Of a stretch of DNA of 64,000 bases, positions 1 through 64,000 are shown piece by piece (the stretch's first letter is position 1; the number at the start of each line of letters is the position of its first letter). The notes beneath the pieces were generated by a model that saw only the letters and a list, made by a program, of their open reading frames with translations, was not told the origin of the DNA and searched no databases. The position numbers and the translations under genes are program-made. Source of the stretch: an uncultured Alphaproteobacteria bacterium (GTDB taxonomy: Bacteria > Pseudomonadota > Alphaproteobacteria > HIMB59); NCBI GenBank assembly GCA_902575725.1, contig CACGSS010000002.1:62001-126000 (forward strand). The letters run 5' to 3'.

Positions 1-863
1 AAACCCTGTAAATGTGTTCCTCCATCTCCTTGAGGGATATTATTAGTAAAGCAAAGCATGTTTTCATTGTATCCATCATTCCATTGTAAAGCGCCTTCAA
101 CTTTAATTCCATTTGACTCGCCATTAAAAGGTATAATTTTATTTAAAGTTGATTTTCTCGAATTAAGAAATTGCACATATGCTGTTAAACCTCCCTGGTA
201 ATAGAATTCAATAGGTTCTACTTTTGATATACGCATATCAGATAATGTTATGCGAACATTAGAATTCAGAAAAGCTAGTTGGCGAACTCTATTTTCGAGT
301 GTTTTAAGAATTAGAGTTGTATTGGAAAAAATTTTTTTTGATGGCCAAAATTGGACAGTTGTTCCAGTTCTCTCTGTCTTTTTCATTGAACCGATCTCTT
401 TTAATTTTTTTGTTGTAACACCATCTTTAAATTCCATTGTATGAATTTTGCCATTTCTGCGAATTGTTAAAGATAGTCTTTCTGATAAGGCATTTACCAC
501 AGAAACACCAACCCCGTGAAGACCACCGGAGATTTTATAGCTATTTTGGTCAAATTTACCACCTGCATGTAGTTGGGTCATGATTACCTCAGCTGCTGGG
601 ACTTTTTCAGTTTTGTGCTGGTCAACTGGAATACCTCTACCATTGTCTGATATTGTAGCTGACCCATCTTTATTAATTATTAATTGAATACTGTCACAAT
701 AACCACCTAAAGCCTCGTCAATAGAGTTATCAAGCACCTCGTAGACCATGTGATGCAAACCTGTGCCATCATCGGTATCACCAATGTACATACCTGGTCT
801 TTTTCTGACTGCCTCTAAGCCTTTTAAAACTTTTATCGAGGATGCTGTATATTGATCTGTCAT
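1..863 (-). CDS. gyrB: DNA gyrase subunit B, N-terminal part (runs off the window)
   Basis: ATPase subunit of the type II topoisomerase that introduces negative supercoils. Reading the minus strand from the ATG gives [20 protein letters not shown], followed by the GHKL ATP-binding motifs DNGRGIPVD and [15 protein letters not shown], which are diagnostic of GyrB/ParE. About 287 codons are present; the transducer, TOPRIM and C-terminal parts lie outside the window. The start codon shares one base with the recF stop (TAATG), so translation is probably coupled. Position behind dnaA-dnaN-recF favours GyrB over ParE. Confidence 0.96.
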
Positions 864-1930
864 TAAAATATTTCTTTAATGTCTAAGCTATCTATATTCC
901 TTTTAAGTGTGAAGTTATCAGTGGTTGAAAAGAAAGTCTGAAATTTATTTTCTGCACAGTATTGAATAACTTTATCAACATTTATCATATCAAAGTTATC
1001 AAATATTTCATCAATTAAAAAAATAGTAATCTTGTTACGATTTAGAAATTTTGCACAACTAAGAAGAAGGCTTAATATTAACATTTTAGATTGAGCAGAA
1101 GATAGCTGAGAAATATTTTTTTGATTGTGTGAAATTTCAAAAACTGATTTTTTTGGATCATGTTGTGATTGAAGTTTATGATCATTTGGCCATTGATTCT
1201 CATCAGAGAGATCTTTTTGAAATTTTTCTAAAAAATTCTCTGTCTCTATAAGGCCAAAACTTGGCTTAATTTCAAAGTCAAAAAATAGTTTATTGTTACT
1301 TGATAGGAAATTTTGGTATTCAGAAAGGAATTTTTTTTTAATCTCAATAATTGCTCTGCCTATGTCAATCAGTTGTTTATCCAGTGAAACTAGCCATGAA
1401 ATATCTTGAGAAGATTGTAATATTCTTCTTTTTTCTCTTCTTAAAATTGTATATTTGCTGAGAAAGCCAAATAGCTTTGGGTCAAAATAGCATATAATTC
1501 GATTGATAGTATTTCTTTGATACTGGGCATCCTTGATAAAATAAACTTTATCTGTTTCTGTTAGCCAAAATAATTGAAAAATATCTAAAAGTTTTTGCTG
1601 TTGTATTTTTTTATCGTTTAAAAAATATTGTTTTGTCCATCTTTCATCTTTATTACTCAACATAATAGTTAAATGATTTTCTAAATCCTCGTGAATAAAA
1701 TCAAAGATCATAGAAGCTTCTAACTTTTCCTGTTTTTTAAAAATAAAATTTTGTATGACATCTTTTCTAAAACCTGTGCCAGGACTTAAAAAACTTATAG
1801 ACTCTAATAGGTTTGTTTTGCCAACAGCATTTTTTCCTTTAAACAAAGTATGATCAAAGTTAAAAATTTCTTTTTTGTTGATGAAATTTCTATAGTTCGA
1901 TAGCTGTATACCCTTTAATGGTGGGGGCAA
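863..1930 (-). CDS. recF: DNA replication and repair protein RecF
   Basis: SMC-like ATPase that helps load RecA at gaps. The 355 aa length is normal. Seen: N-terminal QLSNYRNF, Walker [12 protein letters not shown] near residue 35 and Walker [12 protein letters not shown] near residue 310. The ABC-type signature reads LSSAQSK where RecF usually has a G-Q pair, a mild deviation. The start is a TTG immediately after the dnaN TAA with no gap, and the stop overlaps gyrB by one base, giving a tight dnaA-dnaN-recF-gyrB operon. No in-frame ATG near the start fits better. Confidence 0.95.
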
Positions 1931-3040
1931 TTAAACTCTCATAGGCATTAAAATAAATAAACTTGTTGTATCTTTAGGGTCCTTTACTATTACTGGTGAT
2001 GATTGATTTAGTAACTCTAAAATCAAAGTGTCTCCTTCAACAACATCTTGTAAATCCAATATATATTTTGAATTAAAAAGTATTTCAAGACCATCTGCAG
2101 CGTAATTTGCTGCAACCTCTTCATCACCTTTGTTACTGTCGGTGCTTGTAGCCATAATCTTAATACTATTATTTTCAAATTGTAACTTAACTGTTGGTGT
2201 TTTATCTTGATTAACAGTTGAAACCCTATCAATGGCATTAAAAAAAGGCTCTGCCTCAACTTGTAATAATTTGTCATTAGATACAGGTATAACTTTTTCA
2301 TAATCTGGAAATGTTCCATCAATTAGTTTGCTGATTATTATGAAATTATCTGCTTCTAGACTCACTTGAGTATCAGTGCATATTATTTTAACCTTTCCCT
2401 CAAAATCACCTAAAATGCGGTCTAATTGAAGTATAAGCTTTCTTGGAAGTATAATTCCAGATATATTTATGACATTTGATAAGTCTAGCTCTGTCTTAGC
2501 AAGTCTGTGGCCGTCAGTAGCAACACACCTCAAAGTTGATTTTTGTCCATTCGTAACAGTATGGAAGAATATACCGTTAAGGTAATATCTAGTCTCTTCT
2601 GCAGATATTGCAAATTTAGTTTTATTAAAAAGTCTTTTAATTTGGGATACCGTTAATTCAAATGAGTTTGTTGAGTCTAATGGAACAAATTTTGGGAATT
2701 CATCAGCAGTTAATGCATTTAATTCAAAAACAGAATTATCTGAGTTAATTATTAATCTGTTTCCCTCTAATTTACATTTTACAATAGAGTTTTTTTTTGT
2801 CTTACGGATTATATCGGTTAAAATTCTAGAATTTACAGTTGCTTCGCCATTTTTTGAAGAGTCTGTTGATACGAATTCTCTGATGGAAATATCCATGTCT
2901 GTAGATCTAATTTCTATTTGGTTATTATCGCATTTAATATAAATGTTAGAAAGAATTGGAATTGTAGATCTACTGTCAACAATTGAACTAACGTGAGTTA
3001 AGACTCTTAAAAAAGCCTCTCGGCTTACTCTAAAATCCAT
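1931..3040 (-). CDS. dnaN: DNA polymerase III beta subunit (sliding clamp)
   Basis: Forms the ring-shaped processivity clamp of DNA polymerase III. The 369 aa length is typical of DnaN, with N-terminal MDFRVSREAFLRVL and C-terminal LFILMPMRV, the conserved hydrophobic-P-M-R ending. Three tandem clamp domains are expected from the length. The ATG abuts the dnaA stop (TAAATG) and the gene's own stop abuts the recF start, so it is co-transcribed and probably translationally coupled on both sides. Confidence 0.97.
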   Translation of the reverse strand: MDFRVSREAFLRVLTHVSSIVDSRSTIPILSNIYIKCDNNQIEIRSTDMDISIREFVSTDSSKNGEATVNSRILTDIIRKTKKNSIVKCKLEGNRLIINSDNSVFELNALTADEFPKFVPLDSTNSFELTVSQIKRLFNKTKFAISAEETRYYLNGIFFHTVTNGQKSTLRCVATDGHRLAKTELDLSNVINISGIILPRKLILQLDRILGDFEGKVKIICTDTQVSLEADNFIIISKLIDGTFPDYEKVIPVSNDKLLQVEAEPFFNAIDRVSTVNQDKTPTVKLQFENNSIKIMATSTDSNKGDEEVAANYAADGLEILFNSKYILDLQDVVEGDTLILELLNQSSPVIVKDPKDTTSLFILMPMRV

Positions 3041-4408
3041 TTAAGAAGTTTGCAATATTCTAGTCAAAAGTTCAATATCTTCTGCAAGGTTAGGATCATT
3101 TACCATAATTTCTTCGATAGTTTTAATAGCATGAATAACAGTGGTATGATCTCTGCCACCAAATTTTCTACCAATTTCAGGCAAAGATCTCGTGGTGATT
3201 GACTTTGCTAAATACATTGCAACTTGTCTTGGACGCGCCACAGACCTTGATCTTCTCGGTGAATGCATATCTGAAAGTTTGATGTTGTAATGCTCAACAA
3301 CTTTCTTTTGAATTTCATCAATTGTAATTTTTCTTGAATTAGTCCTCAGTAAATCTTTCAAAACATCTTTTACGAGATCAACAGATATTTCTGAGTCCTG
3401 AATTGAAGCATGAACTGCTAATCTATTCAAAGCGCCTTCCATTTCTCTAACATTATTTGTGATCTTATTTGCTAAAAATTCCATTACTTCTTGTTTTAGA
3501 TTTAGTGATTTTTGTTCAGCTTTAGCCTGCAGAATGCCTAATCGTAATTCATAAGTTAAGGGATGTATATCTGCTACTAACCCCCAGCCTAATCTAGACT
3601 TTAATCTGTCTTCTAATCCATCAAGATCAGCGGGAGATTTATCAGCTGAAATAATTATTTGTCTTTTTTTGTCAATTAAAGTATTGAAAGTATGAAAGAA
3701 TTCTTCCTGAGTATTATCTTTACCAATAATAAATTGCACATCATCAATCATTAGAACATCTACTGATCTAAATTGTTCTTTAAAACTCATAATATTTTTA
3801 AATCTAAGAGCTTTAATAAACTGATACATAAATTTTTCAGCTGTTAAATAAACAACATTTTTTTTGGGATTTCTTTTTTTAATATTCCATGCAACTGCAT
3901 GCATTAAATGTGTTTTTCCTAATCCAACACCTCCATACAAAAATAATGGGTTAAAACTTACAACTTCTGATTGTGCTACACGTTGTGCTGCTGCGTATGC
4001 TAACTCGTTGGGTTTACCGACAATAAAATTATCAAAAGTAAATTTTGGATCTAATGGGGCAGAAATATCATCATAATATGTGTCTTCCCCTTCATCTTTA
4101 TCTTCATAGATAACTTCTGTGCCAGGAATAATTCGATTATTATTTTCTTTGACGAGTATAGCTAATTTATCAATGCTATGACCTTGGTCCATATAAGCTT
4201 TTTTAATAACAGAAGCATAATTTTTTATAATCCAGTCACGTAAAAACCTAGTTGGGACTGAGAGAGTGAGAGAAGTGTCAATTAAAGACTCAAAATAAAT
4301 CGGTTTAATCCAGTTTTGGAAGGTATCTTTATCAAGTGATTTTTTTAATTCAGATGTGATCTTAGGCCAGGACACATCTATGCCACCTTGATGCTTTTCG
4401 TCTTCCAC
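3041..4408 (-). CDS. dnaA: Chromosomal replication initiator DnaA
   Basis: AAA+ ATPase that binds DnaA boxes and opens oriC. The 455 aa contain domain I (VSWPKITSELKKSLDKDTFQ), a short acidic linker, Walker A GGVGLGKTHL near residue 160, Walker B DVLMIDDVQF near 225, and the domain IV DNA-binding signature GGRDHTTVIHAIKTIE near the C-terminus. The start is GTG, preceded by AGAGGAAGGA about a dozen bases upstream. The linker (domain II) is short, in line with genome streamlining. It lies downstream of rpsT, a usual alphaproteobacterial arrangement. Confidence 0.97.
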   Translation of the reverse strand: MEDEKHQGGIDVSWPKITSELKKSLDKDTFQNWIKPIYFESLIDTSLTLSVPTRFLRDWIIKNYASVIKKAYMDQGHSIDKLAILVKENNNRIIPGTEVIYEDKDEGEDTYYDDISAPLDPKFTFDNFIVGKPNELAYAAAQRVAQSEVVSFNPLFLYGGVGLGKTHLMHAVAWNIKKRNPKKNVVYLTAEKFMYQFIKALRFKNIMSFKEQFRSVDVLMIDDVQFIIGKDNTQEEFFHTFNTLIDKKRQIIISADKSPADLDGLEDRLKSRLGWGLVADIHPLTYELRLGILQAKAEQKSLNLKQEVMEFLANKITNNVREMEGALNRLAVHASIQDSEISVDLVKDVLKDLLRTNSRKITIDEIQKKVVEHYNIKLSDMHSPRRSRSVARPRQVAMYLAKSITTRSLPEIGRKFGGRDHTTVIHAIKTIEEIMVNDPNLAEDIELLTRILQTS

Positions 4409-4513
4409 TAACTTAATTCCTTCCTCTAAAAGATGGGCTATTTAAGCATGAAAAGTAAAAAAAGAGGAATAAAAAAAATGTTTTTTTTAAAAAAAATTGC
4501 TTGAAAAAAAAAA
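4409..4513. other. rpsT-dnaA intergenic region with A/T homopolymers
   Basis: About 105 bases between rpsT and dnaA. It holds runs of 8 to 10 A or T, including a self-complementary T8-A8 block around 4482-4497 that could act as a weak AT-only hairpin or terminator for rpsT. I see the dnaA ribosome-binding region at its dnaA end but no convincing -35/-10 pair and no DnaA box here. Confidence 0.4.
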
Positions 4514-4780
4514 TTATTTTGAAATTGCGGTTATATCTTTTTGTAGTTTTGATATGGTTCTAGATGCCTTATTGAGGTGCATGATTTTCTTTTTAGTAGA
4601 TTTATGCAATACAGACATAACAACTTTTAATTTCGCCATTGATTCCTCTACCTTTTTATCTTTAATGAGTTTATCAATTGCCTTTAGCTGAGTTGAAATA
4701 TTTGATTTTACAGCTTTGTTAACTGTTTTTTTTCTATCAGACTGTCTGAGTCTTTTTTTTGCTGATTTATGTTGTGGCAT
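4514..4780 (-). CDS. rpsT: 30S ribosomal protein S20
   Basis: Small-subunit primary binding protein for 16S rRNA. The 88 aa length, the start MPQHKSAKKRLRQSDRKK and the Lys/Arg-rich helical composition are typical of S20. It stands directly upstream of dnaA and downstream of mutM on the same strand, the standard alphaproteobacterial order. The short upstream gap contains a DnaA-box-like nonamer. Confidence 0.95.
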   Translation of the reverse strand: MPQHKSAKKRLRQSDRKKTVNKAVKSNISTQLKAIDKLIKDKKVEESMAKLKVVMSVLHKSTKKKIMHLNKASRTISKLQKDITAISK

Positions 4781-4825
4781 ATAAAAGTATTATTAACAGG
4801 TTGTTCGTCTAAAAGCGTTAATAAC

Positions 4826-4834
4826 TTATACACA
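4826..4834 (+). promoter_or_regulatory. DnaA box (TTATACACA)
   Basis: TTATACACA matches the classical TTATNCACA DnaA-box consensus exactly. It sits in the 59-base AT-rich gap between mutM and rpsT, upstream of the rpsT-dnaA genes. Only one perfect box was seen, so it could be a dnaA autoregulatory site or an outlying part of an origin rather than oriC itself. Confidence 0.5.
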
Positions 4835-4839
4835 TTTTT

Positions 4840-5658
4840 TTATTTTTGTAAAGCAGGCGAAAAAAAAGTCGAACGCCCATTTTGGATGATTTTTTTTATT
4901 TTATAACTCTTTTTTTTATATATTACATGTTTCTTTTGATAGACCTTAAATAAGCTCTGAAAACTTCCAAGGGTTCCATCTGGAGATTTATAATCATTTA
5001 TTGAAGAGCCGCCATTTTTTAAAGATAGTTTCAATACAAATTTACAAGAGCTTAATAACTGAGATATTTCTGCTTTTTTTAGAGTATAAGTTAGTCTTTG
5101 AGGATTTAACTTTGAGTGAAAAAGAGCTTCATTAGCGTATATGTTTCCAATACCCACAATTAAACTTTGATCGAGTAAAGCTTGTTTCAAAGAGATTTTT
5201 TTCCTTATAAATTTGTTATACATCTCATTTAAATTAACCTTATTAATTAGTAAATCAGTACCGTATTTATTAAAAAAAAATTTAACTTCTTTTGAATCTT
5301 TAAGCCTAAAAAACATTCCAAACCTACGAGGATCATTATAAATAATTTTAAATTCGTTAAATTGTAAAACAATGTGGTCATGTTTTTCTTTTTTATAATT
5401 CTCGTTTAAATAAAACTTTAATCGACCGCTCATTCCCAAATGAATAATTACATAATTATCATTTTCTAATCCTATGATTATGTATTTTGCAAAACGTTCA
5501 ACAGATATAATTTTTTTCTGTGATATTTGCTCAAGATCTTTAAAGTTTAAATTTTTCCTTAGTTTTTTTTGTGACCTATTGATAGAAATAATTTTTTTTC
5601 CTTTAACTTTTGACTTTAAATATCTTATTGTAGTTTCTACTTCAGGTAGTTCGGGCAT
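4840..5658 (-). CDS. mutM: Formamidopyrimidine-DNA glycosylase lacking zinc-finger cysteines
   Basis: Bifunctional glycosylase/AP lyase that removes 8-oxoguanine and other oxidised purines. The catalytic N-terminus MPELPEVETTIRYLKSK (Pro1, Glu2) and the HLGMSGRLKF region with its conserved Lys are intact, and 272 aa is normal length. The C-terminal finger region aligns by its flanks (VYQKK ... NGRSTFF) with the Fpg zinc finger and keeps the DNA-contacting Arg of the GR-T motif, but all four zinc-binding Cys are replaced (roughly by Tyr, Lys, Ser and Leu). It therefore looks zincless, as in NEIL1 and plant Fpg. Its ATG overlaps the divergent ubiE ATG. Confidence 0.93.
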   Translation of the reverse strand: MPELPEVETTIRYLKSKVKGKKIISINRSQKKLRKNLNFKDLEQISQKKIISVERFAKYIIIGLENDNYVIIHLGMSGRLKFYLNENYKKEKHDHIVLQFNEFKIIYNDPRRFGMFFRLKDSKEVKFFFNKYGTDLLINKVNLNEMYNKFIRKKISLKQALLDQSLIVGIGNIYANEALFHSKLNPQRLTYTLKKAEISQLLSSCKFVLKLSLKNGGSSINDYKSPDGTLGSFQSLFKVYQKKHVIYKKKSYKIKKIIQNGRSTFFSPALQK

Positions 5659-6358
5659 GATAACTAAAAATAATTCAAATAATTATAATATTACAGATAT
5701 TTTTGAAAATGTATCTCATGCAAAATATGATTTAATGAACGATATTATGAGTCTTGGCATACATAGACTTTGGAAAAAATATTTTGTTGACCTTGTATTA
5801 TCAAATTATACCGATAATGAGAAAATTTTAGACATTGCTAGTGGTAGTGGAGATATTTTTAATTTGCTTCCTATTTCAAAAAATCTTTATGCTTTAGATC
5901 CTGTTTCCGAAATGCATAATATATCCAGAAAAAAAAATAGTTCTAAAAAAATTAATTACGAGGTTGGTTATGCAGAAAATTTGCCTTATAAAAAAAATTT
6001 TTTTCAAATTATAACATGTACTTATGGTGTAAGAAATTTTAAGAGTCGAAAAAATGGTTTTTTTGAGATTTATAGATGTCTTAAAAAAAATGGTTATTTT
6101 TTTATTATGGAATTTGGTATTCCAAAAAGAGATTTATTAAAAAGTCCATACAAAAACTTTTTAAAATATATTTTACCTTTTACCGGTAGCATCATCTCCA
6201 ATGATAGACATAGTTATAAATACTTAGCTGACAGTATTATTTCTTTTCCTAATCAAAATAACCTTCTTAAAGAACTGATAAATACAGGTTTTTCTCATAT
6301 TAAAACTATTGATTTCATTTCTGGAGCTAACAGCATATATATAGTGCAGAAAAAATGA
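5657..6358 (+). CDS. ubiE: Demethylmenaquinone/ubiquinone C-methyltransferase
   Basis: SAM-dependent C-methyltransferase of ubiquinone (and menaquinone) synthesis. Seen: SHAKYDLMNDIMSLGIHRLW near the start, SAM motif ILDIASGSGD, then TYGVRNF and MEFGIP, all UbiE hallmarks; 233 aa. The open frame extends 61 codons further upstream, but that part is antisense to mutM and the family N-terminus begins at this ATG. ATG and the divergent mutM ATG share bases (CATG), leaving no intergenic promoter. It overlaps coaC by 4 bases (ATGA). ubiB, which often follows ubiE in alphaproteobacteria, is not present. Confidence 0.93.
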   Translation: MITKNNSNNYNITDIFENVSHAKYDLMNDIMSLGIHRLWKKYFVDLVLSNYTDNEKILDIASGSGDIFNLLPISKNLYALDPVSEMHNISRKKNSSKKINYEVGYAENLPYKKNFFQIITCTYGVRNFKSRKNGFFEIYRCLKKNGYFFIMEFGIPKRDLLKSPYKNFLKYILPFTGSIISNDRHSYKYLADSIISFPNQNNLLKELINTGFSHIKTIDFISGANSIYIVQKK

Positions 6359-6873
6359 AAATTTTAATAATAATAACGGGGAGTGTTGGCTGTTATAAAT
6401 CTTTAGATCTAATTCGTGAGTGCCAAAAAAAAGCTATTGAATATGAAGTTATTGCAACAAAAAACACTTATGAGTTTATTTCTAAACTACTACTTGAAAC
6501 AATTTCCAATAAGCCAGTGTATTCAGAGCTCTTTGATTTGGATATGGAAAAAAAAATTGGTCACATAAAATTAGCACGAGATAATACTCATATTATTGTT
6601 TACCCTGCGACAGCTAATATTATTTCAAAATTTGCAAAAGGTTTTTGTGATGACCTAGCACTAACATGTATGATTGCTGCAAACAAACCTATATATTTTG
6701 CACCTGCAATGAATAAAGAAATGTGGGCTAATCAAATTATTCAAGACAATGTGGTCTATTTAAAGAAAATTGGCCATCATTTTATTGGCCCAGATGATGG
6801 ATCTTTAGCTTGTGGTGAGTATGGTAGTGGTCGATTAGTTGATCCTAGTGAAATAATTAGTCAACTTAAGTAA
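6355..6873 (+). CDS. coaC: Phosphopantothenoylcysteine decarboxylase (CoaC half of CoaBC)
   Basis: Flavoprotein that decarboxylates 4'-phosphopantothenoylcysteine in coenzyme A synthesis. Seen: N-terminal ITGSVGCYKSLDLIRE, the active-site His in GHIKLARD, the PAMNKEMW motif that binds substrate, and the catalytic Cys in SLACGEYGSGRL; 172 aa. In most bacteria this domain is fused to CoaB. Here a TAA ends it just before CoaB begins in the same reading frame. All catalytic residues are present, so it is probably functional. Confidence 0.92.
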   Translation: MKILIIITGSVGCYKSLDLIRECQKKAIEYEVIATKNTYEFISKLLLETISNKPVYSELFDLDMEKKIGHIKLARDNTHIIVYPATANIISKFAKGFCDDLALTCMIAANKPIYFAPAMNKEMWANQIIQDNVVYLKKIGHHFIGPDDGSLACGEYGSGRLVDPSEIISQLK

Positions 6874-7512
6874 TTGAAACACGCATTAATAACTATTGGG
6901 TGCACTCGAGAGTATATAGATCCAGTAAGATATATATCAAATGAGTCATCAGGTCGGCAAGGCATAGCTTTAATAAAAAGCCTATTAAAATTTAATTATA
7001 AAGTTATTTGTTTACACGGATATCTTCAAACAAAACAAATAGTTTCAAAGAATGTTAAGTTTATCTTCACTCCTACAGCAGATGAAATGTTAAAAGAAGC
7101 AAAAAAATATAGGTCCCTCGACTTAGGAATTTTTAATGCTGCAGTTAGTGATTATAAAGCTAAAAAATATAATAAACTGAAAATTAAGAAAAAAAACGGA
7201 ATGTCTTTAAAATTAATCAATAACCCTGATATTTTGAGATCAATGTCATTTGGAAAATATAAACCTAAGATTACAGTCGGATTTGCTTATGAGACAAATG
7301 ATGTATTTCAAAATGCAAAAAAAAAATTGCTTTCCAAAAATTGTGATTATCTAGTTTTGAACTTTCCAACAACGGAAGATAAAATTTTTAACTCAAAATA
7401 CAATAATGGTATTTTAATTGGAAGGTCAGGTAACTTTTTAAATTTAGGAAATGTAAGCAAAACAATTTTTGCAAATAAAATTGTTAAATACATTAGCAAT
7501 AGAAAGAATTAG
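6874..7512 (+). CDS. coaB: Phosphopantothenate-cysteine ligase (CoaB half of CoaBC)
   Basis: Joins phosphopantothenate and cysteine using a nucleotide triphosphate in coenzyme A synthesis. Seen: ITIGCTREYIDPVRYISNES (the G-TRE-IDPVR hallmark), FNAAVSDYKAK, KLINNPDIL and GFAYET; 212 aa. The frame begins with TTG directly after the coaC TAA, in phase with coaC, so only a stop codon separates what would be a normal CoaBC fusion. Translation may restart at the TTG or read through the stop. Confidence 0.9.
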   Translation: MKHALITIGCTREYIDPVRYISNESSGRQGIALIKSLLKFNYKVICLHGYLQTKQIVSKNVKFIFTPTADEMLKEAKKYRSLDLGIFNAAVSDYKAKKYNKLKIKKKNGMSLKLINNPDILRSMSFGKYKPKITVGFAYETNDVFQNAKKKLLSKNCDYLVLNFPTTEDKIFNSKYNNGILIGRSGNFLNLGNVSKTIFANKIVKYISNRKN

Positions 7513-7513
7513 A

Positions 7514-7957
7514 TTGGTTTTTATAAAAGTAAAAAAAATAAATGATAACGTTATTCTTCCAACTTATGAGACATCATCTAGTGCAGGAATGGATATAAGA
7601 GCATTTTTACCAAATGGAAAAGTTAGCATATCACCAAGAGAAACAAAACTTATTGGGACTGGATTATTTTTTGAAATTCCAAATGGATTTGAAGTTCAAA
7701 TAAGACCTCGAAGTGGACTAGCTTTAAAAAAATTTATTACTATTCTTAACAGTCCAGGAACTATAGATGCAGACTATCGAGGGGAAATAAAAGTGATTTT
7801 AATTAATCATGGATTAGAGATGTTTGAGGTTGAAGATAAAATGAGAATTGCACAAATGGTTGTGTCAAAATATGAAAAGATTAATTTTGAATTAGTAAGT
7901 GATTTAAGTGAAAGTGTGAGGGGGAGAGGTGGTTTTGGATCAACAGGAACAAAGTGA
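7514..7957 (+). CDS. dut: Deoxyuridine 5'-triphosphate nucleotidohydrolase
   Basis: Trimeric dUTPase that hydrolyses dUTP to dUMP, keeping uracil out of DNA and feeding dTMP synthesis. All five motifs are visible: AGMDIRA, RPRSGLALK, GTIDADYRGEIKV, RIAQMV and RGGFGSTG. I chose the TTG two bases after the coaB stop, giving 147 aa; the longer open frame would overlap coaB by 44 bases and adds no conserved sequence. The 3' end overlaps the next gene by 29 bases. The coaBC-dut pairing is common in bacteria. Confidence 0.94.
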   Translation: MVFIKVKKINDNVILPTYETSSSAGMDIRAFLPNGKVSISPRETKLIGTGLFFEIPNGFEVQIRPRSGLALKKFITILNSPGTIDADYRGEIKVILINHGLEMFEVEDKMRIAQMVVSKYEKINFELVSDLSESVRGRGGFGSTGTK

Positions 7958-8678
7958 AAAACTGATTGAGGAATTTGGAAGACAAATTCTAGTTCCTGGT
8001 ATTAATGAAGAAGGTCAACAAAATATCTCTAGGAAAAAAATTTGTATAATCGGCTTAGGCGCTCTGGGAACTGTTGCATCTCAATATCTTGTTCGAGCTG
8101 GAGTTGGTGAAATTCATATTGTTGATCATGATATAATAGAGAAGTCAAATTTACATCGTCAAATTAATTATGATAAAGATGATATTGGTAAATCTAAATC
8201 AGTTACTTCAAAACATAAACTAAAAAATATAAATGACTCAACAATAATAAAAGAGCATTCGTTAAATTTTCAGTCTTTCATAAAAAAAAACCCAGATAAT
8301 AATTTTGATTTAATATTTGATTGCACGGATAATCACCAGAATAAAATTTTTTCTTCAAAATATTCCAAAGCTAATAAAATCTCATTTGTATCGATATCAA
8401 TTAACTCTTCAGAGGGTATATACTTTGCACAAAACAATGAAGAAAATAATCCATCATGTTTTGAGTGTCTTTTTCCAAAAGCTGATCAGAATCACCGTTG
8501 TCTTAACAGCGCAATGGTAGGTCCAGTTGCAGGATTTGTTACTAGTTTTGCTTGTATGAAAATTTTATTTGCCCTTGCCAAAATAAAAACTCAATTGAAA
8601 AGTGAAATCAATTTGATAGACCTTTTGACTTCAGACATAAACAAACTACAATTGATTAATAAAGATTGTCCTCATTAA
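7929..8678 (+). CDS. MoeB/ThiF/HesA-family adenylyltransferase
   Basis: E1-like enzyme that adenylates the C-terminus of a small sulfur-carrier protein (MoaD or ThiS type). Seen: FGRQILVPGINEEGQQ, nucleotide-binding GLGALGTVASQYLVRAGVG, VDHDIIEKSNLHRQ, and an SCFEC Cys pair. The second zinc-binding CxxC expected near the C-terminus is reduced to a terminal CPH, so zinc binding may be altered. Start is GTG (a TTG two codons on is possible), overlapping dut. Whether it serves molybdopterin or thiamine synthesis cannot be told here; no moaD or thiS is in the window. Confidence 0.85.
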   Translation: MVLDQQEQSEKLIEEFGRQILVPGINEEGQQNISRKKICIIGLGALGTVASQYLVRAGVGEIHIVDHDIIEKSNLHRQINYDKDDIGKSKSVTSKHKLKNINDSTIIKEHSLNFQSFIKKNPDNNFDLIFDCTDNHQNKIFSSKYSKANKISFVSISINSSEGIYFAQNNEENNPSCFECLFPKADQNHRCLNSAMVGPVAGFVTSFACMKILFALAKIKTQLKSEINLIDLLTSDINKLQLINKDCPH

Positions 8679-8679
8679 G

Positions 8680-9195
8680 ATGAATACATTTACACCTCAA
8701 TCTAGTTATAGTTATGAAGAAATCATTGAGTGTGGGAAAGGAAATTTATTTGGAAAGGGAAATGCCCAATTACCAGCACCTCCTATGCTTATGTTTGATC
8801 GCATCACTAATGTCAATAAAGATGGCGGAGTACATGGAAAAGGGGAGATAACTGCTGAACTGGATATAAATGCAGATTTATGGTTCTTTAAATGTCATTT
8901 CTTGGGTGATCCTATAATGCCAGGTTGTTTGGGTCTTGACGCTTTATGGCAAATGTTGGGTTTTTATCTAGGTTGGCTTGGGTATCCTGGAAAAGGTCGT
9001 GCTTTGGGTGTTGGGGAAATAAAATTTGTTGAAGAAATAAAACCGGACAAAGAATTAATAAAATATAAAGTTAGTTTAAAAAAATCTTTAAATAAAAAAG
9101 GGTTATCAATAGGGTATGGAGATGGACAGATAATTCACAAAGAAAAAATAATTTACCATGCCAATGATTTAAGAGTGGGTTTATTCAATGAGTAA
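8680..9195 (+). CDS. fabA: 3-hydroxydecanoyl-ACP dehydratase/isomerase
   Basis: Dehydrates 3-hydroxyacyl-ACP and isomerises trans-2- to cis-3-decenoyl-ACP, starting anaerobic unsaturated fatty acid synthesis. The 171 aa protein has the hot-dog core with the catalytic His in [19 protein letters not shown] and the Asp near its end. It begins one base after the preceding stop and overlaps fabB by 8 bases, forming the conserved fabA-fabB-fabI operon of alphaproteobacteria. Confidence 0.97.
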
Positions 9196-10405
9196 TAAAA
9201 GAGTTGTCGTTACTGGATACGGTATTGTTTCTTGTATAGGAGATAATAAAAAAGAAGTTTTACAGAGCTTAAGAGATGTGAAATCTGGGATTAGTCATTG
9301 CAAGGAATATGAAGAACTTGGAATGAGAAGTCATGTTCATGGAAAACCTAAAATAAATATTGAAGAAAATGTAGATCGAAAAATTTTGCGTTTTATGGGG
9401 GAAGGCGCAGCATACAATTATATTGCAATGAAAGAGGCAATTGAACATTCAGGTCTTGATGAGGAACTTATATCTAATGTTAATACAGGGTTAGTAATGG
9501 GGTCAGGTGGGCCTTCAACGTATCAACTGCAACAAGCATTTGATATAGCGAGAGAAAAAGGTGTTAAAAAAATTGGTCCTTATATGGTTACTAGGACAAT
9601 GGCATCAGGAAATTCTGCTACTTTAGCAACTCCTTTTAAAATTAAAGGTGTAAATTACTCCATTAGTTCAGCTTGTTCGACAAGTTTGCACTGTATTGGC
9701 AATGCTTATGATCTCATTAGACATGGGCAACAAAAGATTGTATTTGCTGGTGGAGGCGAAGAAACACATTGGACAATGTCAATTTTATTTGATGCTATGG
9801 GTGCTTTATCAAGTAAATATAATGAAACACCTGAGGTTGCTTCTCGAGCTTACGACTCCTCAAGAGATGGGTTTGTCATTGGGGGAGGTGCAGGTGTTTT
9901 AGTAGTTGAGAGCCTTGATAGTGCAAAAGCAAGAGGGGCCAACATTGTTGCAGAAATTCAAGGTTTCGGTCAGACTTCAGATGGATATGACATGGTTCAA
10001 CCCTCTGGGGAAGGGGCAGTAAGGTGTATGCAGATGGCAACACAGGGTAGGCCTGTTGATTATATCAACGCTCATGGCACATCAACACCTGTCGGAGACA
10101 TGATTGAGTTACAAGGTATTAAAGAGGTTTTTGGTGATGACATTCCTCCAACCAGCTCTACAAAGTCACTAACGGGTCATTCATTAGGAGCAACTGGTGT
10201 ACAAGAGGCCGTTTACTCTCTTTTAATGATGGAAAATGATTTTATGGTTGAGTCGGCCAATATTACAAACTTAGATGAAAAGGCTGAAGGAATGAACATT
10301 CTCTTAGAAAATAAAAATGATATCAAAATCAATTCTATACTTTCAAATAGTTTTGGTTTTGGCGGAACGAATGCATCTATCTATCTAACTAGCTTTAATG
10401 AGTAA
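9188..10405 (+). CDS. fabB: 3-oxoacyl-ACP synthase I
   Basis: Condensing enzyme that elongates the cis-3-decenoyl-ACP made by FabA. Seen: start [18 protein letters not shown], active-site Cys in [15 protein letters not shown] near residue 163, His in [11 protein letters not shown] near 298 and [12 protein letters not shown] with the second His near 333; 405 aa. It sits between fabA and fabI with 8-base overlaps at both ends, so the three are translated as one coupled unit. Confidence 0.97.
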
Positions 10406-11174
10406 AATTTTAGAGGGCAAAAAAGGATTGGTTGTTGGTATAGCCAATGATCATTCTATTGCATGGGGTATTGCAAAGTCCTTGAGTGATGAAGGTGCAA
10501 GTATGTATTTAACCTATCAGAATGACTCAATCAAAAAAAGAGTTGAGCCCCTATCTGAGAAAATTAATTGTTTAGGAATTATGCCTTGTGACGTATCTGA
10601 AACATCTTCACTTGAAAATGTTTGTAATGGCATTAAGGGAAGTATTGACTTTTTTGTTCACGCGGTTGCCTATTCAGATAAAAATGAACTATCAGGTAAA
10701 TATTTAAATACCACTAGAGAAAATTTTCTTAAAACACTGCATATTTCTGCATACTCATTGACTGAAATGGTGAGGATGCTTTCGCCAAAAATGAATGATG
10801 GTGCATCAATCATGGCCCTTACTTATTATGGGTCCACAAGATATATGCAAAGTTATAATGTAATGGGTGTTGCAAAGGCTGCATTGGAAACCTCTATAAA
10901 GTATCTTGCTGTTGATATGGGTGACAGAGGAATTAGAATTAATGCAATTTCAGCTGGGCCGATGAGAACTTTAGCAGGTGCCGTTATAAACAAATCAAGA
11001 AAAATTTATAATTATACTATTGAAAATTCTCCTATAAAAAAACCATTGTCATTGGAGGATATTGGTAAGTCATCTGTTTACTTAATGAGCGATCTGTCTA
11101 AAGGTGTTACAGGTGAGATAATTTATGTAGACAATGGCTACAACAATGTAGGAATGAGCATTCAAGATTTATAA
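10398..11174 (+). CDS. fabI: Enoyl-ACP reductase [NADH]
   Basis: Reduces trans-2-enoyl-ACP in the last step of each fatty-acid elongation cycle. Short-chain dehydrogenase of 258 aa with [20 protein letters not shown] at the cofactor site and the FabI-type active site, the Tyr of [13 protein letters not shown] followed by Lys after six residues. Overlaps fabB by 8 bases. The stop is followed by a short AT-rich gap carrying the promoter of the next gene. Confidence 0.97.
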
Positions 11175-11191
11175 AAAAAATATATTTTTTT

Positions 11192-11200
11192 TGCTATAAT
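11192..11200 (+). promoter_or_regulatory. Extended -10 promoter (TGCTATAAT) for a leaderless start
   Basis: TGCTATAAT is a perfect TG-n-TATAAT extended -10. Its last base is 5 nt before the ATG of the next gene, which places the expected transcription start on or next to the ATG, so the mRNA would be leaderless. No good -35 is visible, as expected for an extended -10. Confidence 0.6.
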
Positions 11201-11205
11201 AACTT

Positions 11206-11596
11206 ATGAGAAAAATACTTTTAGTGCCCTTAGTCTTAATTTTATTTCAAAGTCCACTATACGCTGAATTTTCATTCACTTTTAATTGGGGCGACATACC
11301 TAAGTGCACCACAGGTAATCCAAACAGAGTTAATAATCCCATATTTGAACTCAAAGGGCTTCCCGATGGAGTTACGAAACTTACCTTTAGAATGATAGAT
11401 AAAAATGTACCAACATATAATCATGGTGGTGGCAAAATTAATAACTATGATGGTAGTTCAGTCATTGAACCAGGTGCTTTTAAATACAAAAGTCCTTGCC
11501 CACCAAATGGTAAAACATACATATGAATGGGTTATAAAGGCTTATGAAGGTACCAAAAAAGTTGCAACTGCTAAATCTTCTCTCAAGTATCCTTAA
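11206..11596 (+). pseudogene. Exported PEBP-like (YbhB/YbcL-type) protein with a single-base frameshift
   Basis: Frame 1 opens with a signal peptide (MRKILLVPLVLILFQSPLYA) and continues through FELKGLPDGVTKLTFRMID and YKSPCPPNGKT, then stops at 11526. The next frame carries on as HTYEWVIKAYEGTKKVA to 11596. The joined sequence PCPPNGK-HTYEWVIKAY resembles the PCPP-G-H-Y motif of phosphatidylethanolamine-binding/YbhB-like proteins. Removing one A from the A4 run at 11512-11515 restores a product of about 129 aa. It is either a recent pseudogene or a base-calling error. The function of this family in bacteria is poorly known; the protein would be periplasmic. Confidence 0.65.
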
Positions 11597-11604
11597 ATAA
11601 TTTT

Positions 11605-11653
11605 TGAAAAAGTAGCACAAATTTTATAAAATCTGCGCTACTGATTATTTTTT
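11605..11653. terminator. Bidirectional terminator between the PEBP-like gene and pnp
   Basis: AGTAGC at 11611-11616 pairs with GCTACT at 11637-11642, with an inner ATTTTATAAAAT palindrome extending the hairpin. T-rich tracts lie on both flanks in the sense needed for each strand (ATTATTTTTT on plus, TTTTTC on minus). It sits at a convergent gene junction. Confidence 0.65.
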
Positions 11654-13715
11654 AGACTTCTTTCATGCTGAGCTTTACTTTACCCGCACGATCTACGTCG
11701 AGTACTTTTACTTGAACTTCTTGTCCTTCAGATAAAACATCATAGACATTCTCGACTCTTTTTTGTGAAATTTGTGAAACATGGAGTAATCCGTCTCTTG
11801 CACCCATAAAGTTTACAAAAGCTCCAAACTCAACAATTTTTACAACTTTACCTGTGTAGACTTTTCCAACTTCAGGTTCTGCTACAATGTCTTCCACCAT
11901 TTGTTTAGCTTTATTAATTGACTCTTCATTGCTGGATGCAATTTTTACAATTCCATCATCATTGACTTCTAGTTTTGCCCCAGAAACTTCGACTATGTTT
12001 TTAATTACTTTACCGCCTGAGCCAATAACATCTTTTATTTTAGCCTTATCAATAGTGATTGAGATTACTTGAGGAGCATGCTTAGAAAATTTTGTTCGAG
12101 CTTCTGGTAAGGCATCTGACATTACACCAATGATGTGTTTTCTTCCACCTGATGCTTGATTTAAAGCAATTTCCATAATTTCTTTAGTAATACTGGTAAT
12201 CTTAATATCCATTTGAAGAGAAGTAATACCATCCATAGTACCAGCAACTTTGAAGTCCATATCACCTAAGTGGTCTTCATCACCTAGGATATCGCTAAGC
12301 ACTACAAAGTCCTCACCCTCTTTGATTAGACCCATCGCTATGCCACCAATATGTTTTTTAATTGGCACACCCGCTGCCATCAAAGCAAGGGATGAGCCAC
12401 ATACTGTAGCCATAGAACTAGAGCCATTGGATTCAGTTATCTCAGATACTAATCTTAGTGTGTATGGGAAATCCTCTTTTTTTGGTAACATTGGATGAAC
12501 TGCACGCCATGCTAGTTTTCCATGACCAATTTCTCTTCTACCAGTTGCTCCTACTCTTCCTACTTCTCCTACAGAGTAAGGAGGAAAATTATAATGCAAC
12601 ATAAAATGTTGTTTATGCATAGGATCAAGAGAGTCAATCATTTGTTCATCATCCCCCGTTCCTAATGTGGTAACAACTAATGCTTGAGTTTCTCCGCGAG
12701 TAAAGAGACTTGAACCATGAGCTCGAGGAAGAATGTCTAATTCACATGTGATTTGTCTTACTTCATCTAATTTTCTTCCATCAATACGGCTTTTATTTTT
12801 GATGATATCGCCTCGAACTACGTCTTTTTCTATATCTTTAATGATTGTTGTAGCGGCTAAAATCTGATCATCTTCAACATTATCGAGAATAGAAGATCTG
12901 ATCTCTGTCAGTTTTTGACTTCGCTCTTGCTTATCAACTAAACCGTATGCTTCACGAATAGGATCTGAAATTTTAGTTTCAATGTCTTTTTGTAGACCCT
13001 CATAAAAATCAGGTAGGCTTGGGACTTCAAAAGTCTTAATTTCTGTTTTGCTTGCAAAGTTTTGAACTTCTTTAATAAATGTCTGATAAAAATCATGTCC
13101 AAACATTACTGCCTCTAGCATGGTGTTCTCAGAGAGTTCTTGGGCTTCAGACTCCACCATTAAGACACCCTCTTCTGTTCCAGCCACAACAAGATCTAGT
13201 TCAGAGTTTTCCATATCTAGGATAGATGGATTTGCTACTAGTTGTCCGTCTATATATCCAACTCTAGCAGAACCCAAAGTACCTGCCACAGGAAGACCTG
13301 AAATAGCTAATGCTGCGCCAGTTGCGTACATAGCAATGATATCAGGATCTACAACGCTATCGTAAGATAGCACAGTTAATGTTACTTGAGTTTCATTTTT
13401 AAAATTTTTGTGAAATAGAGGCCTAATAGGTCTATCAATTAAACGACTTGTTAATGTTTCTCTTTCAGTCGGTCTAGCCTCTCTTTTAAAAAAACCTCCT
13501 GGTATTTTACCTGAGGCATAATATTTTTCCTGATAATTAACTGTTAATGGGAAAAAATCAATATCAGGTTTTTGTGTTTTTGCTGCACAAATATTAGCCA
13601 TAACCATTGTTTCACCACAGGTTACAACCACAGATGCATCTGCTTGTTTTGCTATTCGATTTGTTTCTAGTGTAATTTGTTGGTTACCCAACTCAAATTT
13701 ATGTTCTATTTTCAT
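11652..13715 (-). CDS. pnp: Polyribonucleotide nucleotidyltransferase (PNPase)
   Basis: Phosphorolytic 3'-5' exoribonuclease, core of mRNA decay. The 687 aa contain two RNase PH domains (N-terminal [20 protein letters not shown]; second one with [10 protein letters not shown] and [14 protein letters not shown]), the KH signature [15 protein letters not shown] near residue 565 and a C-terminal S1 domain ([26 protein letters not shown]). The usual charged tail after S1 is absent, so it is slightly shorter than the E. coli protein. It follows rpsO by 29 bases, the universal rpsO-pnp pairing. Confidence 0.97.
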
Positions 13716-13744
13716 CTTCCTCTTTCTTTATAGCTAATTAAAAA

Positions 13745-13999
13745 TTATTTTTTTCTTAGCTTTAGTTTATCTGCTACTTCTGTGTACTTTCCTACATTCC
13801 TCTTCTTTAAATACGCCATCAATCTATTTCTTTTACCAACCATCATCAGCAGACCTCTTCGAGAATGAAAATCTTTCTTATGGATTTTGATATGTTCTGT
13901 TAACAGATTAATTTTTTTTGTGAGAAAAAAAATTTGGGACTCTGGCGAACCAGTGTCATTATCAGCACGAGCTATATCGTTTATTTGTATTTCCGACAT
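13745..13999 (-). CDS. rpsO: 30S ribosomal protein S15
   Basis: Primary 16S rRNA-binding protein. The 84 aa include [29 protein letters not shown] and [10 protein letters not shown], all S15 hallmarks. The frame is open nine codons further upstream, but AAAGGAG five bases before this ATG and the family N-terminus ([11 protein letters not shown]) fix the start here. Co-directional with truB upstream and pnp downstream. Confidence 0.96.
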
Positions 14000-14004
14000 C
14001 AATA

Positions 14005-14011
14005 CTCCTTT
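14005..14011 (-). promoter_or_regulatory. Ribosome-binding site that sets the rpsO start
   Basis: On the minus strand AAAGGAG lies 5 bases before the internal ATG of the longer open frame, deciding for the shorter S15. This is one of the few strong Shine-Dalgarno sites in the window. Confidence 0.75.
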
Positions 14012-14047
14012 CAAAGTAAACATCATCTGACCAGGATGTCGCCCAGT

Positions 14048-14746
14048 TCAAATGGTAATCAGATTTGTATGTAAATCATTTATACTTGAGAAATCAAGGA
14101 TTTTTTCATAAGGAATAGCTTGATTTATATCAAAAGTCCCTATTTTCAATCTTTTAATCATACTTGCATAAGCTATATCACCTAGGGAATTTGCAAATTC
14201 TTCTGCGAATGCCCTCACATAAAACCCCGAATGACAATTCAACTCAACCCTCATTTTTGAGTTATTTGAAGATAGAACTTTTAAACTTTGAACTGAAACT
14301 TTTTTATAACGATCTTCTATAACTTTATTATCTCTAGCAAGTTTATAAAAATTTTTACCATTTAATTTATGCGCAGAAAAGTCTGGTATTTTTTGTTGAT
14401 AAGTACCTATGAACTTTTTTAAATGTAAAACTCTTTCATTTATATTATGTGAGGTCGATTCCATTTTATAAAATCTACCCTCTGAGTCTAAAGTATTTGT
14501 TGAGGCACCAAATCGTATCTCAACCTCATAACTTTTTTTTTCTTGATGTATATCTGGTATTTTCTTGGTAGCTTTATTAATACCTACTAATAATAAACCG
14601 GAAGCTAAAGGGTCTAAAGTCCCAGCAAAACCAATTTTTTTAAATGAATAACGAAATTTTAATTTTCTAATAACTCCAAATGACTCTATGCCCTGTGGTT
14701 TATTTATTAATAACCATCCATCATTAAGAAAGTTTTCTTTTGTCAA
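14048..14746 (-). CDS. truB: tRNA pseudouridine55 synthase
   Basis: Makes the universal pseudouridine 55 in the T-loop of tRNAs. Catalytic Asp is in GFAGTLDPLASGLLLVGI near residue 42; also GWLLINKPQGIES at the N-terminus, and LNCHSGFYVRAFAEE. 232 aa, shorter than E. coli TruB because the C-terminal PUA extension is minimal. Part of the nusA-infB-rbfA-truB-rpsO-pnp block; 3 bases separate it from rbfA. Confidence 0.95.
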   Translation of the reverse strand: MTKENFLNDGWLLINKPQGIESFGVIRKLKFRYSFKKIGFAGTLDPLASGLLLVGINKATKKIPDIHQEKKSYEVEIRFGASTNTLDSEGRFYKMESTSHNINERVLHLKKFIGTYQQKIPDFSAHKLNGKNFYKLARDNKVIEDRYKKVSVQSLKVLSSNNSKMRVELNCHSGFYVRAFAEEFANSLGDIAYASMIKRLKIGTFDINQAIPYEKILDFSSINDLHTNLITI

Positions 14747-14749
14747 GAT

Positions 14750-15094
14750 CTATAATTTATCTAGAAGTGATTGTACTTTTAAAGACTCTTGAAAAGATTC
14801 ATCAAAAATTAAAGATATTTTTGGAGTATATTTACTTGTAAGAGTTCTTGCTATTAAACTTTGTATTTCTCTCAGATAAAGTTTATTAAATTCCTTAAAA
14901 TCCTCCTCTGAAATATTATGAATAAGATAAATTTTTGCAAATCTTAGATCTTTACTTACTTTTACTTCAGTAATTTCGAAACGAACAGTTGGAAATTTTA
15001 AAAGATAATCTTTTTGGGTTACGAGATATTCAGAGACGAGTCTTTTAATTGAAAGCTCAACTTTTTTGGTTCGAAAACTTGGCTTATTGTCCAC
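14750..15094 (-). CDS. rbfA: Ribosome-binding factor A
   Basis: KH-like cold-shock factor that binds the 30S subunit near helix 1 of 16S rRNA during late maturation. The 114 aa match in length and in the pattern VSEYLVTQKDYLLKFPTVRF, ITEVKVSKDLRFAKIYL and IARTLTSKYTPKISLIFDES. One base separates it from infB and three from truB, so it is read from the nusA-infB transcript. Confidence 0.93.
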   Translation of the reverse strand: MDNKPSFRTKKVELSIKRLVSEYLVTQKDYLLKFPTVRFEITEVKVSKDLRFAKIYLIHNISEEDFKEFNKLYLREIQSLIARTLTSKYTPKISLIFDESFQESLKVQSLLDKL

Positions 15095-15095
15095 A

Positions 15096-17108
15096 CTATA
15101 ATTCTTTTTGAACTTCCTTAGTTACGTAAAATTCAATTTCATCTTTTTCCAAAATATCTGAATAGTCTTTAAATGAAATACCACACTCGTAATTTTCTCT
15201 AACCTCTTTGACATCGTCTTTGAATCGTTTAAGAGTACCAACTTCTCCTTCGTGTATGATTTTACCTTCTCTAACAAGCCTGATTTTAGCAGAATTTTGG
15301 ACTATACCGTCAGTGACAAAGCAGCCTGCAATTGTACCAAACTTTGAGGATTTGAAAGTATCACGAACCTCAGCATGGCCAATAATTTCCTCTTTAGTGT
15401 CTGGGGTGAGGAGACCAGAGAGCATTTTTTTCATATCATCAATTAATTCATAAATAATTGAATAATATCGTATATCTACCTTATCACGTTTTGCGATTGT
15501 TCGGGCTTGTGGGATAGCTCTAATGTTAAAACCAATTACTAGCCCTTGCGCAGAACTCGCTAAACTCACATCACTTTCATTAATTGCACCAATAGCGTTA
15601 TGGACGACATTTATTTTAACTTCTTCATTGCCTACTTTTTCTAGTGAGGAAACTATTGCTTCAAGAGATCCTTGAACATCTGCTTTGACAATGATTGGAA
15701 GTTTTTTCATATCTCCCTTTGATACATTAGCCATCATTTCCTCTAGCGATGATTTTTTAACTGCTTCAGTATTTTCTAATTTTTTTTGTTCTTTTACTTT
15801 TTCTGTAATATCTTTTGCAATATCCTCATTTGGCATAACATAAACTGTATCGCCTGCTTGTGGCACTGAGTCAAAACCCAACACTTCAATCGGCATTCCA
15901 GGACTAGCTGATTTAATTCTGCTACCATTTTCATCAAGTAAAGCTCTAACTCTTCCATAAGATGAACCACATGTAAAATGATCACCTTCTTTAAAGGTTC
16001 CATTTTTAACTATCACAGTTGCAACAGGTCCTTTTCCTGTTTCTATTTTAGACTCAACTACAATTGCTTCAGCGAGTTTGTTATGTTCGACGTTAAGATC
16101 TAGAATTTCTACTTGTAACAAAATGTTATCTAATAATTTTTCTAGATTTGTTTTTTTAATTGCAGATATTTCAGTTTCTAATACTTCTCCACTATAGCTT
16201 TCTACAACTACCTCGTGAGTTAACAAATCATTTCTAACAATACTTGGGTCAACATCTGGTAAATCCATTTTATTAATTGCAAGAACAATAGGAACTTTTG
16301 CTGCTTTAGCGTGTGAAATTGCTTCAATTGTTTGAGGTTTAACACTATCGTTAGCAGCAACTACTAATACGACAAGATCTGTTAAATTTGCTCCCCTCGA
16401 GCGAATATTTGAGAAAGCTGCGTGACCAGGTGTATCCAAAAAAGTAATAGGATTGTTTTTATGTTGAATTTGATACGCACCAATATGTTGAGTAATTCCA
16501 CCAGACTCTTTTGAAGTTACATTTGTATTTCTTAGTGCATCCAACAAAGATGTTTTACCGTGATCAACATGGCCCATTACAGTTACAATTGGAGGCCTAG
16601 GTGAAATTTTGGATATTTTTGTTTTTTGGTGATTTGCAATTTCATCTTTTAAACTGATCGCCTCTTCTCTTTTCGGTGTATGCCCCAATTCTGTAACTAT
16701 AAGTTCTGCAGTGTCTCCATCTATGTATTGATTAGCCGTAGCCATAATTCCACTTTTCATAAGAGCTTTTACGACATCACCTGTTTTTTCGGACATTCTA
16801 CTTGCTAATTCCTGCACAGAAATTTTTACAGGTATGTCAACTTCACGAACAATTTTTTGAGAGCTAGTTAAATTTGGTTTAAATTTTGTTTTTTGTTTTT
16901 CTCTATTTCTTTTTGTTTTTGCAAGACTAGGCATTTTTTCGTAGTCTGGTTCTTCATCTAAAAGATTATTAACTGAAATAGAGGACAATTTTTTTTGAAA
17001 TGCTGTTGTATTGAGAGTCAGTTTTTTTCTGGGAGGAGCAGATGTTGTGGAGGTAGGCGTAGAAGGTTTAGCCGAAGATGTATTTGTATTCTTTGTCTCT
17101 TTTGTCAT
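15096..17108 (-). CDS. infB: Translation initiation factor IF-2
   Basis: GTPase that brings fMet-tRNA to the 30S subunit and promotes subunit joining. Seen: G1 MGHVDHGKTSLLDAL, G2 SGGITQHIGAYQ, G3 FLDTPGHAAF, G4 INKMDLP, then domains II, III and the C-terminal tRNA-binding domain. At 670 aa it is much shorter than E. coli IF-2; the reduction is in the N-terminal part, which here is a low-complexity Thr/Ser/Pro/Lys segment followed by an IF2_N domain (DIPVKISVQELASRM). Confidence 0.97.
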   Translation of the reverse strand: MTKETKNTNTSSAKPSTPTSTTSAPPRKKLTLNTTAFQKKLSSISVNNLLDEEPDYEKMPSLAKTKRNREKQKTKFKPNLTSSQKIVREVDIPVKISVQELASRMSEKTGDVVKALMKSGIMATANQYIDGDTAELIVTELGHTPKREEAISLKDEIANHQKTKISKISPRPPIVTVMGHVDHGKTSLLDALRNTNVTSKESGGITQHIGAYQIQHKNNPITFLDTPGHAAFSNIRSRGANLTDLVVLVVAANDSVKPQTIEAISHAKAAKVPIVLAINKMDLPDVDPSIVRNDLLTHEVVVESYSGEVLETEISAIKKTNLEKLLDNILLQVEILDLNVEHNKLAEAIVVESKIETGKGPVATVIVKNGTFKEGDHFTCGSSYGRVRALLDENGSRIKSASPGMPIEVLGFDSVPQAGDTVYVMPNEDIAKDITEKVKEQKKLENTEAVKKSSLEEMMANVSKGDMKKLPIIVKADVQGSLEAIVSSLEKVGNEEVKINVVHNAIGAINESDVSLASSAQGLVIGFNIRAIPQARTIAKRDKVDIRYYSIIYELIDDMKKMLSGLLTPDTKEEIIGHAEVRDTFKSSKFGTIAGCFVTDGIVQNSAKIRLVREGKIIHEGEVGTLKRFKDDVKEVRENYECGISFKDYSDILEKDEIEFYVTKEVQKEL

Positions 17109-17117
17109 TCAAAAAAA

Positions 17118-18620
17118 CTAGCTATTAAGATAAATCTCCCTAGCATCCATAATAATTTTTTCTGCAGCAGATTTTTCAACTCTTTTTTGTAGTATACCGT
17201 CTCTGCCCACTAATTCATCAGTAGCTAAATCTGCAAGATCTTGACGTGAAAAGATATTGTTCTCAATCAATGTAGCTAAAATTTTATTATCAAACTCTGA
17301 AATTCCTTTTACATAATCATCTAGTTTTGAAGATTGAATTAATTTCTCAAGTTCTGCTTTCTCGTTTTCCATATACTGCGTTGCACGAGCATATATCTCG
17401 GCGGCAAGCTCATTATCAAATCCTTCAATTTTTTCTATATCTTGGATTGAGGCATTAGCAATTTTTTCAATACTTGTATATCCCTCGACCGCCAATAATT
17501 GTGCAATCATATCTTCGAGATCAAGTTTTTCAGCAAAAAGAGAGGTGATTTTTTTAAATTCCTCTTGTCTTCTTTCTGCGTCTTCTTTTTCAGTTAGTAT
17601 ATCAATTTCAAGATTAGTAAGTATTGAAGCTAATTTTACATTTTGACCTCTTCTACCAATTGCAATACTTAACTGATCCTCAGGTAAGACTATCTCTACT
17701 CTATTTGAGTCTTCAAATTCATTAACCTTTGCAACTTGTGCGGGCGCAATGGCATTTTGAACATACATCGACTTAAGTTCTGACCAATTTACGATATCAA
17801 TTTTTTCACCTTGTAATTCATTAACAATAGCCTGAACTCTAGATCCTCTCATACCTACGCAAGCCCCAACTGGATCGATAGACTTATCGTTTGCACGAAC
17901 AGTAATCTTTCCTCTACTACCAGGGTCTCTTGCAACAGATAAAATTTCTATTTGACCCTCATATATTTCAGGTACCTCCTGTTCAAATAATTTTGCCATA
18001 AACTGAGGGTGAGTTCTTGAAAGAAAAATTTGGTGTCCTTTGGCTTCTTCTTTTATATCGAAGAAATAAGCTCTAATGCGATCACCATTTTTAAAATTCT
18101 CTCTTGGAATGAGTTCATCTTTTCTTAAAAATCCCTCAGCTTTACCAAGATCAACAATAATATTTCCAAACTCAATTCTTTTTACAATACCCGACAAAAC
18201 TTCTCCCACACGATCTTTAAAATCATTAAACTGTCTTCTTTTTTCAGCTTCTCTAACTCTGGAGTAAATAACTTGCCTTGCCATGTTGGCTGTAACTCTT
18301 CCGAAGTTTACGGATGGTAAAGGAATTGTTATTTGTTTTCCAATTTCAGTATCAGCATCATATTTTTTAGCATGATCTAATAAAATTTGATTTGCCTGCA
18401 AAACAGGATCAATTTTTTCAACCACATCTTTAATATGAGATAAACTTATATTTCCTGTAAGACGGTCAATAGATGCTTTGATGTTATTGTCCATTCCGTA
18501 TTTTGATTTTCCAATAATTTCAAAAGACTCCTCAAGAGCCTCCATTACTATATCCATTTCGATGCCCTTCTCTTGTGAGACGACTTCGGCAACTTTTAAT
18601 ATTTCTGTGTTATTTAGCAT
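17118..18620 (-). CDS. nusA: Transcription termination/antitermination protein NusA
   Basis: RNA polymerase-associated elongation factor. The 500 aa contain the N-terminal RNAP-binding domain (ILKVAEVVSQEKGIEMDIV), an S1 domain (GEVLSGIVKRIEFGNIIVDL), two KH domains (DPVGACVGMRGSRVQAIVNE; EDQLSIAIGRRGQNVKLAS) and C-terminal helix-hairpin-helix acidic repeats (YTSIEKIANAS, FDNELAAEIY). rimP, which normally precedes nusA, and ylxR, which often follows it, are both absent. A hairpin with a T-run lies just upstream of the start. Confidence 0.97.
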   Translation of the reverse strand: MLNNTEILKVAEVVSQEKGIEMDIVMEALEESFEIIGKSKYGMDNNIKASIDRLTGNISLSHIKDVVEKIDPVLQANQILLDHAKKYDADTEIGKQITIPLPSVNFGRVTANMARQVIYSRVREAEKRRQFNDFKDRVGEVLSGIVKRIEFGNIIVDLGKAEGFLRKDELIPRENFKNGDRIRAYFFDIKEEAKGHQIFLSRTHPQFMAKLFEQEVPEIYEGQIEILSVARDPGSRGKITVRANDKSIDPVGACVGMRGSRVQAIVNELQGEKIDIVNWSELKSMYVQNAIAPAQVAKVNEFEDSNRVEIVLPEDQLSIAIGRRGQNVKLASILTNLEIDILTEKEDAERRQEEFKKITSLFAEKLDLEDMIAQLLAVEGYTSIEKIANASIQDIEKIEGFDNELAAEIYARATQYMENEKAELEKLIQSSKLDDYVKGISEFDNKILATLIENNIFSRQDLADLATDELVGRDGILQKRVEKSAAEKIIMDAREIYLNS

Positions 18621-18634
18621 TATCTTTTCTAGTT

Positions 18635-18659
18635 AAAAAAAAAGGCGGGATAACCCACC
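18635..18659 (-). terminator. Intrinsic terminator or attenuator between trmB and nusA
   Basis: On the minus strand GGTGGG-TTAT-CCCGCC is a six-pair stem (one G-U) followed by nine T. It lies within about 15 to 40 bases of the nusA start, so the stem sits where a nusA promoter would be expected. It may end the lnt-trmB transcript or attenuate read-through into nusA-infB. Confidence 0.75.
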
Positions 18660-18672
18660 TCCTCATCGTTGG

Positions 18673-19317
18673 TTAATAATTTTTAAGAACGCTAAAATAG
18701 AATAATTTATGATTTTTGTCTAAGGCTTTTTTCTCAAATTTGGTGTGTAAAGCGTTGGAATCACTATATTTCCAACATTTAGGGCTAATATCTGGCATGG
18801 TGTATTTGAACTTTTTCATCAAAGCTAAAGCTTCAATAAAATAGTCACCATGATCAGTTGCAAAATAAACAATTCCATTTTTTTTTAGTTTTTTTGTGAG
18901 TTCTTTTACAAGTGTTTGGTTAACAGTTCTTCTTTTTTTATGTTTATTTTTGGGCCAAGGATCTGGAAAGTATATTCTTATTTCCTGAAGATAATTGTTT
19001 GGTATGAATGGTAAAAGATCTTGAATATTTAAATGAAAGACTTGAAGATTTTTCAAATTATCATCAACAGAGTTTCTGATAGCTCTTAAAACTCCATCAG
19101 CAAAAATATCACAGCCAATAAAGTTTATCTTTGAATATAGTTTTGCGTCTTCACTGATTTTTTCTCCATCACCAATTCCAATTTCTAAAATTCTTGGTGT
19201 TTTGATTTTATTAAATAATCTTTTGTTTGGTTCTTTAAGAAGTTTTGAATATTGCTCGAGTCTTACAAATGACTTTCCTTTTTTTCTACCAAAGTATTTA
19301 TTTTTTGATTCGAACAT
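18673..19317 (-). CDS. trmB: tRNA (guanine-N7-)-methyltransferase
   Basis: SAM-dependent enzyme that makes m7G46 in the variable loop of tRNAs. The 214 aa contain the SAM motif LEIGIGDGEKI and the family signature YFPDPWPKNKHKKRR followed by YFATDHGDYF. Overlaps the end of lnt by 20 bases. metK, which lies between lnt and trmB in many alphaproteobacteria, is not here. A strong terminator follows. Confidence 0.95.
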   Translation of the reverse strand: MFESKNKYFGRKKGKSFVRLEQYSKLLKEPNKRLFNKIKTPRILEIGIGDGEKISEDAKLYSKINFIGCDIFADGVLRAIRNSVDDNLKNLQVFHLNIQDLLPFIPNNYLQEIRIYFPDPWPKNKHKKRRTVNQTLVKELTKKLKKNGIVYFATDHGDYFIEALALMKKFKYTMPDISPKCWKYSDSNALHTKFEKKALDKNHKLFYFSVLKNY

Positions 19318-20812
19318 ATAAAAAACTAAGTAGAAATATTAAAAAAATCAAAAGACTTACTGAAAATAAAGTTGATGAACAATTTGATTTATATTTATTA
19401 ATTGGATGTTGATAATAAAGGTAACCTTTTTTGTTTGTTGGAATAGTCTCAATAATTTTGCCCGAGTAATCAACAACAGATGTAATACCTGAAGGAGTTG
19501 ATCTTATGAGAGGTTTTTGGAATTCAACACTTCTTAAAAGAGAGTTAGCCAGGTGCTGATGTGGTCCGTACCATTTACCGAACCAAGAGTCATTTGAAAT
19601 TTGTATCACCATATCTGCATTACAAACCTCAGAATTAATTGATTTATAATTAAAAATAGACTCAAAACAAATCATTGGAGCAGCATTTATACTTTTTGGT
19701 AATTTTAAAATTTTTTGATTAGTTCCAGGAGTATAGTTCATTCCTAAATTTAAAAATTTGCTTACAATAGGTTTAACGAAGGGTATGTATTCTCCAAATA
19801 GAACCAACTTTTGCTTATCGTAAAAATCAATGGTCTTTCCTTGATGATCAATGATATATAGACGATTAAATAATTGGTTTTCCTCAATAGCGCTCGACCC
19901 GACTATTATTTTTTGATCCTCGTTAATTAAAGAGGATAATCTACTAAGAAGTCCGTCCCTGTTATTTAAATCAATTGGCAATGAGCCTTCAGGCCAAATA
20001 ATTAAATCTGCTTTTGGAGAATTTGTAAGAGCTTCTAAGGTTAATTTTTCGTATATTTCAAGGTTTCTTAGAACGTCAAATTCTACTAATGACTCATAGA
20101 GATTAGGTTGAATTAAAAGAATGTTTAGAGTTTCATTGTTTGTTTTTCTCTCAGTATTATTTTCAAAAAAACCGAAAGCATAAATTAAAACAAATACTGA
20201 TGACAAACTAAAAGTTACAACTTTATTTTTGCAATAGAGAAAATAAATAATTAAACCCACAATCAAATGGACAACTAATCCCAAACCATAAACACCTAAA
20301 AATGGTAGTGATTTTAAGATCCAAATATTTTTGTAATATATGATTGCACTAGGATTCCAAGGGAAGCCTCCGAAAATAAATTCCTTTAGTATTTCTACTA
20401 TAGATAAACCTAGTGGTAATAAGAAAATCTGTAGTAGTTTTTTTTTAAATGTAACTAGGATTAGAATTGTTGCTGAATAATGTAAGAATGCAATAAATAA
20501 AGAGAGTACGCCAACTAAAATAATGCCTAAGAATAAATATCCAAAACCTCCTGAATAGAAGGACTGTGTAATCCAACTTAATGTAATTATTTGAGTAAAT
20601 AAGAAAAAATAAAATATATATTTTTTCGAAAAATTATCATTAGTTAGAATATTATAAAAAATGATTGAAAATGATATGTAATAGAAAATAGATACTCCGA
20701 ATGGAGGAAGAGAAAATACATAAACAATAGAAAAAATAATTATTACGTTTATTGGCCTAGAGAGATAGGGCAGTAGATTATTGAGATTTGACACCACTAA
20801 CCACAACTTCAA
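19298..20812 (-). CDS. lnt: Apolipoprotein N-acyltransferase
   Basis: Inner-membrane enzyme adding the third acyl chain to lipoproteins. About six N-terminal membrane helices precede a periplasmic nitrilase domain whose Glu-Lys-Cys triad is visible in IWPEGSLPIDL, KQKLVLFGEYIP and APMICFESIF; a last helix (STLFSVSLLIFLIFLLSFLY) closes the protein; 504 aa. Overlaps corC by 35 bases upstream and trmB by 20 downstream, marking a compact co-translated run. Confidence 0.95.
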   Translation of the reverse strand: MKLWLVVSNLNNLLPYLSRPINVIIIFSIVYVFSLPPFGVSIFYYISFSIIFYNILTNDNFSKKYIFYFFLFTQIITLSWITQSFYSGGFGYLFLGIILVGVLSLFIAFLHYSATILILVTFKKKLLQIFLLPLGLSIVEILKEFIFGGFPWNPSAIIYYKNIWILKSLPFLGVYGLGLVVHLIVGLIIYFLYCKNKVVTFSLSSVFVLIYAFGFFENNTERKTNNETLNILLIQPNLYESLVEFDVLRNLEIYEKLTLEALTNSPKADLIIWPEGSLPIDLNNRDGLLSRLSSLINEDQKIIVGSSAIEENQLFNRLYIIDHQGKTIDFYDKQKLVLFGEYIPFVKPIVSKFLNLGMNYTPGTNQKILKLPKSINAAPMICFESIFNYKSINSEVCNADMVIQISNDSWFGKWYGPHQHLANSLLRSVEFQKPLIRSTPSGITSVVDYSGKIIETIPTNKKGYLYYQHPINKYKSNCSSTLFSVSLLIFLIFLLSFLYVRIKK

Positions 20813-21605
20813 GAATTTTTCTTGTTGATACCTTGTGAATGGTGAAAGATAATTTTTTATTTATTGTAAATTTTTCTTTTTTCTTTGGTATACGACCAGC
20901 TATATTAAATATGATACCGCCTATAGTTCCTACATCCTCTTTTAAATCATCTGGGATATTGACATCAAATTCTCTCTCAAAATCATCAACAAGCATCGCG
21001 GCATCCATAATTATATTATTGTTTTTCTGTCGAAACATCGGTGCTTCATCCTTATCGTGTTCGTCTTCAATCTCGCCTACTATTTCTTCCACTAAGTCTT
21101 CGATGGTAACCAAACCAGTAACACTATTAAATTCATCCATGACAATTGCTAAATGGATGTTTTGTTTTTTCATTTTTTGAAGAAGATTAAAAACAGGTGT
21201 AGCGGAGGGAATATAAATGACCTCTCTTAACAAACTCTTGATATTAAAAGACTTATTGTTGATTTTCTTAAATAAATCCTTGATATGAACCATTCCCAAG
21301 CAATGTTCTAAGTCTTTTTTTACAACGGGCATTCTTGAGTGAGCTTCTTTATTGATAATTTTAATGATGTTTTCTTTATCAATATTTTGATCAATAAAAA
21401 TTATTTCACCTCTTGGAACCATTACATCATCAACAGTTTTTTTGTGTACCTTTAAAAGATTATTAAAGATTTTTTTTTCTTCATTCTTGGCAATCCCTGA
21501 ACTATCTGAAGTCGCTGAGATAAGATCAATAATATCTTTTTTAAAATTCTCATCTTGAATCAATTCTTTGACTAATTTTATCGCTAAATTTTTTTTAATT
21601 TTCAT
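20778..21605 (-). CDS. corC: HlyC/CorC-family protein with a CBS pair
   Basis: Cytoplasmic protein of the CorC/TlyC family, linked to magnesium/cobalt efflux or membrane integrity. The 275 aa contain two CBS domains (VMVPRGEIIFID ... MPVVKKDLEHCLGMVHIKDL; IPSATPVFNLLQKM ... HLAIVMDEFNSVTGLVTIEDL), then a C-terminal transporter-associated domain (FEREFDVNIPDD). No membrane segments, unlike the longer DUF21 paralogues. It keeps its usual place between ybeY and lnt. Confidence 0.92.
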   Translation of the reverse strand: MKIKKNLAIKLVKELIQDENFKKDIIDLISATSDSSGIAKNEEKKIFNNLLKVHKKTVDDVMVPRGEIIFIDQNIDKENIIKIINKEAHSRMPVVKKDLEHCLGMVHIKDLFKKINNKSFNIKSLLREVIYIPSATPVFNLLQKMKKQNIHLAIVMDEFNSVTGLVTIEDLVEEIVGEIEDEHDKDEAPMFRQKNNNIIMDAAMLVDDFEREFDVNIPDDLKEDVGTIGGIIFNIAGRIPKKKEKFTINKKLSFTIHKVSTRKILEVVVSGVKSQ

Positions 21606-22044
21606 GTACTTTTTTTAAACCTAATAGTTTCATCAGTGTGTTTTCTAAAAATCTCATATTACTTCTCGATTGTTTATCGTAATGATGATAACCAAATAAA
21701 TGATGCAATCCATGACTCACTAGCATAAAAAAATTTTGTTCGTTAATTTTTTTATTGCGATTTAAAATATAACTATCTGCAATAGCAATATCACCAGAAA
21801 AGTCTCCGTCAGGAAAAGATAATACATCAGTTATTTTATTTTTATTTTTAAATTTTTTATTCATGCTTTTGATTTCTTCATTAGAAACTATTTTTATTGT
21901 CAGTTGTGTTTGATGATCAGCTTGGTGGATTGTTTGAAAATATTCTGACAACTTTTTTAACTTTTCTTTGGAGGATTTTAGAAATTGCTCTAAATTCTTG
22001 TCTCCAATTATCTCAATCACAAATTTTTTATTACTAATCCTCAA
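21595..22044 (-). CDS. ybeY: Endoribonuclease YbeY
   Basis: Metal-dependent endoribonuclease for 16S rRNA 3'-end maturation and ribosome quality control. The zinc motif H-x3-H-x5-H is present as HGLHHLFGYHH, preceded by TDVLSFP and GDIAIA; 149 aa. The start is TTG, two bases after the phoH stop; no ATG upstream is available. Overlaps corC by 11 bases. Confidence 0.94.
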   Translation of the reverse strand: MRISNKKFVIEIIGDKNLEQFLKSSKEKLKKLSEYFQTIHQADHQTQLTIKIVSNEEIKSMNKKFKNKNKITDVLSFPDGDFSGDIAIADSYILNRNKKINEQNFFMLVSHGLHHLFGYHHYDKQSRSNMRFLENTLMKLLGLKKVHEN

Positions 22045-22046
22045 AA

Positions 22047-23003
22047 TTACTTATCGTAAGCATTAATTATTTTTTCTACTAGTGTGTGTCTACATACATC
22101 ACTACTATTTAAATGAACAAACCCGATGTCTTTAACTTTTTCTAATTTTTCCATTGCATCCTGCATTCCACTTTTTGCATTATCGGGTAAATCTTTTTGA
22201 CTTAAATCTCCCGTGATAACCATTTTTGAGTTTTGCCCTAATCTAGTTAAGAACATTTTCATCTGTGTCGATAAGGTGTTTTGTGCTTCATCTAAAATTA
22301 TAAAAGATTTATTTAATGTTCTTCCTCTCATAAAGGCAAGAGGAGCTATTTCTATTAAATTATTTACCATTTTTCGGTCAATTTCCTCACCTGGCATCAT
22401 CTCATACAAGGCATCGTAAAGTGGTCGTAAATAAGGGTCAATTTTCTCTTTCATATCTCCAGGTAAAAAACCTAATCGTTCACCCGCTTCAACTGCTGGT
22501 CTTGATAATATTAATCGATTAATTTTACCTTCTACAAAAAGACTAACTGCATATGCAACAGCTAAGTAAGTTTTTCCTGTTCCCGCTGGACCAACAGCAA
22601 AAACGACATCTTTTGATCTCATTTCTTTTAAAAAGAGCTCTTGGTTTTTAGTCTTGGGATAAATTGTTTTTAATTTTGTATTGATTTGAAATTTCTGATC
22701 TTGTTCGATTTGTTCTTTGATATATGTAGGTTTTGCTAAATCAATATTGTTTTCTATTTCTTCTGCAGAAATATCGTTGTTCTTCAATTTTTGATATAAG
22801 CCTTGGATAATAAAGTAGGCTTTTTCAACTGGATCTCTATTACCTTTTATAGATAAAAGGTTGCCTCGAGTGTATAGCTTTACTTTAAATTTATTCTCTA
22901 AGACCTTTAAATTTTTATCGTGGTAACCAAATAGGCTTGATAGAAATTGATTATCCTCAAACTCGAGTTGTTTTTGATGGGAAGAAAAATTTACAGGACT
23001 CAA
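22047..23003 (-). CDS. phoH: PhoH family ATPase
   Basis: P-loop ATPase (PhoH-like, YbeZ type) functionally linked to YbeY and rRNA handling. Walker A is VGPAGTGKTYLAVAYA near residue 135 and Walker B FIILDEAQNT; 318 aa. An N-terminal KH-like segment (KVKLYTRGNLLSIKG) precedes the ATPase. Despite the name it is not necessarily in the phosphate regulon; here it lies in the housekeeping miaB-phoH-ybeY run, and no Pho-box-like motif precedes it. Confidence 0.93.
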   Translation of the reverse strand: MSPVNFSSHQKQLEFEDNQFLSSLFGYHDKNLKVLENKFKVKLYTRGNLLSIKGNRDPVEKAYFIIQGLYQKLKNNDISAEEIENNIDLAKPTYIKEQIEQDQKFQINTKLKTIYPKTKNQELFLKEMRSKDVVFAVGPAGTGKTYLAVAYAVSLFVEGKINRLILSRPAVEAGERLGFLPGDMKEKIDPYLRPLYDALYEMMPGEEIDRKMVNNLIEIAPLAFMRGRTLNKSFIILDEAQNTLSTQMKMFLTRLGQNSKMVITGDLSQKDLPDNAKSGMQDAMEKLEKVKDIGFVHLNSSDVCRHTLVEKIINAYDK

Positions 23004-24317
23004 CTAAATTTTTTCTCCTAATAATGAGTGTGTTAAAACCTCTTTGATTTGCACAGGAATTATTTGACCTATTATTTCTTTATCTCCCTGCAGGGCTACA
23101 CTTTGATTAAATTGTGACTTGCCTTTGATTTGTCCTGTGTGTTTACCAGCACCATCAATTAATACTTGCACTGTCTTTTTTACAAACTGGTTGTTGTATT
23201 CAATTTGTTGTTCATTGAGTAAATCTTGTGTGATCTTTAAACGCTCGTCGAGAATTACTTGATCTATTTCTTCACGATCAGCCGCAGGCGTACCTGGTCT
23301 TGGGCTGTACTTAAAAGAGTAAGAATTCATGTATTTAACTCTTTCAATTAGATCGATTGTGTCTTCAAAATCTTTGTCTGTTTCTCCAGGAAAACCAATA
23401 ATAAAGTCCGTGGAGAGCGCTATATCGGGTTTTACCTTTCTGACCTTTTCGATGATTTCAAAATAATAATCCCTAGTATGTTTTCTGTTCATTAATTTTA
23501 AAACTTTGTCAGAACCTGATTGAACAGGAAGGTGAAGATAGGGCATAAGTTTTGAGTTTTCACCATGAAGGGAAATTAAGTCATCAGTCATATTCACAGG
23601 GTGACTTGTAGAATAAGTAATTCTTTCAACTCCATCTATTAAACTAATACTGTTAATAAGAGATGCTAGATTATTTGATTGACCTTGAGTATCTAAACCA
23701 TGATAGGCATTAACATTTTGACCTAAAAGTGTGAATTCCACCACCCCCTGATCAATTAAAGATTTAACCTCATCAGAGATTTCCTTAACTGTTCTTGAAT
23801 ATTCTGATCCTCTTGTATAGGGAACAACGCAGAAATGACAAAACTTATCACAACCTTCTTGAATAGTCACAAATGCAGATTTATTCGACGTATTCGTTTT
23901 AATATGATTGAGCGTGTCAAATTTTTCATTCACATCAAATTCAGTGATAGATGTCTTAGGTAAATTATTTTTATCTAAAAATTTATTTAATGACTGAATG
24001 GATTGTGGTCCGATCACTAAGTCCACGTAAGGTGCCCTTTTTTGAATTAATTCACCTTCAGCTTGAGCTACACAACCAGCAACAATAACTTTTTGGTCTT
24101 CTTTTCCTTTTTTATGAATTTTTCCTAAATCTGAAAATGTTTTTTCTGTTGCCTTTTCACGGATGTGGCAAGTATTTAAAACTACATAGTCTGCATTTTG
24201 AAAGTCATCTGTTTGATTGATATTATGAGATAGAAAAATATCTTTCATTTTATCAGAATCGTAAACATTCATCTGACAACCAAATGTTCTAATATAAAAT
24301 TTCTTATTTGATGGCAT
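23004..24317 (-). CDS. miaB: tRNA-2-methylthio-N6-dimethylallyladenosine synthase
   Basis: Radical SAM methylthiotransferase that converts i6A37 to ms2i6A37 in tRNAs. The N-terminal auxiliary cluster cysteines (TFGCQMN, NTCHIRE, VAGCVAQ), the radical SAM CxxxCxxC in EGCDKFCHFCVVPYTRG and a C-terminal TRAM domain are visible; 437 aa. I chose the ATG five codons into the open frame; the upstream alternative is TTG. It overlaps rimI by 14 bases. Confidence 0.95.
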   Translation of the reverse strand: MPSNKKFYIRTFGCQMNVYDSDKMKDIFLSHNINQTDDFQNADYVVLNTCHIREKATEKTFSDLGKIHKKGKEDQKVIVAGCVAQAEGELIQKRAPYVDLVIGPQSIQSLNKFLDKNNLPKTSITEFDVNEKFDTLNHIKTNTSNKSAFVTIQEGCDKFCHFCVVPYTRGSEYSRTVKEISDEVKSLIDQGVVEFTLLGQNVNAYHGLDTQGQSNNLASLINSISLIDGVERITYSTSHPVNMTDDLISLHGENSKLMPYLHLPVQSGSDKVLKLMNRKHTRDYYFEIIEKVRKVKPDIALSTDFIIGFPGETDKDFEDTIDLIERVKYMNSYSFKYSPRPGTPAADREEIDQVILDERLKITQDLLNEQQIEYNNQFVKKTVQVLIDGAGKHTGQIKGKSQFNQSVALQGDKEIIGQIIPVQIKEVLTHSLLGEKI

Positions 24318-24783
24318 TAAGGGATTTTGCAAACAAAATTGCGTCTTGCGTATTTGGAGCGTTTATAGACTTACTCCGGTAATAGTTTTTTCTTTCATTG
24401 TAGGCTTTATAGCCTAATTTTTCATAAAGTTTAATAGCAAAATTATTAATAGCACTCGCTTCCAGAAAGATTTTAAATGATTTTCCAGTACTTTTGAGTT
24501 GTTTTTCAAGCTCTTCTAAAATCATTCTTCCCAACCCTTGGTTTCTAAATTCAGGCAAAACAGCAATATGTAAAATTTCAAATTCACTGACCTTTTGATC
24601 TTGATATAAAAAATGTCCTATCAAAGCACCTTTGACGTTAGTTTGATCTAGAAGATAAATATTAAAACTTGTTTCTTTATTGAGGTGAAGTTCAATATCT
24701 TTTTCACTCCAATTAATCTCTAGTTGGTCTTTATGATTGATAATCCAATTTTTAGAATCAGATAGAGTATGTGTAAAGTTCAA
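24304..24783 (-). CDS. rimI: GNAT N-acetyltransferase, RimI-like
   Basis: Acetyl-CoA-dependent N-acetyltransferase of 159 aa. Motif A is visible as ILHIAVLPEFRNQGLGRMILEE (acetyl-CoA loop R-x-x-G-x-G) and the C-terminal FAIKLYEKLGYKAYNERKNYY motif is typical of RimI, the ribosomal protein S18 acetyltransferase. It keeps its place upstream of miaB, but tsaB, its usual neighbour, is 23 kb away. It overlaps the end of agt by 4 bases, so it may be read from the plcP promoter. Confidence 0.85.
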   Translation of the reverse strand: MNFTHTLSDSKNWIINHKDQLEINWSEKDIELHLNKETSFNIYLLDQTNVKGALIGHFLYQDQKVSEFEILHIAVLPEFRNQGLGRMILEELEKQLKSTGKSFKIFLEASAINNFAIKLYEKLGYKAYNERKNYYRSKSINAPNTQDAILFAKSLNAIK

Positions 24784-25772
24784 GCCACAATATTATCATA
24801 AAAAACCTTGGAACACTCATACCAGTTAAATTTTTTTGTATATTCTTGACATTTTTTTCGATCGATAGTCAAACAATTCAAAACATTATCTTTTAAGTTA
24901 TCACCAATAAAACCGTTGACCCCATTAACAATAATATCTTTAGGACCTGTTACATCATAAGCAGCGACTGGTGTGCCGGTTGCATTTGCCTCAGTTACCA
25001 CATTTCCAAAGGTATCAGTCTTGCTAGGGAAAACCATTACATCTGAACTAGCATAGTAATTCACTAAATTCTGGCCAAACTGGTAACCAACAAATTTTAT
25101 ATCTGTATATTTTTTTTTTAGTTTATTTAACTGTGGTCCATCGCCAACGACAACTTTAGTACCTTCTAAATCTAAATCTAAAAAAGCTTGAATATTTTTT
25201 TCAGTAGCCACTCGACCGATATAAGAAAATATTGGTCCTGGGCCTAAGTCTAATTTTTGATAGTTGCCAAATTTTTGATGATCGACACCTCTTGACCAAA
25301 CAACGGTATTTTTAAAATTCATATTTATTAATTCAGCCTGCATGGATGGGGTAGGAACAAGAACTTTTTTCGCTTTATTGTGAAAATGCTTTATGAAGAA
25401 ATAAAAGAAACTTGCAGGTATTTTTATACGTTGTTGAATATACTCAGGGAAACGAGTATGAAATGAAGTTGTAAAAATAATTTTTTCTGAAAGACATATT
25501 TTTCTGGCCAAAAAACCTAGGGGCCCCTCTGTAGCAATGTGAATATGATCAGGATTGATCTGATCCATCATATTTTTCAATGTTTTTTTGCGAGTAATCA
25601 CAACTTTAATCTCATTATACGAAGGAAGGCCAAAGCGAACTTTAAATAACTCAGGGTGTATTACCTCTACCTGCATACCCATTTTTTCCAATTCCGGTAT
25701 GGTATTCAGATAAGAACGGACGACGCCGTTTACCTGAGGTTTCCATGCATCTGTTACTAATAATAATTTCAA
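24780..25772 (-). CDS. agt: GT4-family glycosyltransferase, probable diacylglycerol glycosyltransferase Agt
   Basis: Retaining GT4 glycosyltransferase of 330 aa. N-terminal DAWKPQVNGVVRSYL, central HIATEGPLGFLARK and SFHTRFPEY, and the C-terminal EANATGTPVAAYDVTGPKD (EX7E donor-site motif) match the family that in marine bacteria makes mono- and glucuronosyl-diacylglycerol under phosphate limitation. It overlaps plcP by 4 bases (ATGA). PlcP plus Agt is the known lipid-renovation pair: PlcP releases diacylglycerol and Agt glycosylates it. The sugar donor cannot be read from sequence. It also overlaps rimI by 4 bases. Confidence 0.85.
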   Translation of the reverse strand: MKLLLVTDAWKPQVNGVVRSYLNTIPELEKMGMQVEVIHPELFKVRFGLPSYNEIKVVITRKKTLKNMMDQINPDHIHIATEGPLGFLARKICLSEKIIFTTSFHTRFPEYIQQRIKIPASFFYFFIKHFHNKAKKVLVPTPSMQAELINMNFKNTVVWSRGVDHQKFGNYQKLDLGPGPIFSYIGRVATEKNIQAFLDLDLEGTKVVVGDGPQLNKLKKKYTDIKFVGYQFGQNLVNYYASSDVMVFPSKTDTFGNVVTEANATGTPVAAYDVTGPKDIIVNGVNGFIGDNLKDNVLNCLTIDRKKCQEYTKKFNWYECSKVFYDNIVA

Positions 25773-26557
25773 GCTGCAGATACCTTATTAAGAGTTTGTT
25801 TTTCTAAAGACTGGATTTTTTTTTCATTCCAAAAGACTAACTCCAAGTTGCCTTTAAAGTCCTCAACCATTGCACTACAGCTATCTACCCAATCTCCTAG
25901 ATTATGATATGTCTTATCACCAATTTTTTTTATTTGGGGATGGTGAATATGACCACAAACAATTCCATCACAATTATTTTTTTTTATTCTCTCAAGACAT
26001 GCATTTTCAAAATTTTCAATATATCGTTGAGCATCTTTTACTCGTGTTTTTAAATATCCTGATAAAGACCAATACGAAAGACCAAGTTTTCTTCGACAGA
26101 AATTTAAAATATTATTAAACCAAACAGAGTAGTCATAAAGGACGGCACCTATCTTTGCTAACCATTTTGAATTTAGAACTATTCCATCAAATTCATGCCC
26201 ATGCATTAAGAGAAGTCTTTTATTGTTCGCTGTTGTATGAATTCTATTTTTTCGAACTTTAATGTTTGCAAATGAAAAACCACAATAATCTGAAAAAACT
26301 TCATCATGGTTTCCAGGTATATAATAGACTTTGGTACCTGAGCGTGCTTTTCGTAAAACTTTTTGTATGAAAGTATTAAAATCAGGATTCCAAAACCAAT
26401 TTTTTTTTAGACGCCATCCGTCTATGATATCTCCAAGTAAATAAAGATGATCACAATCATTATATTTTAAAAAGTGTAAGAGCTCCTTTACTTTTGAAGC
26501 ACGTATGCCAATATGAATGTCTGAAATGAATATGGATCGATGTTTTTTGATTTGCAT
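25769..26557 (-). CDS. plcP: PlcP-type phospholipase C (calcineurin-like metallophosphoesterase)
   Basis: Metallophosphoesterase of 262 aa with the binuclear metal motifs FISDIHIG, LLGDIIDGW, IPGNHDE, LMHGHEFDG and VCGHIHHP. The stretch YWSLSGYLKTRVKDAQRYI and overall layout match alphaproteobacterial PlcP, which removes phospholipid head groups during phosphate starvation; such proteins are often labelled UDP-2,3-diacylglucosamine hydrolase (LpxH). The overlapping agt gene and the Pho-box-like motif 45 bases upstream support PlcP over LpxH. Confidence 0.86.
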   Translation of the reverse strand: MQIKKHRSIFISDIHIGIRASKVKELLHFLKYNDCDHLYLLGDIIDGWRLKKNWFWNPDFNTFIQKVLRKARSGTKVYYIPGNHDEVFSDYCGFSFANIKVRKNRIHTTANNKRLLLMHGHEFDGIVLNSKWLAKIGAVLYDYSVWFNNILNFCRRKLGLSYWSLSGYLKTRVKDAQRYIENFENACLERIKKNNCDGIVCGHIHHPQIKKIGDKTYHNLGDWVDSCSAMVEDFKGNLELVFWNEKKIQSLEKQTLNKVSAA

Positions 26558-26584
26558 AGAATCTAAAAATAGATATATCTACGA

Positions 26585-26618
26585 TTGATAGTATTGAGGA
26601 TTGTTAAAGTTTTATTAA
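26585..26618 (-). promoter_or_regulatory. Pho-box-like promoter of plcP-agt
   Basis: On the minus strand TTAATAAAACTTTAACA (26618-26602) is followed after 11 bases by TATCAA (26590-26585), and the plcP ATG lies about 27 bases further on. The 17-mer is identical at pstS and at the gene starting at 42007. It is a direct repeat (TTAATA / TTAACA, period 11), the spacing of PhoB sites. The box abuts the ATG of the divergent SET-domain gene. Confidence 0.72.
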
Positions 26619-27137
26619 ATGGGCTCTTCACAAAAGCTTTATATTAGAAAAAATTCTAAAATTCATGCATCTGGTCTTTTTGCAAAAGCTGATATCTGTG
26701 CTGGCACTAGAATCATTGAATATCGCGGGTTAAAGATAACTAAAGCTCAATCCGACAAGATTGCTGATGTTCACATAGAGGCAAACAAAAGGGCTAAAAC
26801 AGTCGGGTCTGTTTACATTTTTACACTGAATCAAAAATACGACATCAATGGAAAAGTAACATGGAATTTAGCAAAATATATTAATCATTCCTGCAACCCT
26901 AATTGTGAAACTGATATCATCAAAGGAAAAATATGGATTAGCGCAATTAAAGATATTAAGAAAGGCGAGGAGCTGTCCTACGACTATGGATATGACATGT
27001 TTTGTTTCGAGGATCACCCGTGTCGATGTGGGTCTCAAAACTGTATTGGATATATTGTCCGAAGCAATCTTAGATGGAGAGTTAAAAAAAGGTTAATTGA
27101 AAATAAAAAGTCAAGATTTAACAAAAACTTCACATAA
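26619..27137 (+). CDS. SET-domain protein lysine methyltransferase
   Basis: 172 aa with a full SET fold: KIHASGLFAKADICAGTRII at the N-terminus, KYINHSCNPNCET (the NHSCxPN SAM site), GEELSYDYGY (catalytic Tyr region) and a post-SET CRCGSQNC cysteine cluster. It methylates a protein lysine in related enzymes; the bacterial substrate is unknown. A basic tail follows (RWRVKKRLIENKKSRFNK). It faces plcP across a short shared promoter region. Such genes occur scattered in marine bacteria; codon use does not stand out by eye. Confidence 0.88.
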   Translation: MGSSQKLYIRKNSKIHASGLFAKADICAGTRIIEYRGLKITKAQSDKIADVHIEANKRAKTVGSVYIFTLNQKYDINGKVTWNLAKYINHSCNPNCETDIIKGKIWISAIKDIKKGEELSYDYGYDMFCFEDHPCRCGSQNCIGYIVRSNLRWRVKKRLIENKKSRFNKNFT

Positions 27138-27154
27138 GTAGTTAAACTTCAGAT

Positions 27155-27502
27155 ATGGATTTTAAAAATAAAAATATAGTAGATGCTTTTTGGTGTTCAA
27201 TTGGAGGCCTAAAAATTCTCCTTCAAGAAAAAGCAGCAAGAAGAGAGCTATTATTGTTTCCATTGTCTGCTCTATACATTGTAATTTTTCAACCAGCTCT
27301 TTTGTTCACACTTTGGCTAATAATTTTACCTTTGCTCATACTTAGTATTGAGGCTCTAAACACTGCAATAGAATATACCTGTGATAAAATTACTATGGAT
27401 AAGTCAAACAAAATAAAAAAAGCTAAAGATTTGGGCTCTGCTGCAATTTTTTTATCTCTAACAGCCTATGGAATAGTTTTAATCTTAGGTTTATTTAATT
27501 AA
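27155..27502 (+). CDS. dgkA: Diacylglycerol kinase
   Basis: Small trimeric integral membrane kinase that phosphorylates diacylglycerol to phosphatidic acid. The 115 aa begin with an amphipathic segment (AFWCSIGGLKILLQEKAARRE), then three membrane helices; the active-site motif LSIEALNTAIEYTCD is the DgkA signature. Seventeen bases after the SET gene. Next to plcP-agt it may return diacylglycerol released by PlcP to phospholipid synthesis when phosphate is restored (inference). Confidence 0.92.
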   Translation: MDFKNKNIVDAFWCSIGGLKILLQEKAARRELLLFPLSALYIVIFQPALLFTLWLIILPLLILSIEALNTAIEYTCDKITMDKSNKIKKAKDLGSAAIFLSLTAYGIVLILGLFN

Positions 27503-27506
27503 TTTG

Positions 27507-27578
27507 GGAAGATTGACATGATTTTTCTACAAGTAGAGGAGGTCTATGTTTCAGTCACAGGGGAAATGCCAATCTTCC
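27507..27578. ncRNA. Unidentified structured element, possible small RNA
   Basis: GGAAGATTG (27507-27515) pairs perfectly with CAATCTTCC (27570-27578). The helix continues inward as CAT/ATG after one A-C mismatch. Inside lies TCTA-CAAG-TAGA (27526-27537) and a further possible TGT/ACA pairing, giving a multi-branched shape. It is between convergent dgkA and arsC, so it is not a leader of either. No known riboswitch or RNA class was recognised and there is no clear T-run on either strand. Confidence 0.4.
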
Positions 27579-27618
27579 ACCTAATAAAATAATCATTTAT
27601 ATTAAATTAAAGTTAAAT

Positions 27619-28089
27619 TTAGATTAAATTTCCAATTTCTTTTATTTGATCGATATTTAATAAGTTGTTTTGCTTATAATTTTGAACTAGTGCAAGACAT
27701 CTTTTTTTAAGAACATTGAATACTTTTAAAAATTCTATCTCAGCTTCCTCTTCAGTGCCTTTAAATTTTGCAGGATCAGCTACACCCCAATGTGCCTTTA
27801 ATGTATTTTTGAGATACACGGGGCAAGTTTCTCCAGCTGCATTATCACACACAGTAATAACCAAATCAAAATTAATATCTGAAAAATCATCCCATGATTG
27901 ACTTTTAAAATTGTCTAGGAAAATTTTATTTTTTTCTAATGTTTTGATACTTAATGGATGTACATATCCTGCAGGGTGGCTTCCTGCACTATAAGCATTA
28001 AAAAAGTCTTTACCATAATGGTTTAAAAGCCCCTCTGTCATAATTGATCGACAAGAGTTACCTGTACAAAGTACAAGAATTTTAATCAT
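27619..28089 (-). CDS. arsC: Arsenate reductase, thioredoxin-coupled LMW-phosphatase type
   Basis: 156 aa with the P-loop CTGNSCRS at the N-terminus (nucleophile Cys and Arg), the second and third redox cysteines in VCDNAAGETCP, and HWGVADPAKF, all typical of the thioredoxin-dependent ArsC fold. Reduces arsenate to arsenite. It is the last gene of pstSCAB-phoU-phoB, one base after phoB; arsenate enters through the Pst transporter under phosphate stress, which explains the linkage. No arsenite exporter is in the window. A protein tyrosine phosphatase role is less likely given the extra cysteines. Confidence 0.87.
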   Translation of the reverse strand: MIKILVLCTGNSCRSIMTEGLLNHYGKDFFNAYSAGSHPAGYVHPLSIKTLEKNKIFLDNFKSQSWDDFSDINFDLVITVCDNAAGETCPVYLKNTLKAHWGVADPAKFKGTEEEAEIEFLKVFNVLKKRCLALVQNYKQNNLLNIDQIKEIGNLI

Positions 28090-28090
28090 T

Positions 28091-28780
28091 TTAATTTTCT
28101 GAGTCGATAGAGTAGCCAGCGGATCTAACTGTTCGAATGAAATCTTTTTCTCCTGTTAAATTCAGCTCTTTTCTGAGTCTTCTTATGTGAACATCAACTG
28201 TTCTGGGTTCAACGTAAGCGTCATTTAACCAAACATTATCCAATAGTTGCTGCCTAGAATAGACTCTACCTTTATTTTCAATAAAAAATTTTAAAAGATT
28301 AAATTCAGTCGGTCCTAAATTTAACTTTCTCTCACCCCTTGTTACCCTTCTGTTGGTAAGATTAATGTTAATATCATGAAACTTGAGTGAGTCGTTCTCT
28401 TCTCTTGATTTTGTTCTTTTAAGTAATGATTTAATTCTAGCGAGAATCTCACTTGGAAGAAAAGGTTTGGTTACATAATCCTCTACACCTAATTCAAAAC
28501 CTCTAATTTTATCATCCTCTTGACCTTTAGCTGTTAACATTATAATTGGAATTTTTTTTAAATTATCTTTTCTTTTAATTCTCTTTAAAACTTCAATGCC
28601 CGATATATTTGGCAGCATCCAATCTAATAAAATTAAGTCAGGCAGCCAATGTTCGATCTCTTGAATAGCAGATTCTCCGTCGTATGAAAATTTTATTTGG
28701 TAGTTTTGTTGTTCTAAATGAAATCCAATTAATTCTGAAATTGGTTTTTCATCCTCTACAACTAAAATCTTGTCTGTCAT
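28091..28780 (-). CDS. phoB: Phosphate regulon response regulator PhoB
   Basis: OmpR-family regulator of 229 aa. The receiver domain has the phosphoacceptor Asp in LILLDWMLPNISG and the conserved Lys in DYVTKPF; the C-terminal winged helix contains LGPTEFNLLKFFIENKGRVYSRQQLLD and VDVHIRRLRKEL. Paired with PhoR (histidine kinase), located on the far side of the pst genes. It should bind the Pho-box-like motifs described in this window. Overlaps phoU by 4 bases. Confidence 0.95.
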   Translation of the reverse strand: MTDKILVVEDEKPISELIGFHLEQQNYQIKFSYDGESAIQEIEHWLPDLILLDWMLPNISGIEVLKRIKRKDNLKKIPIIMLTAKGQEDDKIRGFELGVEDYVTKPFLPSEILARIKSLLKRTKSREENDSLKFHDININLTNRRVTRGERKLNLGPTEFNLLKFFIENKGRVYSRQQLLDNVWLNDAYVEPRTVDVHIRRLRKELNLTGEKDFIRTVRSAGYSIDSEN

Positions 28781-29460
28781 TCAAAATCAGATTTTTTTAA
28801 ATCAATATAATGACCTGTAATGTTAAAAATGACCTCTTCAGCTATGTTAGTAGCATGATCACCTATTCTTTCTAAGGACTTTGCAATTAAAATTGGCTTA
28901 GTGCCTTCATCAACAACACTTGTTTCTTTATTGTGCATTCTTTCTATTAAATCAGATAATAAAGATTTGTACTGCCTGTCAATTTCTGCATCTTGATTCC
29001 ATGAGATCCTTGCCTGTACCTCATCTTTTTTAAAAAAACTCTCAAGTGTTTGATTAACCATTTTTTGGACACCTTTACCTAAATTATGCATTTGGTCCGT
29101 TAAATCCTCGTCAAATGAAGAAGAAATTGAAATAGCTCTTTTTGCTAAATTTCTAGAGTGATCTCCCATTCTCTCAAGCTCTTTTGAAACTTTGAGGGCA
29201 GTGAAAACTAGTCTTAAATCACTGGCAACGGGTCTATGTAAAGTCATAATTTCGAAACTTAAATCCCTAACATCTCTTTCCACTTCATCAACTTGTTCAT
29301 CAAGATTCTGTGTTGTCTGTGCATCAGATGAGTCTTTAGATTTAATAACATTTACTGCAATTTCAATTTGTTTCTCAACAATATTACTCATTTTAATTAA
29401 ATTATCTGTAAGATGATTTAACTTTTGTTCAAAGTTTTTATCTGTGTGTGCTGTTTCCAT
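28777..29460 (-). CDS. phoU: Phosphate transport system regulator PhoU
   Basis: Cytoplasmic three-helix-bundle protein that links the Pst transporter to PhoR and represses the regulon when phosphate is plentiful. The 227 aa hold two PhoU repeats (RDLSFEIMTLHRPVASDLRL ... SKELERMGDHSRNLAKRA; SLERIGDHATNIAEEV), each with the E-x-x-GDH metal motif. I use the ATG 9 bases into the open frame; a TTG precedes it. Between pstB and phoB, the usual order. Confidence 0.94.
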   Translation of the reverse strand: METAHTDKNFEQKLNHLTDNLIKMSNIVEKQIEIAVNVIKSKDSSDAQTTQNLDEQVDEVERDVRDLSFEIMTLHRPVASDLRLVFTALKVSKELERMGDHSRNLAKRAISISSSFDEDLTDQMHNLGKGVQKMVNQTLESFFKKDEVQARISWNQDAEIDRQYKSLLSDLIERMHNKETSVVDEGTKPILIAKSLERIGDHATNIAEEVIFNITGHYIDLKKSDFE

Positions 29461-29461
29461 T

Positions 29462-30238
29462 TTAACCAAACCTTCCAGTTATGTAGTCATTTGTTTGTTC
29501 TTTATCAGGTTTTGTAAATATCTTACCAGTTTCTCCATATTCGACAAGGTTACCTAAATGAAAAAACGCAGTTTTAGATGATACTCGTGATGCTTGAGAC
29601 ATAGAATGAGTTACTATAATAATTGTGTAATTTTCTTTCAATTCGTTAATTAAATCTTCTATTTTTGCGGTTGCTATTGGATCTAATGCAGAACAAGGTT
29701 CGTCCATCAAAATGATTTCCGGTCTTATAGCAATCGCTCTTGCAATGCACAATCTTTGCTGTTGTCCTCCTGATAAACCGGTAGCAATATCATCCATTCT
29801 ATCTTTTACCTCTTCATAAAGACCCGCTCTGTGAAGTGAGTCTTTTACTATTTCATCTAATTCATTTTGAGAAGAAGCAATACCATGAATTTTTGGTCCG
29901 TAGGCAACATTTTCATAAATAGTTTTTGGAAAAGGATTGGGTTTTTGAAAAACCATTCCAACTTTTTCGCGAAGAGTTTCTACCTGTATATCAGGGCTAT
30001 ATATATCAACATTGCCATTCAACAAAAACTTACCTTTAACATTACAAATATCTATTACATCATTCATACGGTTTAAACATCGCAAAAATGTCGACTTACC
30101 ACAACCTGAGGGTCCTATAAGAGAAGTTACTTCATTTTTTGGAAAATTAAGAGCAACGTTATTGATTGCCATTTTTTTTCCATAGTGGACATATACCTCA
30201 CTTGTTTGCAAAGCATAATTGCTGTTTTGATCTACCAT
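29462..30238 (-). CDS. pstB: Phosphate ABC transporter ATP-binding protein
   Basis: ATPase of the high-affinity PstSCAB phosphate importer. The 258 aa include Walker [22 protein letters not shown]-loop [21 protein letters not shown] signature [14 protein letters not shown], Walker [13 protein letters not shown] and the H-loop His in [16 protein letters not shown] and FQKPNPFP are PstB-specific. Overlaps pstA by 7 bases. Confidence 0.96.
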
Positions 30239-31482
30239 TTCACCTCCAATTTTCTTCTTACCAACACTGCCACAGTATTCATTATAATCAAAAAAGATAA
30301 AAGTAGCATTATTCCTGCAGATGTTTTTTCGAGGAAACCTCTTTCAGCGCTCTCAGACCATAGATATATTTGTGAAGGAAGACCAGTGGCAGGGTCGAAT
30401 GCCCCTCCCGGTATTTCCATCACAAAAGCAACCATACCTATCAATAATAAAGGGGCCGTCTCACCCAAAGCTTGTGCCATTCCAATAATTGTTCCAGTAA
30501 GAGTACCTGGCAAAGATAAAGGGATTACATGATGAAATACAGTTTGCATTTTAGTAGCCCCCACAGCAAGTGCTCCCTCTCTAATTGAAGGGGGGACGCC
30601 TCTGAGCGATGCCCTAGATGCTATAATAATTGTTGGTAAAGTCATAAAACCTAAAACTAATCCTCCAACTAAAGGGACTTGATATGGCATCCCAAAAACT
30701 CCAATTAGCATACCTAAGCCTAAAAGTCCGTAAACAATAGAGGGAACCGCCGCAAGGTTATTTATATTTACTTCAATAATGTCAGTTATTTTTCCTGGTT
30801 TAACAAATTCCTCTAAGTACACAGAAGCCAAAAGTCCGATTGGAAAAGCAAAACTAAAACAGATCAATAAAGCATAAAAAGACCCCATAAGTGCTCCAAG
30901 TATTCCGGCTGTTTCTGGATCTCTTGAGTCTCCATTTGTGAAAAACCAAAAATTGAATGTCTTAGACATTTTACCTTTGGAGTCTAAAGAGTCTAAGATA
31001 GAAAGTTGATAATCATTTATTTTTCGTTGTGCTTCGGGAACATTTCTTGGATAGTTTCCTTTGACAATTTGGTCAAGATCTGATGAGGCAGATATATCTA
31101 AATTGACAGTTTTTCCAATTACATTTGGATTGTTTGCAATATAATCTCTCAGCTGATAATCAAATTTTCTTGTGTACATTTCTCTGACTTTAATAAAATT
31201 TTCTTCATCTAATCCAGGATGGTTTTGGTTAATCACTTGATCAGCAAGATCAACATAAGATGCTTTCATTATTTCTTTTTTGGAGGAGTTACTAGAAACC
31301 TCTATAAAATTTGGGTCAAAATAAACATCAGCATTAATAGTTGTTCTAACAAAAGCACCACTGCCGGTAGAAAAAATTTTATACATTAAAATAAGCACGA
31401 AGAACAAAGAGAGAGTCATCGCAAACATTCCATAAAATTTGAAACGTTTCTCTGCTGCAAGTCTCTTTTCTAAACTACTCAT
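30232..31482 (-). CDS. pstA: Phosphate ABC transporter permease PstA (long form)
   Basis: Inner-membrane permease of the Pst importer, 416 aa, longer than the roughly 300 aa E. coli protein because of a periplasmic insertion of about 140 residues after the first membrane helix (from [15 protein letters not shown] on). The C-terminal permease core shows [28 protein letters not shown], the EAA loop contacting PstB. This long form is seen in other alphaproteobacteria. Overlaps pstC by 8 bases. Confidence 0.94.
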
Positions 31483-32911
31483 ATTTTTCTCTGTACTTTT
31501 TTACTATTGTTATAGCAGCAATATTAAGAATTAATGTCATTACAAATAAAGTTAGGCCTAAAGCAAAAGCAACTAAGGTTTTTGGATTATCAAACTCGAC
31601 ATCTCCTATCAAACTTGTAACAATCTGTGTTGTTATTGTAGTCGCTGGCTCCAAGGGATTAAAAGTAAGATTTGCTCTTAGGCTGGCGGCCATAACGACA
31701 ATCATTGTCTCACCTATTGCCCTAGATATAGCTAATAAAAATGAGCCCATTATTCCAGCTAGAGCTGCTGGTAAAATTACTTTTTTAATAGTTTCTGATT
31801 TAGTTGCTCCAATTGCATAAGAACCCTCTCTTAAAGATTGAGGAACTGCTTTTATGACATCGTCACTAAGAGAGGAAACAAAAGGGATGATCATGACACC
31901 CATAGCTAAACCTGCAGCTAGAGCACTTTCAGCGGACACCGGTAATCCAACACCTTCACCGACATCTTTTATGAAAGGCGCCAGTGATAAAGCAGCAAAA
32001 AATCCATAAACAACTGTGGGTATGCCAGCAAGAATTTCAATTATTGGTTTAGCTATATCTCTTACTTTTGATGACGCATACTCTGCTAAATAAATTGCTG
32101 TTAGCAGTCCTAAAGGAACAGCGACTAACATGGCAACAGATGCAATTAAAAGCGTTCCGGTAAGCAAAGGTACAAAACCAAAAGCCTCTTTTAAAGCCTC
32201 TTGATCGAAGCCTTCTGATGCATTGATAACAAAAGCTCTATTGGGATTCCATGCCGTATTAAAGAAAAAGTCCATAAAATTTACGTACCGAAAAAAATTA
32301 ATGGCCTCGAAAACAAGAGAAAAGAAGATTCCAAAAGTAATGAATATTGCAATATAAGAACTGCCCTTGATAACATATGAAATTATTTTCTCAACAATTG
32401 GCTGTGCATTTAGTTTTCCTGATATTGATTTCGTAGCCAAAAATCCTAAAAGCACAGGTAGAATAATAAATAGAGTTAAATTCGACCATCCGTAGATCTT
32501 GTCAAAATTTGCTAAATTTTTTGCTGCAATTATCTCACTCTCACTGGCCATTTTTAAAATTGATTTATCGCCTACGGTCAAATCAATTTCTGATAAATTA
32601 ACAATCATAGATAGGTTGCTAATCTTATTCATAACTAAACCGAATTTTCCAGAGCTCCATGTAGCGACATCTGGAAATAACACAGGGGACATTACAAACA
32701 TCTCTTGAAAGTTTGATTTAAAAATAAGTAAAAAGAACCAAATAATTATTGCTGGAAAAAAAACTAAAAGTACAACGTAATATCCATAATAATCTGGAAG
32801 AGAGGAAAGATTTTCATTTTTTTTAAATTTTAGGCTTAATGCTCTTTTTTTACCATAGAAGTAAAAAGAATAAGAAAGTATAAAAACTAAAACAAGTGAT
32901 AAATAAAGCAT
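31475..32911 (-). CDS. pstC: Phosphate ABC transporter permease PstC (long form)
   Basis: Partner permease of PstA, 478 aa. It has an extra N-terminal membrane helix, a basic KKRALSLKFKK segment and a periplasmic loop of about 70 residues ahead of the permease core. The core carries the EAA loop SLREGSYAIGATKSETIKKVILPAALAG. An AGAGGA-type ribosome-binding site lies upstream of the ATG. It follows pstS after an 80-base gap containing a strong hairpin. Confidence 0.94.
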   Translation of the reverse strand: MLYLSLVLVFILSYSFYFYGKKRALSLKFKKNENLSSLPDYYGYYVVLLVFFPAIIIWFFLLIFKSNFQEMFVMSPVLFPDVATWSSGKFGLVMNKISNLSMIVNLSEIDLTVGDKSILKMASESEIIAAKNLANFDKIYGWSNLTLFIILPVLLGFLATKSISGKLNAQPIVEKIISYVIKGSSYIAIFITFGIFFSLVFEAINFFRYVNFMDFFFNTAWNPNRAFVINASEGFDQEALKEAFGFVPLLTGTLLIASVAMLVAVPLGLLTAIYLAEYASSKVRDIAKPIIEILAGIPTVVYGFFAALSLAPFIKDVGEGVGLPVSAESALAAGLAMGVMIIPFVSSLSDDVIKAVPQSLREGSYAIGATKSETIKKVILPAALAGIMGSFLLAISRAIGETMIVVMAASLRANLTFNPLEPATTITTQIVTSLIGDVEFDNPKTLVAFALGLTLFVMTLILNIAAITIVKKYREKYE

Positions 32912-32943
32912 ACTGTCCTATTCCTCTATAAACTGAATTTGTC

Positions 32944-32969
32944 TTAGGGGCAAGAAATCTTGCCCCTAA
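32944..32969. other. Perfect 11-bp hairpin between pstS and pstC
   Basis: TTAGGGGCAAG (32944-32954) pairs perfectly with CTTGCCCCTAA (32959-32969) around a 4-base loop. There is no T-run after it on the minus strand, so it is not a full terminator. Such stems after a binding-protein gene commonly protect the upstream mRNA, giving more PstS than PstCAB; that role is inferred here. Confidence 0.75.
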
Positions 32970-32991
32970 AAATAAGATAATTAATTAATGC

Positions 32992-34068
32992 TTACTTACA
33001 AAGTCCGCTTGAAAAAGCGTAACCAGCATCTTTTAATGGGTGTTTTGCTTCAGCACATGCTGCAATATCAAATCCCATTGCATCTAAGTTGTCAGTAACG
33101 TTTCTTACTCTATTGATAAGGTCTGGTACCATAGGTGCAGCACCAATTTTTGTTAGGTAACCGTTATCACCAATTGCTTCATCACTTACCATCATTTGTG
33201 CAAACTCCTGAATGCCAGGTACAACCCCGATGTGATCTGCTTTTAAGTATATGAAAAGAGGTCTTGCCATTGGATACTCATAAGTGGCAATGGATTCAGC
33301 AGATGGTATTACTCCCTCAACAGTAGATGGTTGTAATTTATCTCCGTTGTCTTTTAGATAGGAATAACCAAAGTAACCAAAACGTTCTGGATCCTCAACT
33401 AGTTTTTGAACAATAAGAGTGTCATTCTCACCCATCTCGATGATTTTTCCATCTTCTCTGTAATCAGTACATCCATCGTCACTGCCAGTTACTGCTTCTA
33501 ATGTACATCCAGCTTCCATTACTTTACCATCAAATGCATCTCTTGTTCCTGAGGTTGGAGGAGCTACTAATACTTCAATTTTATATGCTGGAAGGCTTGG
33601 GTTAATTTCGTTCCAAGTTTGATATGGATTTTCGACCACTTCACCATCAACAACAACTTTTGCAGCCATAGCTGTAAAAATTTCTTCTCTTGTTAGAGAA
33701 AAAGGTTCTGCTTCATTGGAGTGAGAAAAAGTAATACCGTCATTAGCCCACATCACTTCAATAACGTTTGTTACACCGGCTTCAAGACATAATTTAGCTT
33801 CTTTAGATTTCATTGGTCGTGACGCTCCAGTAATATCTGGAAATTCAACTCCCACACCAGCACAAAATGCTTTCATTCCACCACCAGTTCCAATTGGGTT
33901 GTAAGTGGGGGTTTTAAAACCTGACTCGCCGAGTCTTTGTGCGTTTACTGTTCCATATGGGTATACTGTTGATGAGCCAACAATATTGATTTGATCTCTT
34001 GCAAAAGTTTCAGCAGAGAAAAGCACGCTTACTGCTAAAGCAAGAAAAGTTAACATAGATTTTTTCAT
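32992..34068 (-). CDS. pstS: Phosphate-binding periplasmic protein PstS
   Basis: Substrate-binding protein of the high-affinity phosphate transporter. A signal peptide (MKKSMLTFLALAVSVLFSAETFA) is followed by INIVGSSTVYPYGTVNAQRL and, further on, ITGASRPMKSKE and PPTSGTRDAFDGK, which together form the phosphate-binding site; 358 aa. AAAGGAA lies upstream of the ATG at suitable spacing. It heads the pstSCAB-phoU-phoB-arsC operon and has a Pho-box-like promoter. Confidence 0.96.
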   Translation of the reverse strand: MKKSMLTFLALAVSVLFSAETFARDQINIVGSSTVYPYGTVNAQRLGESGFKTPTYNPIGTGGGMKAFCAGVGVEFPDITGASRPMKSKEAKLCLEAGVTNVIEVMWANDGITFSHSNEAEPFSLTREEIFTAMAAKVVVDGEVVENPYQTWNEINPSLPAYKIEVLVAPPTSGTRDAFDGKVMEAGCTLEAVTGSDDGCTDYREDGKIIEMGENDTLIVQKLVEDPERFGYFGYSYLKDNGDKLQPSTVEGVIPSAESIATYEYPMARPLFIYLKADHIGVVPGIQEFAQMMVSDEAIGDNGYLTKIGAAPMVPDLINRVRNVTDNLDAMGFDIAACAEAKHPLKDAGYAFSSGLCK

Positions 34069-34122
34069 AGTTAAGTTCCTTTATGTTGTTTAAATTGAGC
34101 TAAAAATATCCGTTAGAAATAA

Positions 34123-34156
34123 ATCTTATGTTACAAATATGTTAAAGTTTTATTAA
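34123..34156 (-). promoter_or_regulatory. Pho-box-like promoter of pstS
   Basis: Minus-strand TTAATAAAACTTTAACA (34156-34140) is followed after 11 bases by TAAGAT (34128-34123), giving a leader of about 50 bases before the pstS ATG. The repeat unit continues once more at the same 11-base period (TGTAACA), so the site may hold three PhoB half-sites. The first bases overlap the phoR stop codon. Confidence 0.78.
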
Positions 34157-35418
34157 GCATGCTTTGGAATTGTGATTAAAAACTCTGAGCCTTTTCCAAC
34201 TTCACTTTTTATGTCAATAAAACCCATGTTTTTATTCAAAATATGTTTCACAATTGAAAGGCCTAATCCAGTACCACCAACCTCTTTGGATCGCGCACTG
34301 TCCACTCTGTAAAATCTCTCGGTAAGCCTTGAGATGTGCTCTTCTGCAATGCCTATGCCATTATCTTTGAAGGAAATTTCGACATATTCAGTCATAGTAC
34401 TGGTATTCATTTTTTCACGAGCATTAATAAAAATTTTAGCACCATCTTTTGAATATTTAACAGCGTTGTTAACGATATTGACAACCACTTGAATAAATTC
34501 TTCATGAGGGCATCCGACTAAAAGAGATTGGTCTAAATTAATATCAACATTTATGTTTTTCTTTAAAATTTTTGATTCCAAAGATTTTATTCCAATTTTA
34601 ACAGTATTTAATAAATTACAAAATTGGTCATTCTCATTAGTTTTCTTATTCTCGATGGAACTTAAACTTAATAGATCATCAATCAAAGAGTTCATTCGAT
34701 TTGACTGATCTTGAATAATTGAAATAAATTTTTTTCTATTTTTTTCATCGTCAACAGTTAAAAGTGTTTCTAAATAACCTATTATTGAAGAGAGAGGAGT
34801 TTTTAATTCGTGACTGACATTAGCTACGAAGTCAGTTCTTACCATCTCAAGATTTTTAATTGCAGAAATGTCTTTAAAAGCAACGCAAAAAAAATCATTA
34901 ATAGGAAATCCTATAACGTCGTAATATCGGTCATTTGGTATTAATCTATTCCACTCAAAATTCTTTTTTGATTTACTTTTAAGTGCGCTACTTAGATTTT
35001 CAGACAAAGATAAATCTCTTAAACCTATTTTAAGATTATCTGCATTTTCTAAATTAAATGTCTCTTTGAAAGTATTGTTAACGAATATGATATTATAATC
35101 ATAATCAATAATAACTATTGAGAGATCTAAGGAATTAAGAATATCTTGATATTCCAAACTTTGCTTATCATTTATCTCGATGCGTCTTTCTTTGTCTAAA
35201 AGAGTCTCTTCTAAAATATTTCGGACTTTTGTAAATAACATATTGTCAGATTTTCTTAGGTTAAAAGTTTTTTTTTCAAGATAGTTTTCAAAGAAATAAT
35301 AAGAAATGAAATAAACTAAACTCTGCGAAATAAGTGATATTAAAAAAATATTAATTGAAGTACTAAAAAACAAAAATAAGTTTAATGAGAGAACAGCAAT
35401 AGAAAATACAAATAACAT
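34153..35418 (-). CDS. phoR: Phosphate regulon sensor histidine kinase PhoR
   Basis: Membrane-bound histidine kinase of 421 aa. Two N-terminal membrane helices, a PAS domain (LDLSIVIIDYDYNIIFVNNT), HisKA with the phospho-His in FVANVSHELKTPLSSIIGY near residue 205, and HATPase boxes NIVNNAVKYS, DNGIGI and GGTGLGLSI. Partner of PhoB. It is one base after ppk and upstream of pstS, so it is read from the sixA-ppk unit rather than from the pstS promoter. Confidence 0.94.
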   Translation of the reverse strand: MLFVFSIAVLSLNLFLFFSTSINIFLISLISQSLVYFISYYFFENYLEKKTFNLRKSDNMLFTKVRNILEETLLDKERRIEINDKQSLEYQDILNSLDLSIVIIDYDYNIIFVNNTFKETFNLENADNLKIGLRDLSLSENLSSALKSKSKKNFEWNRLIPNDRYYDVIGFPINDFFCVAFKDISAIKNLEMVRTDFVANVSHELKTPLSSIIGYLETLLTVDDEKNRKKFISIIQDQSNRMNSLIDDLLSLSSIENKKTNENDQFCNLLNTVKIGIKSLESKILKKNINVDINLDQSLLVGCPHEEFIQVVVNIVNNAVKYSKDGAKIFINAREKMNTSTMTEYVEISFKDNGIGIAEEHISRLTERFYRVDSARSKEVGGTGLGLSIVKHILNKNMGFIDIKSEVGKGSEFLITIPKHA

Positions 35419-35419
35419 T

Positions 35420-37504
35420 TTATTGTTTTTCTATTTTTTTATAGACCTTTTTGGCAGCAGTGCCTCTCCCTGAGAGACTAGGGTTAGTCATAAAATATTT
35501 ATGTGAGTCTATTTTTAGTTTAGAGTTTATTTTTTGATAATCTCCATCTGAGTCGAGCACCCAAGCATTTTGATTATCGTTAATGGCAGTGTACATAATT
35601 TGATATAAAATTTGTTCGTGAACAGTTTTGTTATCGATAGGAACTAATGTTTCCACGCGCCTGTCAAAATTTCTAGTCATCCAGTCAGCAGATGAAATAT
35701 AAATTTTTGCTTTTTTACTGGGTAGTTTATTGCCTTTTCCGAAACAAACTACACGTGAATGCTCTAAAAATCTTCCTACAATACTTTTAACTTCTATGTT
35801 TTCTGACATTCCTTTAACACCAGGAACTAAGCAGCAGATACCTCTAATTAAACAAGTAATTTTCACACCTGCTTGAGATGCTTCATAAAGTTTGTTAATT
35901 ATTTCTTGATCAACTAAATTATTCATCTTGATCCATATGTTAGCTGGCTTTTTAATTTTTGATAAACCTATTTCGTAGTCAATATTTTCGAAGAGTTTTT
36001 GTCTTAAGTTATATGGAGAGAAAGATATTCGTTTAAAATCTTTTGCCATGTTGTAACTACTCATATAATGAAATAATTTTATAGCATCAGATGCTAGATC
36101 TTTATTACAAGTAAAAAATGATAGATCTGTATAAACCTTTGCTGTTTGAGGATGATAGTTACCAGTACCATAGTGAACGTAATGGACTAAATTTTTTTTT
36201 TCTCTTCTAGTAACTAAGGAAACTTTTGCATGAATTTTTAGATTTAAAAAACCATACACTACTTGAACTCCAGCTTTTTCCAAATTTGATGCCCACTGTA
36301 GATTTTTTTCTTCATCAAACCTTGCTTTTAACTCAACAACTGCTGTTACAGATTTACCAGCATCAGCAGCACGAATGAGTGCATCAATGATTGGCGATTG
36401 ATCGCTAGTACGATACAAAGTTTGCTTAATTGCCACAACGTTTTTGTCGTTTGATGCTTGATCTAAAAAACTAACAACAACATTAAAAGACTCAAACGGG
36501 TGGTGTATAACTAAATCCTTTTTTTTGATTGCTGCAAAACAATCACCACCAAAATCATTTATTCGTTGTGGGAAACGAGGTTTAAATTTTTTATAATTTA
36601 AATTCTTGTTTTTTATATTTCCAAAGACTTCTGATAATTGGTCGAACCCCAGTAGATCTTCGTATTCAAAAATTTCATTTTCAGATACATTCAACTCGTT
36701 AATGATGAATGATTTAAAATTTTTATTAAGACTTTTTTGAACATCTAATCTGATTACCTGTCCTCTTTTTCTTTCCCTGACAAGTTTTTTAAACTCTCTG
36801 ATAAGATCGTCTGCCTCCTCCAAAACCTCTAAATCACTGTCCCTTATTACGCGAAATAGATTTGTATCAATAACATCAAAATCATGGAATACATCCCCAA
36901 CATAATTGTTAATTATTGACTCTACGGGATAAAAATAAATACCCTGTTTATCAATAATTTTAAGAAAGCGTTGTTTTAAATCTGATACTCTCATAACTGA
37001 GATAAATTCTTTTTTTGATTTTTTATTTTTAATTTTAGCGATAAGACACAAACTTAAATTTGGTATAAAGGGCAAAGGGTGTGTGCTATCAACTGTAATT
37101 GGTGTCAGAATCGAAATAATTTCATTCAAATAATAATTTTTTATGTGGGACAAATGTTTTTTTAAAAACTTATCTCTTAAAATATAGATTTTATTTTTTT
37201 TTAATTCTTTTTCAATTTGACCATACGATTCATTTTGCCTTTTAATCAAACCTCTTGTTAATGAGTCAACAATTTTAATTTGATCCTCAATCTTCATTCC
37301 ATCAAAACTTTTTTTATTAGGAGTGAGTTTTAACTGTTCAATTAATCCAGCCACTCTTACTGAAAAAAATTCATCTAAGTTTGATGCAGCAATACTTATA
37401 AAATTTAGTCGTTCTAAAATTGGGACGTTTTTATCATAGGATAATTCATTTACTCTCTCATTAAATTTTAGCCAGGATATTTCTCTATTAAAATACTTAT
37501 TCAT
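35420..37504 (-). CDS. ppk: Polyphosphate kinase 1
   Basis: Synthesises polyphosphate from ATP reversibly. The 694 aa have the PPK1 layout: N-terminal YFNREISWLKFNERVNELS, head domain, and two PLD-like C-terminal domains with the phosphorylated His in LNLKIHAKVSLV and the second His in GRFLEHSRVVCFG; also ELKARFDEEKNLQWA. It overlaps sixA by 8 bases and precedes phoR. Together with divergent ppx it gives both synthesis and breakdown of polyphosphate next to the Pst system. Confidence 0.96.
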   Translation of the reverse strand: MNKYFNREISWLKFNERVNELSYDKNVPILERLNFISIAASNLDEFFSVRVAGLIEQLKLTPNKKSFDGMKIEDQIKIVDSLTRGLIKRQNESYGQIEKELKKNKIYILRDKFLKKHLSHIKNYYLNEIISILTPITVDSTHPLPFIPNLSLCLIAKIKNKKSKKEFISVMRVSDLKQRFLKIIDKQGIYFYPVESIINNYVGDVFHDFDVIDTNLFRVIRDSDLEVLEEADDLIREFKKLVRERKRGQVIRLDVQKSLNKNFKSFIINELNVSENEIFEYEDLLGFDQLSEVFGNIKNKNLNYKKFKPRFPQRINDFGGDCFAAIKKKDLVIHHPFESFNVVVSFLDQASNDKNVVAIKQTLYRTSDQSPIIDALIRAADAGKSVTAVVELKARFDEEKNLQWASNLEKAGVQVVYGFLNLKIHAKVSLVTRREKKNLVHYVHYGTGNYHPQTAKVYTDLSFFTCNKDLASDAIKLFHYMSSYNMAKDFKRISFSPYNLRQKLFENIDYEIGLSKIKKPANIWIKMNNLVDQEIINKLYEASQAGVKITCLIRGICCLVPGVKGMSENIEVKSIVGRFLEHSRVVCFGKGNKLPSKKAKIYISSADWMTRNFDRRVETLVPIDNKTVHEQILYQIMYTAINDNQNAWVLDSDGDYQKINSKLKIDSHKYFMTNPSLSGRGTAAKKVYKKIEKQ

Positions 37505-38006
37505 TCTTGTAATAATAACTTTTAAGTCTTTTTACTAATTGTAGTTCTTTAATTTCACCAGTATTTTTATTTATCTCACTCCAGGAATTAATATATAGAT
37601 TAATCTCGCAAAATGCACATGTTGGAAATTTTATTATTTTATCTTTTGCAATATAGTTAATTAAATCAATCAAAGCTGGATTGTGACCTACTATCATTAA
37701 ATTTTTGTTAATTTTAATTTTTTTTATCCATTTAATTAAATCGTTAAAGTTGAAAGTATATAGTTCACTTTCAAAATTAACTTTAATTGAGTTTTTAAAT
37801 ATTTTTTTGCATGTCTCTTGTGTTCTTTTTGAATTCGATGAAAAAATTGAGATATCTTTAAAATTTAGTTTTTTAAAAATATGCGTTGCCATTACTTGGC
37901 AACTAAAAATCCCCCTCTCAGATAATGGTCTTTCATGATCGTCTAATTCTAAATTTTTCCAAGAGGATTTAGCGTGACGTAATAAAAATAGTTTTTTTTC
38001 AATCAT
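37497..38006 (-). CDS. sixA: SixA-like histidine phosphatase
   Basis: Histidine-phosphatase superfamily protein of 169 aa with the RHG-type motif LFLLRHAKSSW at the N-terminus and the second catalytic His in LMIVGHNPALIDL. SixA dephosphorylates phospho-His in some bacterial phosphorelay proteins; the substrate here is unknown. It shares an 11-base divergent gap with ppx, so any promoter must overlap coding sequence. TATATT ending six bases before its ATG suggests a leaderless mRNA. Confidence 0.85.
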   Translation of the reverse strand: MIEKKLFLLRHAKSSWKNLELDDHERPLSERGIFSCQVMATHIFKKLNFKDISIFSSNSKRTQETCKKIFKNSIKVNFESELYTFNFNDLIKWIKKIKINKNLMIVGHNPALIDLINYIAKDKIIKFPTCAFCEINLYINSWSEINKNTGEIKELQLVKRLKSYYYKNE

Positions 38007-38017
38007 CTGTTAAATAT

Positions 38018-39478
38018 ATGCAATATAATATGCTTAATAAAAAAGATTCTATTGCAGTAATAGATATAGGGTCAAATTCAGTAAGATTGTGTGTATTTAG
38101 GGGCAATATGAGAAGCCCTGATGTGCTCTATAATAAAAAATTTTTTTGTGGGTTAGGTGAATACCTTCCAAAAACAAAATTGATCAGCAAAGAAGCTGAA
38201 AAAAAATGTATCAACTCAATAATTTTTTTTAACTCAATAATTGAAGAAATAAAACCTAACCATTCTGTCGCTTTGTGTACTGCAGCAATTCGAAATGCTT
38301 CTAACAAAAAACAAATTACAAATAAGATACAAAAAGTTTTTAAGGGAAAAGTTTTAACTTTATCTGGAAGACAAGAGGCCTCCTATGCCACACTAGGTGT
38401 TCGTTCTGCAATACCTAGGGCCAATGGGACCATTATTGATATGGGAGGTGGTAGTCTTGAATTAGCACAAATAACACCACATAAAATTAAAAATATATCT
38501 TCTTTTCCTTTGGGTATATTAAACTTCACTAAAGAACATAAAGAGCATAAAAAAATTAACAAAGAAATAAATTCAAAACATAAAAATCAAAAAATCTTCT
38601 ATTTAATTGGTGGAGCATTTAGGACAATTGCAAGATGTTATATTTATTTTAATAAATTGCCCTTTAATGAAATACATAACTTGAGTATCTCTCGGAAAAA
38701 TTTTTATGAATTAAAATCAGAATTACAAAAAATTGAGATTGATGATCTACAAAAAATTCCGAAAATTTCTGTCGACAGAATAAAACATATTCATATTGCA
38801 ATAGAAGTATTGGACAAGGTGTTAAAATTATCAAACTGCGAGCAGTTTATTTATCCAAGATACGGGATTAGAGAGGGTTTCATTTACGAAAATCTTCCCA
38901 AAAAGCAAAGGCTTTTAGATCCAACTGAAATTTCTTTAGAATTAATAGCTAAAAGTAGATGTCGTTTTTTAATATTTAATAAAAAGACTTTTGCTTGGAT
39001 TAAAAATGTTTATTTAAAATTTATAAATTTAAAAATGTCCTCTAACCAGCTGAGAGTAATAAAACTCTCATGTATTATTTCAGATTTGGGATGGGAGCAA
39101 ACAGCCAAAATTAGAGCTTCTTATGCATTCAACCTAATATTAAATAGTCCTCTAGTAGGAATAGAACAATCAGAAAAAGTATTTATTGCATATTTAGTGT
39201 ATTTAAGGCACACGAAAAATATCTTAGACCAAAGGGTTATTGAAAAAGAATTAAGTACCTATTTATCTTATTTATCAAGTGACGAAAAAAAGTTAGCTTA
39301 TCAGATTGGGTGTGTATTAAATTTTTTATACTCTATAACTAAGGGTTCTTCTTTTTTATTAAAACAGCTTGATCTTAAATCTTTAACATTGGCAGAGCAA
39401 AAAAAGGTTTCGTCTATTCAAAAAGTACCAAAATCAGGCAAAACTGAACAGCTTTATAACCTAATTAGAAAATTTTAA
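38018..39478 (+). CDS. ppx: Exopolyphosphatase, Ppx/GppA family
   Basis: Removes terminal phosphate from polyphosphate (or pppGpp). ASKHA-type ATPase fold: AVIDIGSNSVRLCVF, the catalytic loop AAIRNASNKK, EASYATLGVRSAI and IIDMGGGSLELAQI, then a C-terminal all-helical HD-like part; 486 aa. Two starts are possible, this ATG and one four codons on; neither has a Shine-Dalgarno site. It is transcribed away from sixA-ppk-phoR. Confidence 0.93.
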   Translation: MQYNMLNKKDSIAVIDIGSNSVRLCVFRGNMRSPDVLYNKKFFCGLGEYLPKTKLISKEAEKKCINSIIFFNSIIEEIKPNHSVALCTAAIRNASNKKQITNKIQKVFKGKVLTLSGRQEASYATLGVRSAIPRANGTIIDMGGGSLELAQITPHKIKNISSFPLGILNFTKEHKEHKKINKEINSKHKNQKIFYLIGGAFRTIARCYIYFNKLPFNEIHNLSISRKNFYELKSELQKIEIDDLQKIPKISVDRIKHIHIAIEVLDKVLKLSNCEQFIYPRYGIREGFIYENLPKKQRLLDPTEISLELIAKSRCRFLIFNKKTFAWIKNVYLKFINLKMSSNQLRVIKLSCIISDLGWEQTAKIRASYAFNLILNSPLVGIEQSEKVFIAYLVYLRHTKNILDQRVIEKELSTYLSYLSSDEKKLAYQIGCVLNFLYSITKGSSFLLKQLDLKSLTLAEQKKVSSIQKVPKSGKTEQLYNLIRKF

Positions 39479-39531
39479 TATTAGATTAATATTTTTTTAA
39501 TTAAAATTACATAATCAATAAATCTAATATT
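39477..39531. repeat. Perfect 11-bp inverted repeat upstream of the phytase-like gene
   Basis: AATATTAGATT (39477-39487) and AATCTAATATT (39521-39531) are perfect inverted copies with a 33-base AT-rich interval. It overlaps the ppx stop. It could be an operator or a weak stem; no T-run follows. I see no convincing Pho box inside. Confidence 0.5.
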
Positions 39532-39554
39532 CTTTGGTATTTGGAGAAAAAATA

Positions 39555-41114
39555 ATGAAATTATTATTATCAATGCTTTTAAGCTTTGTTTTTTTCAATG
39601 TAAATGCATTGGAACTTAATAAAATCTCAGGCTATTCAACTTTTTCATGGGACGAAGGTGGATCAGAAATTTTAGCTTACGACTCTCAAAGAAACAGAAT
39701 ATTTGTAACAAACAATCTAACAAAATCTATAGATGTTTTAGATATTACAAGATTACCATATACAGAAAAATTAATTTCAATCAAACCAAGAGCAGGTGTT
39801 GGTGGAATAAACAGTGTTGCTGTTTCAGAACAAGCAGGTTTGCTTGCTTTAGCAATCGAGGCAGAAGACAAACAAGACAATGGTGCTGTTTTGTTCTATA
39901 ATCTTAATACATTAAAATTGGCTTTTGGGTACTCAGTAGGTGCGCTGCCTGATAATGTTGTATTTACTCCGGATGGGAAATATGCATTGGTCGCCAATGA
40001 GGGTGAGCCAAATGATGACTACACTGTTGATCCCAAAGGATCTGTTTCAATTATTGATTTAAACAAATGGTTTGTTGGCCCTAGTGAAGATAAAATCAGA
40101 AATATAAACTTTTATTACAATGGGGCTCCAGAGGGTGGCAGAATTGTAAAACCTGGATCATCTTTTTTGTATGATGCTGAACCAGAGTTTATAGCAGTTA
40201 GCGGTGACTCTAAAAGAGCTTATGTAGCTCTTCAAGAAAATAACGTTATTGCAAAGATAGATATTAGTTTGGGCATAGTTACTGATTACTTTGGTTTAGG
40301 CTATAAAGATTGGTCTCAGTCCGCTCTTGATGCTTCGAATAAGGATAACAGAGTTAATATACAGCCTTGGCCGGTTAAAGGAATGTATCAACCAGACACC
40401 ATGGTAGTTGTCAGTAAAGAGATTAATGGTGAAATGTATGATTATGTTTTAATGGCTAATGAGGGAGATGCAAAAGATTACGATGGATTCTCAGAAGAGG
40501 TAAGGGTCGCTGATTTAACTTTAGACCCTTCAGTCTTTCCTAATGCCTCAGAGCTACAAAAAAAATCAAATCTCGGTAGGTTAAAAACAACTACTACTAT
40601 GGGAGATGCTGATGGTGACGGTTTTTATGAAGAAATCTATACCTACGGTGGAAGATCTTTTTCAATTTTAGACGGTAATACCGGACAAATTATTTATGAT
40701 AGCGGTAATGATATTGCTGTTAGAACAGCGTTTTCAGGTTTTTTTAACTGGAATGAGGATGCGGGATCTTTTGATGACAGAAGTGACGATAAAGGTGCAG
40801 AGCCAGAGGCTCTTACAGTTGGAGAAATTGATGGAAGAACAATAGCTTTTGTAGGTCTTGAAAGACAGGGCGGTATCATGATGTACGATATTACTGGTAT
40901 GGTAAAACCAAAATTTCTTGGATATTTTAATGGTAGAAACTTTTTTGGAGATGGTACAAACCAAACTGGTGGTGACATATCTCCTGAATCATTAGTTTTT
41001 ATACCTGCCGACAAGACACCTCCACTTTATCATGTCAGAAAAGGAACTCCTTTATTGATTGGAGCCTATGAACTTTCGGGTTCAACTGCTATTTACGAAG
41101 TTATAATTGATTAG
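39555..41114 (+). CDS. Secreted phytase-like beta-propeller protein (choice-of-anchor I type)
   Basis: 519 aa with signal peptide MKLLLSMLLSFVFFNVNALE, then repeats typical of the choice-of-anchor I / esterase-like phytase family: NRIFVTNN, GYSVGALPDNVVFTPDGKYA, VANEGEPNDDYTVDPKGSVS, MANEGDAKDYDGFSEEVRV, GDADGDGFYEEIYTYGGRSF and PEALTVGEIDGRTIAFVGLE. Some relatives are labelled alkaline phosphatase, and its place behind ppx would suit extracellular phosphate scavenging, but catalytic activity is not shown by the sequence. The ATG chosen has GGAG eight bases upstream and starts the signal peptide. Confidence 0.8.
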   Translation: MKLLLSMLLSFVFFNVNALELNKISGYSTFSWDEGGSEILAYDSQRNRIFVTNNLTKSIDVLDITRLPYTEKLISIKPRAGVGGINSVAVSEQAGLLALAIEAEDKQDNGAVLFYNLNTLKLAFGYSVGALPDNVVFTPDGKYALVANEGEPNDDYTVDPKGSVSIIDLNKWFVGPSEDKIRNINFYYNGAPEGGRIVKPGSSFLYDAEPEFIAVSGDSKRAYVALQENNVIAKIDISLGIVTDYFGLGYKDWSQSALDASNKDNRVNIQPWPVKGMYQPDTMVVVSKEINGEMYDYVLMANEGDAKDYDGFSEEVRVADLTLDPSVFPNASELQKKSNLGRLKTTTTMGDADGDGFYEEIYTYGGRSFSILDGNTGQIIYDSGNDIAVRTAFSGFFNWNEDAGSFDDRSDDKGAEPEALTVGEIDGRTIAFVGLERQGGIMMYDITGMVKPKFLGYFNGRNFFGDGTNQTGGDISPESLVFIPADKTPPLYHVRKGTPLLIGAYELSGSTAIYEVIID

Positions 41115-41127
41115 TAATATTTATTTT

Positions 41128-41153
41128 ACCCTCTCTAAATTAATAGGGAGGGT
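41128..41153. terminator. Hairpin at a convergent gene junction
   Basis: ACCCTCTCTA pairs with TAGGGAGGGT (one G-U) around a 6-base loop, between the stop codons of two convergent genes. The following bases are only moderately T-rich on either strand, so it is a weak or factor-assisted bidirectional terminator. Confidence 0.5.
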
Positions 41154-42007
41154 TAGATTAAATAGCTTTTTCTAAACTTGTCATTAATAAGTGCAATAGC
41201 TTTTTTTCCATCCTCAAGTGAAATCTTATCTGGCGGACCCCAAGCAGTTTTATTGACATCAACAATGTAAATTTTTTTCGTATCCCTATCTCTTAAAATG
41301 TCTAACTCCCCAAAATCTAGTTTAAATTTTTTACAAAATTCATTTATTAAACTAATCTCTTCATTTTCAAATAAAGAACAAATTGAGACTATTTTTGAAT
41401 AAACAGTTTTAGATTTAAAGCGATATTCTTTTTGAGCAAATTTCACGTAAGCTAATACAATTTCATCTTTAACCCATACGACCCTATAATCGATAGCAAA
41501 TTCGTTATAAATATTATTAATTAATTTTTGGTAAACCTTATTTTTATAAATTTTAAATCCTAACGAAGAACTATTTATAATCTTCCCGTCATGTTTTGCA
41601 TTTTGCTCTGATTTTTCTAAAATTGAACCATGAAAGTTTTTTGGATCTAAGCTCAGAGAATAACCAAAAATCTCTAAGAAAACTTTATCAACATTAGATT
41701 TACTGATGTCAGTGCAATTTTTATTTATTACTATTTTTTTTGGATTTCCAGAGACTTGGTAGTTACTATTAGTTTTGTCATAAAAATATAATTCTATGTC
41801 AGCTAGTTCTGGGGAGGACGTAAACCTAACTGGCAAGCCCCATCTAACTTTAGCTAAAGTATAAAGTGGATTCAAAGGCCTTCTAGGGTAACAGATTATT
41901 TTTTTTTTATTTGATGAGGTAGATTCATATAAGCTAATCAAAAAATAAACATCTCTCAGCCCTCGAAGAATAGTACTAATTACGTCTGAAACAGTTATTG
42001 ATGACAT
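41153..42007 (-). CDS. Unknown protein with ATP-grasp-like C-terminus, putative Pho regulon member
   Basis: 284 aa, no signal peptide. I do not recognise the family firmly. The C-terminal part (FCKKFKLDFGELDILRDRDT, then IYIVDVNKTAWGPPDKIS) resembles the metal-binding end of ATP-grasp ligases, where Glu, Asp and Asn of an E-L-D ... D-V-N pattern bind Mg-ATP; the middle has regular beta strands (IDYRVVWVKDEIVLAYVKF). I place the start at MSSITVSDVIST because the identical Pho-box-like motif lies 34 bases upstream; the longer frame (ATG at 42040) would run into the promoter spacer. Substrate unknown. Confidence 0.6.
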   Translation of the reverse strand: MSSITVSDVISTILRGLRDVYFLISLYESTSSNKKKIICYPRRPLNPLYTLAKVRWGLPVRFTSSPELADIELYFYDKTNSNYQVSGNPKKIVINKNCTDISKSNVDKVFLEIFGYSLSLDPKNFHGSILEKSEQNAKHDGKIINSSSLGFKIYKNKVYQKLINNIYNEFAIDYRVVWVKDEIVLAYVKFAQKEYRFKSKTVYSKIVSICSLFENEEISLINEFCKKFKLDFGELDILRDRDTKKIYIVDVNKTAWGPPDKISLEDGKKAIALINDKFRKSYLI

Positions 42008-42023
42008 AAATTGATTCTTGAGA

Positions 42024-42057
42024 CCATTACATATATACAATGTTAAAGTTTTATTAA
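42024..42057 (-). promoter_or_regulatory. Pho-box-like promoter of the unknown ATP-grasp-like gene
   Basis: Minus-strand TTAATAAAACTTTAACA (42057-42041), identical to the plcP and pstS copies, followed after 11 bases by TAATGG; TGTAAT two bases earlier is an alternative -10. The gene start used here is about 17 bases further on. The first base of the box is also the A of the divergent glnD ATG. Confidence 0.65.
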
Positions 42058-44609
42058 TGAAAGATATCTCTCAAATAAAAAAGAAGTATCAATCAAATAA
42101 GGTTAAATTATTTCAAAAATTAGCATCAACTAATGATGGCTTCTATTTTAATAAAAATCATACAGATCTTGTGGATACAGTTGTAAAAGAAATAGTTAAA
42201 GGAATTTATAATATTTATCCAATAGAAGATTTCTCTTTAATCGCTGTAGGTGGGTACGGCAGACATGACTTGTCACCAAAAAGTGATGTTGACTTACTAT
42301 TTATTTATAAAAAATCTAATAAAAATATAAGAGATTTTATTACTCAATTAAATAATACACTGTGGGATATTGGATTAGAAGTTGGAATATCTTTCTTAAC
42401 AATTAAACAGGCATTAATCGACTCTAAGAAAGATATAAAAACAATTACAAAATTTGTTGAGAGTCGATTTATCATTGGTGATGAAATTCAATACGGTGAG
42501 TTTGTTCGGTCCATTAAGATTTTAATTGGAAAACAAAATCCCCTAAAGCTCAGCGAATTAAAGCTTATAGAGTTGGTTGAAAGACATGACTATCGAATAG
42601 GAATTAAAAGTAATTTAGAGCCGAATATCAAAGAGGGTATTGGGGGTCTTAGAGATATTCATACCATACTGTGGGTATCGATCTTTATGTTTAACATTTA
42701 TAAATTAGAAGACTTAACGTCTGTTAATATCTATACCAAAGAGGAAATTAAAGAATTAAAGAATGCTTGGAAATTTCTCTTAACCATTCGAGCATTTATT
42801 CATTTATTTAACGAAAGCAAAGGTGATGTTCTATCTATTGAAAATCAATTAAAAGTTTCAAAAAAACTCTCTTACAAAGATAAAAAGAAGGAAAAAGGAG
42901 TGGAGATTTTTATGAAAGATTTGTTTGTGAATGTTGCAAAGATTAATTCTCTCTTAAGAGCCTTTTATTCAAAGCTTCCAGAGGATTTAATAATCAAAAC
43001 AATTTATAAAAGAAAACCCACTAAAACTAAATCATTAGAAAAAGAATTTATAATTGAAAAAGGTTTTCTGAATTTAAAAAATAATACCGCTAAAAACCTT
43101 CAACTAAAATGGGCAAACGTCTTTGAAAAATCCTTGGAACATAATTTACTCATTCATCCTCGCTTTTTAAAGACCGTCGAGGAAAAAAGAAAAGTTTTAA
43201 AAAAAACCACAGATAAACAGCACCTCCAATCATTTTTAAATATTGTCGTCTCCAAAAAAAATCCTATACAGGCCCTTCATGATTTTAATGATACCCAGCT
43301 ATTTAGCGAAATATTTCCTGAGTTTGGCAGAGTTTGGGGACAAGTGCAGTTTGATATTTATCATCACTACACCACCGACGAACACTTATTATTAACACTG
43401 CACAACCTAAATGAGCTAAGACAAAAATCCTTTTATAATGAAATATATAGCAGGTTATCCTCAAGAGAAGCCCTTCACATCGCTTTACTATTTCATGACA
43501 TTGGAAAGAAGGGGCCAAAAAATCATTCTGTTTATGGAACAGAGTTGACCAAAAAGGTCCTAAAAAGACTTCCTGTATCAGAAGAAGTGAAAGAATTGAC
43601 ATTGTGGTTAGTTGAAAATCATTTAGCAATGAGCGATACAGCTTTTAAAAATGACACTCAAAGTCCTGAGGCAATTGCTAAATTTACTTCTATTGCAAAC
43701 ACAGAAGAAAAAATAAACTCATTGTTTCTTTTTACTTTATGTGACATTGCCTCTGTCGGACCAAATGTTCTAAACGAATGGAGAATAAGCCTGCTTAGAA
43801 GTTTATTTTATAATGCAAGAGATTTTCTGCAAAGAGGTCTAGACACAAAAACTTATTCTACTTCTGTTCAAGTATCTTTAAAGAAATCAGTATTACAAAA
43901 ATCTGATGTTAATTTAAAAAAGTTTATAAAAAATTCGATAAATGAATTTCCAAATCAATTCTGGGAAGCCTTTTCATCAAGAATGATCGTCGATATTTTT
44001 AAAATTTACCAAAGAAATAAAAAAGCAAAGGTTATTAACTCTGTAAATTTTCTTAATTATGAAAATAAAGAATATAGTGCTGTTGTTGTCACAAGTAAAA
44101 ATAGACCAGGAATTTTAAAAGATATTGTTTCGGGGTTTACACACTCTCAATCGAATATTCTTAGTTCTAGAATAATATCTTTAAATAACAATCAAGTAAT
44201 TGATGTGTTTTGGGTAACCAATTTTTTGAATAAAGGTGTTTTAGATTTAAGCGAACAAAAAAGAGCAGCTAAACATGTAATGAGTGCTCTTGATCAAAAA
44301 GATTTTAAACCCTTACGGTCATTTACCAAAGGTCTACAAAAACTTGCTGTAAATCCTCAAATTACAATTGATAACGATATGAGTAAGCAAGTCACTACTT
44401 TTCAAATATTATCTGGCGATAGGCCTGGATTATTAATGGATATTTTAGGAGTATTTCATGACAAACAAATAAGTGTCCAATCAGCAAAAATTTCCACATA
44501 CGGGGAAAAGGTTTTCGATATTTTTCAATTAACGAATAGCAATAACCAAAAAATCAAAGATGAAAAATTACTCAAATCAATTGAAAAGGATTTGATGTCT
44601 ATTTTTTAG
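42057..44609 (+). CDS. glnD: Bifunctional uridylyltransferase/uridylyl-removing enzyme
   Basis: Nitrogen sensor that uridylylates and de-uridylylates PII in response to glutamine. The 850 aa contain the nucleotidyltransferase motif VGGYGRHDLSPKSDVDLLF, the GlnE/GlnD linker GLRDIHTILWVS, an HD hydrolase domain (LLFHDIGKKGPKNH) and two C-terminal ACT domains (VTSKNRPGILKDIVSGF; ILSGDRPGLLMDILGVF). I use the internal ATG; the 13 codons before it overlap the Pho-like box. murJ, often between glnD and trpS in alphaproteobacteria, is absent. Confidence 0.95.
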   Translation: MKDISQIKKKYQSNKVKLFQKLASTNDGFYFNKNHTDLVDTVVKEIVKGIYNIYPIEDFSLIAVGGYGRHDLSPKSDVDLLFIYKKSNKNIRDFITQLNNTLWDIGLEVGISFLTIKQALIDSKKDIKTITKFVESRFIIGDEIQYGEFVRSIKILIGKQNPLKLSELKLIELVERHDYRIGIKSNLEPNIKEGIGGLRDIHTILWVSIFMFNIYKLEDLTSVNIYTKEEIKELKNAWKFLLTIRAFIHLFNESKGDVLSIENQLKVSKKLSYKDKKKEKGVEIFMKDLFVNVAKINSLLRAFYSKLPEDLIIKTIYKRKPTKTKSLEKEFIIEKGFLNLKNNTAKNLQLKWANVFEKSLEHNLLIHPRFLKTVEEKRKVLKKTTDKQHLQSFLNIVVSKKNPIQALHDFNDTQLFSEIFPEFGRVWGQVQFDIYHHYTTDEHLLLTLHNLNELRQKSFYNEIYSRLSSREALHIALLFHDIGKKGPKNHSVYGTELTKKVLKRLPVSEEVKELTLWLVENHLAMSDTAFKNDTQSPEAIAKFTSIANTEEKINSLFLFTLCDIASVGPNVLNEWRISLLRSLFYNARDFLQRGLDTKTYSTSVQVSLKKSVLQKSDVNLKKFIKNSINEFPNQFWEAFSSRMIVDIFKIYQRNKKAKVINSVNFLNYENKEYSAVVVTSKNRPGILKDIVSGFTHSQSNILSSRIISLNNNQVIDVFWVTNFLNKGVLDLSEQKRAAKHVMSALDQKDFKPLRSFTKGLQKLAVNPQITIDNDMSKQVTTFQILSGDRPGLLMDILGVFHDKQISVQSAKISTYGEKVFDIFQLTNSNNQKIKDEKLLKSIEKDLMSIF

Positions 44610-44684
44610 GTTTTTTATGTTAGTCAATTTTAGTCCCTCGATATTATTAGATAATTCTGATATCAATTTTAATAATATTTGAAT

Positions 44685-45689
44685 ATGAGCAGTTTCCAAA
44701 AAAGAGTTTTTTCTGGAGTTCAACCAACAGGAACCCTGCATTTAGGTAACTATCTTGGTGCCATAAAAAACTTTGTAGAACTTCAAAAAGAATTTGAATG
44801 TATTTATTGTGTTGTAGATCAACACGCCATTACTGTTGAGCAAAATCCAGCTGAACTTCGCTCAAACACACTTGAGGTATTAGCATCGTTTATTGCAGCA
44901 GGAGTGGACTATAAAAAACAAATTATATTTCAACAATCAAGTGTAGCAGAACACTCTCAACTTGCTTGGGTATTTAATTGTGTCAGTCGAATTGGTTGGC
45001 TTAATAGAATGACACAATTCAAAGATAAAGCTGGGAAGAATAAAGAAAACGTAAGTGTTGGCTTAATGGTTTACCCAAACTTAATGGCTGCAGATATTCT
45101 TGCTTACCTTGCAACACATGTTCCAGTGGGTGATGATCAAAAACAACATTTAGAACTGTCAAGAGATATTGCACAAAAATTTAATAATGATTTTAAAGTA
45201 GACTTCTTTCCCCTGCCAGAACCACTCATTTATGGAAATGCTACAAGAGTAATGAGCCTTCGAGATGGAACTAAAAAGATGTCAAAATCTGATGCATCTG
45301 AATTTTCTAGAATTTTATTAACTGATAGTGATGATGATATAAGTTCTAAAATAAAAAAGGCAAAGTCTGACTCAGACCTTATTCCTGATAACAAGGATCA
45401 ATTACAAAATAAACCTGAATGCTTAAATTTAATCAATATTTTGTCCGCTTGTTCAGATGAAAGTATTGAAAATACTCTAGTAAGTTATGCTGGCAAGGAA
45501 TACTCAAAACTTAAAAATGACCTTGCAGACAAATTAATTCAAGTCATAGGACCAATTAGAACCGAGATATTAAATCTTCTCAATAATAAAGATGAATTAA
45601 ATAAAGTCCTAGATATGGGCAGTGAAAAAGCATCCACAATTGCAGGCCCTATTCTCAAAGAAGTCTATAAGATAGTCGGTTTTAGATAG
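44685..45689 (+). CDS. trpS: Tryptophanyl-tRNA synthetase
   Basis: Class I aminoacyl-tRNA synthetase charging tRNA-Trp. The 334 aa show the HIGH-type motif GTLHLGNYLGA, the MVYPNLMAADILAY region, the GDDQKQHLELSRDIA substrate motif and KKMSKSDAS as the KMSKS loop. I use the ATG (MSSFQKRVF) rather than the in-frame TTG two codons earlier. An AT-rich 75-base gap after glnD probably carries its promoter. Confidence 0.96.
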   Translation: MSSFQKRVFSGVQPTGTLHLGNYLGAIKNFVELQKEFECIYCVVDQHAITVEQNPAELRSNTLEVLASFIAAGVDYKKQIIFQQSSVAEHSQLAWVFNCVSRIGWLNRMTQFKDKAGKNKENVSVGLMVYPNLMAADILAYLATHVPVGDDQKQHLELSRDIAQKFNNDFKVDFFPLPEPLIYGNATRVMSLRDGTKKMSKSDASEFSRILLTDSDDDISSKIKKAKSDSDLIPDNKDQLQNKPECLNLINILSACSDESIENTLVSYAGKEYSKLKNDLADKLIQVIGPIRTEILNLLNNKDELNKVLDMGSEKASTIAGPILKEVYKIVGFR

Positions 45690-45734
45690 ACACTTTGGCT
45701 TGAAATTTCCAATTTTATAGACATATTATTAGCA

Positions 45735-46292
45735 ATGTTCGTACAAACTGAACCAACGCCAAACCCTGCAACCTTAAAGTTTTTGCCAGGTAAAGAGGTC
45801 ATGAAAGACGGAACTATGTTCTATCAAAACCAAGAGTCTGCCTCAAATTCACCTTTGGCAATGAACTTGTTCAATATAAAAGGTGTTGAGGGTGTTTTTT
45901 TTGGGTCTGACTTTATCACTATAACCAAAGGCAAAGATAATGATTGGACGCTTATGAAACCTGCAATTTTGGGTTGTATCATTGAGCACTTTACAATGAA
46001 CAAACCTATTATCTCAGAGCAATCTGCATCAACTGGACATACAATTGATGAGAACGATAGTGATGTTGTAAAAAAGATCAAAGAACTTCTAGATAGTAAA
46101 GTAAGACCAGCTGTTGCTATGGACGGTGGAGATATCATATTTGACAAATATAATGAGGGAGTTGTATTTTTACAAATGCAAGGGGCCTGTCAGGGATGTC
46201 CAAGTTCAACGGCAACTTTAAAAATGGGAATTGAAAATATGCTAAAGCATTATATTCCTGAAGTCCGTGAAGTACGACCCGTTGAAGTCTAG
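45735..46292 (+). CDS. nfuA: NfuA/NifU-like Fe-S cluster carrier
   Basis: Fe-S scaffold/carrier of 185 aa. N-terminal Nfu_N domain (MFVQTEPTPNPATLKFLPG; SPLAMNLFNIKGVEGVFFG) and C-terminal NifU domain with the cluster-binding CxxC in QGACQGCPSSTATLKMGIE. It follows trpS as in other alphaproteobacteria. The end overlaps the start of the next gene by 26 bases. Confidence 0.95.
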   Translation: MFVQTEPTPNPATLKFLPGKEVMKDGTMFYQNQESASNSPLAMNLFNIKGVEGVFFGSDFITITKGKDNDWTLMKPAILGCIIEHFTMNKPIISEQSASTGHTIDENDSDVVKKIKELLDSKVRPAVAMDGGDIIFDKYNEGVVFLQMQGACQGCPSSTATLKMGIENMLKHYIPEVREVRPVEV

Positions 46293-47118
46293 TCTTTTAG
46301 TTTTTTTTTTTGGATTTTTATTAAATTCATCTCTTAACGCTGGAGAATTTCATAATTGGGTTGATTTAAATAAATATTATAAAAAAAATAATTTTATTCC
46401 TGAAATTTTAACGCAAGAAAATATTGGTCATCTTCCTATAATATCAGAATTACCTGATGATTTTTCAGAAATACAAGATGTTCCAACAAAGAAAAAACTA
46501 TTTTACCTCGTAACACTGCCATTGATTTACAATACTAATACTTCAATCATGCAAGAACGAAGAATGGTAATCAATATAGAAAAAAAATTTGCTAGGAAAG
46601 AATTAAACAAAAACGAAACTGACGAGATTATTAGATTATCAAAAAAGTATAAATTAGATTATAGCGAAATTAACACAAAACTTTTTAGAAAACTCAAACA
46701 ACGTATTAATATTATTCCAGTGTCATTAGCTCTTGGACAAGCAATTATTGAAAGTGGTTGGGGACAGTCTAGATTTGCAACTGAGGGTAATGCTCTTTAT
46801 GGTCAGTGGACTACAAGTGAAGATAAAGGAATCATTCCTCAAGACAGGGATGAAGATAAAACTCACGCAGTTTTAAAATTTAAAAATTTATCAGAAAGTG
46901 TTGAAGCCTATATGTTTAATATTAATACCCATCAAGCTTATTATAATTTTCGTGTCATTAGACGAATAGATGAGCGCATAAAATACACAGACCCTATTAG
47001 TATGAAAGTGAAATATTTAGCAGCCTATGCTGAAATCGGCGATAAATATGTCGATAAATTAGAGCTGATCATTGCTTCAAATAATCTTCAAGAATTTGAT
47101 CGATTTAAATTTAATTAA
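46267..47118 (+). CDS. Exported Bax-like glucosaminidase (peptidoglycan hydrolase)
   Basis: 283 aa beginning with a GTG and a signal peptide (LKSSLLVFFFGFLLNSSLNA). The catalytic glucosaminidase region is PVSLALGQAIIESGWGQSRF (catalytic Glu in the IESGWG motif), followed by NALYGQWT and MFNINTHQAYYNFRVIR, as in E. coli Bax. Probably cleaves peptidoglycan glycan strands in the periplasm. It overlaps nfuA, so the pair is likely co-transcribed, an unusual insertion between nfuA and tsaB. Confidence 0.87.
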   Translation: MKYDPLKSSLLVFFFGFLLNSSLNAGEFHNWVDLNKYYKKNNFIPEILTQENIGHLPIISELPDDFSEIQDVPTKKKLFYLVTLPLIYNTNTSIMQERRMVINIEKKFARKELNKNETDEIIRLSKKYKLDYSEINTKLFRKLKQRINIIPVSLALGQAIIESGWGQSRFATEGNALYGQWTTSEDKGIIPQDRDEDKTHAVLKFKNLSESVEAYMFNINTHQAYYNFRVIRRIDERIKYTDPISMKVKYLAAYAEIGDKYVDKLELIIASNNLQEFDRFKFN

Positions 47119-48112
47119 CTAAGTATTGATAGCCAAACCAGAAAATACCATTATTAACTTTTGTGCAATTAAACCTAAGTCTACCTTTTACAGGTAAACG
47201 ATTAAGTTCAACTAATAACTTATTATTAAGATTTGTAATTGTTGGATTAAATGATCCTTGAAAATCACTAATAAAACAATTTATGTTGGATGAGTCCTCG
47301 TTAAAATCTAAAGCATATCTACTGATAGGCTCACTTTGATAGGGGTTGCCAGGTTCAATAAGCACATTATTAAAAGGTAAAACACTTGATGCATCTTTTA
47401 TTCGATTAATAGATCCATAATTCTCATTTAGGGGGAATCTTGGAATAAAATATTTTTGATTAATTGAAAAGGCACCTGAATGTTGTCCAAATGCTGCATC
47501 AAAATACTGAGAAACTACTTTTTGAGCTATGGTGCTATTTTCACCAAAAGGATAAGCAAATAAATTTGGAGTAATGCCTAAATTTTCAAAAATAAGATCC
47601 TGAGATTTTTCTATTTCATTTACAATTTCAATTTCACTAAGGCTAGATAAACTTGAATGAGAGTGTGTGTGATTTTGAATATCTACACCACGACTTAGTA
47701 CACTTTTAAGCTGAGTCCAATTCATATAATTTTGTCCACCAACGTTTTCTGTATTTAAAAAAAGAGTGACTGGTATCTCATACTTTTCAAAAATAGGTAA
47801 TCCCACCTCAAAAAATGATAAATAAGCATCATCTACAGTTATTGAAATAGTTTTTTTTTGTAATTTATCTTCAAACAAAAGATCTCTAGCTAAAATAAAA
47901 TTAAACTCCTGATCCTTTAAATACTCAAGATGACTTACTAATTGCTCTTCGCGTATATTTGTTGAGGGATACTTATTTTCACCAAATCGATGATACATTA
48001 GAATATTATTTGGAATTGTATCATTCACACTTGTTGCATAGGATGTACTAATTGGAAAAGTAAAATTTGAAACAAAAATGATCAGTAAAGTAAAAAATTT
48101 TGAAATAGGCAT
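47111..48112 (-). CDS. Exported polysaccharide deacetylase (NodB fold)
   Basis: 333 aa. The chosen ATG begins a signal peptide (MPISKFFTLLIIFVSNFTFP...STSYA) and has AAAGAG seven bases upstream; the longer frame runs antisense into tsaB. NodB motifs: ILMYHRFGE, TVDDAYLSF (motif 1, with V where TFDD is usual), QNHTHSHSSL (metal His pair) and AYPFGENS. The last 90 residues form a beta-rich extra domain with two Cys. Acts on N- or O-acetylated polysaccharide. Its 3' end overlaps the convergent glucosaminidase by 8 bases. Confidence 0.86.
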   Translation of the reverse strand: MPISKFFTLLIIFVSNFTFPISTSYATSVNDTIPNNILMYHRFGENKYPSTNIREEQLVSHLEYLKDQEFNFILARDLLFEDKLQKKTISITVDDAYLSFFEVGLPIFEKYEIPVTLFLNTENVGGQNYMNWTQLKSVLSRGVDIQNHTHSHSSLSSLSEIEIVNEIEKSQDLIFENLGITPNLFAYPFGENSTIAQKVVSQYFDAAFGQHSGAFSINQKYFIPRFPLNENYGSINRIKDASSVLPFNNVLIEPGNPYQSEPISRYALDFNEDSSNINCFISDFQGSFNPTITNLNNKLLVELNRLPVKGRLRFNCTKVNNGIFWFGYQYLVN

Positions 48113-48731
48113 CGATAGCTCTTTATCATACTGTTCAATTACTTTATTTAAAAATGAAAAAATCATTTGGGATAAAACTGTAAAAAGTGAGTATGGACAT
48201 GAAAAAATATTATCGGAATTACTACAAAACTTAGTAACTAAAACAAAAATAAAGGCTGATCATATCAAAAAATTGCATCTAAATTATGGACCAGCACGCT
48301 TTACAGCAATAAGAAATTGTCACTCACTTATGAAAGGATTTTTTATAGATCATAAAGTAGAAATTGTGGGTTATTCTATCTTTGAGCATTTCTTTTTGGG
48401 TATTAACAAAAAACTTACTAAAGATGTCTTGTGTGTGATTGACACAAATAGAAAAGATTTAGCTATTCAAAAGATTGATACTTCAGGGAGATTAGTTGGA
48501 AAGACAAAAACTTTAAAAATTGACTCAGACCTTGAGGATATATTGAGTCAAAACTATTTTTTAATAGGAAACGGATTAGAAAAACTAAAAAAAATTTCTG
48601 AATTTGCTTTTATTAAAAATAAAATTATTTCGCCAACAAAATTGAAATCAAATTATTTTATTAAAAAGCATTATAAGAAAAAATCTTATTATAAATTCCC
48701 AAAAATAATTTATCCCTACTCTCCGATTTAA
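48078..48731 (+). CDS. tsaB: tRNA threonylcarbamoyladenosine synthesis protein TsaB
   Basis: Non-catalytic ASKHA partner of TsaD in t6A37 synthesis. The N-terminus FEIGIDSSLSYCSITLFKN, EYGHEKILSELLQ, and LHLNYGPARFTAIRNCHSLMKG (the GPGSFTG-like loop, degenerate here) identify it; 217 aa. It is strongly diverged. The 5' end overlaps the divergent deacetylase by 35 bases. In relatives tsaB precedes rimI; here rimI is 23 kb away. Confidence 0.8.
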   Translation: MISKVKNFEIGIDSSLSYCSITLFKNEKIIWDKTVKSEYGHEKILSELLQNLVTKTKIKADHIKKLHLNYGPARFTAIRNCHSLMKGFFIDHKVEIVGYSIFEHFFLGINKKLTKDVLCVIDTNRKDLAIQKIDTSGRLVGKTKTLKIDSDLEDILSQNYFLIGNGLEKLKKISEFAFIKNKIISPTKLKSNYFIKKHYKKKSYYKFPKIIYPYSPI

Positions 48732-48734
48732 AAA

Positions 48735-49199
48735 TTAAAAATTTAAAAAAGAATATTTTTTTTCCATATACTTTTGATGATAGTCCTCTGCAGGACAGTA
48801 ATTCTTAACGGGTTCTATAATAGTAGTAATTTTTTGATTAAAATGGCTTTCGTTCAATTTGTCTGTGATCTGCTTTGCTATTTCACATTGAGTTTCGTCA
48901 TAATAGCCTATCAATGATCGGTATTGAGATCCTCGATCTGGGCCTTGTTGATTTAAAGTTGTCGGATCATGAATTTGATAAAAAAACTCCACAAGGTTGG
49001 TATATGAAACGAGATTTTCATCAAATTTTAATAAAACGACTTCAGCATGGTTTGTGTTACCTTTGCAAACTTCTTCGTAAGAAGTTTTATCTGTTAAGCC
49101 TTGAGAGTAGCCTACTTGGGTTTCAATCACACCTTTGATCTCAGAAAATTTTTTTTCAGGCCCCCAAAAACATCCTGCTCCAAATAATGCTTTAGACAT
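48735..49199 (-). CDS. msrA: Peptide methionine sulfoxide reductase MsrA
   Basis: Repairs methionine-S-sulfoxide in proteins. The 154 aa carry the catalytic Cys in FGAGCFWGPEKKF, then VGYSQG, GNTNHAEVV, and YCPAEDYHQKYMEK with the C-terminal recycling region. Convergent with tsaB (3-base gap) and overlapping the small upstream gene by 8 bases. Confidence 0.95.
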   Translation of the reverse strand: MSKALFGAGCFWGPEKKFSEIKGVIETQVGYSQGLTDKTSYEEVCKGNTNHAEVVLLKFDENLVSYTNLVEFFYQIHDPTTLNQQGPDRGSQYRSLIGYYDETQCEIAKQITDKLNESHFNQKITTIIEPVKNYCPAEDYHQKYMEKKYSFLNF

Positions 49200-49410
49200 A
49201 ATCTTTTCCTTTTAGTTGTGTCTTTTGGGCCCTTCTTTGGTGAATTCTCTTTCTCCAAATTTCATAGCTTTTTTGTTTAATATTTTTTTTCATAATTTTT
49301 TTAACATCACCCTCATCAATTTCATAAATTTTTTTGATATGACTAAAATCTGTTTGATCATCCCAAGCCATTTGAATTATTTCGCTAATCTGAGATTGAT
49401 TAAATTTCAT
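49192..49410 (-). CDS. Small conserved protein, DUF2805/TIGR03643 family
   Basis: 72 aa, basic. The pattern SEIIQMAWDDQTDFSHIKKI, GDVKKIMKKNIKQKSYEIWR and KRIHQRRAQK matches the DUF2805 (TIGR03643) family of unknown function, probably a small helix-turn-helix-like protein. Overlaps msrA by 8 bases and lies 2 bases after the SMP-30 gene, so all three form one transcript. Confidence 0.8.
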   Translation of the reverse strand: MKFNQSQISEIIQMAWDDQTDFSHIKKIYEIDEGDVKKIMKKNIKQKSYEIWRKRIHQRRAQKTQLKGKDYV

Positions 49411-49412
49411 AC

Positions 49413-50324
49413 TTAATGATACAAATCGGGGATATTTTCAGATCTATAACAATTTGAAGCATAACCTTGTTCTTGGGTAACAAACTTAAAGAGTTTTCCT
49501 GCATGCGGTTGTCTTTCTGCTTCAATGTCGTTGAGACCAACAGATGCAGTTGTAATAAAAAGCTCATTGAGATTTTTACCACCAAAAGTGCAACTTGTTA
49601 CTTTTGAAACAGGAAGTTGTAAGATTAATTTAAGTGAACCTTTTTTATCAAAACAACAAACTTTGCCACTTCCCCACATTGCTACCCATAAGTTACCATT
49701 TTTATCAACTGTCATTCCATCTGGGTTTCCATCGATTTTGTTCATAGAAAGAAAAACTTTTTTATTGATTCCATTGCCTGACAAATCATTGATAGAAAAA
49801 ATATAAATAATTCTTTTTATAGAGTCAGTTACATAACCTACATTTCTCTCGTAGTCAAAAACTGGTCCATTTGAAATAATATAGGAGTTATCTGAGTAAA
49901 TTGGTTTTAAATTGGAGTCATGACATATAACTTTTCCAGTCTGAGACTTTTGTTGAATATCCATTGTTGATATCCAAATTTGTCCATTTAAATCTATGTC
50001 TGCATCATTAATCCTGTTATTTGGACTTTCAAAATTGATCCTTGTTAGAAGCTGTTTTTTAGATAATGAAGGATGAATTGAATAAAGAGAGTCGTATGAA
50101 CTCATGATATAATTTTTATTATCTTGTAAAAGAATATTGGTGACACCGTCTTGTACTGAATATTGACGTTCTTCGTTATTATCTTGATCAGTTTCAATTA
50201 TTTTATTTTCATAAATATCCACCCATAAAAGCTTATCGTGCCTCCAATCCCAAATTGGTCTTTGACCTAGAACACTTTTATATGATTGATGGCAAACAGA
50301 CGGTTGCTCGTATTTAATTCTCAC
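49413..50324 (-). CDS. SMP-30/gluconolactonase family protein
   Basis: Six-bladed beta-propeller lactonase-like protein of 303 aa, no signal peptide. GPIWDWRHDKLLWVDI, NDADIDLNGQIWISTMD, GPVFDYERNVGYVTDS, DGMTVDKNGNLWVAMW and CTFGGKNLNELFITTA are the propeller strands with the metal-binding Glu/Asn/Asp positions of the family (the usual E of GPxW-E appears changed). May hydrolyse a sugar lactone. GTG start. Head of a three-gene minus-strand unit. Confidence 0.85.
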   Translation of the reverse strand: MRIKYEQPSVCHQSYKSVLGQRPIWDWRHDKLLWVDIYENKIIETDQDNNEERQYSVQDGVTNILLQDNKNYIMSSYDSLYSIHPSLSKKQLLTRINFESPNNRINDADIDLNGQIWISTMDIQQKSQTGKVICHDSNLKPIYSDNSYIISNGPVFDYERNVGYVTDSIKRIIYIFSINDLSGNGINKKVFLSMNKIDGNPDGMTVDKNGNLWVAMWGSGKVCCFDKKGSLKLILQLPVSKVTSCTFGGKNLNELFITTASVGLNDIEAERQPHAGKLFKFVTQEQGYASNCYRSENIPDLYH

Positions 50325-50450
50325 AAAGATGATTATAAACTAAATATTTAGATGAAAAAAGCATATAGGAGATTTGTTTTGATTGTCTTATTGTGTTTTT
50401 AATATAGAAATTGCATGAGCATTTTGTGTTCTTATTGATTTAAGAGTTTG
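50325..50450. other. Divergent intergenic region, 126 bases
   Basis: AT-rich gap between the SMP-30 gene and a lipoprotein gene, expected to hold two divergent promoters. TATAGG and TAATAT-like hexamers occur but no convincing -35/-10 pair. It contains a 16-codon frame (50352-50402, MKKAYRRFVLIVLLCF) that looks like a bare signal-peptide start with no mature part. Confidence 0.35.
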
Positions 50451-50867
50451 ATGAATTTAGTTAAATTATCTAAACATTTTATTTTTATTTCTTTTCTGAT
50501 TATAGCAACAGGCTGTGAAACAACTGATGTAGAAGAGAAAGTAATAAAACCAGAGCCTGTACCTAAAATTATATATACCCCTGAAGTAGAAGAAACTGTT
50601 GAGGAAAATGATGAAATTATTGAGCATTTCAAAGGTGTAGAACTATTTTTAAATAAATCGCTAAATGATTTAATTTTAAAATATGGAAAAGTTGATTTTT
50701 CAAAAATTGAAAGTGTTTATGAATTCCACAGATATAACACTGATAATTGTAGAATCTTTATACAAAACAGATCTGTAGATAAAACAATAATAAATATTAC
50801 GATTTACAACTATAAAAAGAATTTGTTTATCGAAACATACTCAAAAGATTTGTGTACTGATATTTAA
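50451..50867 (+). CDS. Putative lipoprotein of unknown function
   Basis: 138 aa. A short signal peptide with lipobox (FISFLIIATGC) indicates a lipoprotein, then a Glu/Pro/Val-rich linker (residues about 25-60) and a small C-terminal domain (FLNKSLNDLILKYGKVDFSK ... YEFHRYNTDNCRIFI). That domain resembles short outer-membrane-lipoprotein assembly-type folds only vaguely. ATG chosen over the adjacent TTG. No known family recognised. Confidence 0.65.
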   Translation: MNLVKLSKHFIFISFLIIATGCETTDVEEKVIKPEPVPKIIYTPEVEETVEENDEIIEHFKGVELFLNKSLNDLILKYGKVDFSKIESVYEFHRYNTDNCRIFIQNRSVDKTIINITIYNYKKNLFIETYSKDLCTDI

Positions 50868-50908
50868 AATAGATAATAGTTTAATAATTAATAATATAAT
50901 CTTTAATT

Positions 50909-51307
50909 ATGAAATTTAGATATGGGATATTTATTTTATTTTTCTCAATAAATTGTTTTGCTCATCATCCAGGAAATAAGATAGATGCTGATAAGCCTTA
51001 CCCTTCAATTAATTTAAAAGTCATCAAAGATAAAATTGATGGTTACAATATTTTTATAGATTTAAAAAATTTTAACCTAAACCCCTCAGAAATTGGAGGT
51101 GAAAATATTTCAAACTCCGGATATTTACAGCTTTTTATAAATGATATAAGAATCACAAGAATTTATTCTGACTGGGTACACGTACCTCAACGTTTTTTTA
51201 ATCTGAAAGAAAACTTTATCAAAATTACAATTCATTCCTATCTCCATGATCAGTTTACTATTAAGGGAAAACCAATAGAACACATAGTAAAAGTTAACGA
51301 TAATTAG
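50909..51307 (+). CDS. Small exported protein of unknown function
   Basis: 132 aa with a clear signal peptide (MKFRYGIFILFFSINCFA) and a mature N-terminus starting HHPGNK. The rest is beta-rich (GYNIFIDLKNFNLNP, GYLQLFINDIRITRIYSDWV), and the early HH could bind metal. The pattern of a small exported beta-sandwich is all I can support. Preceded by a 41-base AT-rich gap with TAATATAATC as a possible -10. Confidence 0.6.
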   Translation: MKFRYGIFILFFSINCFAHHPGNKIDADKPYPSINLKVIKDKIDGYNIFIDLKNFNLNPSEIGGENISNSGYLQLFINDIRITRIYSDWVHVPQRFFNLKENFIKITIHSYLHDQFTIKGKPIEHIVKVNDN

Positions 51308-51389
51308 ATTTACATTAAAAGAATTTTAAAAAACTTACTCTATGTAAAAAGTTAAATGAATTTCAGATTTTCTAAAAATAAATATTTAC

Positions 51390-51863
51390 TCAAGCTGTAT
51401 AAGGCAGCGAAGAGTGATGCAAAACTATTTTTAATATGCCATTTTCGGTTTTTTTATATCCCCAGCTCTTATCAACTTTAATAGCGGTTCCTTCTTTGTT
51501 AATCAAAGTTACCCAACCCATCCACATTGCTACATTTTGATCAATAAACACAGATGATGTTTCTGATTTGACTTCGAGCCAATCTTTAATTCCAAAACCA
51601 CTGTCTGTTGGGTACTTTGGGTTATTTCCAACAAAGTATGAAAGTGCTCCCTCTTTGTCTAATCGAAATGTTTGATTACCACCACTAAGAGTTGGTTTAA
51701 ATAATACTGATCCTAACTCAAACCCATAAAGATTATCTAACATTTCGTTTGCAACTAAAGTAGCTTGATCAATACCTTTTTTTTCATAAGCCTGTGAAAT
51801 TGCAATCATGCTCTCCCCCCAAGCAGTACGAGCATTCGTTAAATCATTTTCATTTATTGTCAT
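51390..51863 (-). CDS. Conserved protein, probable NTF2/SnoaL-like fold
   Basis: 157 aa, no signal peptide. ARTAWGESMIAISQAYEKKG, ALSYFVGN, FIDQNVAMWMGWVTLINKEG, KVDKSWGYKKTENGILKIVL and a final HHSSLPY pattern suggest a cone-shaped NTF2-like domain often seen in marine bacteria; relatives are sometimes mislabelled as phosphoribosyl-AMP cyclohydrolase. Function unknown. It precedes crtE's 3' end on the opposite side of the light cassette and has its own AT-rich upstream gap. Confidence 0.6.
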   Translation of the reverse strand: MTINENDLTNARTAWGESMIAISQAYEKKGIDQATLVANEMLDNLYGFELGSVLFKPTLSGGNQTFRLDKEGALSYFVGNNPKYPTDSGFGIKDWLEVKSETSSVFIDQNVAMWMGWVTLINKEGTAIKVDKSWGYKKTENGILKIVLHHSSLPYTA

Positions 51864-51900
51864 TGGCTATGTGTTATTTCATATTTATAAAAATGATTAT

Positions 51901-52800
51901 TCATTTAATACGATTAACGATAAAATTAACAAGACTCGACATATATAGCAAGGGTTCCCTCTTTTTATTAAAGAAATTTTGCATTGCTTTGTAATTTCTA
52001 TTTTGAATCAGTTTTAAATACTCAATACATTCAGTACGATTAAGCTTATATGCAATATTTGCTTTTTGTGAGTCTTTTTTAATTTTCTTTCCAACTTTTT
52101 TCTCATTGCCCCATCTATCAAGCATATCATCAGTAACTTGAAAAATTTTTCCAATTGTATCTCCAATTTTTTTTAGCTCTCTTTTTTTATTTAAATTTAA
52201 TTTTTTTACAGTTAAAAGAAGATTGAAACATAAACTGAATAATGCACCTGTTTTTAAAAGATGCATTGTCTCTATATCCTTTATTGTTGAATTTTTTTTC
52301 ATGTAAATATCCATGGATTGTCCAGCAATCAAACCCTCCAAACCGTTAGCTTTTGAAAGCATTTGTATTGATTTGATTTTCTGGTTATCAGAGAGATTTT
52401 TTGACTCAGCTAGCGTTTTTACTGATAAGACTTGAAACATATCTCCAGCTAAGACAGCAGTTGCCTCATCAAATTTTTTATGCACAGTTAATTTACCCCT
52501 TCTATAGTCATCGTTATCCATAGACGGTAAATCATCGTGGATTAGTGAGTGCAGGTGAACACATTCTATCGAAAGGGCAAAGTCATCTAATATTTTCGGC
52601 TTAATATCTAAATATAAACCCATTCGACAAAGCAAGAACGGTCTAATCCTCTTTCCACCAGTTTTGGCAAAATAAATCATTGCCTTCTTAATTCGTTTAT
52701 CGGGTGACTTTAATTCTTGTATGTGTCTAATAAGCTTTTTATCAAAATTCAGAGAAAATGATTTAATTTGCTTTTTCTCAAAGTTTTCACTTATTTTCAT
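51901..52800 (-). CDS. crtE: Polyprenyl synthetase, probable geranylgeranyl diphosphate synthase
   Basis: All-helical trans-prenyltransferase, 299 aa. First Asp-rich motif HDDLPSMDNDDYRRG near residue 92, second motif FQVTDDMLDRWG near 217. The D-D-x4-D form of the first motif is that of bacterial FPP/GGPP synthases. Its place next to crtI-crtB-crtY supports supply of GGPP for carotenoids; it could instead be ispA. It is transcribed away from proteorhodopsin, unlike cassettes where crtE leads the crt operon. Confidence 0.85.
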   Translation of the reverse strand: MKISENFEKKQIKSFSLNFDKKLIRHIQELKSPDKRIKKAMIYFAKTGGKRIRPFLLCRMGLYLDIKPKILDDFALSIECVHLHSLIHDDLPSMDNDDYRRGKLTVHKKFDEATAVLAGDMFQVLSVKTLAESKNLSDNQKIKSIQMLSKANGLEGLIAGQSMDIYMKKNSTIKDIETMHLLKTGALFSLCFNLLLTVKKLNLNKKRELKKIGDTIGKIFQVTDDMLDRWGNEKKVGKKIKKDSQKANIAYKLNRTECIEYLKLIQNRNYKAMQNFFNKKREPLLYMSSLVNFIVNRIK

Positions 52801-52804
52801 TTAA

Positions 52805-53026
52805 TTACAAGTTATCCAAGTAATGAGAGGTGTGATTATCGAAAATGAATATAATTACACCTATAAATACAAGGTAAACAAAGAAATTAATGATTTTCTT
52901 AGTTTTTTTGTTATTTATGTAGCTTTTATTGAATTTCAGTATTATCCATAGCAATAGTGTGGATAAAAAGAATAAAAACCCATTAAACAGTACACTATCT
53001 TGAAAAATAGCCATTTTTTTACCCAC
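52805..53026 (-). CDS. Small two-helix membrane protein
   Basis: 73 aa with two hydrophobic segments (VLFNGFLFFLSTLLLWIIL; IINFFVYLVFIGVIIFIF) separated by a basic loop (NKSYINNKKTKK). No family recognised. The GTG start has GGGAG four bases upstream; an ATG four codons on is an alternative. Five bases from crtE on the same strand, so the two probably share a promoter facing proteorhodopsin's. Confidence 0.6.
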   Translation of the reverse strand: MGKKMAIFQDSVLFNGFLFFLSTLLLWIILKFNKSYINNKKTKKIINFFVYLVFIGVIIFIFDNHTSHYLDNL

Positions 53027-53087
53027 TATACTCCCAAAATATATTAATAAAAGTCATATTAGGTATTTTTTTTTTGCAATTTATACC

Positions 53088-53093
53088 TATAAT
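53088..53093 (+). promoter_or_regulatory. Probable -10 box of proteorhodopsin
   Basis: A perfect TATAAT. A 17-base spacer points to the T-tract ATTTTT as a weak -35. It implies a leader of about 65 bases, which contains the imperfect stem AATCC/GGATT around 53107-53125 and ends in a strong AAGGAG (53154-53159) six bases before the ATG. Confidence 0.5.
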
Positions 53094-53165
53094 CCCCTGA
53101 AATTAACAAATCCTTACATTTAGGATTCTGTTATAAGTTTTAGAACTTAAGAAAAGGAGTACTCA

Positions 53166-53933
53166 ATGATTAAGTTTTTAAAATCTATGGCTATCCCAAC
53201 AGCTGCTCTAGTAGCACTGCCAGGAATAGCTTCTGCAAGCGTTGGCTTAGCGCCAGACGACTTTGTTGGGATATCTTTTTGGGTTATCTCAATGTGTATG
53301 GTTGCCGCTACTGCATTCTTTTTCCTAGAAACTAACAACGTATCAGGTAAGTGGAAGACATCTCTTGCACTTGGTGGTCTTGTTTGTCTAGTTGCTGCAG
53401 TACACTACTTCTATATGAGAGAAGTATGGGTAACAACAGGTGATACACCTACTGTTTATAGATATGTTGACTGGTTAATCACTGTTCCATTACAGATGAT
53501 TGAATTCTACATTATCCTTGCTGCAGTTGCTGCAGTGTCAGCTGGTATTTTCTGGAGACTGTTAATCGGTACTTTAGTAATGCTTGTTGCTGGTTATGCT
53601 GGTGAAGCTGGCTTCATCAACGCATGGGCAGGATTCATTGTAGGTCTAGCTGGTTGGGCATACATTTTATATGAAATTTTTGCTGGTGAAGCTGGTAAAG
53701 CTGCTGCTGACAAATGTCCTGCAGCTGTTCAAACAGCTTTCAACACAATGAGATGGATCGTTACAGTTGGTTGGGCAATTTATCCATTAGGATATTTCTT
53801 CGGTTACTTAACTGGAGGAGCTGATGCTGTAACTCTAAACGTTATCTATAACGTTGCTGACGTTGTGAATAAGATTGCTTTTGTCGCAGTTATTTGGGCT
53901 GCTGCTGTAGCATCTTCAGGCAAAAAAGCTTAA
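53166..53933 (+). CDS. Proteorhodopsin, blue-tuned proton pump
   Basis: Seven-helix retinal protein of 255 aa with a cleaved-type signal peptide (MIKFLKSMAIPTAALVALPG). Residues by count: His80 next to the acceptor region, Asp102 (proton acceptor), Thr106, Gln110 and Glu113 (donor) in YRYVDWLITVPLQMIEFY, and the Schiff-base Lys236 in NVADVVNKIAF. The D-T-E triad marks an outward proton pump, and Gln at the position corresponding to 105 of SAR86 PR marks blue tuning. A strong ribosome-binding site and terminator indicate a highly expressed single-gene unit. Phe157 aligns by eye with the Trp that closes the carotenoid fenestration of bacteriorhodopsin. Confidence 0.98.
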   Translation: MIKFLKSMAIPTAALVALPGIASASVGLAPDDFVGISFWVISMCMVAATAFFFLETNNVSGKWKTSLALGGLVCLVAAVHYFYMREVWVTTGDTPTVYRYVDWLITVPLQMIEFYIILAAVAAVSAGIFWRLLIGTLVMLVAGYAGEAGFINAWAGFIVGLAGWAYILYEIFAGEAGKAAADKCPAAVQTAFNTMRWIVTVGWAIYPLGYFFGYLTGGADAVTLNVIYNVADVVNKIAFVAVIWAAAVASSGKKA

Positions 53934-53956
53934 TAAAGCTTTATAACCTATTTAAG

Positions 53957-53988
53957 CCAGGCAAGGCTAACTTGCCTGGTTTTTTTTT
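53957..53988 (+). terminator. Strong intrinsic terminator after proteorhodopsin
   Basis: CCAGGCAAG (53957-53965) pairs perfectly with CTTGCCTGG (53971-53979) around GCTAA and is followed by nine T. This is the best terminator in the window and separates proteorhodopsin from crtI. Confidence 0.95.
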
Positions 53989-54000
53989 GTCTAAATTTCA

Positions 54001-54006
54001 TATACT
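54001..54006 (+). promoter_or_regulatory. Possible -10 box of the crtI-crtB-crtY-blh operon
   Basis: TATACT ends 9 bases before the TTG start of crtI, giving an expected transcript start 2 to 4 bases from the codon. No Shine-Dalgarno site is present. The -35 would fall in the terminator T-run. Confidence 0.4.
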
Positions 54007-54015
54007 TTAACTATC

Positions 54016-55503
54016 TTGAGCAAGAGAGTTGTAGTTATTGGTGGGGGTTTTGGAGGACTAGCTGCTGCCTTAAGGTGCAGAAAACTTGGTTTTGATGTCA
54101 CGCTGCTTGAAAGACTTAACATGCTTGGCGGAAGAGCAAGAGTTTTCGAAAAAGACGGTTATAGACACGATGCTGGACCAACTGTTATAACAGCGCCCTT
54201 TTTATTTGAAGAACTTTTTGAATTATTTGGTGAAAACTTAAAAGATTACTTAAATTTTAAATCCTTAGATCCTTGGTACAGATTTTACTTTCACAATGGA
54301 AAAACTTTTGATTATCGGCCATCTATCGAAGATACAAATAATGAAATAAGAAAATTTGATGAAAATGATGTTGATGGGTATGACAAATTATTAAAAACTT
54401 CAAAAGATATTTTTGAGATAGGTTTCGAAAAGTTATCGGATAAGCCATTTATTTCCTTTTGGGAAATGGCAAAGCAAATACCGTCGTTAATAAAACTCAA
54501 AAGTTATTTAACAGTCAGTCAATTGGTAAATAGCAAATTAAAAAATAAGTATCTGCAGAAGGCATTTTCGATACATCCTTTATTAGTTGGGGGCAATCCG
54601 TTCACTACAACATCTATATATGCATTAATACACTATCTTGAAAGAAAGTGGGGGGTGTACTTTTGCATGGGAGGCACAGGTAAAATTGTGAGAGAGTTAG
54701 AAAATTTAATGTTAAGACAGGGTATTACTGTTAATAAAGAAACTGATGTAGAGCAAATTTCCATTATAAATGGTAAGGCAGAAAACGTGGTGCTTAATAA
54801 CGGAAAAAAAATACCTGCGGATCTTGTGATTTGTAATGCAGATCCCCCTACAGTTTACAGTGAAATGTTACCATCAGAATACTCCAGAGACAGTCTTCTC
54901 AAACCTAAGAAATTTACACATTACTCTATGGGACTTTATGTTCTTTTTTTTGGATCGAAGAAAAAATTCTCTGATGTCGCTCACCACACTATTTGGATGT
55001 CTGAAAGATATAAGGAACTGCTTCACGATATTTTTGAGAAAAAGATTTTGACTGAGGATTTTTCACTTTATCTTCATCGTCCAACAGCTACAGATGATAC
55101 TTTTGCACCAGAAGGATGTGATAGTTTTTATGTGTTATGCCCTGTTCCTAATCTTCAAGGAAATGTTCAATGGAATTCAGAGGGTCCGAAACTTAAGGAT
55201 AGAATAGTTGAAGCACTGGATAAAACTATTATGCCAGGACTAAAAGAAAACATTGAGGCAGAATTCTGGATGACTCCTGAGGATTTTAAAAACGATTATA
55301 GATCAAAATACGGAGCTGGATTTTCCGTGGCACCAATTTTTTCTCAATCGGCATGGTTTCGCTATCACAACAAAGATAAGAAAATACCAAATTTATATTT
55401 TTCAGCTGCGGGATCACATCCAGGTGCCGGAATACCTGGTGTATTGTGCTCTGCTAAGGTAATAGAGAAGCTTATAATTAAGGATTTCAAAGTTAGTCAT
55501 TAA
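54016..55503 (+). CDS. crtI: Phytoene desaturase
   Basis: FAD-dependent desaturase converting phytoene to lycopene. The 495 aa have the FAD motif VVIGGGFGGLAAALRCRKLG at the start, LLERLNMLGGRAR, DAGPTVITAP, and the C-terminal LYFSAAGSHPGAGIPGVLCS, all typical of CrtI. The start is TTG; no ATG lies closer to the FAD motif. The terminator upstream and the absence of a leader suggest its own promoter. It is one base from crtB. Confidence 0.96.
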   Translation: MSKRVVVIGGGFGGLAAALRCRKLGFDVTLLERLNMLGGRARVFEKDGYRHDAGPTVITAPFLFEELFELFGENLKDYLNFKSLDPWYRFYFHNGKTFDYRPSIEDTNNEIRKFDENDVDGYDKLLKTSKDIFEIGFEKLSDKPFISFWEMAKQIPSLIKLKSYLTVSQLVNSKLKNKYLQKAFSIHPLLVGGNPFTTTSIYALIHYLERKWGVYFCMGGTGKIVRELENLMLRQGITVNKETDVEQISIINGKAENVVLNNGKKIPADLVICNADPPTVYSEMLPSEYSRDSLLKPKKFTHYSMGLYVLFFGSKKKFSDVAHHTIWMSERYKELLHDIFEKKILTEDFSLYLHRPTATDDTFAPEGCDSFYVLCPVPNLQGNVQWNSEGPKLKDRIVEALDKTIMPGLKENIEAEFWMTPEDFKNDYRSKYGAGFSVAPIFSQSAWFRYHNKDKKIPNLYFSAAGSHPGAGIPGVLCSAKVIEKLIIKDFKVSH

Positions 55504-55504
55504 G

Positions 55505-56380
55505 GTGACATCATTTAAAACAAATACCTATAGCATTAAATCGGAAGGTAAAAGTTTTTATTGGGCAAGTTTTTTTTTACCCAAAAAAAATAGAATTGCA
55601 GCTTCAAGGCTCTATAGCATATGTCGATATCTAGATGATGTGGCAGATAATTCGAAGTTAGATACCTCTTCTCAAATAAAAAATATATTTAATCAAATAA
55701 AAGAAAATGAAAGCTCTGAGATAAATATCTTTTTTAAAAAAAATAACATTAACCTTGGTATTTTAAAGGATCTAATAGATGGTTTGATCAGCGATCAGCA
55801 GAACGTCAGAGTTACAAATGAGAAAGAATTAATAGATTACTCATACAAGGTTGCTGGAACAGTGGGTTTGATGATGTTACCAATAATTAATACTAAAGAT
55901 GCTGAAGCAAGAAAGCATGCTATTGATTTAGGAATTGCTATGCAACTAACAAATATTGCAAGAGATGTTTACGAGGACGCAAAAATGAATAGGTTATATC
56001 TACCAAAGGAATGGTTAGGACAAGTGTCAGTAAGTGACCTGATAGATAATAAATTAGATCATCAAAAAAAAAGATTAATTGAATTGTCTATTAAAAATTT
56101 AATAGAACTCTCTGATAAATTCTATGCGAACGGTTTTTCTGGTATGAAATTTATTCCTCTTAGAACCAGACTAGCAATATTTTTTGCAGCAAAAATTTAC
56201 AAAGGGATTGGGGAAAAGATTAAAAGTGGTGGTTATGTTTACAAGCTTGAAAGAATTTATTTAAACAAATTAGAAAAATTATGGATTACAATAATTTCTA
56301 TACCTGAATTTTTATTTTTAAAAAATATTTTTAAATCCTACAAACCAATTAGGGGCTCTTTTAAAAATGAAAATATATGA
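55505..56380 (+). CDS. crtB: Phytoene synthase
   Basis: Joins two geranylgeranyl diphosphates head to head. The 291 aa contain the SFYWASFFLPKKNR region, the first Asp motif YLDDVADNSK, the second QLTNIARDVYEDAKMNRLYL, and TVGLMML. Start is GTG one base after the crtI stop. Overlaps crtY by 14 bases, so crtI-crtB-crtY-blh is a single coupled operon. Confidence 0.96.
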   Translation: MTSFKTNTYSIKSEGKSFYWASFFLPKKNRIAASRLYSICRYLDDVADNSKLDTSSQIKNIFNQIKENESSEINIFFKKNNINLGILKDLIDGLISDQQNVRVTNEKELIDYSYKVAGTVGLMMLPIINTKDAEARKHAIDLGIAMQLTNIARDVYEDAKMNRLYLPKEWLGQVSVSDLIDNKLDHQKKRLIELSIKNLIELSDKFYANGFSGMKFIPLRTRLAIFFAAKIYKGIGEKIKSGGYVYKLERIYLNKLEKLWITIISIPEFLFLKNIFKSYKPIRGSFKNENI

Positions 56381-57452
56381 TGTAGCATTTTTAGGCATGG
56401 GTGCCAGTGCCCTTGCTACTGCAAAATTAAAGTATAAGGGAACAAGTATTAGTTTAATTGGCATTGATAAAAATTATCATAGCAAAAGAAATAATTTTTT
56501 TGCATTTTGGCTGACAGATTGGATGAAAGATTTTGATAGTCTTGCCCAAAAAAAATGGTTTTGCTGGAACTTTTACTTAACAAATAATCATATAAAACAT
56601 GAAACTAAGGACTTACCCTATTGCATTATAAGATACCAAGATTGGAAAAATTATTGCTTAAAAGGTTTAGAAAACTTATCAATTAAAGAGTTCAATGTTC
56701 AAAGTATTACGAATTTAAAAAAATATTATGAAATCAAGCTAGAGAATGGTGAGGAAATTTTTGCTAAGAAAATTTATGATTCTCGTACTCCGAAATTAGA
56801 AAATGAAAAAGTAAAACAGCATTTTTTTGGATACCTAATAGAAACAAAACAAATAATAAATAGTAATAGTGTGACCTTAATGGATTTTCGCGTTGAACAA
56901 AAAATGGGATTACATTTTATGTATTGTTTACCAATAGATGAAAATAGAATGTTAGTTGAGTCAACAGTTTTTTCTTCAGAAATCCAAAAGGATGATTGGT
57001 ATCAAAAACAGATATTAGAATACATTGAGACAAAATTAAATTTATCCGAATATAAAATAATTGATGAAGAAAAAGGGGCGTTACCAATGTATGATATTGA
57101 AAACAAATCAAGTGAAAATTATATTAATATCGGTTCAAGAGGTGGTGCCACCAAAATATCAACAGGGTATGCTTTTTCCTTTTTTCTAAAAAACATAATG
57201 TTAAATTTTGAAAATATTAATAAAACTCATCACTCATATTTTGATAAATGGATGGATAAGGTATTTGTGAATTATCTGAAAAATAATAGTGGAACAGAGA
57301 AGATTTTTATTAATATGGCTTACTCTTTAAATGGCAATGAATTTGCATCATTTATGATGGGTGTAGCTGATTTTTCCACAAAATTAAAGGTCATTATGTC
57401 AATGCCAAAAATTAAATTTATAAAAAGCGCCTTAAGCACCATTCGTGATTAA
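56367..57452 (+). CDS. crtY: Lycopene beta-cyclase
   Basis: Flavoprotein that forms beta-ionone rings at both ends of lycopene. The 361 aa have a modified dinucleotide motif (VAFLGMGASALATA), MDFRVEQK, FMYCLPIDENRMLVESTVF, and INIGSRGGATKISTGYAF near residue 265, all CrtY hallmarks. Diverged from the SAR86/SAR11 sequences in many positions by impression only. Ends one base before blh. Confidence 0.93.
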   Translation: MKIYDVAFLGMGASALATAKLKYKGTSISLIGIDKNYHSKRNNFFAFWLTDWMKDFDSLAQKKWFCWNFYLTNNHIKHETKDLPYCIIRYQDWKNYCLKGLENLSIKEFNVQSITNLKKYYEIKLENGEEIFAKKIYDSRTPKLENEKVKQHFFGYLIETKQIINSNSVTLMDFRVEQKMGLHFMYCLPIDENRMLVESTVFSSEIQKDDWYQKQILEYIETKLNLSEYKIIDEEKGALPMYDIENKSSENYINIGSRGGATKISTGYAFSFFLKNIMLNFENINKTHHSYFDKWMDKVFVNYLKNNSGTEKIFINMAYSLNGNEFASFMMGVADFSTKLKVIMSMPKIKFIKSALSTIRD

Positions 57453-58268
57453 ATGTATGAATTAAGCTTTATATCTTTACTTGCTCTTTGCATGGTTTCA
57501 TTTATAGGTGTGCCGCATGGTTCATTTGACGGAGCTGTAGCTGCCCTGTTAGGGTATAAGACGAGAAAAGATTTTTTTATATTTGTATTCTTATATTTAA
57601 TTATTTCTGCCGCAGTGATTATATTTTGGATTTACTTTTCCGTAATTGCTTTAATTTTATTCATTTTAATGAGTGTCATTCATTTTGGATTGTGTGACTG
57701 GTCCTATCTAGGTTTGAAGAAATATAAATGGTCTGTTTCTTTAACGCATGGTTTAAATATCGTATTTGGGATTATTTTTTTTCACACTAACGAAACATTT
57801 GAGATATTTACTTTTTTATCAAATCTATCTTTTAACCAATTTCAAGAATATCTATATATTTTTTACATTTGTTACTTTTTTCTTTTGATTAGATATGCAT
57901 ATTTGGCAATTAAATTTACAAGATTAAGATGGGGGATATTAGAAATGTCTATTATTTTATTGGTAATATTTTTAACAGAACCGCTCGTGGCATTTTCTAT
58001 CTATTTTTGTTTCATTCATACCTTTAAACATGTTAAATCAATACTAAAAGATACATCAAAATATTTATCAAATAACAAATTTATAACTATAACTACCATC
58101 TCTTTTACTATCTTAACGTGGGTCGGCGGCAGCTTAGCAATTATCTACCTTCATAAGAGTTTTTCTTTTGATGAGTCTTTTATAAAGACACTGTTTATTG
58201 GATTAGCGGCATTAACTCTTCCCCATATGACTTTAGTAGATATCTTTTATAGAAGAAAATTTAATTGA
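57453..58268 (+). CDS. blh: Beta-carotene 15,15'-dioxygenase Blh
   Basis: Brp/Blh-family membrane enzyme that cleaves beta-carotene to two retinals, the proteorhodopsin chromophore. About eight membrane helices; conserved metal His residues in GVPHGSFD, SVIHFGLCDW, FIHTFKHVK and LPHMTLVD; 271 aa. The ATG follows the crtY stop directly. It overlaps convergent ispH by 8 bases. Its presence makes the pigment pathway end in retinal; no crtZ or crtW is in the window. Confidence 0.95.
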   Translation: MYELSFISLLALCMVSFIGVPHGSFDGAVAALLGYKTRKDFFIFVFLYLIISAAVIIFWIYFSVIALILFILMSVIHFGLCDWSYLGLKKYKWSVSLTHGLNIVFGIIFFHTNETFEIFTFLSNLSFNQFQEYLYIFYICYFFLLIRYAYLAIKFTRLRWGILEMSIILLVIFLTEPLVAFSIYFCFIHTFKHVKSILKDTSKYLSNNKFITITTISFTILTWVGGSLAIIYLHKSFSFDESFIKTLFIGLAALTLPHMTLVDIFYRRKFN

Positions 58269-59199
58269 GAAAATTAGGTATTTTAAAGGTGATTTTTTCA
58301 TCCTCTTTAAAATTTAAAACTTCGATTGCATAAACTTTTTTTATCTGATCAATAAATAAATTTAATTGTTCTTCAGGAGCAGATGCACTAGCTGTCAAAC
58401 CTATTGTATTAAATTCTGATAAATTTGAGTAATCAAAGTCGTTTATATTTTCAACTAGTTCACTATGTTTACAACCAAATCTTTTAGCGGTTTCGACTAA
58501 CCTAATTGAATTGGAGCTATTGTGGGCACCAATCACATAAAAAGCATCAACATTTTTAGACATTTCTTGTACAGATAATTGTCTATTTGAAGTTGCATAG
58601 CAAATATCGGATTTTTTAGGAGCTAGAATTGAAGGAAATTTTTTTTCTAAAGCATCAACAATACTTTGTGTATCAAAAACCGATAAGGTTGTTTGTGTAA
58701 TGTAGGCAAGTTTTTGATTTGATGGGAAATATAATTTCTCAACATCTTCAATATTTTGAACTAAAGTTAAATTGCTAATATCCTTGAGCTGTCCAGCTGT
58801 CCCGTCAACTTCTGGGTGATGTTCATGGCCGATCATAATTATCTTATATTTGTTTTTTTCTAATTGAATTATTTCTTTATGAATCTTACTGACTAATGGG
58901 CAGATGGCATCATAAAATAATAGATTATAATCTTTGGCTTTGTTAATTACTCTTTGTGCAACACCGTGTGCAGAAAAAATTACTGGTTGTTTTGTATTTT
59001 TAGGAATTTCTTCTAGCGAGTCTACGAATACAACGCCTTTTTCTCTCAAATTATTGACAACAAATTTATTATGAACAATCTCATGACGGACATAAACTGG
59101 AGCTCCATATTTCAAAAGGCTTTTTTCGACCATTTCAACGGCTCTCTCAACTCCAGCACAAAAACCTCTGTGTTTGGCAGTTATAATCTTTTTAACCAC
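58261..59199 (-). CDS. ispH: 4-hydroxy-3-methylbut-2-enyl diphosphate reductase
   Basis: Last enzyme of the MEP isoprenoid pathway, making IPP and DMAPP with a [4Fe-4S] cluster. Cluster cysteines are in HRGFCAGVERA, YDAICPLVSK and KSDICYATSNRQ; also HGVAQ and GHEHHPEVDGT; 312 aa. Convergent with blh by 8 bases. Its location next to the crt genes matches a shared need for prenyl diphosphates but may be coincidental. Confidence 0.96.
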   Translation of the reverse strand: MVKKIITAKHRGFCAGVERAVEMVEKSLLKYGAPVYVRHEIVHNKFVVNNLREKGVVFVDSLEEIPKNTKQPVIFSAHGVAQRVINKAKDYNLLFYDAICPLVSKIHKEIIQLEKNKYKIIMIGHEHHPEVDGTAGQLKDISNLTLVQNIEDVEKLYFPSNQKLAYITQTTLSVFDTQSIVDALEKKFPSILAPKKSDICYATSNRQLSVQEMSKNVDAFYVIGAHNSSNSIRLVETAKRFGCKHSELVENINDFDYSNLSEFNTIGLTASASAPEEQLNLFIDQIKKVYAIEVLNFKEDEKITFKIPNFLN

Positions 59200-59231
59200 G
59201 GTAAATTGTTATCATATTATTAAGAGAAAAA

Positions 59232-62200
59232 TTATTTTATAATTAATAAAAGTTGCTGAGCCTCAATATTTTCACCAGCTTTTACGCAAAGTCTCTCAAC
59301 TATTCCAGGTTGGTCTGCGTAAATAACTGTTTCCATTTTCATGGCCTCAATAGTGCATAATTTAGCACCCTTTGGCACTTTAATTCCCTCAGTAACAGCA
59401 ACGTCTACAAGTAAACCAGGTATAGGGGCCGCAACATGATCTTTGTTGCTAGGATCGGCAATTTCTTTAGCTAAATCGTCAACTGCAATAGAATTATCTT
59501 TAATGTCAACTGACCTGGCCTGGCCATTCAATTCAAAATATACTGTTCTGTAACCTTTTTCGTTTGGCTCGCTTAAAGTGAAATATCTTATTATAAGTGT
59601 CTTACCAGGTTCTATAGAAACATATATCTCTTCCCCTGTGTTCATCCCAAAGAAATAGTTTGATGTTGGGATAACACTAGTATTACCAAATTTCTTTTTG
59701 TGTTTTATATACTCATCAAAAACCTCAGGAAAAAATATTTGTGAAATTGTATCTTTCTCTGAAATAGTCTCACTATACTTCTTTTCCAAATCCTTCGTTC
59801 TATTTTTGATTTTTAATGAGGGTAGCTTTGATCCAAATCTATAATTAATTGGTTTTTTTCCTTTTAAAATTTTCTTTTGGAGTGCTTTTGGGAAACCTTT
59901 ATATGGTTGACCTAATCGGCCACTAAAGAATTCGATGACTGATGCAGGAAAGCCAACATCCTTTTTAGGGTCTAAAACATCTTGAATTTGAATATTATTT
60001 GCCAACATATAAATTGCCATATCACCAACAACCTTAGATATAGGTGTAACTTTAATTACATCACCAAATATTTTGTTCACTTCGGCATACATTGACGCAA
60101 GTTCTGGCCATCTCTCGTCTGTAATGCCCATTGACCTTGCTTGCTCTCTTAGATTAGTGTATTGACCACCTGGCATTTGATGTAAATATACTTCTGACAT
60201 ACTAGTGCGAGTTTTGCTTTCGAAAGGTTGGTATTGTTTTCTAACACCTTCCCAATAATTTGCAGCAGTCCTGACAACAGCAGAAGAAATTTTTGGATCT
60301 CTTTTATTGCCATCAAGAGACTCTAAAACTGCACCAAAACTAGGTTGCGATGTAAAGCCAGACCAAGAGTCAATTGCTACATCAACAATATCTACCCCTG
60401 CTTCCGAGGCATTAAGCAATGTTGCAACACCATTTCCACTTGTATCGTGAGTATGGAAATGGATTGGAATTTTTATACTTTTCTTTAATTCTTTAAATAA
60501 AATTTTTGCTGCCTTGGGTTTACACAAACCTGCCATATCTTTGATTGCAAGAAAGTGGACTCCCATTTTCTCAAGCTTTTGCGCCATTTTTAAGTAATAA
60601 TCAAGTGTATATTTTTTCTCTGCTGGAGACGATAAATCGCCAGAGTAACAAATAGAAGCTTCACAGATTTTTCCAGATTTTAATACTTCGTCAATAGAGA
60701 CTCTCATATTTTCAATCCAGTTTAGTGCATCAAATATTCTAAAAACGTCAATCCCAGACTGAGCGGAAAGTTGTATAAACCTTCTTAAAACATTATCAGG
60801 ATAGTTTGTATATCCAAGAGCATTCGATCCTCTGAATAACATTTGTAATAGGGCTGAGGGCATTTGTTCACGTAACTTTTCTAGACGTTCCCATGGGTCC
60901 TCTTTTAAAAATCTTAATGCAACATCAAAAGTTGCACCACCCCAACACTCAATTGAGAATAAATTTTTAAGTCTTTCTTCATATAGGTCAGTTATGCCTA
61001 ACATATCTTGTGTTCTCATTCGAGTTGCAATCAAAGATTGATGAGCGTCTCTAAAGGTAGTATCTGTAATCAATAATTGTTTTTCTTTTAGCACAGTCTC
61101 AGCAACAGCAGATGGACCATTAGTATCTAAAATTTGTTTATATGTTTTATTGACAGTCTCTTGAGCTTTTTTTGATCTAGATATTCCATAGTCTGAGAGT
61201 TTTGCTGGTGTTGTCTCTCTTAATTTTGGTCTATTAGCGACTTCTGGGTTGCCGTTGACAATAACTTCAGCTAAGAAGTTTAATGTTTTGGTTGCCCTAT
61301 CTTTTCGACCAGAGAATTGAAACAAACTTTTTTCACTATCTATAAATTTTGTATGGTATTTGAAAACATCGAAACCTTTATGGTTAATTAACTTTAATAA
61401 AAAAGGTATGTTTGTTTTTACACCTCTGACACGAAATTCACTCAATGCTCTATTCATTCGTCTCTTTGCTTCAATAGGGGTTTGACCTTTTGCAGTTACT
61501 TTAACTAAAAGAGAGTCATAATAAGGAGTAATAACCGTACCAGTAGATGCAGTTCCAGCATCTAGTCTTATTCCCAGGCCACTTGCAGATCTATAAACAT
61601 TAATTTTACCGTAATCTGGAGCAAAATCATTAGCGGCATCTTCTGTTGTAACCCTTGATTGGATAGCATGTCCTTTCATATGAATGTCTTTTTGAGTTGG
61701 CACACCACATATATCATCTCCAATTTTAGCACCAGCTGCCAAGAGGAACTGAGCTTTTACTATATCAATACCAGTAATTTCTTCTGTTACAGTGTGTTCA
61801 ACTTGAACTCTTGGGTTAACTTCAATGAAGAAAAAATCTCTAGATTTAGCATCCATTAAAAACTCTACAGTTCCCGCACATGAATAATTAACTTGTTTTC
61901 CTATTCTAACACCTGCGTTACAAATCTCATTTCTCTCTTTGTCAGATAGGTAGGCAGCAGGAGCTCTTTCTACTACCTTTTGATGTCGTCTTTGAAGAGA
62001 ACAATCTCTTTCAAAAAGGTGAACTATATTGCCATGCGTATCGCCAATTATCTGAACTTCAACATGAAAAGCTTTTTCGATTAACTTTTCAAAAAATACA
62101 TCATCTTTTCCAAAGGCACTCTTAGCTTCTCTCCTAGCGGTGTTGATTTGATTTTCTAATTCTGTTTCTTTTCTGATCACTCGCATTCCACGACCGCCGC

Positions 62201-62696
62201 CACCCCAAGATGCTTTGAGCATAATTGGATAACCAATTTTTTTTGCAAGATCTTTACATTTTTTTAAATCTTTTGGTAAGGGTCCTGTGGAAGGTATGGT
62301 TGGTACTTTAGCTTTGCCTGCAGTTTTTTTAGCTTCTACTTTATTTCCAAGTGATCGCATAATCTTTGGAGAGGGTCCAACAAAAATAATATTATGTTTT
62401 GCACATTCATCAGCAAATTCTGGGTTTTCAGATAAGAAGCCGTAACCTGGATGGATGGCATCACAACCTGAATTAACAGCAATTTGTACGATGCCTTTGT
62501 AATCTAGGTAAGCCTGAATAGGACCTAATCCTGATCCAACAAGATAGCTTTCGTCTGTTTTGAAACGGTGCAATGCAAAACGATCCTCGTACGAGTAAAT
62601 GGATACAGTCCTAAAGCCCAATTCAGTTGCTGCACGAGATATTCTAATTGCAATTTCACTTCTGTTAGCAATTAATATTTTCTTAATTTGTTTCAT
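59232..62696 (-). CDS. pyc: Pyruvate carboxylase
   Basis: Biotin enzyme that carboxylates pyruvate to oxaloacetate. Single-chain 1154 aa form: biotin carboxylase (KKILIANRSEIAIRISRAA; KASWGGGGRGMRVI; FIEVNPRVQVEHTVTE), carboxyltransferase (TDTTFRDAHQSLIATRMRTQ; HFHTHDTSGNG), PYC_OADA tetramerisation region and the biotinyl domain with TIEAMKMETVIYAD near the end, where Lys is biotinylated. Provides anaplerosis. It has its own AT-rich upstream region, with ispH 32 bases downstream. Confidence 0.97.
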   Translation of the reverse strand: MKQIKKILIANRSEIAIRISRAATELGFRTVSIYSYEDRFALHRFKTDESYLVGSGLGPIQAYLDYKGIVQIAVNSGCDAIHPGYGFLSENPEFADECAKHNIIFVGPSPKIMRSLGNKVEAKKTAGKAKVPTIPSTGPLPKDLKKCKDLAKKIGYPIMLKASWGGGGRGMRVIRKETELENQINTARREAKSAFGKDDVFFEKLIEKAFHVEVQIIGDTHGNIVHLFERDCSLQRRHQKVVERAPAAYLSDKERNEICNAGVRIGKQVNYSCAGTVEFLMDAKSRDFFFIEVNPRVQVEHTVTEEITGIDIVKAQFLLAAGAKIGDDICGVPTQKDIHMKGHAIQSRVTTEDAANDFAPDYGKINVYRSASGLGIRLDAGTASTGTVITPYYDSLLVKVTAKGQTPIEAKRRMNRALSEFRVRGVKTNIPFLLKLINHKGFDVFKYHTKFIDSEKSLFQFSGRKDRATKTLNFLAEVIVNGNPEVANRPKLRETTPAKLSDYGISRSKKAQETVNKTYKQILDTNGPSAVAETVLKEKQLLITDTTFRDAHQSLIATRMRTQDMLGITDLYEERLKNLFSIECWGGATFDVALRFLKEDPWERLEKLREQMPSALLQMLFRGSNALGYTNYPDNVLRRFIQLSAQSGIDVFRIFDALNWIENMRVSIDEVLKSGKICEASICYSGDLSSPAEKKYTLDYYLKMAQKLEKMGVHFLAIKDMAGLCKPKAAKILFKELKKSIKIPIHFHTHDTSGNGVATLLNASEAGVDIVDVAIDSWSGFTSQPSFGAVLESLDGNKRDPKISSAVVRTAANYWEGVRKQYQPFESKTRTSMSEVYLHQMPGGQYTNLREQARSMGITDERWPELASMYAEVNKIFGDVIKVTPISKVVGDMAIYMLANNIQIQDVLDPKKDVGFPASVIEFFSGRLGQPYKGFPKALQKKILKGKKPINYRFGSKLPSLKIKNRTKDLEKKYSETISEKDTISQIFFPEVFDEYIKHKKKFGNTSVIPTSNYFFGMNTGEEIYVSIEPGKTLIIRYFTLSEPNEKGYRTVYFELNGQARSVDIKDNSIAVDDLAKEIADPSNKDHVAAPIPGLLVDVAVTEGIKVPKGAKLCTIEAMKMETVIYADQPGIVERLCVKAGENIEAQQLLLIIK

Positions 62697-62759
62697 AATG
62701 CTAAATAAGTTTATTTTTATACATTATTCTGTTTTTTTTCATAGACAATCTATAGAAAA

Positions 62760-63413
62760 TTAGGGTTTTTTTACTTTTATAGCCTTTCTTCTGTTTGGAT
62801 AACAGTCTTTGCAAATTTTACATTCAACACCAAAGCAGCTTCTAGCTTTGCAATATTCTCTTCCATAAAAAATCATTTGTAAGTGAAGTCTGTTCCAAGT
62901 TGCCTTAGGAAATAATTTTTTAATATCTAATTCAGTTTGGACTACATTTTTACCATTTGTCAGACCCCACCTTTGTGCTAGACGATGAATATGTGTATCT
63001 ACAGGGAATGCAGGGTGACCAAAACCTTGGGACATTACTACACTTGCTGTTTTATGACCAACTCCTGGTAAATTTTCTAAATCTTCAAAAGTCTCTGGGA
63101 CCCTGCCATTGTATTTTTTAATTAATATTTTTGAGAGTTTAGAAATAGCTTTTGATTTTTTAGGTGCAAGTCCACATGGTTTAATGATTTTATAAATTTT
63201 ATTAACAGGCACCTTTGCCATATCATAAGGATTATTTGCCGTTTTAAATAGTAAAGGTGTAATCTTATTCACACGTTCGTCTGTGCATTGAGCACTTAAT
63301 AAAACTGCTATTAAAAGCTCATATACATTTTTATGTTTAAGAGGGATTGGGATATTTGGATAAAATTTGTTTAAATTATCCAATACCACATTTGCTCTTT
63401 CTTGTTTTTTCAT
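62760..63413 (-). CDS. nth: Endonuclease III
   Basis: DNA glycosylase/AP lyase for oxidised pyrimidines. The HhH motif LPGVGHKTASVVM with the catalytic Lys and the downstream Asp in FPVDTHIHRLAQRWG are present; 217 aa. The Fe-S loop reads YCKARSCFGVECKICKDCYP, with cysteines spaced C-x9-C-x2-C-x2-C (plus one inside) instead of the E. coli C-x6-C-x2-C-x5-C, so the cluster geometry or its presence needs checking. Together with MutM it covers base-excision repair. Upstream of pyc on the same strand. Confidence 0.93.
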   Translation of the reverse strand: MKKQERANVVLDNLNKFYPNIPIPLKHKNVYELLIAVLLSAQCTDERVNKITPLLFKTANNPYDMAKVPVNKIYKIIKPCGLAPKKSKAISKLSKILIKKYNGRVPETFEDLENLPGVGHKTASVVMSQGFGHPAFPVDTHIHRLAQRWGLTNGKNVVQTELDIKKLFPKATWNRLHLQMIFYGREYCKARSCFGVECKICKDCYPNRRKAIKVKKP

Positions 63414-63476
63414 ATTATTATTGGTTTGCTATTAAAACTATTATAAATATAAATATAATTTTATAAACTTATACAA

Positions 63477-63908
63477 ATGACAAGAAAGCTTCATATCAAA
63501 CCAAATAGGAGTCTGACAAATCTTCAAATTCTATTTTTTTTATTCATTACAGGTTTCTTGATCATTTTTATTGGTGGAAGATTTTTATTAGTCGGTGCTT
63601 GGCCGATAATTATATTTGGTATTGTTGAATTTTCTATTTTGGTCGTATGTACTTATTTTTTTGTAAAGAGTTTAAAAAAAACAGAAAAAATTTCTTTAGA
63701 ATCAAAATCTATGCAATTAGAGCGGCTTGATGGAGATGAGGTTATTGAACAAAACAGTTATAATTTAAATTGGTTGAAAATAAAGAATGAAAAAAATTCA
63801 TTAAGTGTAAATTATGCTGGAAAGAAAAAATTCTTCGCCAGTTTTTTGAGTGAGGATAGAAGGAAAAAATTAAAAAGAATTATTGAGAAGTACAGCTCCT
63901 CCGTCTAG
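63477..63908 (+). CDS. DUF2244 family membrane protein
   Basis: 143 aa with two adjacent hydrophobic segments (LQILFFLFITGFLIIFIGGRF; WPIIIFGIVEFSILVVCTYFF) and a cytoplasmic tail. N-terminal KLHIKPNRSLTNLQ and the two-helix layout match DUF2244, a family of small integral membrane proteins near heme-copper oxidase and nth genes in alphaproteobacteria. Function unknown. Its stop overlaps the convergent dapB stop by 2 bases. Confidence 0.8.
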   Translation: MTRKLHIKPNRSLTNLQILFFLFITGFLIIFIGGRFLLVGAWPIIIFGIVEFSILVVCTYFFVKSLKKTEKISLESKSMQLERLDGDEVIEQNSYNLNWLKIKNEKNSLSVNYAGKKKFFASFLSEDRRKKLKRIIEKYSSSV

Positions 63909-64000
63909 CTAATCATATCTTTGAAGGTGTAAAAGCCTTTTTCCTTTGATGATAACCATACTGCTGCTTGAATAGCGCCGTCAGAAAAAATTTTTCTGTT
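63905..64000 (-). CDS. dapB: 4-hydroxy-tetrahydrodipicolinate reductase, C-terminal end only
   Basis: Thirty-one codons at the window edge read (minus strand) NRKIFSDGAIQAAVWLSSK then EKGFYTFKDMIS and stop. The pattern G-A-x-x-A-x-WL followed by K-x-G-x-Y/F-x-x-D is the C-terminus of DapB. DapB reduces dihydrodipicolinate in lysine and diaminopimelate synthesis. The rest is outside the window. Confidence 0.75.
   Translation of the reverse strand, partial: NRKIFSDGAIQAAVWLSSKEKGFYTFKDMIS

Follow-up and report, generated by a model that had tools for sequence, protein, structure and literature searches.

The locus raises the question of why one 17-base sequence, TTAATAAAACTTTAACA, stands in three exact copies in the window, by which we mean the whole 64,000-nucleotide stretch of DNA analyzed here. 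The initial annotation had placed these copies before plcP-agt, pstS and an unnamed gene (hereafter gene X) and had taken them as the mark of a putative PhoB regulon, and indeed we found exactly three, all on the minus strand, at 26602-26618, 34140-34156 and 42041-42057. Judged from the sequence, the 17-mer very likely forms the central part of a Pho box through which PhoB would regulate the units of a phosphate island. The genes and sites at the three promoters are as follows.

24780..25772, minus strand: agt-like GT4 glycosyltransferase gene (Pfam), adjoining plcP as described in PMC4796936
25769..26557, minus strand: putative plcP, metallophosphoesterase gene (Pfam Metallophos)
26602..26620, minus strand: predicted Pho box of plcP-agt, ATTTAATA-AAA-CTTTAACA, overlapping the start codon, at 26619 on the plus strand, of a divergently oriented SET-domain gene
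29462..34068, minus strand: pstS-pstC-pstA-pstB, followed by phoU and phoB (gene order compared with relatives)
34129..34158, minus strand: predicted three-half-site Pho box before pstS, GCTTAATA-AAA-CTTTAACA-TAT-TTGTAACA, overlapping the phoR stop codon
41153..42007, minus strand: gene X, predicted ATP-grasp enzyme, with its ATG at 42007
42041..42059, minus strand: predicted Pho box before gene X, CATTAATA-AAA-CTTTAACA (13/14), overlapping the likely glnD start

The three copies might be products of chance, or coding repeats, in AT-rich DNA. Matches to the 17-mer with up to three mismatches lie at or near the background rate (8 in the window vs 3.62 expected, a count that 3 of 100 shuffles reached), so that the exact copies are the outstanding signal, and the exact 17-mers of three sister-family genomes sit within a 714-aa ORF. 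A search of the 52 genomes of the genus, however, returned 63 exact copies, distributed over 30 genomes, vs none for the reversed control, and all 63 are placed before orthologues of plcP, pstS or gene X (assigned by hand, 57 of them via a protein match at the right distance downstream and the other six, in G066, G067, G074 and G075, from the spacing to pstS or phoB). G001, the nearest genome compared (1.1 Mb, 79% complete, 59% of sampled 31-mers in common with the window), also has exactly three exact 17-mers, in the same synteny. Moreover, the linkers inside the sites vary while the half-sites stay, and we consider chance or coding repeats an extremely improbable origin.

The initial annotation had described a direct repeat of TTAATA and TTAACA with an 11-base period, as in Escherichia coli; the period was right, and the register needs correction. 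The sites are better described as tandem direct 8-bp half-sites, nT[GT]T[AC]A[TC]A, with 3-bp linkers and hence the 11-bp period of a Pho box, and each half-site starts two bases ahead of the earlier TTAAYA. The pstS promoters of relatives read CTGTCATA-AAA-CTTTAACA-TTA-ATTTAATA (G016, G014) and TTGTCATA-AAA-CTTTAACA-TTT-CTTTAATA (G062), and those of distant pstS orthologues carry [CT]TGTCATAAAACTTTAACA, with E. coli-like TGTCATA half-sites, from which it follows that TTAAYA corresponds to positions 3-8 of the half-site equivalent to CTGTCATA. Scored on this consensus against 40 simulated sequences, the window exceeds expectation in perfect pairs (2 vs 0.275) and in triple sites of at least 19/21 (3 vs 0.3), and it is unremarkable in pairs at the looser threshold of 13/14 (12 vs 7.8 expected). 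One of the triples is that of pstS, where the suspected third half-site is present and the whole site matches 20/21 consensus positions. Another, a 30-base site at 27600-27629, was set aside, as it falls at the end of a low-molecular-weight phosphatase gene and no gene start lies close behind it on its strand.

Conservation upstream of plcP and pstS orthologues, as the initial annotation expected, was found for both genes in the genus and, in the sister family, for pstS and not for the pst-linked plcP. The plcP box scores 14/14 in all 13 genus loci scored. The pst-linked plcP copy of the sister family (48-49% identity) has no box in any of 12 rows (best at most 12/14), and in 4 of 5 rows a second copy (50-52% identity) is preceded by a 13/14 site, 37-38 bp from its start; the plcP box thus characterizes the genus and may extend to a single paralogue beyond it. 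Two plcP-agt copies were seen in the sister family (L151, L198, L202, L206). The putative name PlcP for 25769..26557 comes from the context with agt; LpxH models matched the protein far under their curated cut-offs (53.7 bits vs 134 and 43.5 vs 190.35). Most of the phosphate islands examined, even those lacking phoB, retain the SET-domain gene (26619-27137) at their border, and in the genus its short upstream region is shared with the plcP box.

The proposed reader of the boxes and its partner are encoded in the same island.

28091..28780, minus strand: phoB, proposed box binder (TIGR02154 equivalog, 311.7 bits vs cut-off 296.2)
34153..35418, minus strand: phoR-like sensor kinase gene (Pfam HisKA, HATPase_c, PAS)

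A cognate PhoB is therefore present by the TIGR02154 cut-off, and the kinase scores 292.9 bits with TIGR02966, under the cut-off of 334.2. All 11 loci read encode one and the same PhoB recognition helix, RT[VI]DVHIRRLRK, which also occurs in the solved domain of E. coli PhoB, and the sequences suggest an operator that would have drifted toward AT while the PhoB helix stayed unchanged.

We found pstS in 104 of the 162 genomes of the order and scored 38 upstream regions, picked to span the lineages and to include genomes without phoB (phoB called genome-wide, E <= 1e-50); the phoB-less island of G035, which begins inside pstS, was left out of scoring. All 27 upstream regions from phoB-bearing genomes reach 13/14. 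The three genomes with an intact pst and no phoR-phoB (G072, G013, G022; 66-81% complete) have no box (0/3, best 11; shuffle p 0.69 for G072 and 0.89 for G013), and they represent two lineages, since G013 and G022 are nearly identical. The distant pstS of G159 scores 10. Where phoB was not found and the contig stops, or is rearranged, short of the expected phoB position (G011, G136, G149, G086, G100, G127, G069), six of seven regions reach 13, with G100 at 12. G011 keeps the kinase tail and the box, and G013, with nearly the same leader, has neither. As the box overlaps the phoR stop codon, loss of phoR removes the box, so that its absence is consistent with PhoB binding and is not independent proof of it. 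On one contig of G011 (L176, G011:C4), pstS and a piece of pstC adjoin trpS, and this contig is rearranged or chimeric. The boxes of plcP, gene X, pstS and dgk (see below) likewise overlap start or stop codons of neighboring genes, and their conservation may be partly coding.

The initial annotation had placed -10 hexamers 11 bases after the motif. At plcP and gene X this overshoots by 2-3 bases, since their orthologues have TATAAT-like hexamers 8-9 bases after the box; at plcP the hexamers at 11 are not conserved.

26588..26593, minus strand: TACTAT, likely -10 element of plcP, 8 bases after the box
42026..42031, minus strand: TGTAAT, likely -10 element of gene X, 9 bases after the box

All six plcP rows have such a hexamer at a spacing of 8-9 (TACTAT, TACGAT, TATAAT, TATACT, TATAAT, TATTAT); in the window promoter itself TACTAT and the earlier TATCAA tie at 4/6, and the choice of TACTAT rests on the orthologues. 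The three gene X rows read TGTAAT, TCTAAT and TCTAAT, each at spacing 9. Ten pstS rows examined gave no consistent -10, and dgk has a weak one only.

TTAACA resembles a -35 hexamer. The sites might accordingly belong to another OmpR-family regulator or an unrelated one, or be a shared promoter element with TTAATA or TTAACA as its -35, and a first look at the genomes did give several additional PhoB-like candidates in each. Nevertheless, the sites have two or three half-sites repeated every 11 bp at phosphate genes, relatives carry the E. coli-like TGTCATA form, pstS is without a box where phoR and phoB are missing, and the hexamers lie 8-10 bases from the last half-site, not about 17. We regard such a regulator or element as highly unlikely and retain PhoB as the very likely binder.

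In addition to the three promoters, two boxes were found on the plus strand of the window.

27116..27134, plus strand: predicted Pho box before dgk, ATTTAACA-AAA-ACTTCACA, 13/14, overlapping the SET stop codon
27155..27502, plus strand: dgk, diacylglycerol kinase gene (Pfam DAGK_prokar)
39473..39502, plus strand: predicted Pho box of the choice-of-anchor I gene, three half-sites, 19/21
39555..41114, plus strand: choice-of-anchor I protein gene (NF038117, 487.8 bits vs cut-off 300)

The earlier statement that the motif is always on the minus strand thus applies to the exact 17-mer and fails for these conserved variants. The dgk box scores 13-14/14 both in the window and at every one of the 10 loci examined, of which six are close relatives, and starts 39 bp before dgk or, with a gene between, about 488 bp. 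In G031 that gene encodes 141 aa (L144:3796-4221) and is absent from the window; L142, L146 and L180 have the same long gap and look like G031, in which an aquaporin-type (MIP) gene follows dgk. Half-sites 1 and 2 of the choice-of-anchor I box are kept in G010 and G027 while its linker is changed, and all four rows of this promoter have TAAAAT at spacing 10.

Relatives place the box before further modules. G031 has a site upstream of the aminoethylphosphonate-binding gene phnS2 (TIGR03261, 523 bits), in an island with phosphonoacetate hydrolase and, by eye, a Pit-like transporter, and G062 (L270:2659-4710) has a perfect box and TATAAT at spacing 8 before a family-5 solute-binding ABC transporter gene. 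The latter transporter, which lies between a phosphonate transporter and phoR, might take up an organic phosphorus compound. The core of the PhoB regulon first proposed, with pstS, plcP-agt and one unnamed gene, is well supported by conservation within the genus, by PhoB, by the half-sites in relatives and by the absence of the box without phoR-phoB, and the predicted regulon was drawn too small.

When ORFs with a site of at least 13/14 within 150 bp upstream were counted in real and reversed control sequences, the numbers were 28 of 173 vs 2 in the pst islands of the genus, 20 of 98 vs 0 in those of the sister family, and 8 of 62 vs 0 in the phn (C-P lyase) islands of the genus; many of the rows are homologous, hence not independent, and L180 and L270 overlap by 1.5 kb. 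There was no enrichment in the phn (C-P lyase) islands of the sister family (10 of 180 vs 12), in phoB-less islands (0 of 54 vs 0) or in the window alone (5 of 63 vs 4). The C-P lyase islands, examined at 12 loci as a test outside the pst islands, gave a mixed picture: at the phnG promoter, G018 and G010 have a 13/14 site and G030 has none. All three genus loci (L274-L276) have a 13/14 site 20 bp ahead of the start of a 295-aa gene, and seven of the nine sister-family loci (L277-L285) have a 13-14 site 22 bp ahead of the start of a 300-304-aa gene.

Degenerate patterns failed to recover the regulon genome-wide. TKTMAYA-N4-TKTMAYA was not enriched (65 vs 68 in 8 genomes), the three phoB-less genomes having as many matches as the others, and TTAAYA-N5-TTAACA, the pattern proposed by the initial annotation, gave 133 matches vs 102 in the reversed control in 37 genus genomes and 76 vs 135 in 23 sister-family genomes. 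Degenerate forms are thus spread at about the background rate, and within the genus it is the exact 17-mer that keeps to the three promoters. Of 12 matches examined away from pst islands, eight are inside ORFs (six in ORFs of 678 or 714 aa) and four outside (L156, L262, L264 near 8331, L266), that of L262 directly before a 108-aa ORF; two of the off-island matches in L271, L272 and L273 are inside ORFs and one outside.

Gene X is predicted to encode an enzyme of the ATP-grasp fold, and no Pfam or NCBIfam family matched it at E 0.001. In its orthologues of 66-67% protein identity the linker differs, and the half-sites are retained. Homologues were examined at nine loci in other alphaproteobacteria, and among 10 neighboring proteins scanned from five of these, a metallo-beta-lactamase-fold gene occurs at 5/5 loci and a PLP-dependent decarboxylase/aminotransferase gene at 4/5; the loci (L253-L258) show a conserved, uncharacterized neighborhood around the ATP-grasp family. 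No box was found upstream in the eight of nine loci scored outside HIMB59 (best 11/14), so that neither neighbors nor upstream regions give a phosphate link from context. In the relative G031, the slot beside glnD has the Pit-like transporter and phosphonate genes. A less likely possibility is that gene X, controlled by a Pho box of its own, is a new phosphate-starvation enzyme from a so far unnamed family of ATP-grasp ligases (or kinases), perhaps ligating an amino acid to a lipid or envelope component and so sparing phosphorus. PhoB might instead act at pstS and plcP alone, with gene X unregulated and its site kept by the likely overlap with the start codon of glnD; moreover, boxes without an obvious phosphate response have been reported (PMC4415409). 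This seems unlikely to us, as G010 and G027 keep the half-sites and a -10-like hexamer while the linker changes.

With gene X retained as a probable member of the regulon of the Pho box, PhoB binding, activation and phosphate dependence would run as follows. Under phosphate shortage, PhoB would be phosphorylated by PhoR and would then bind head-to-tail to 8-bp half-sites every 11 bp and recruit RNA polymerase to the -10 located 8-10 bases downstream. The boxes would then switch on separate units, namely pstSCAB-phoU-phoB, plcP-agt (phospholipid to glycolipid) and gene X, very likely also dgk and the choice-of-anchor I gene, and in relatives the same box would act before the 2-aminoethylphosphonate transporter and family-5 solute-binding ABC transporter modules. 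The operator consensus suggests that several island modules bear their own boxes, predicts phosphate-stress responders, one uncharacterized enzyme among them, and offers a possible case of an operator that drifted toward AT while the helix reading it stayed the same.

Previous studies have described HIMB59 bacteria as cosmopolitan in the surface ocean, with flexible phosphate islands (fGIp) that vary with phosphate supply and are presented via gene content (PMC10734472). The window island resembles fGIp in gene set and position, its plcP and agt are probably the genes named LpxH and RfaG there, and the choice-of-anchor I gene is probably the one named alkaline phosphatase; the main text of that paper does not contain "Pho box", "promoter" or "motif". 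A text search covering the main texts of mostly open-access papers returned no paper with HIMB59 and "Pho box". The order plcP then agt has been reported for SAR11 and other marine bacteria, whose plcP clusters contain putative Pho boxes (PMC4796936, whose main text does not name HIMB59), and in a comparison of gene arrangement the window matches this SAR11-type lipid remodelling operon in plcP-agt order and predicted box.

The box of HIMB59 (AEGEAN-169) is very probably a fresh instance of an already known type of switch, useful as a regulon map. The Pho box has been described as a series of 8-bp repeats, separated by 3-bp linkers and located 10 bp ahead of the -10 (PMC1906773), and the E. 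coli motif is named as CTGTCAT (PMC4415409). The window sites share with the E. coli box the 8-bp half-sites and the 3-bp linkers and, at plcP, gene X and the choice-of-anchor I gene, a position 8-10 bp upstream of a likely -10 (PMC1906773, PMC4415409), as well as an identical PhoB recognition helix and, in relatives, retained TGTCATA half-sites. They differ in that CTGTCATA has become roughly [CT]TTTAA[CT]A: relative to CTGTCAT, T2, T4 and A6 are kept, G3 and C5 are replaced by T and A, and the full TGTCATA occurs only in relatives. The cyanobacterial SphR Pho box, with CTTAACCT repeats, has a similar AT-rich TTAAC core, 8-bp repeats, 3-bp linkers and at least three repeats (PMC1906773), whereas its regulator lineage and consensus are different, the regulator here being a proteobacterial PhoB.
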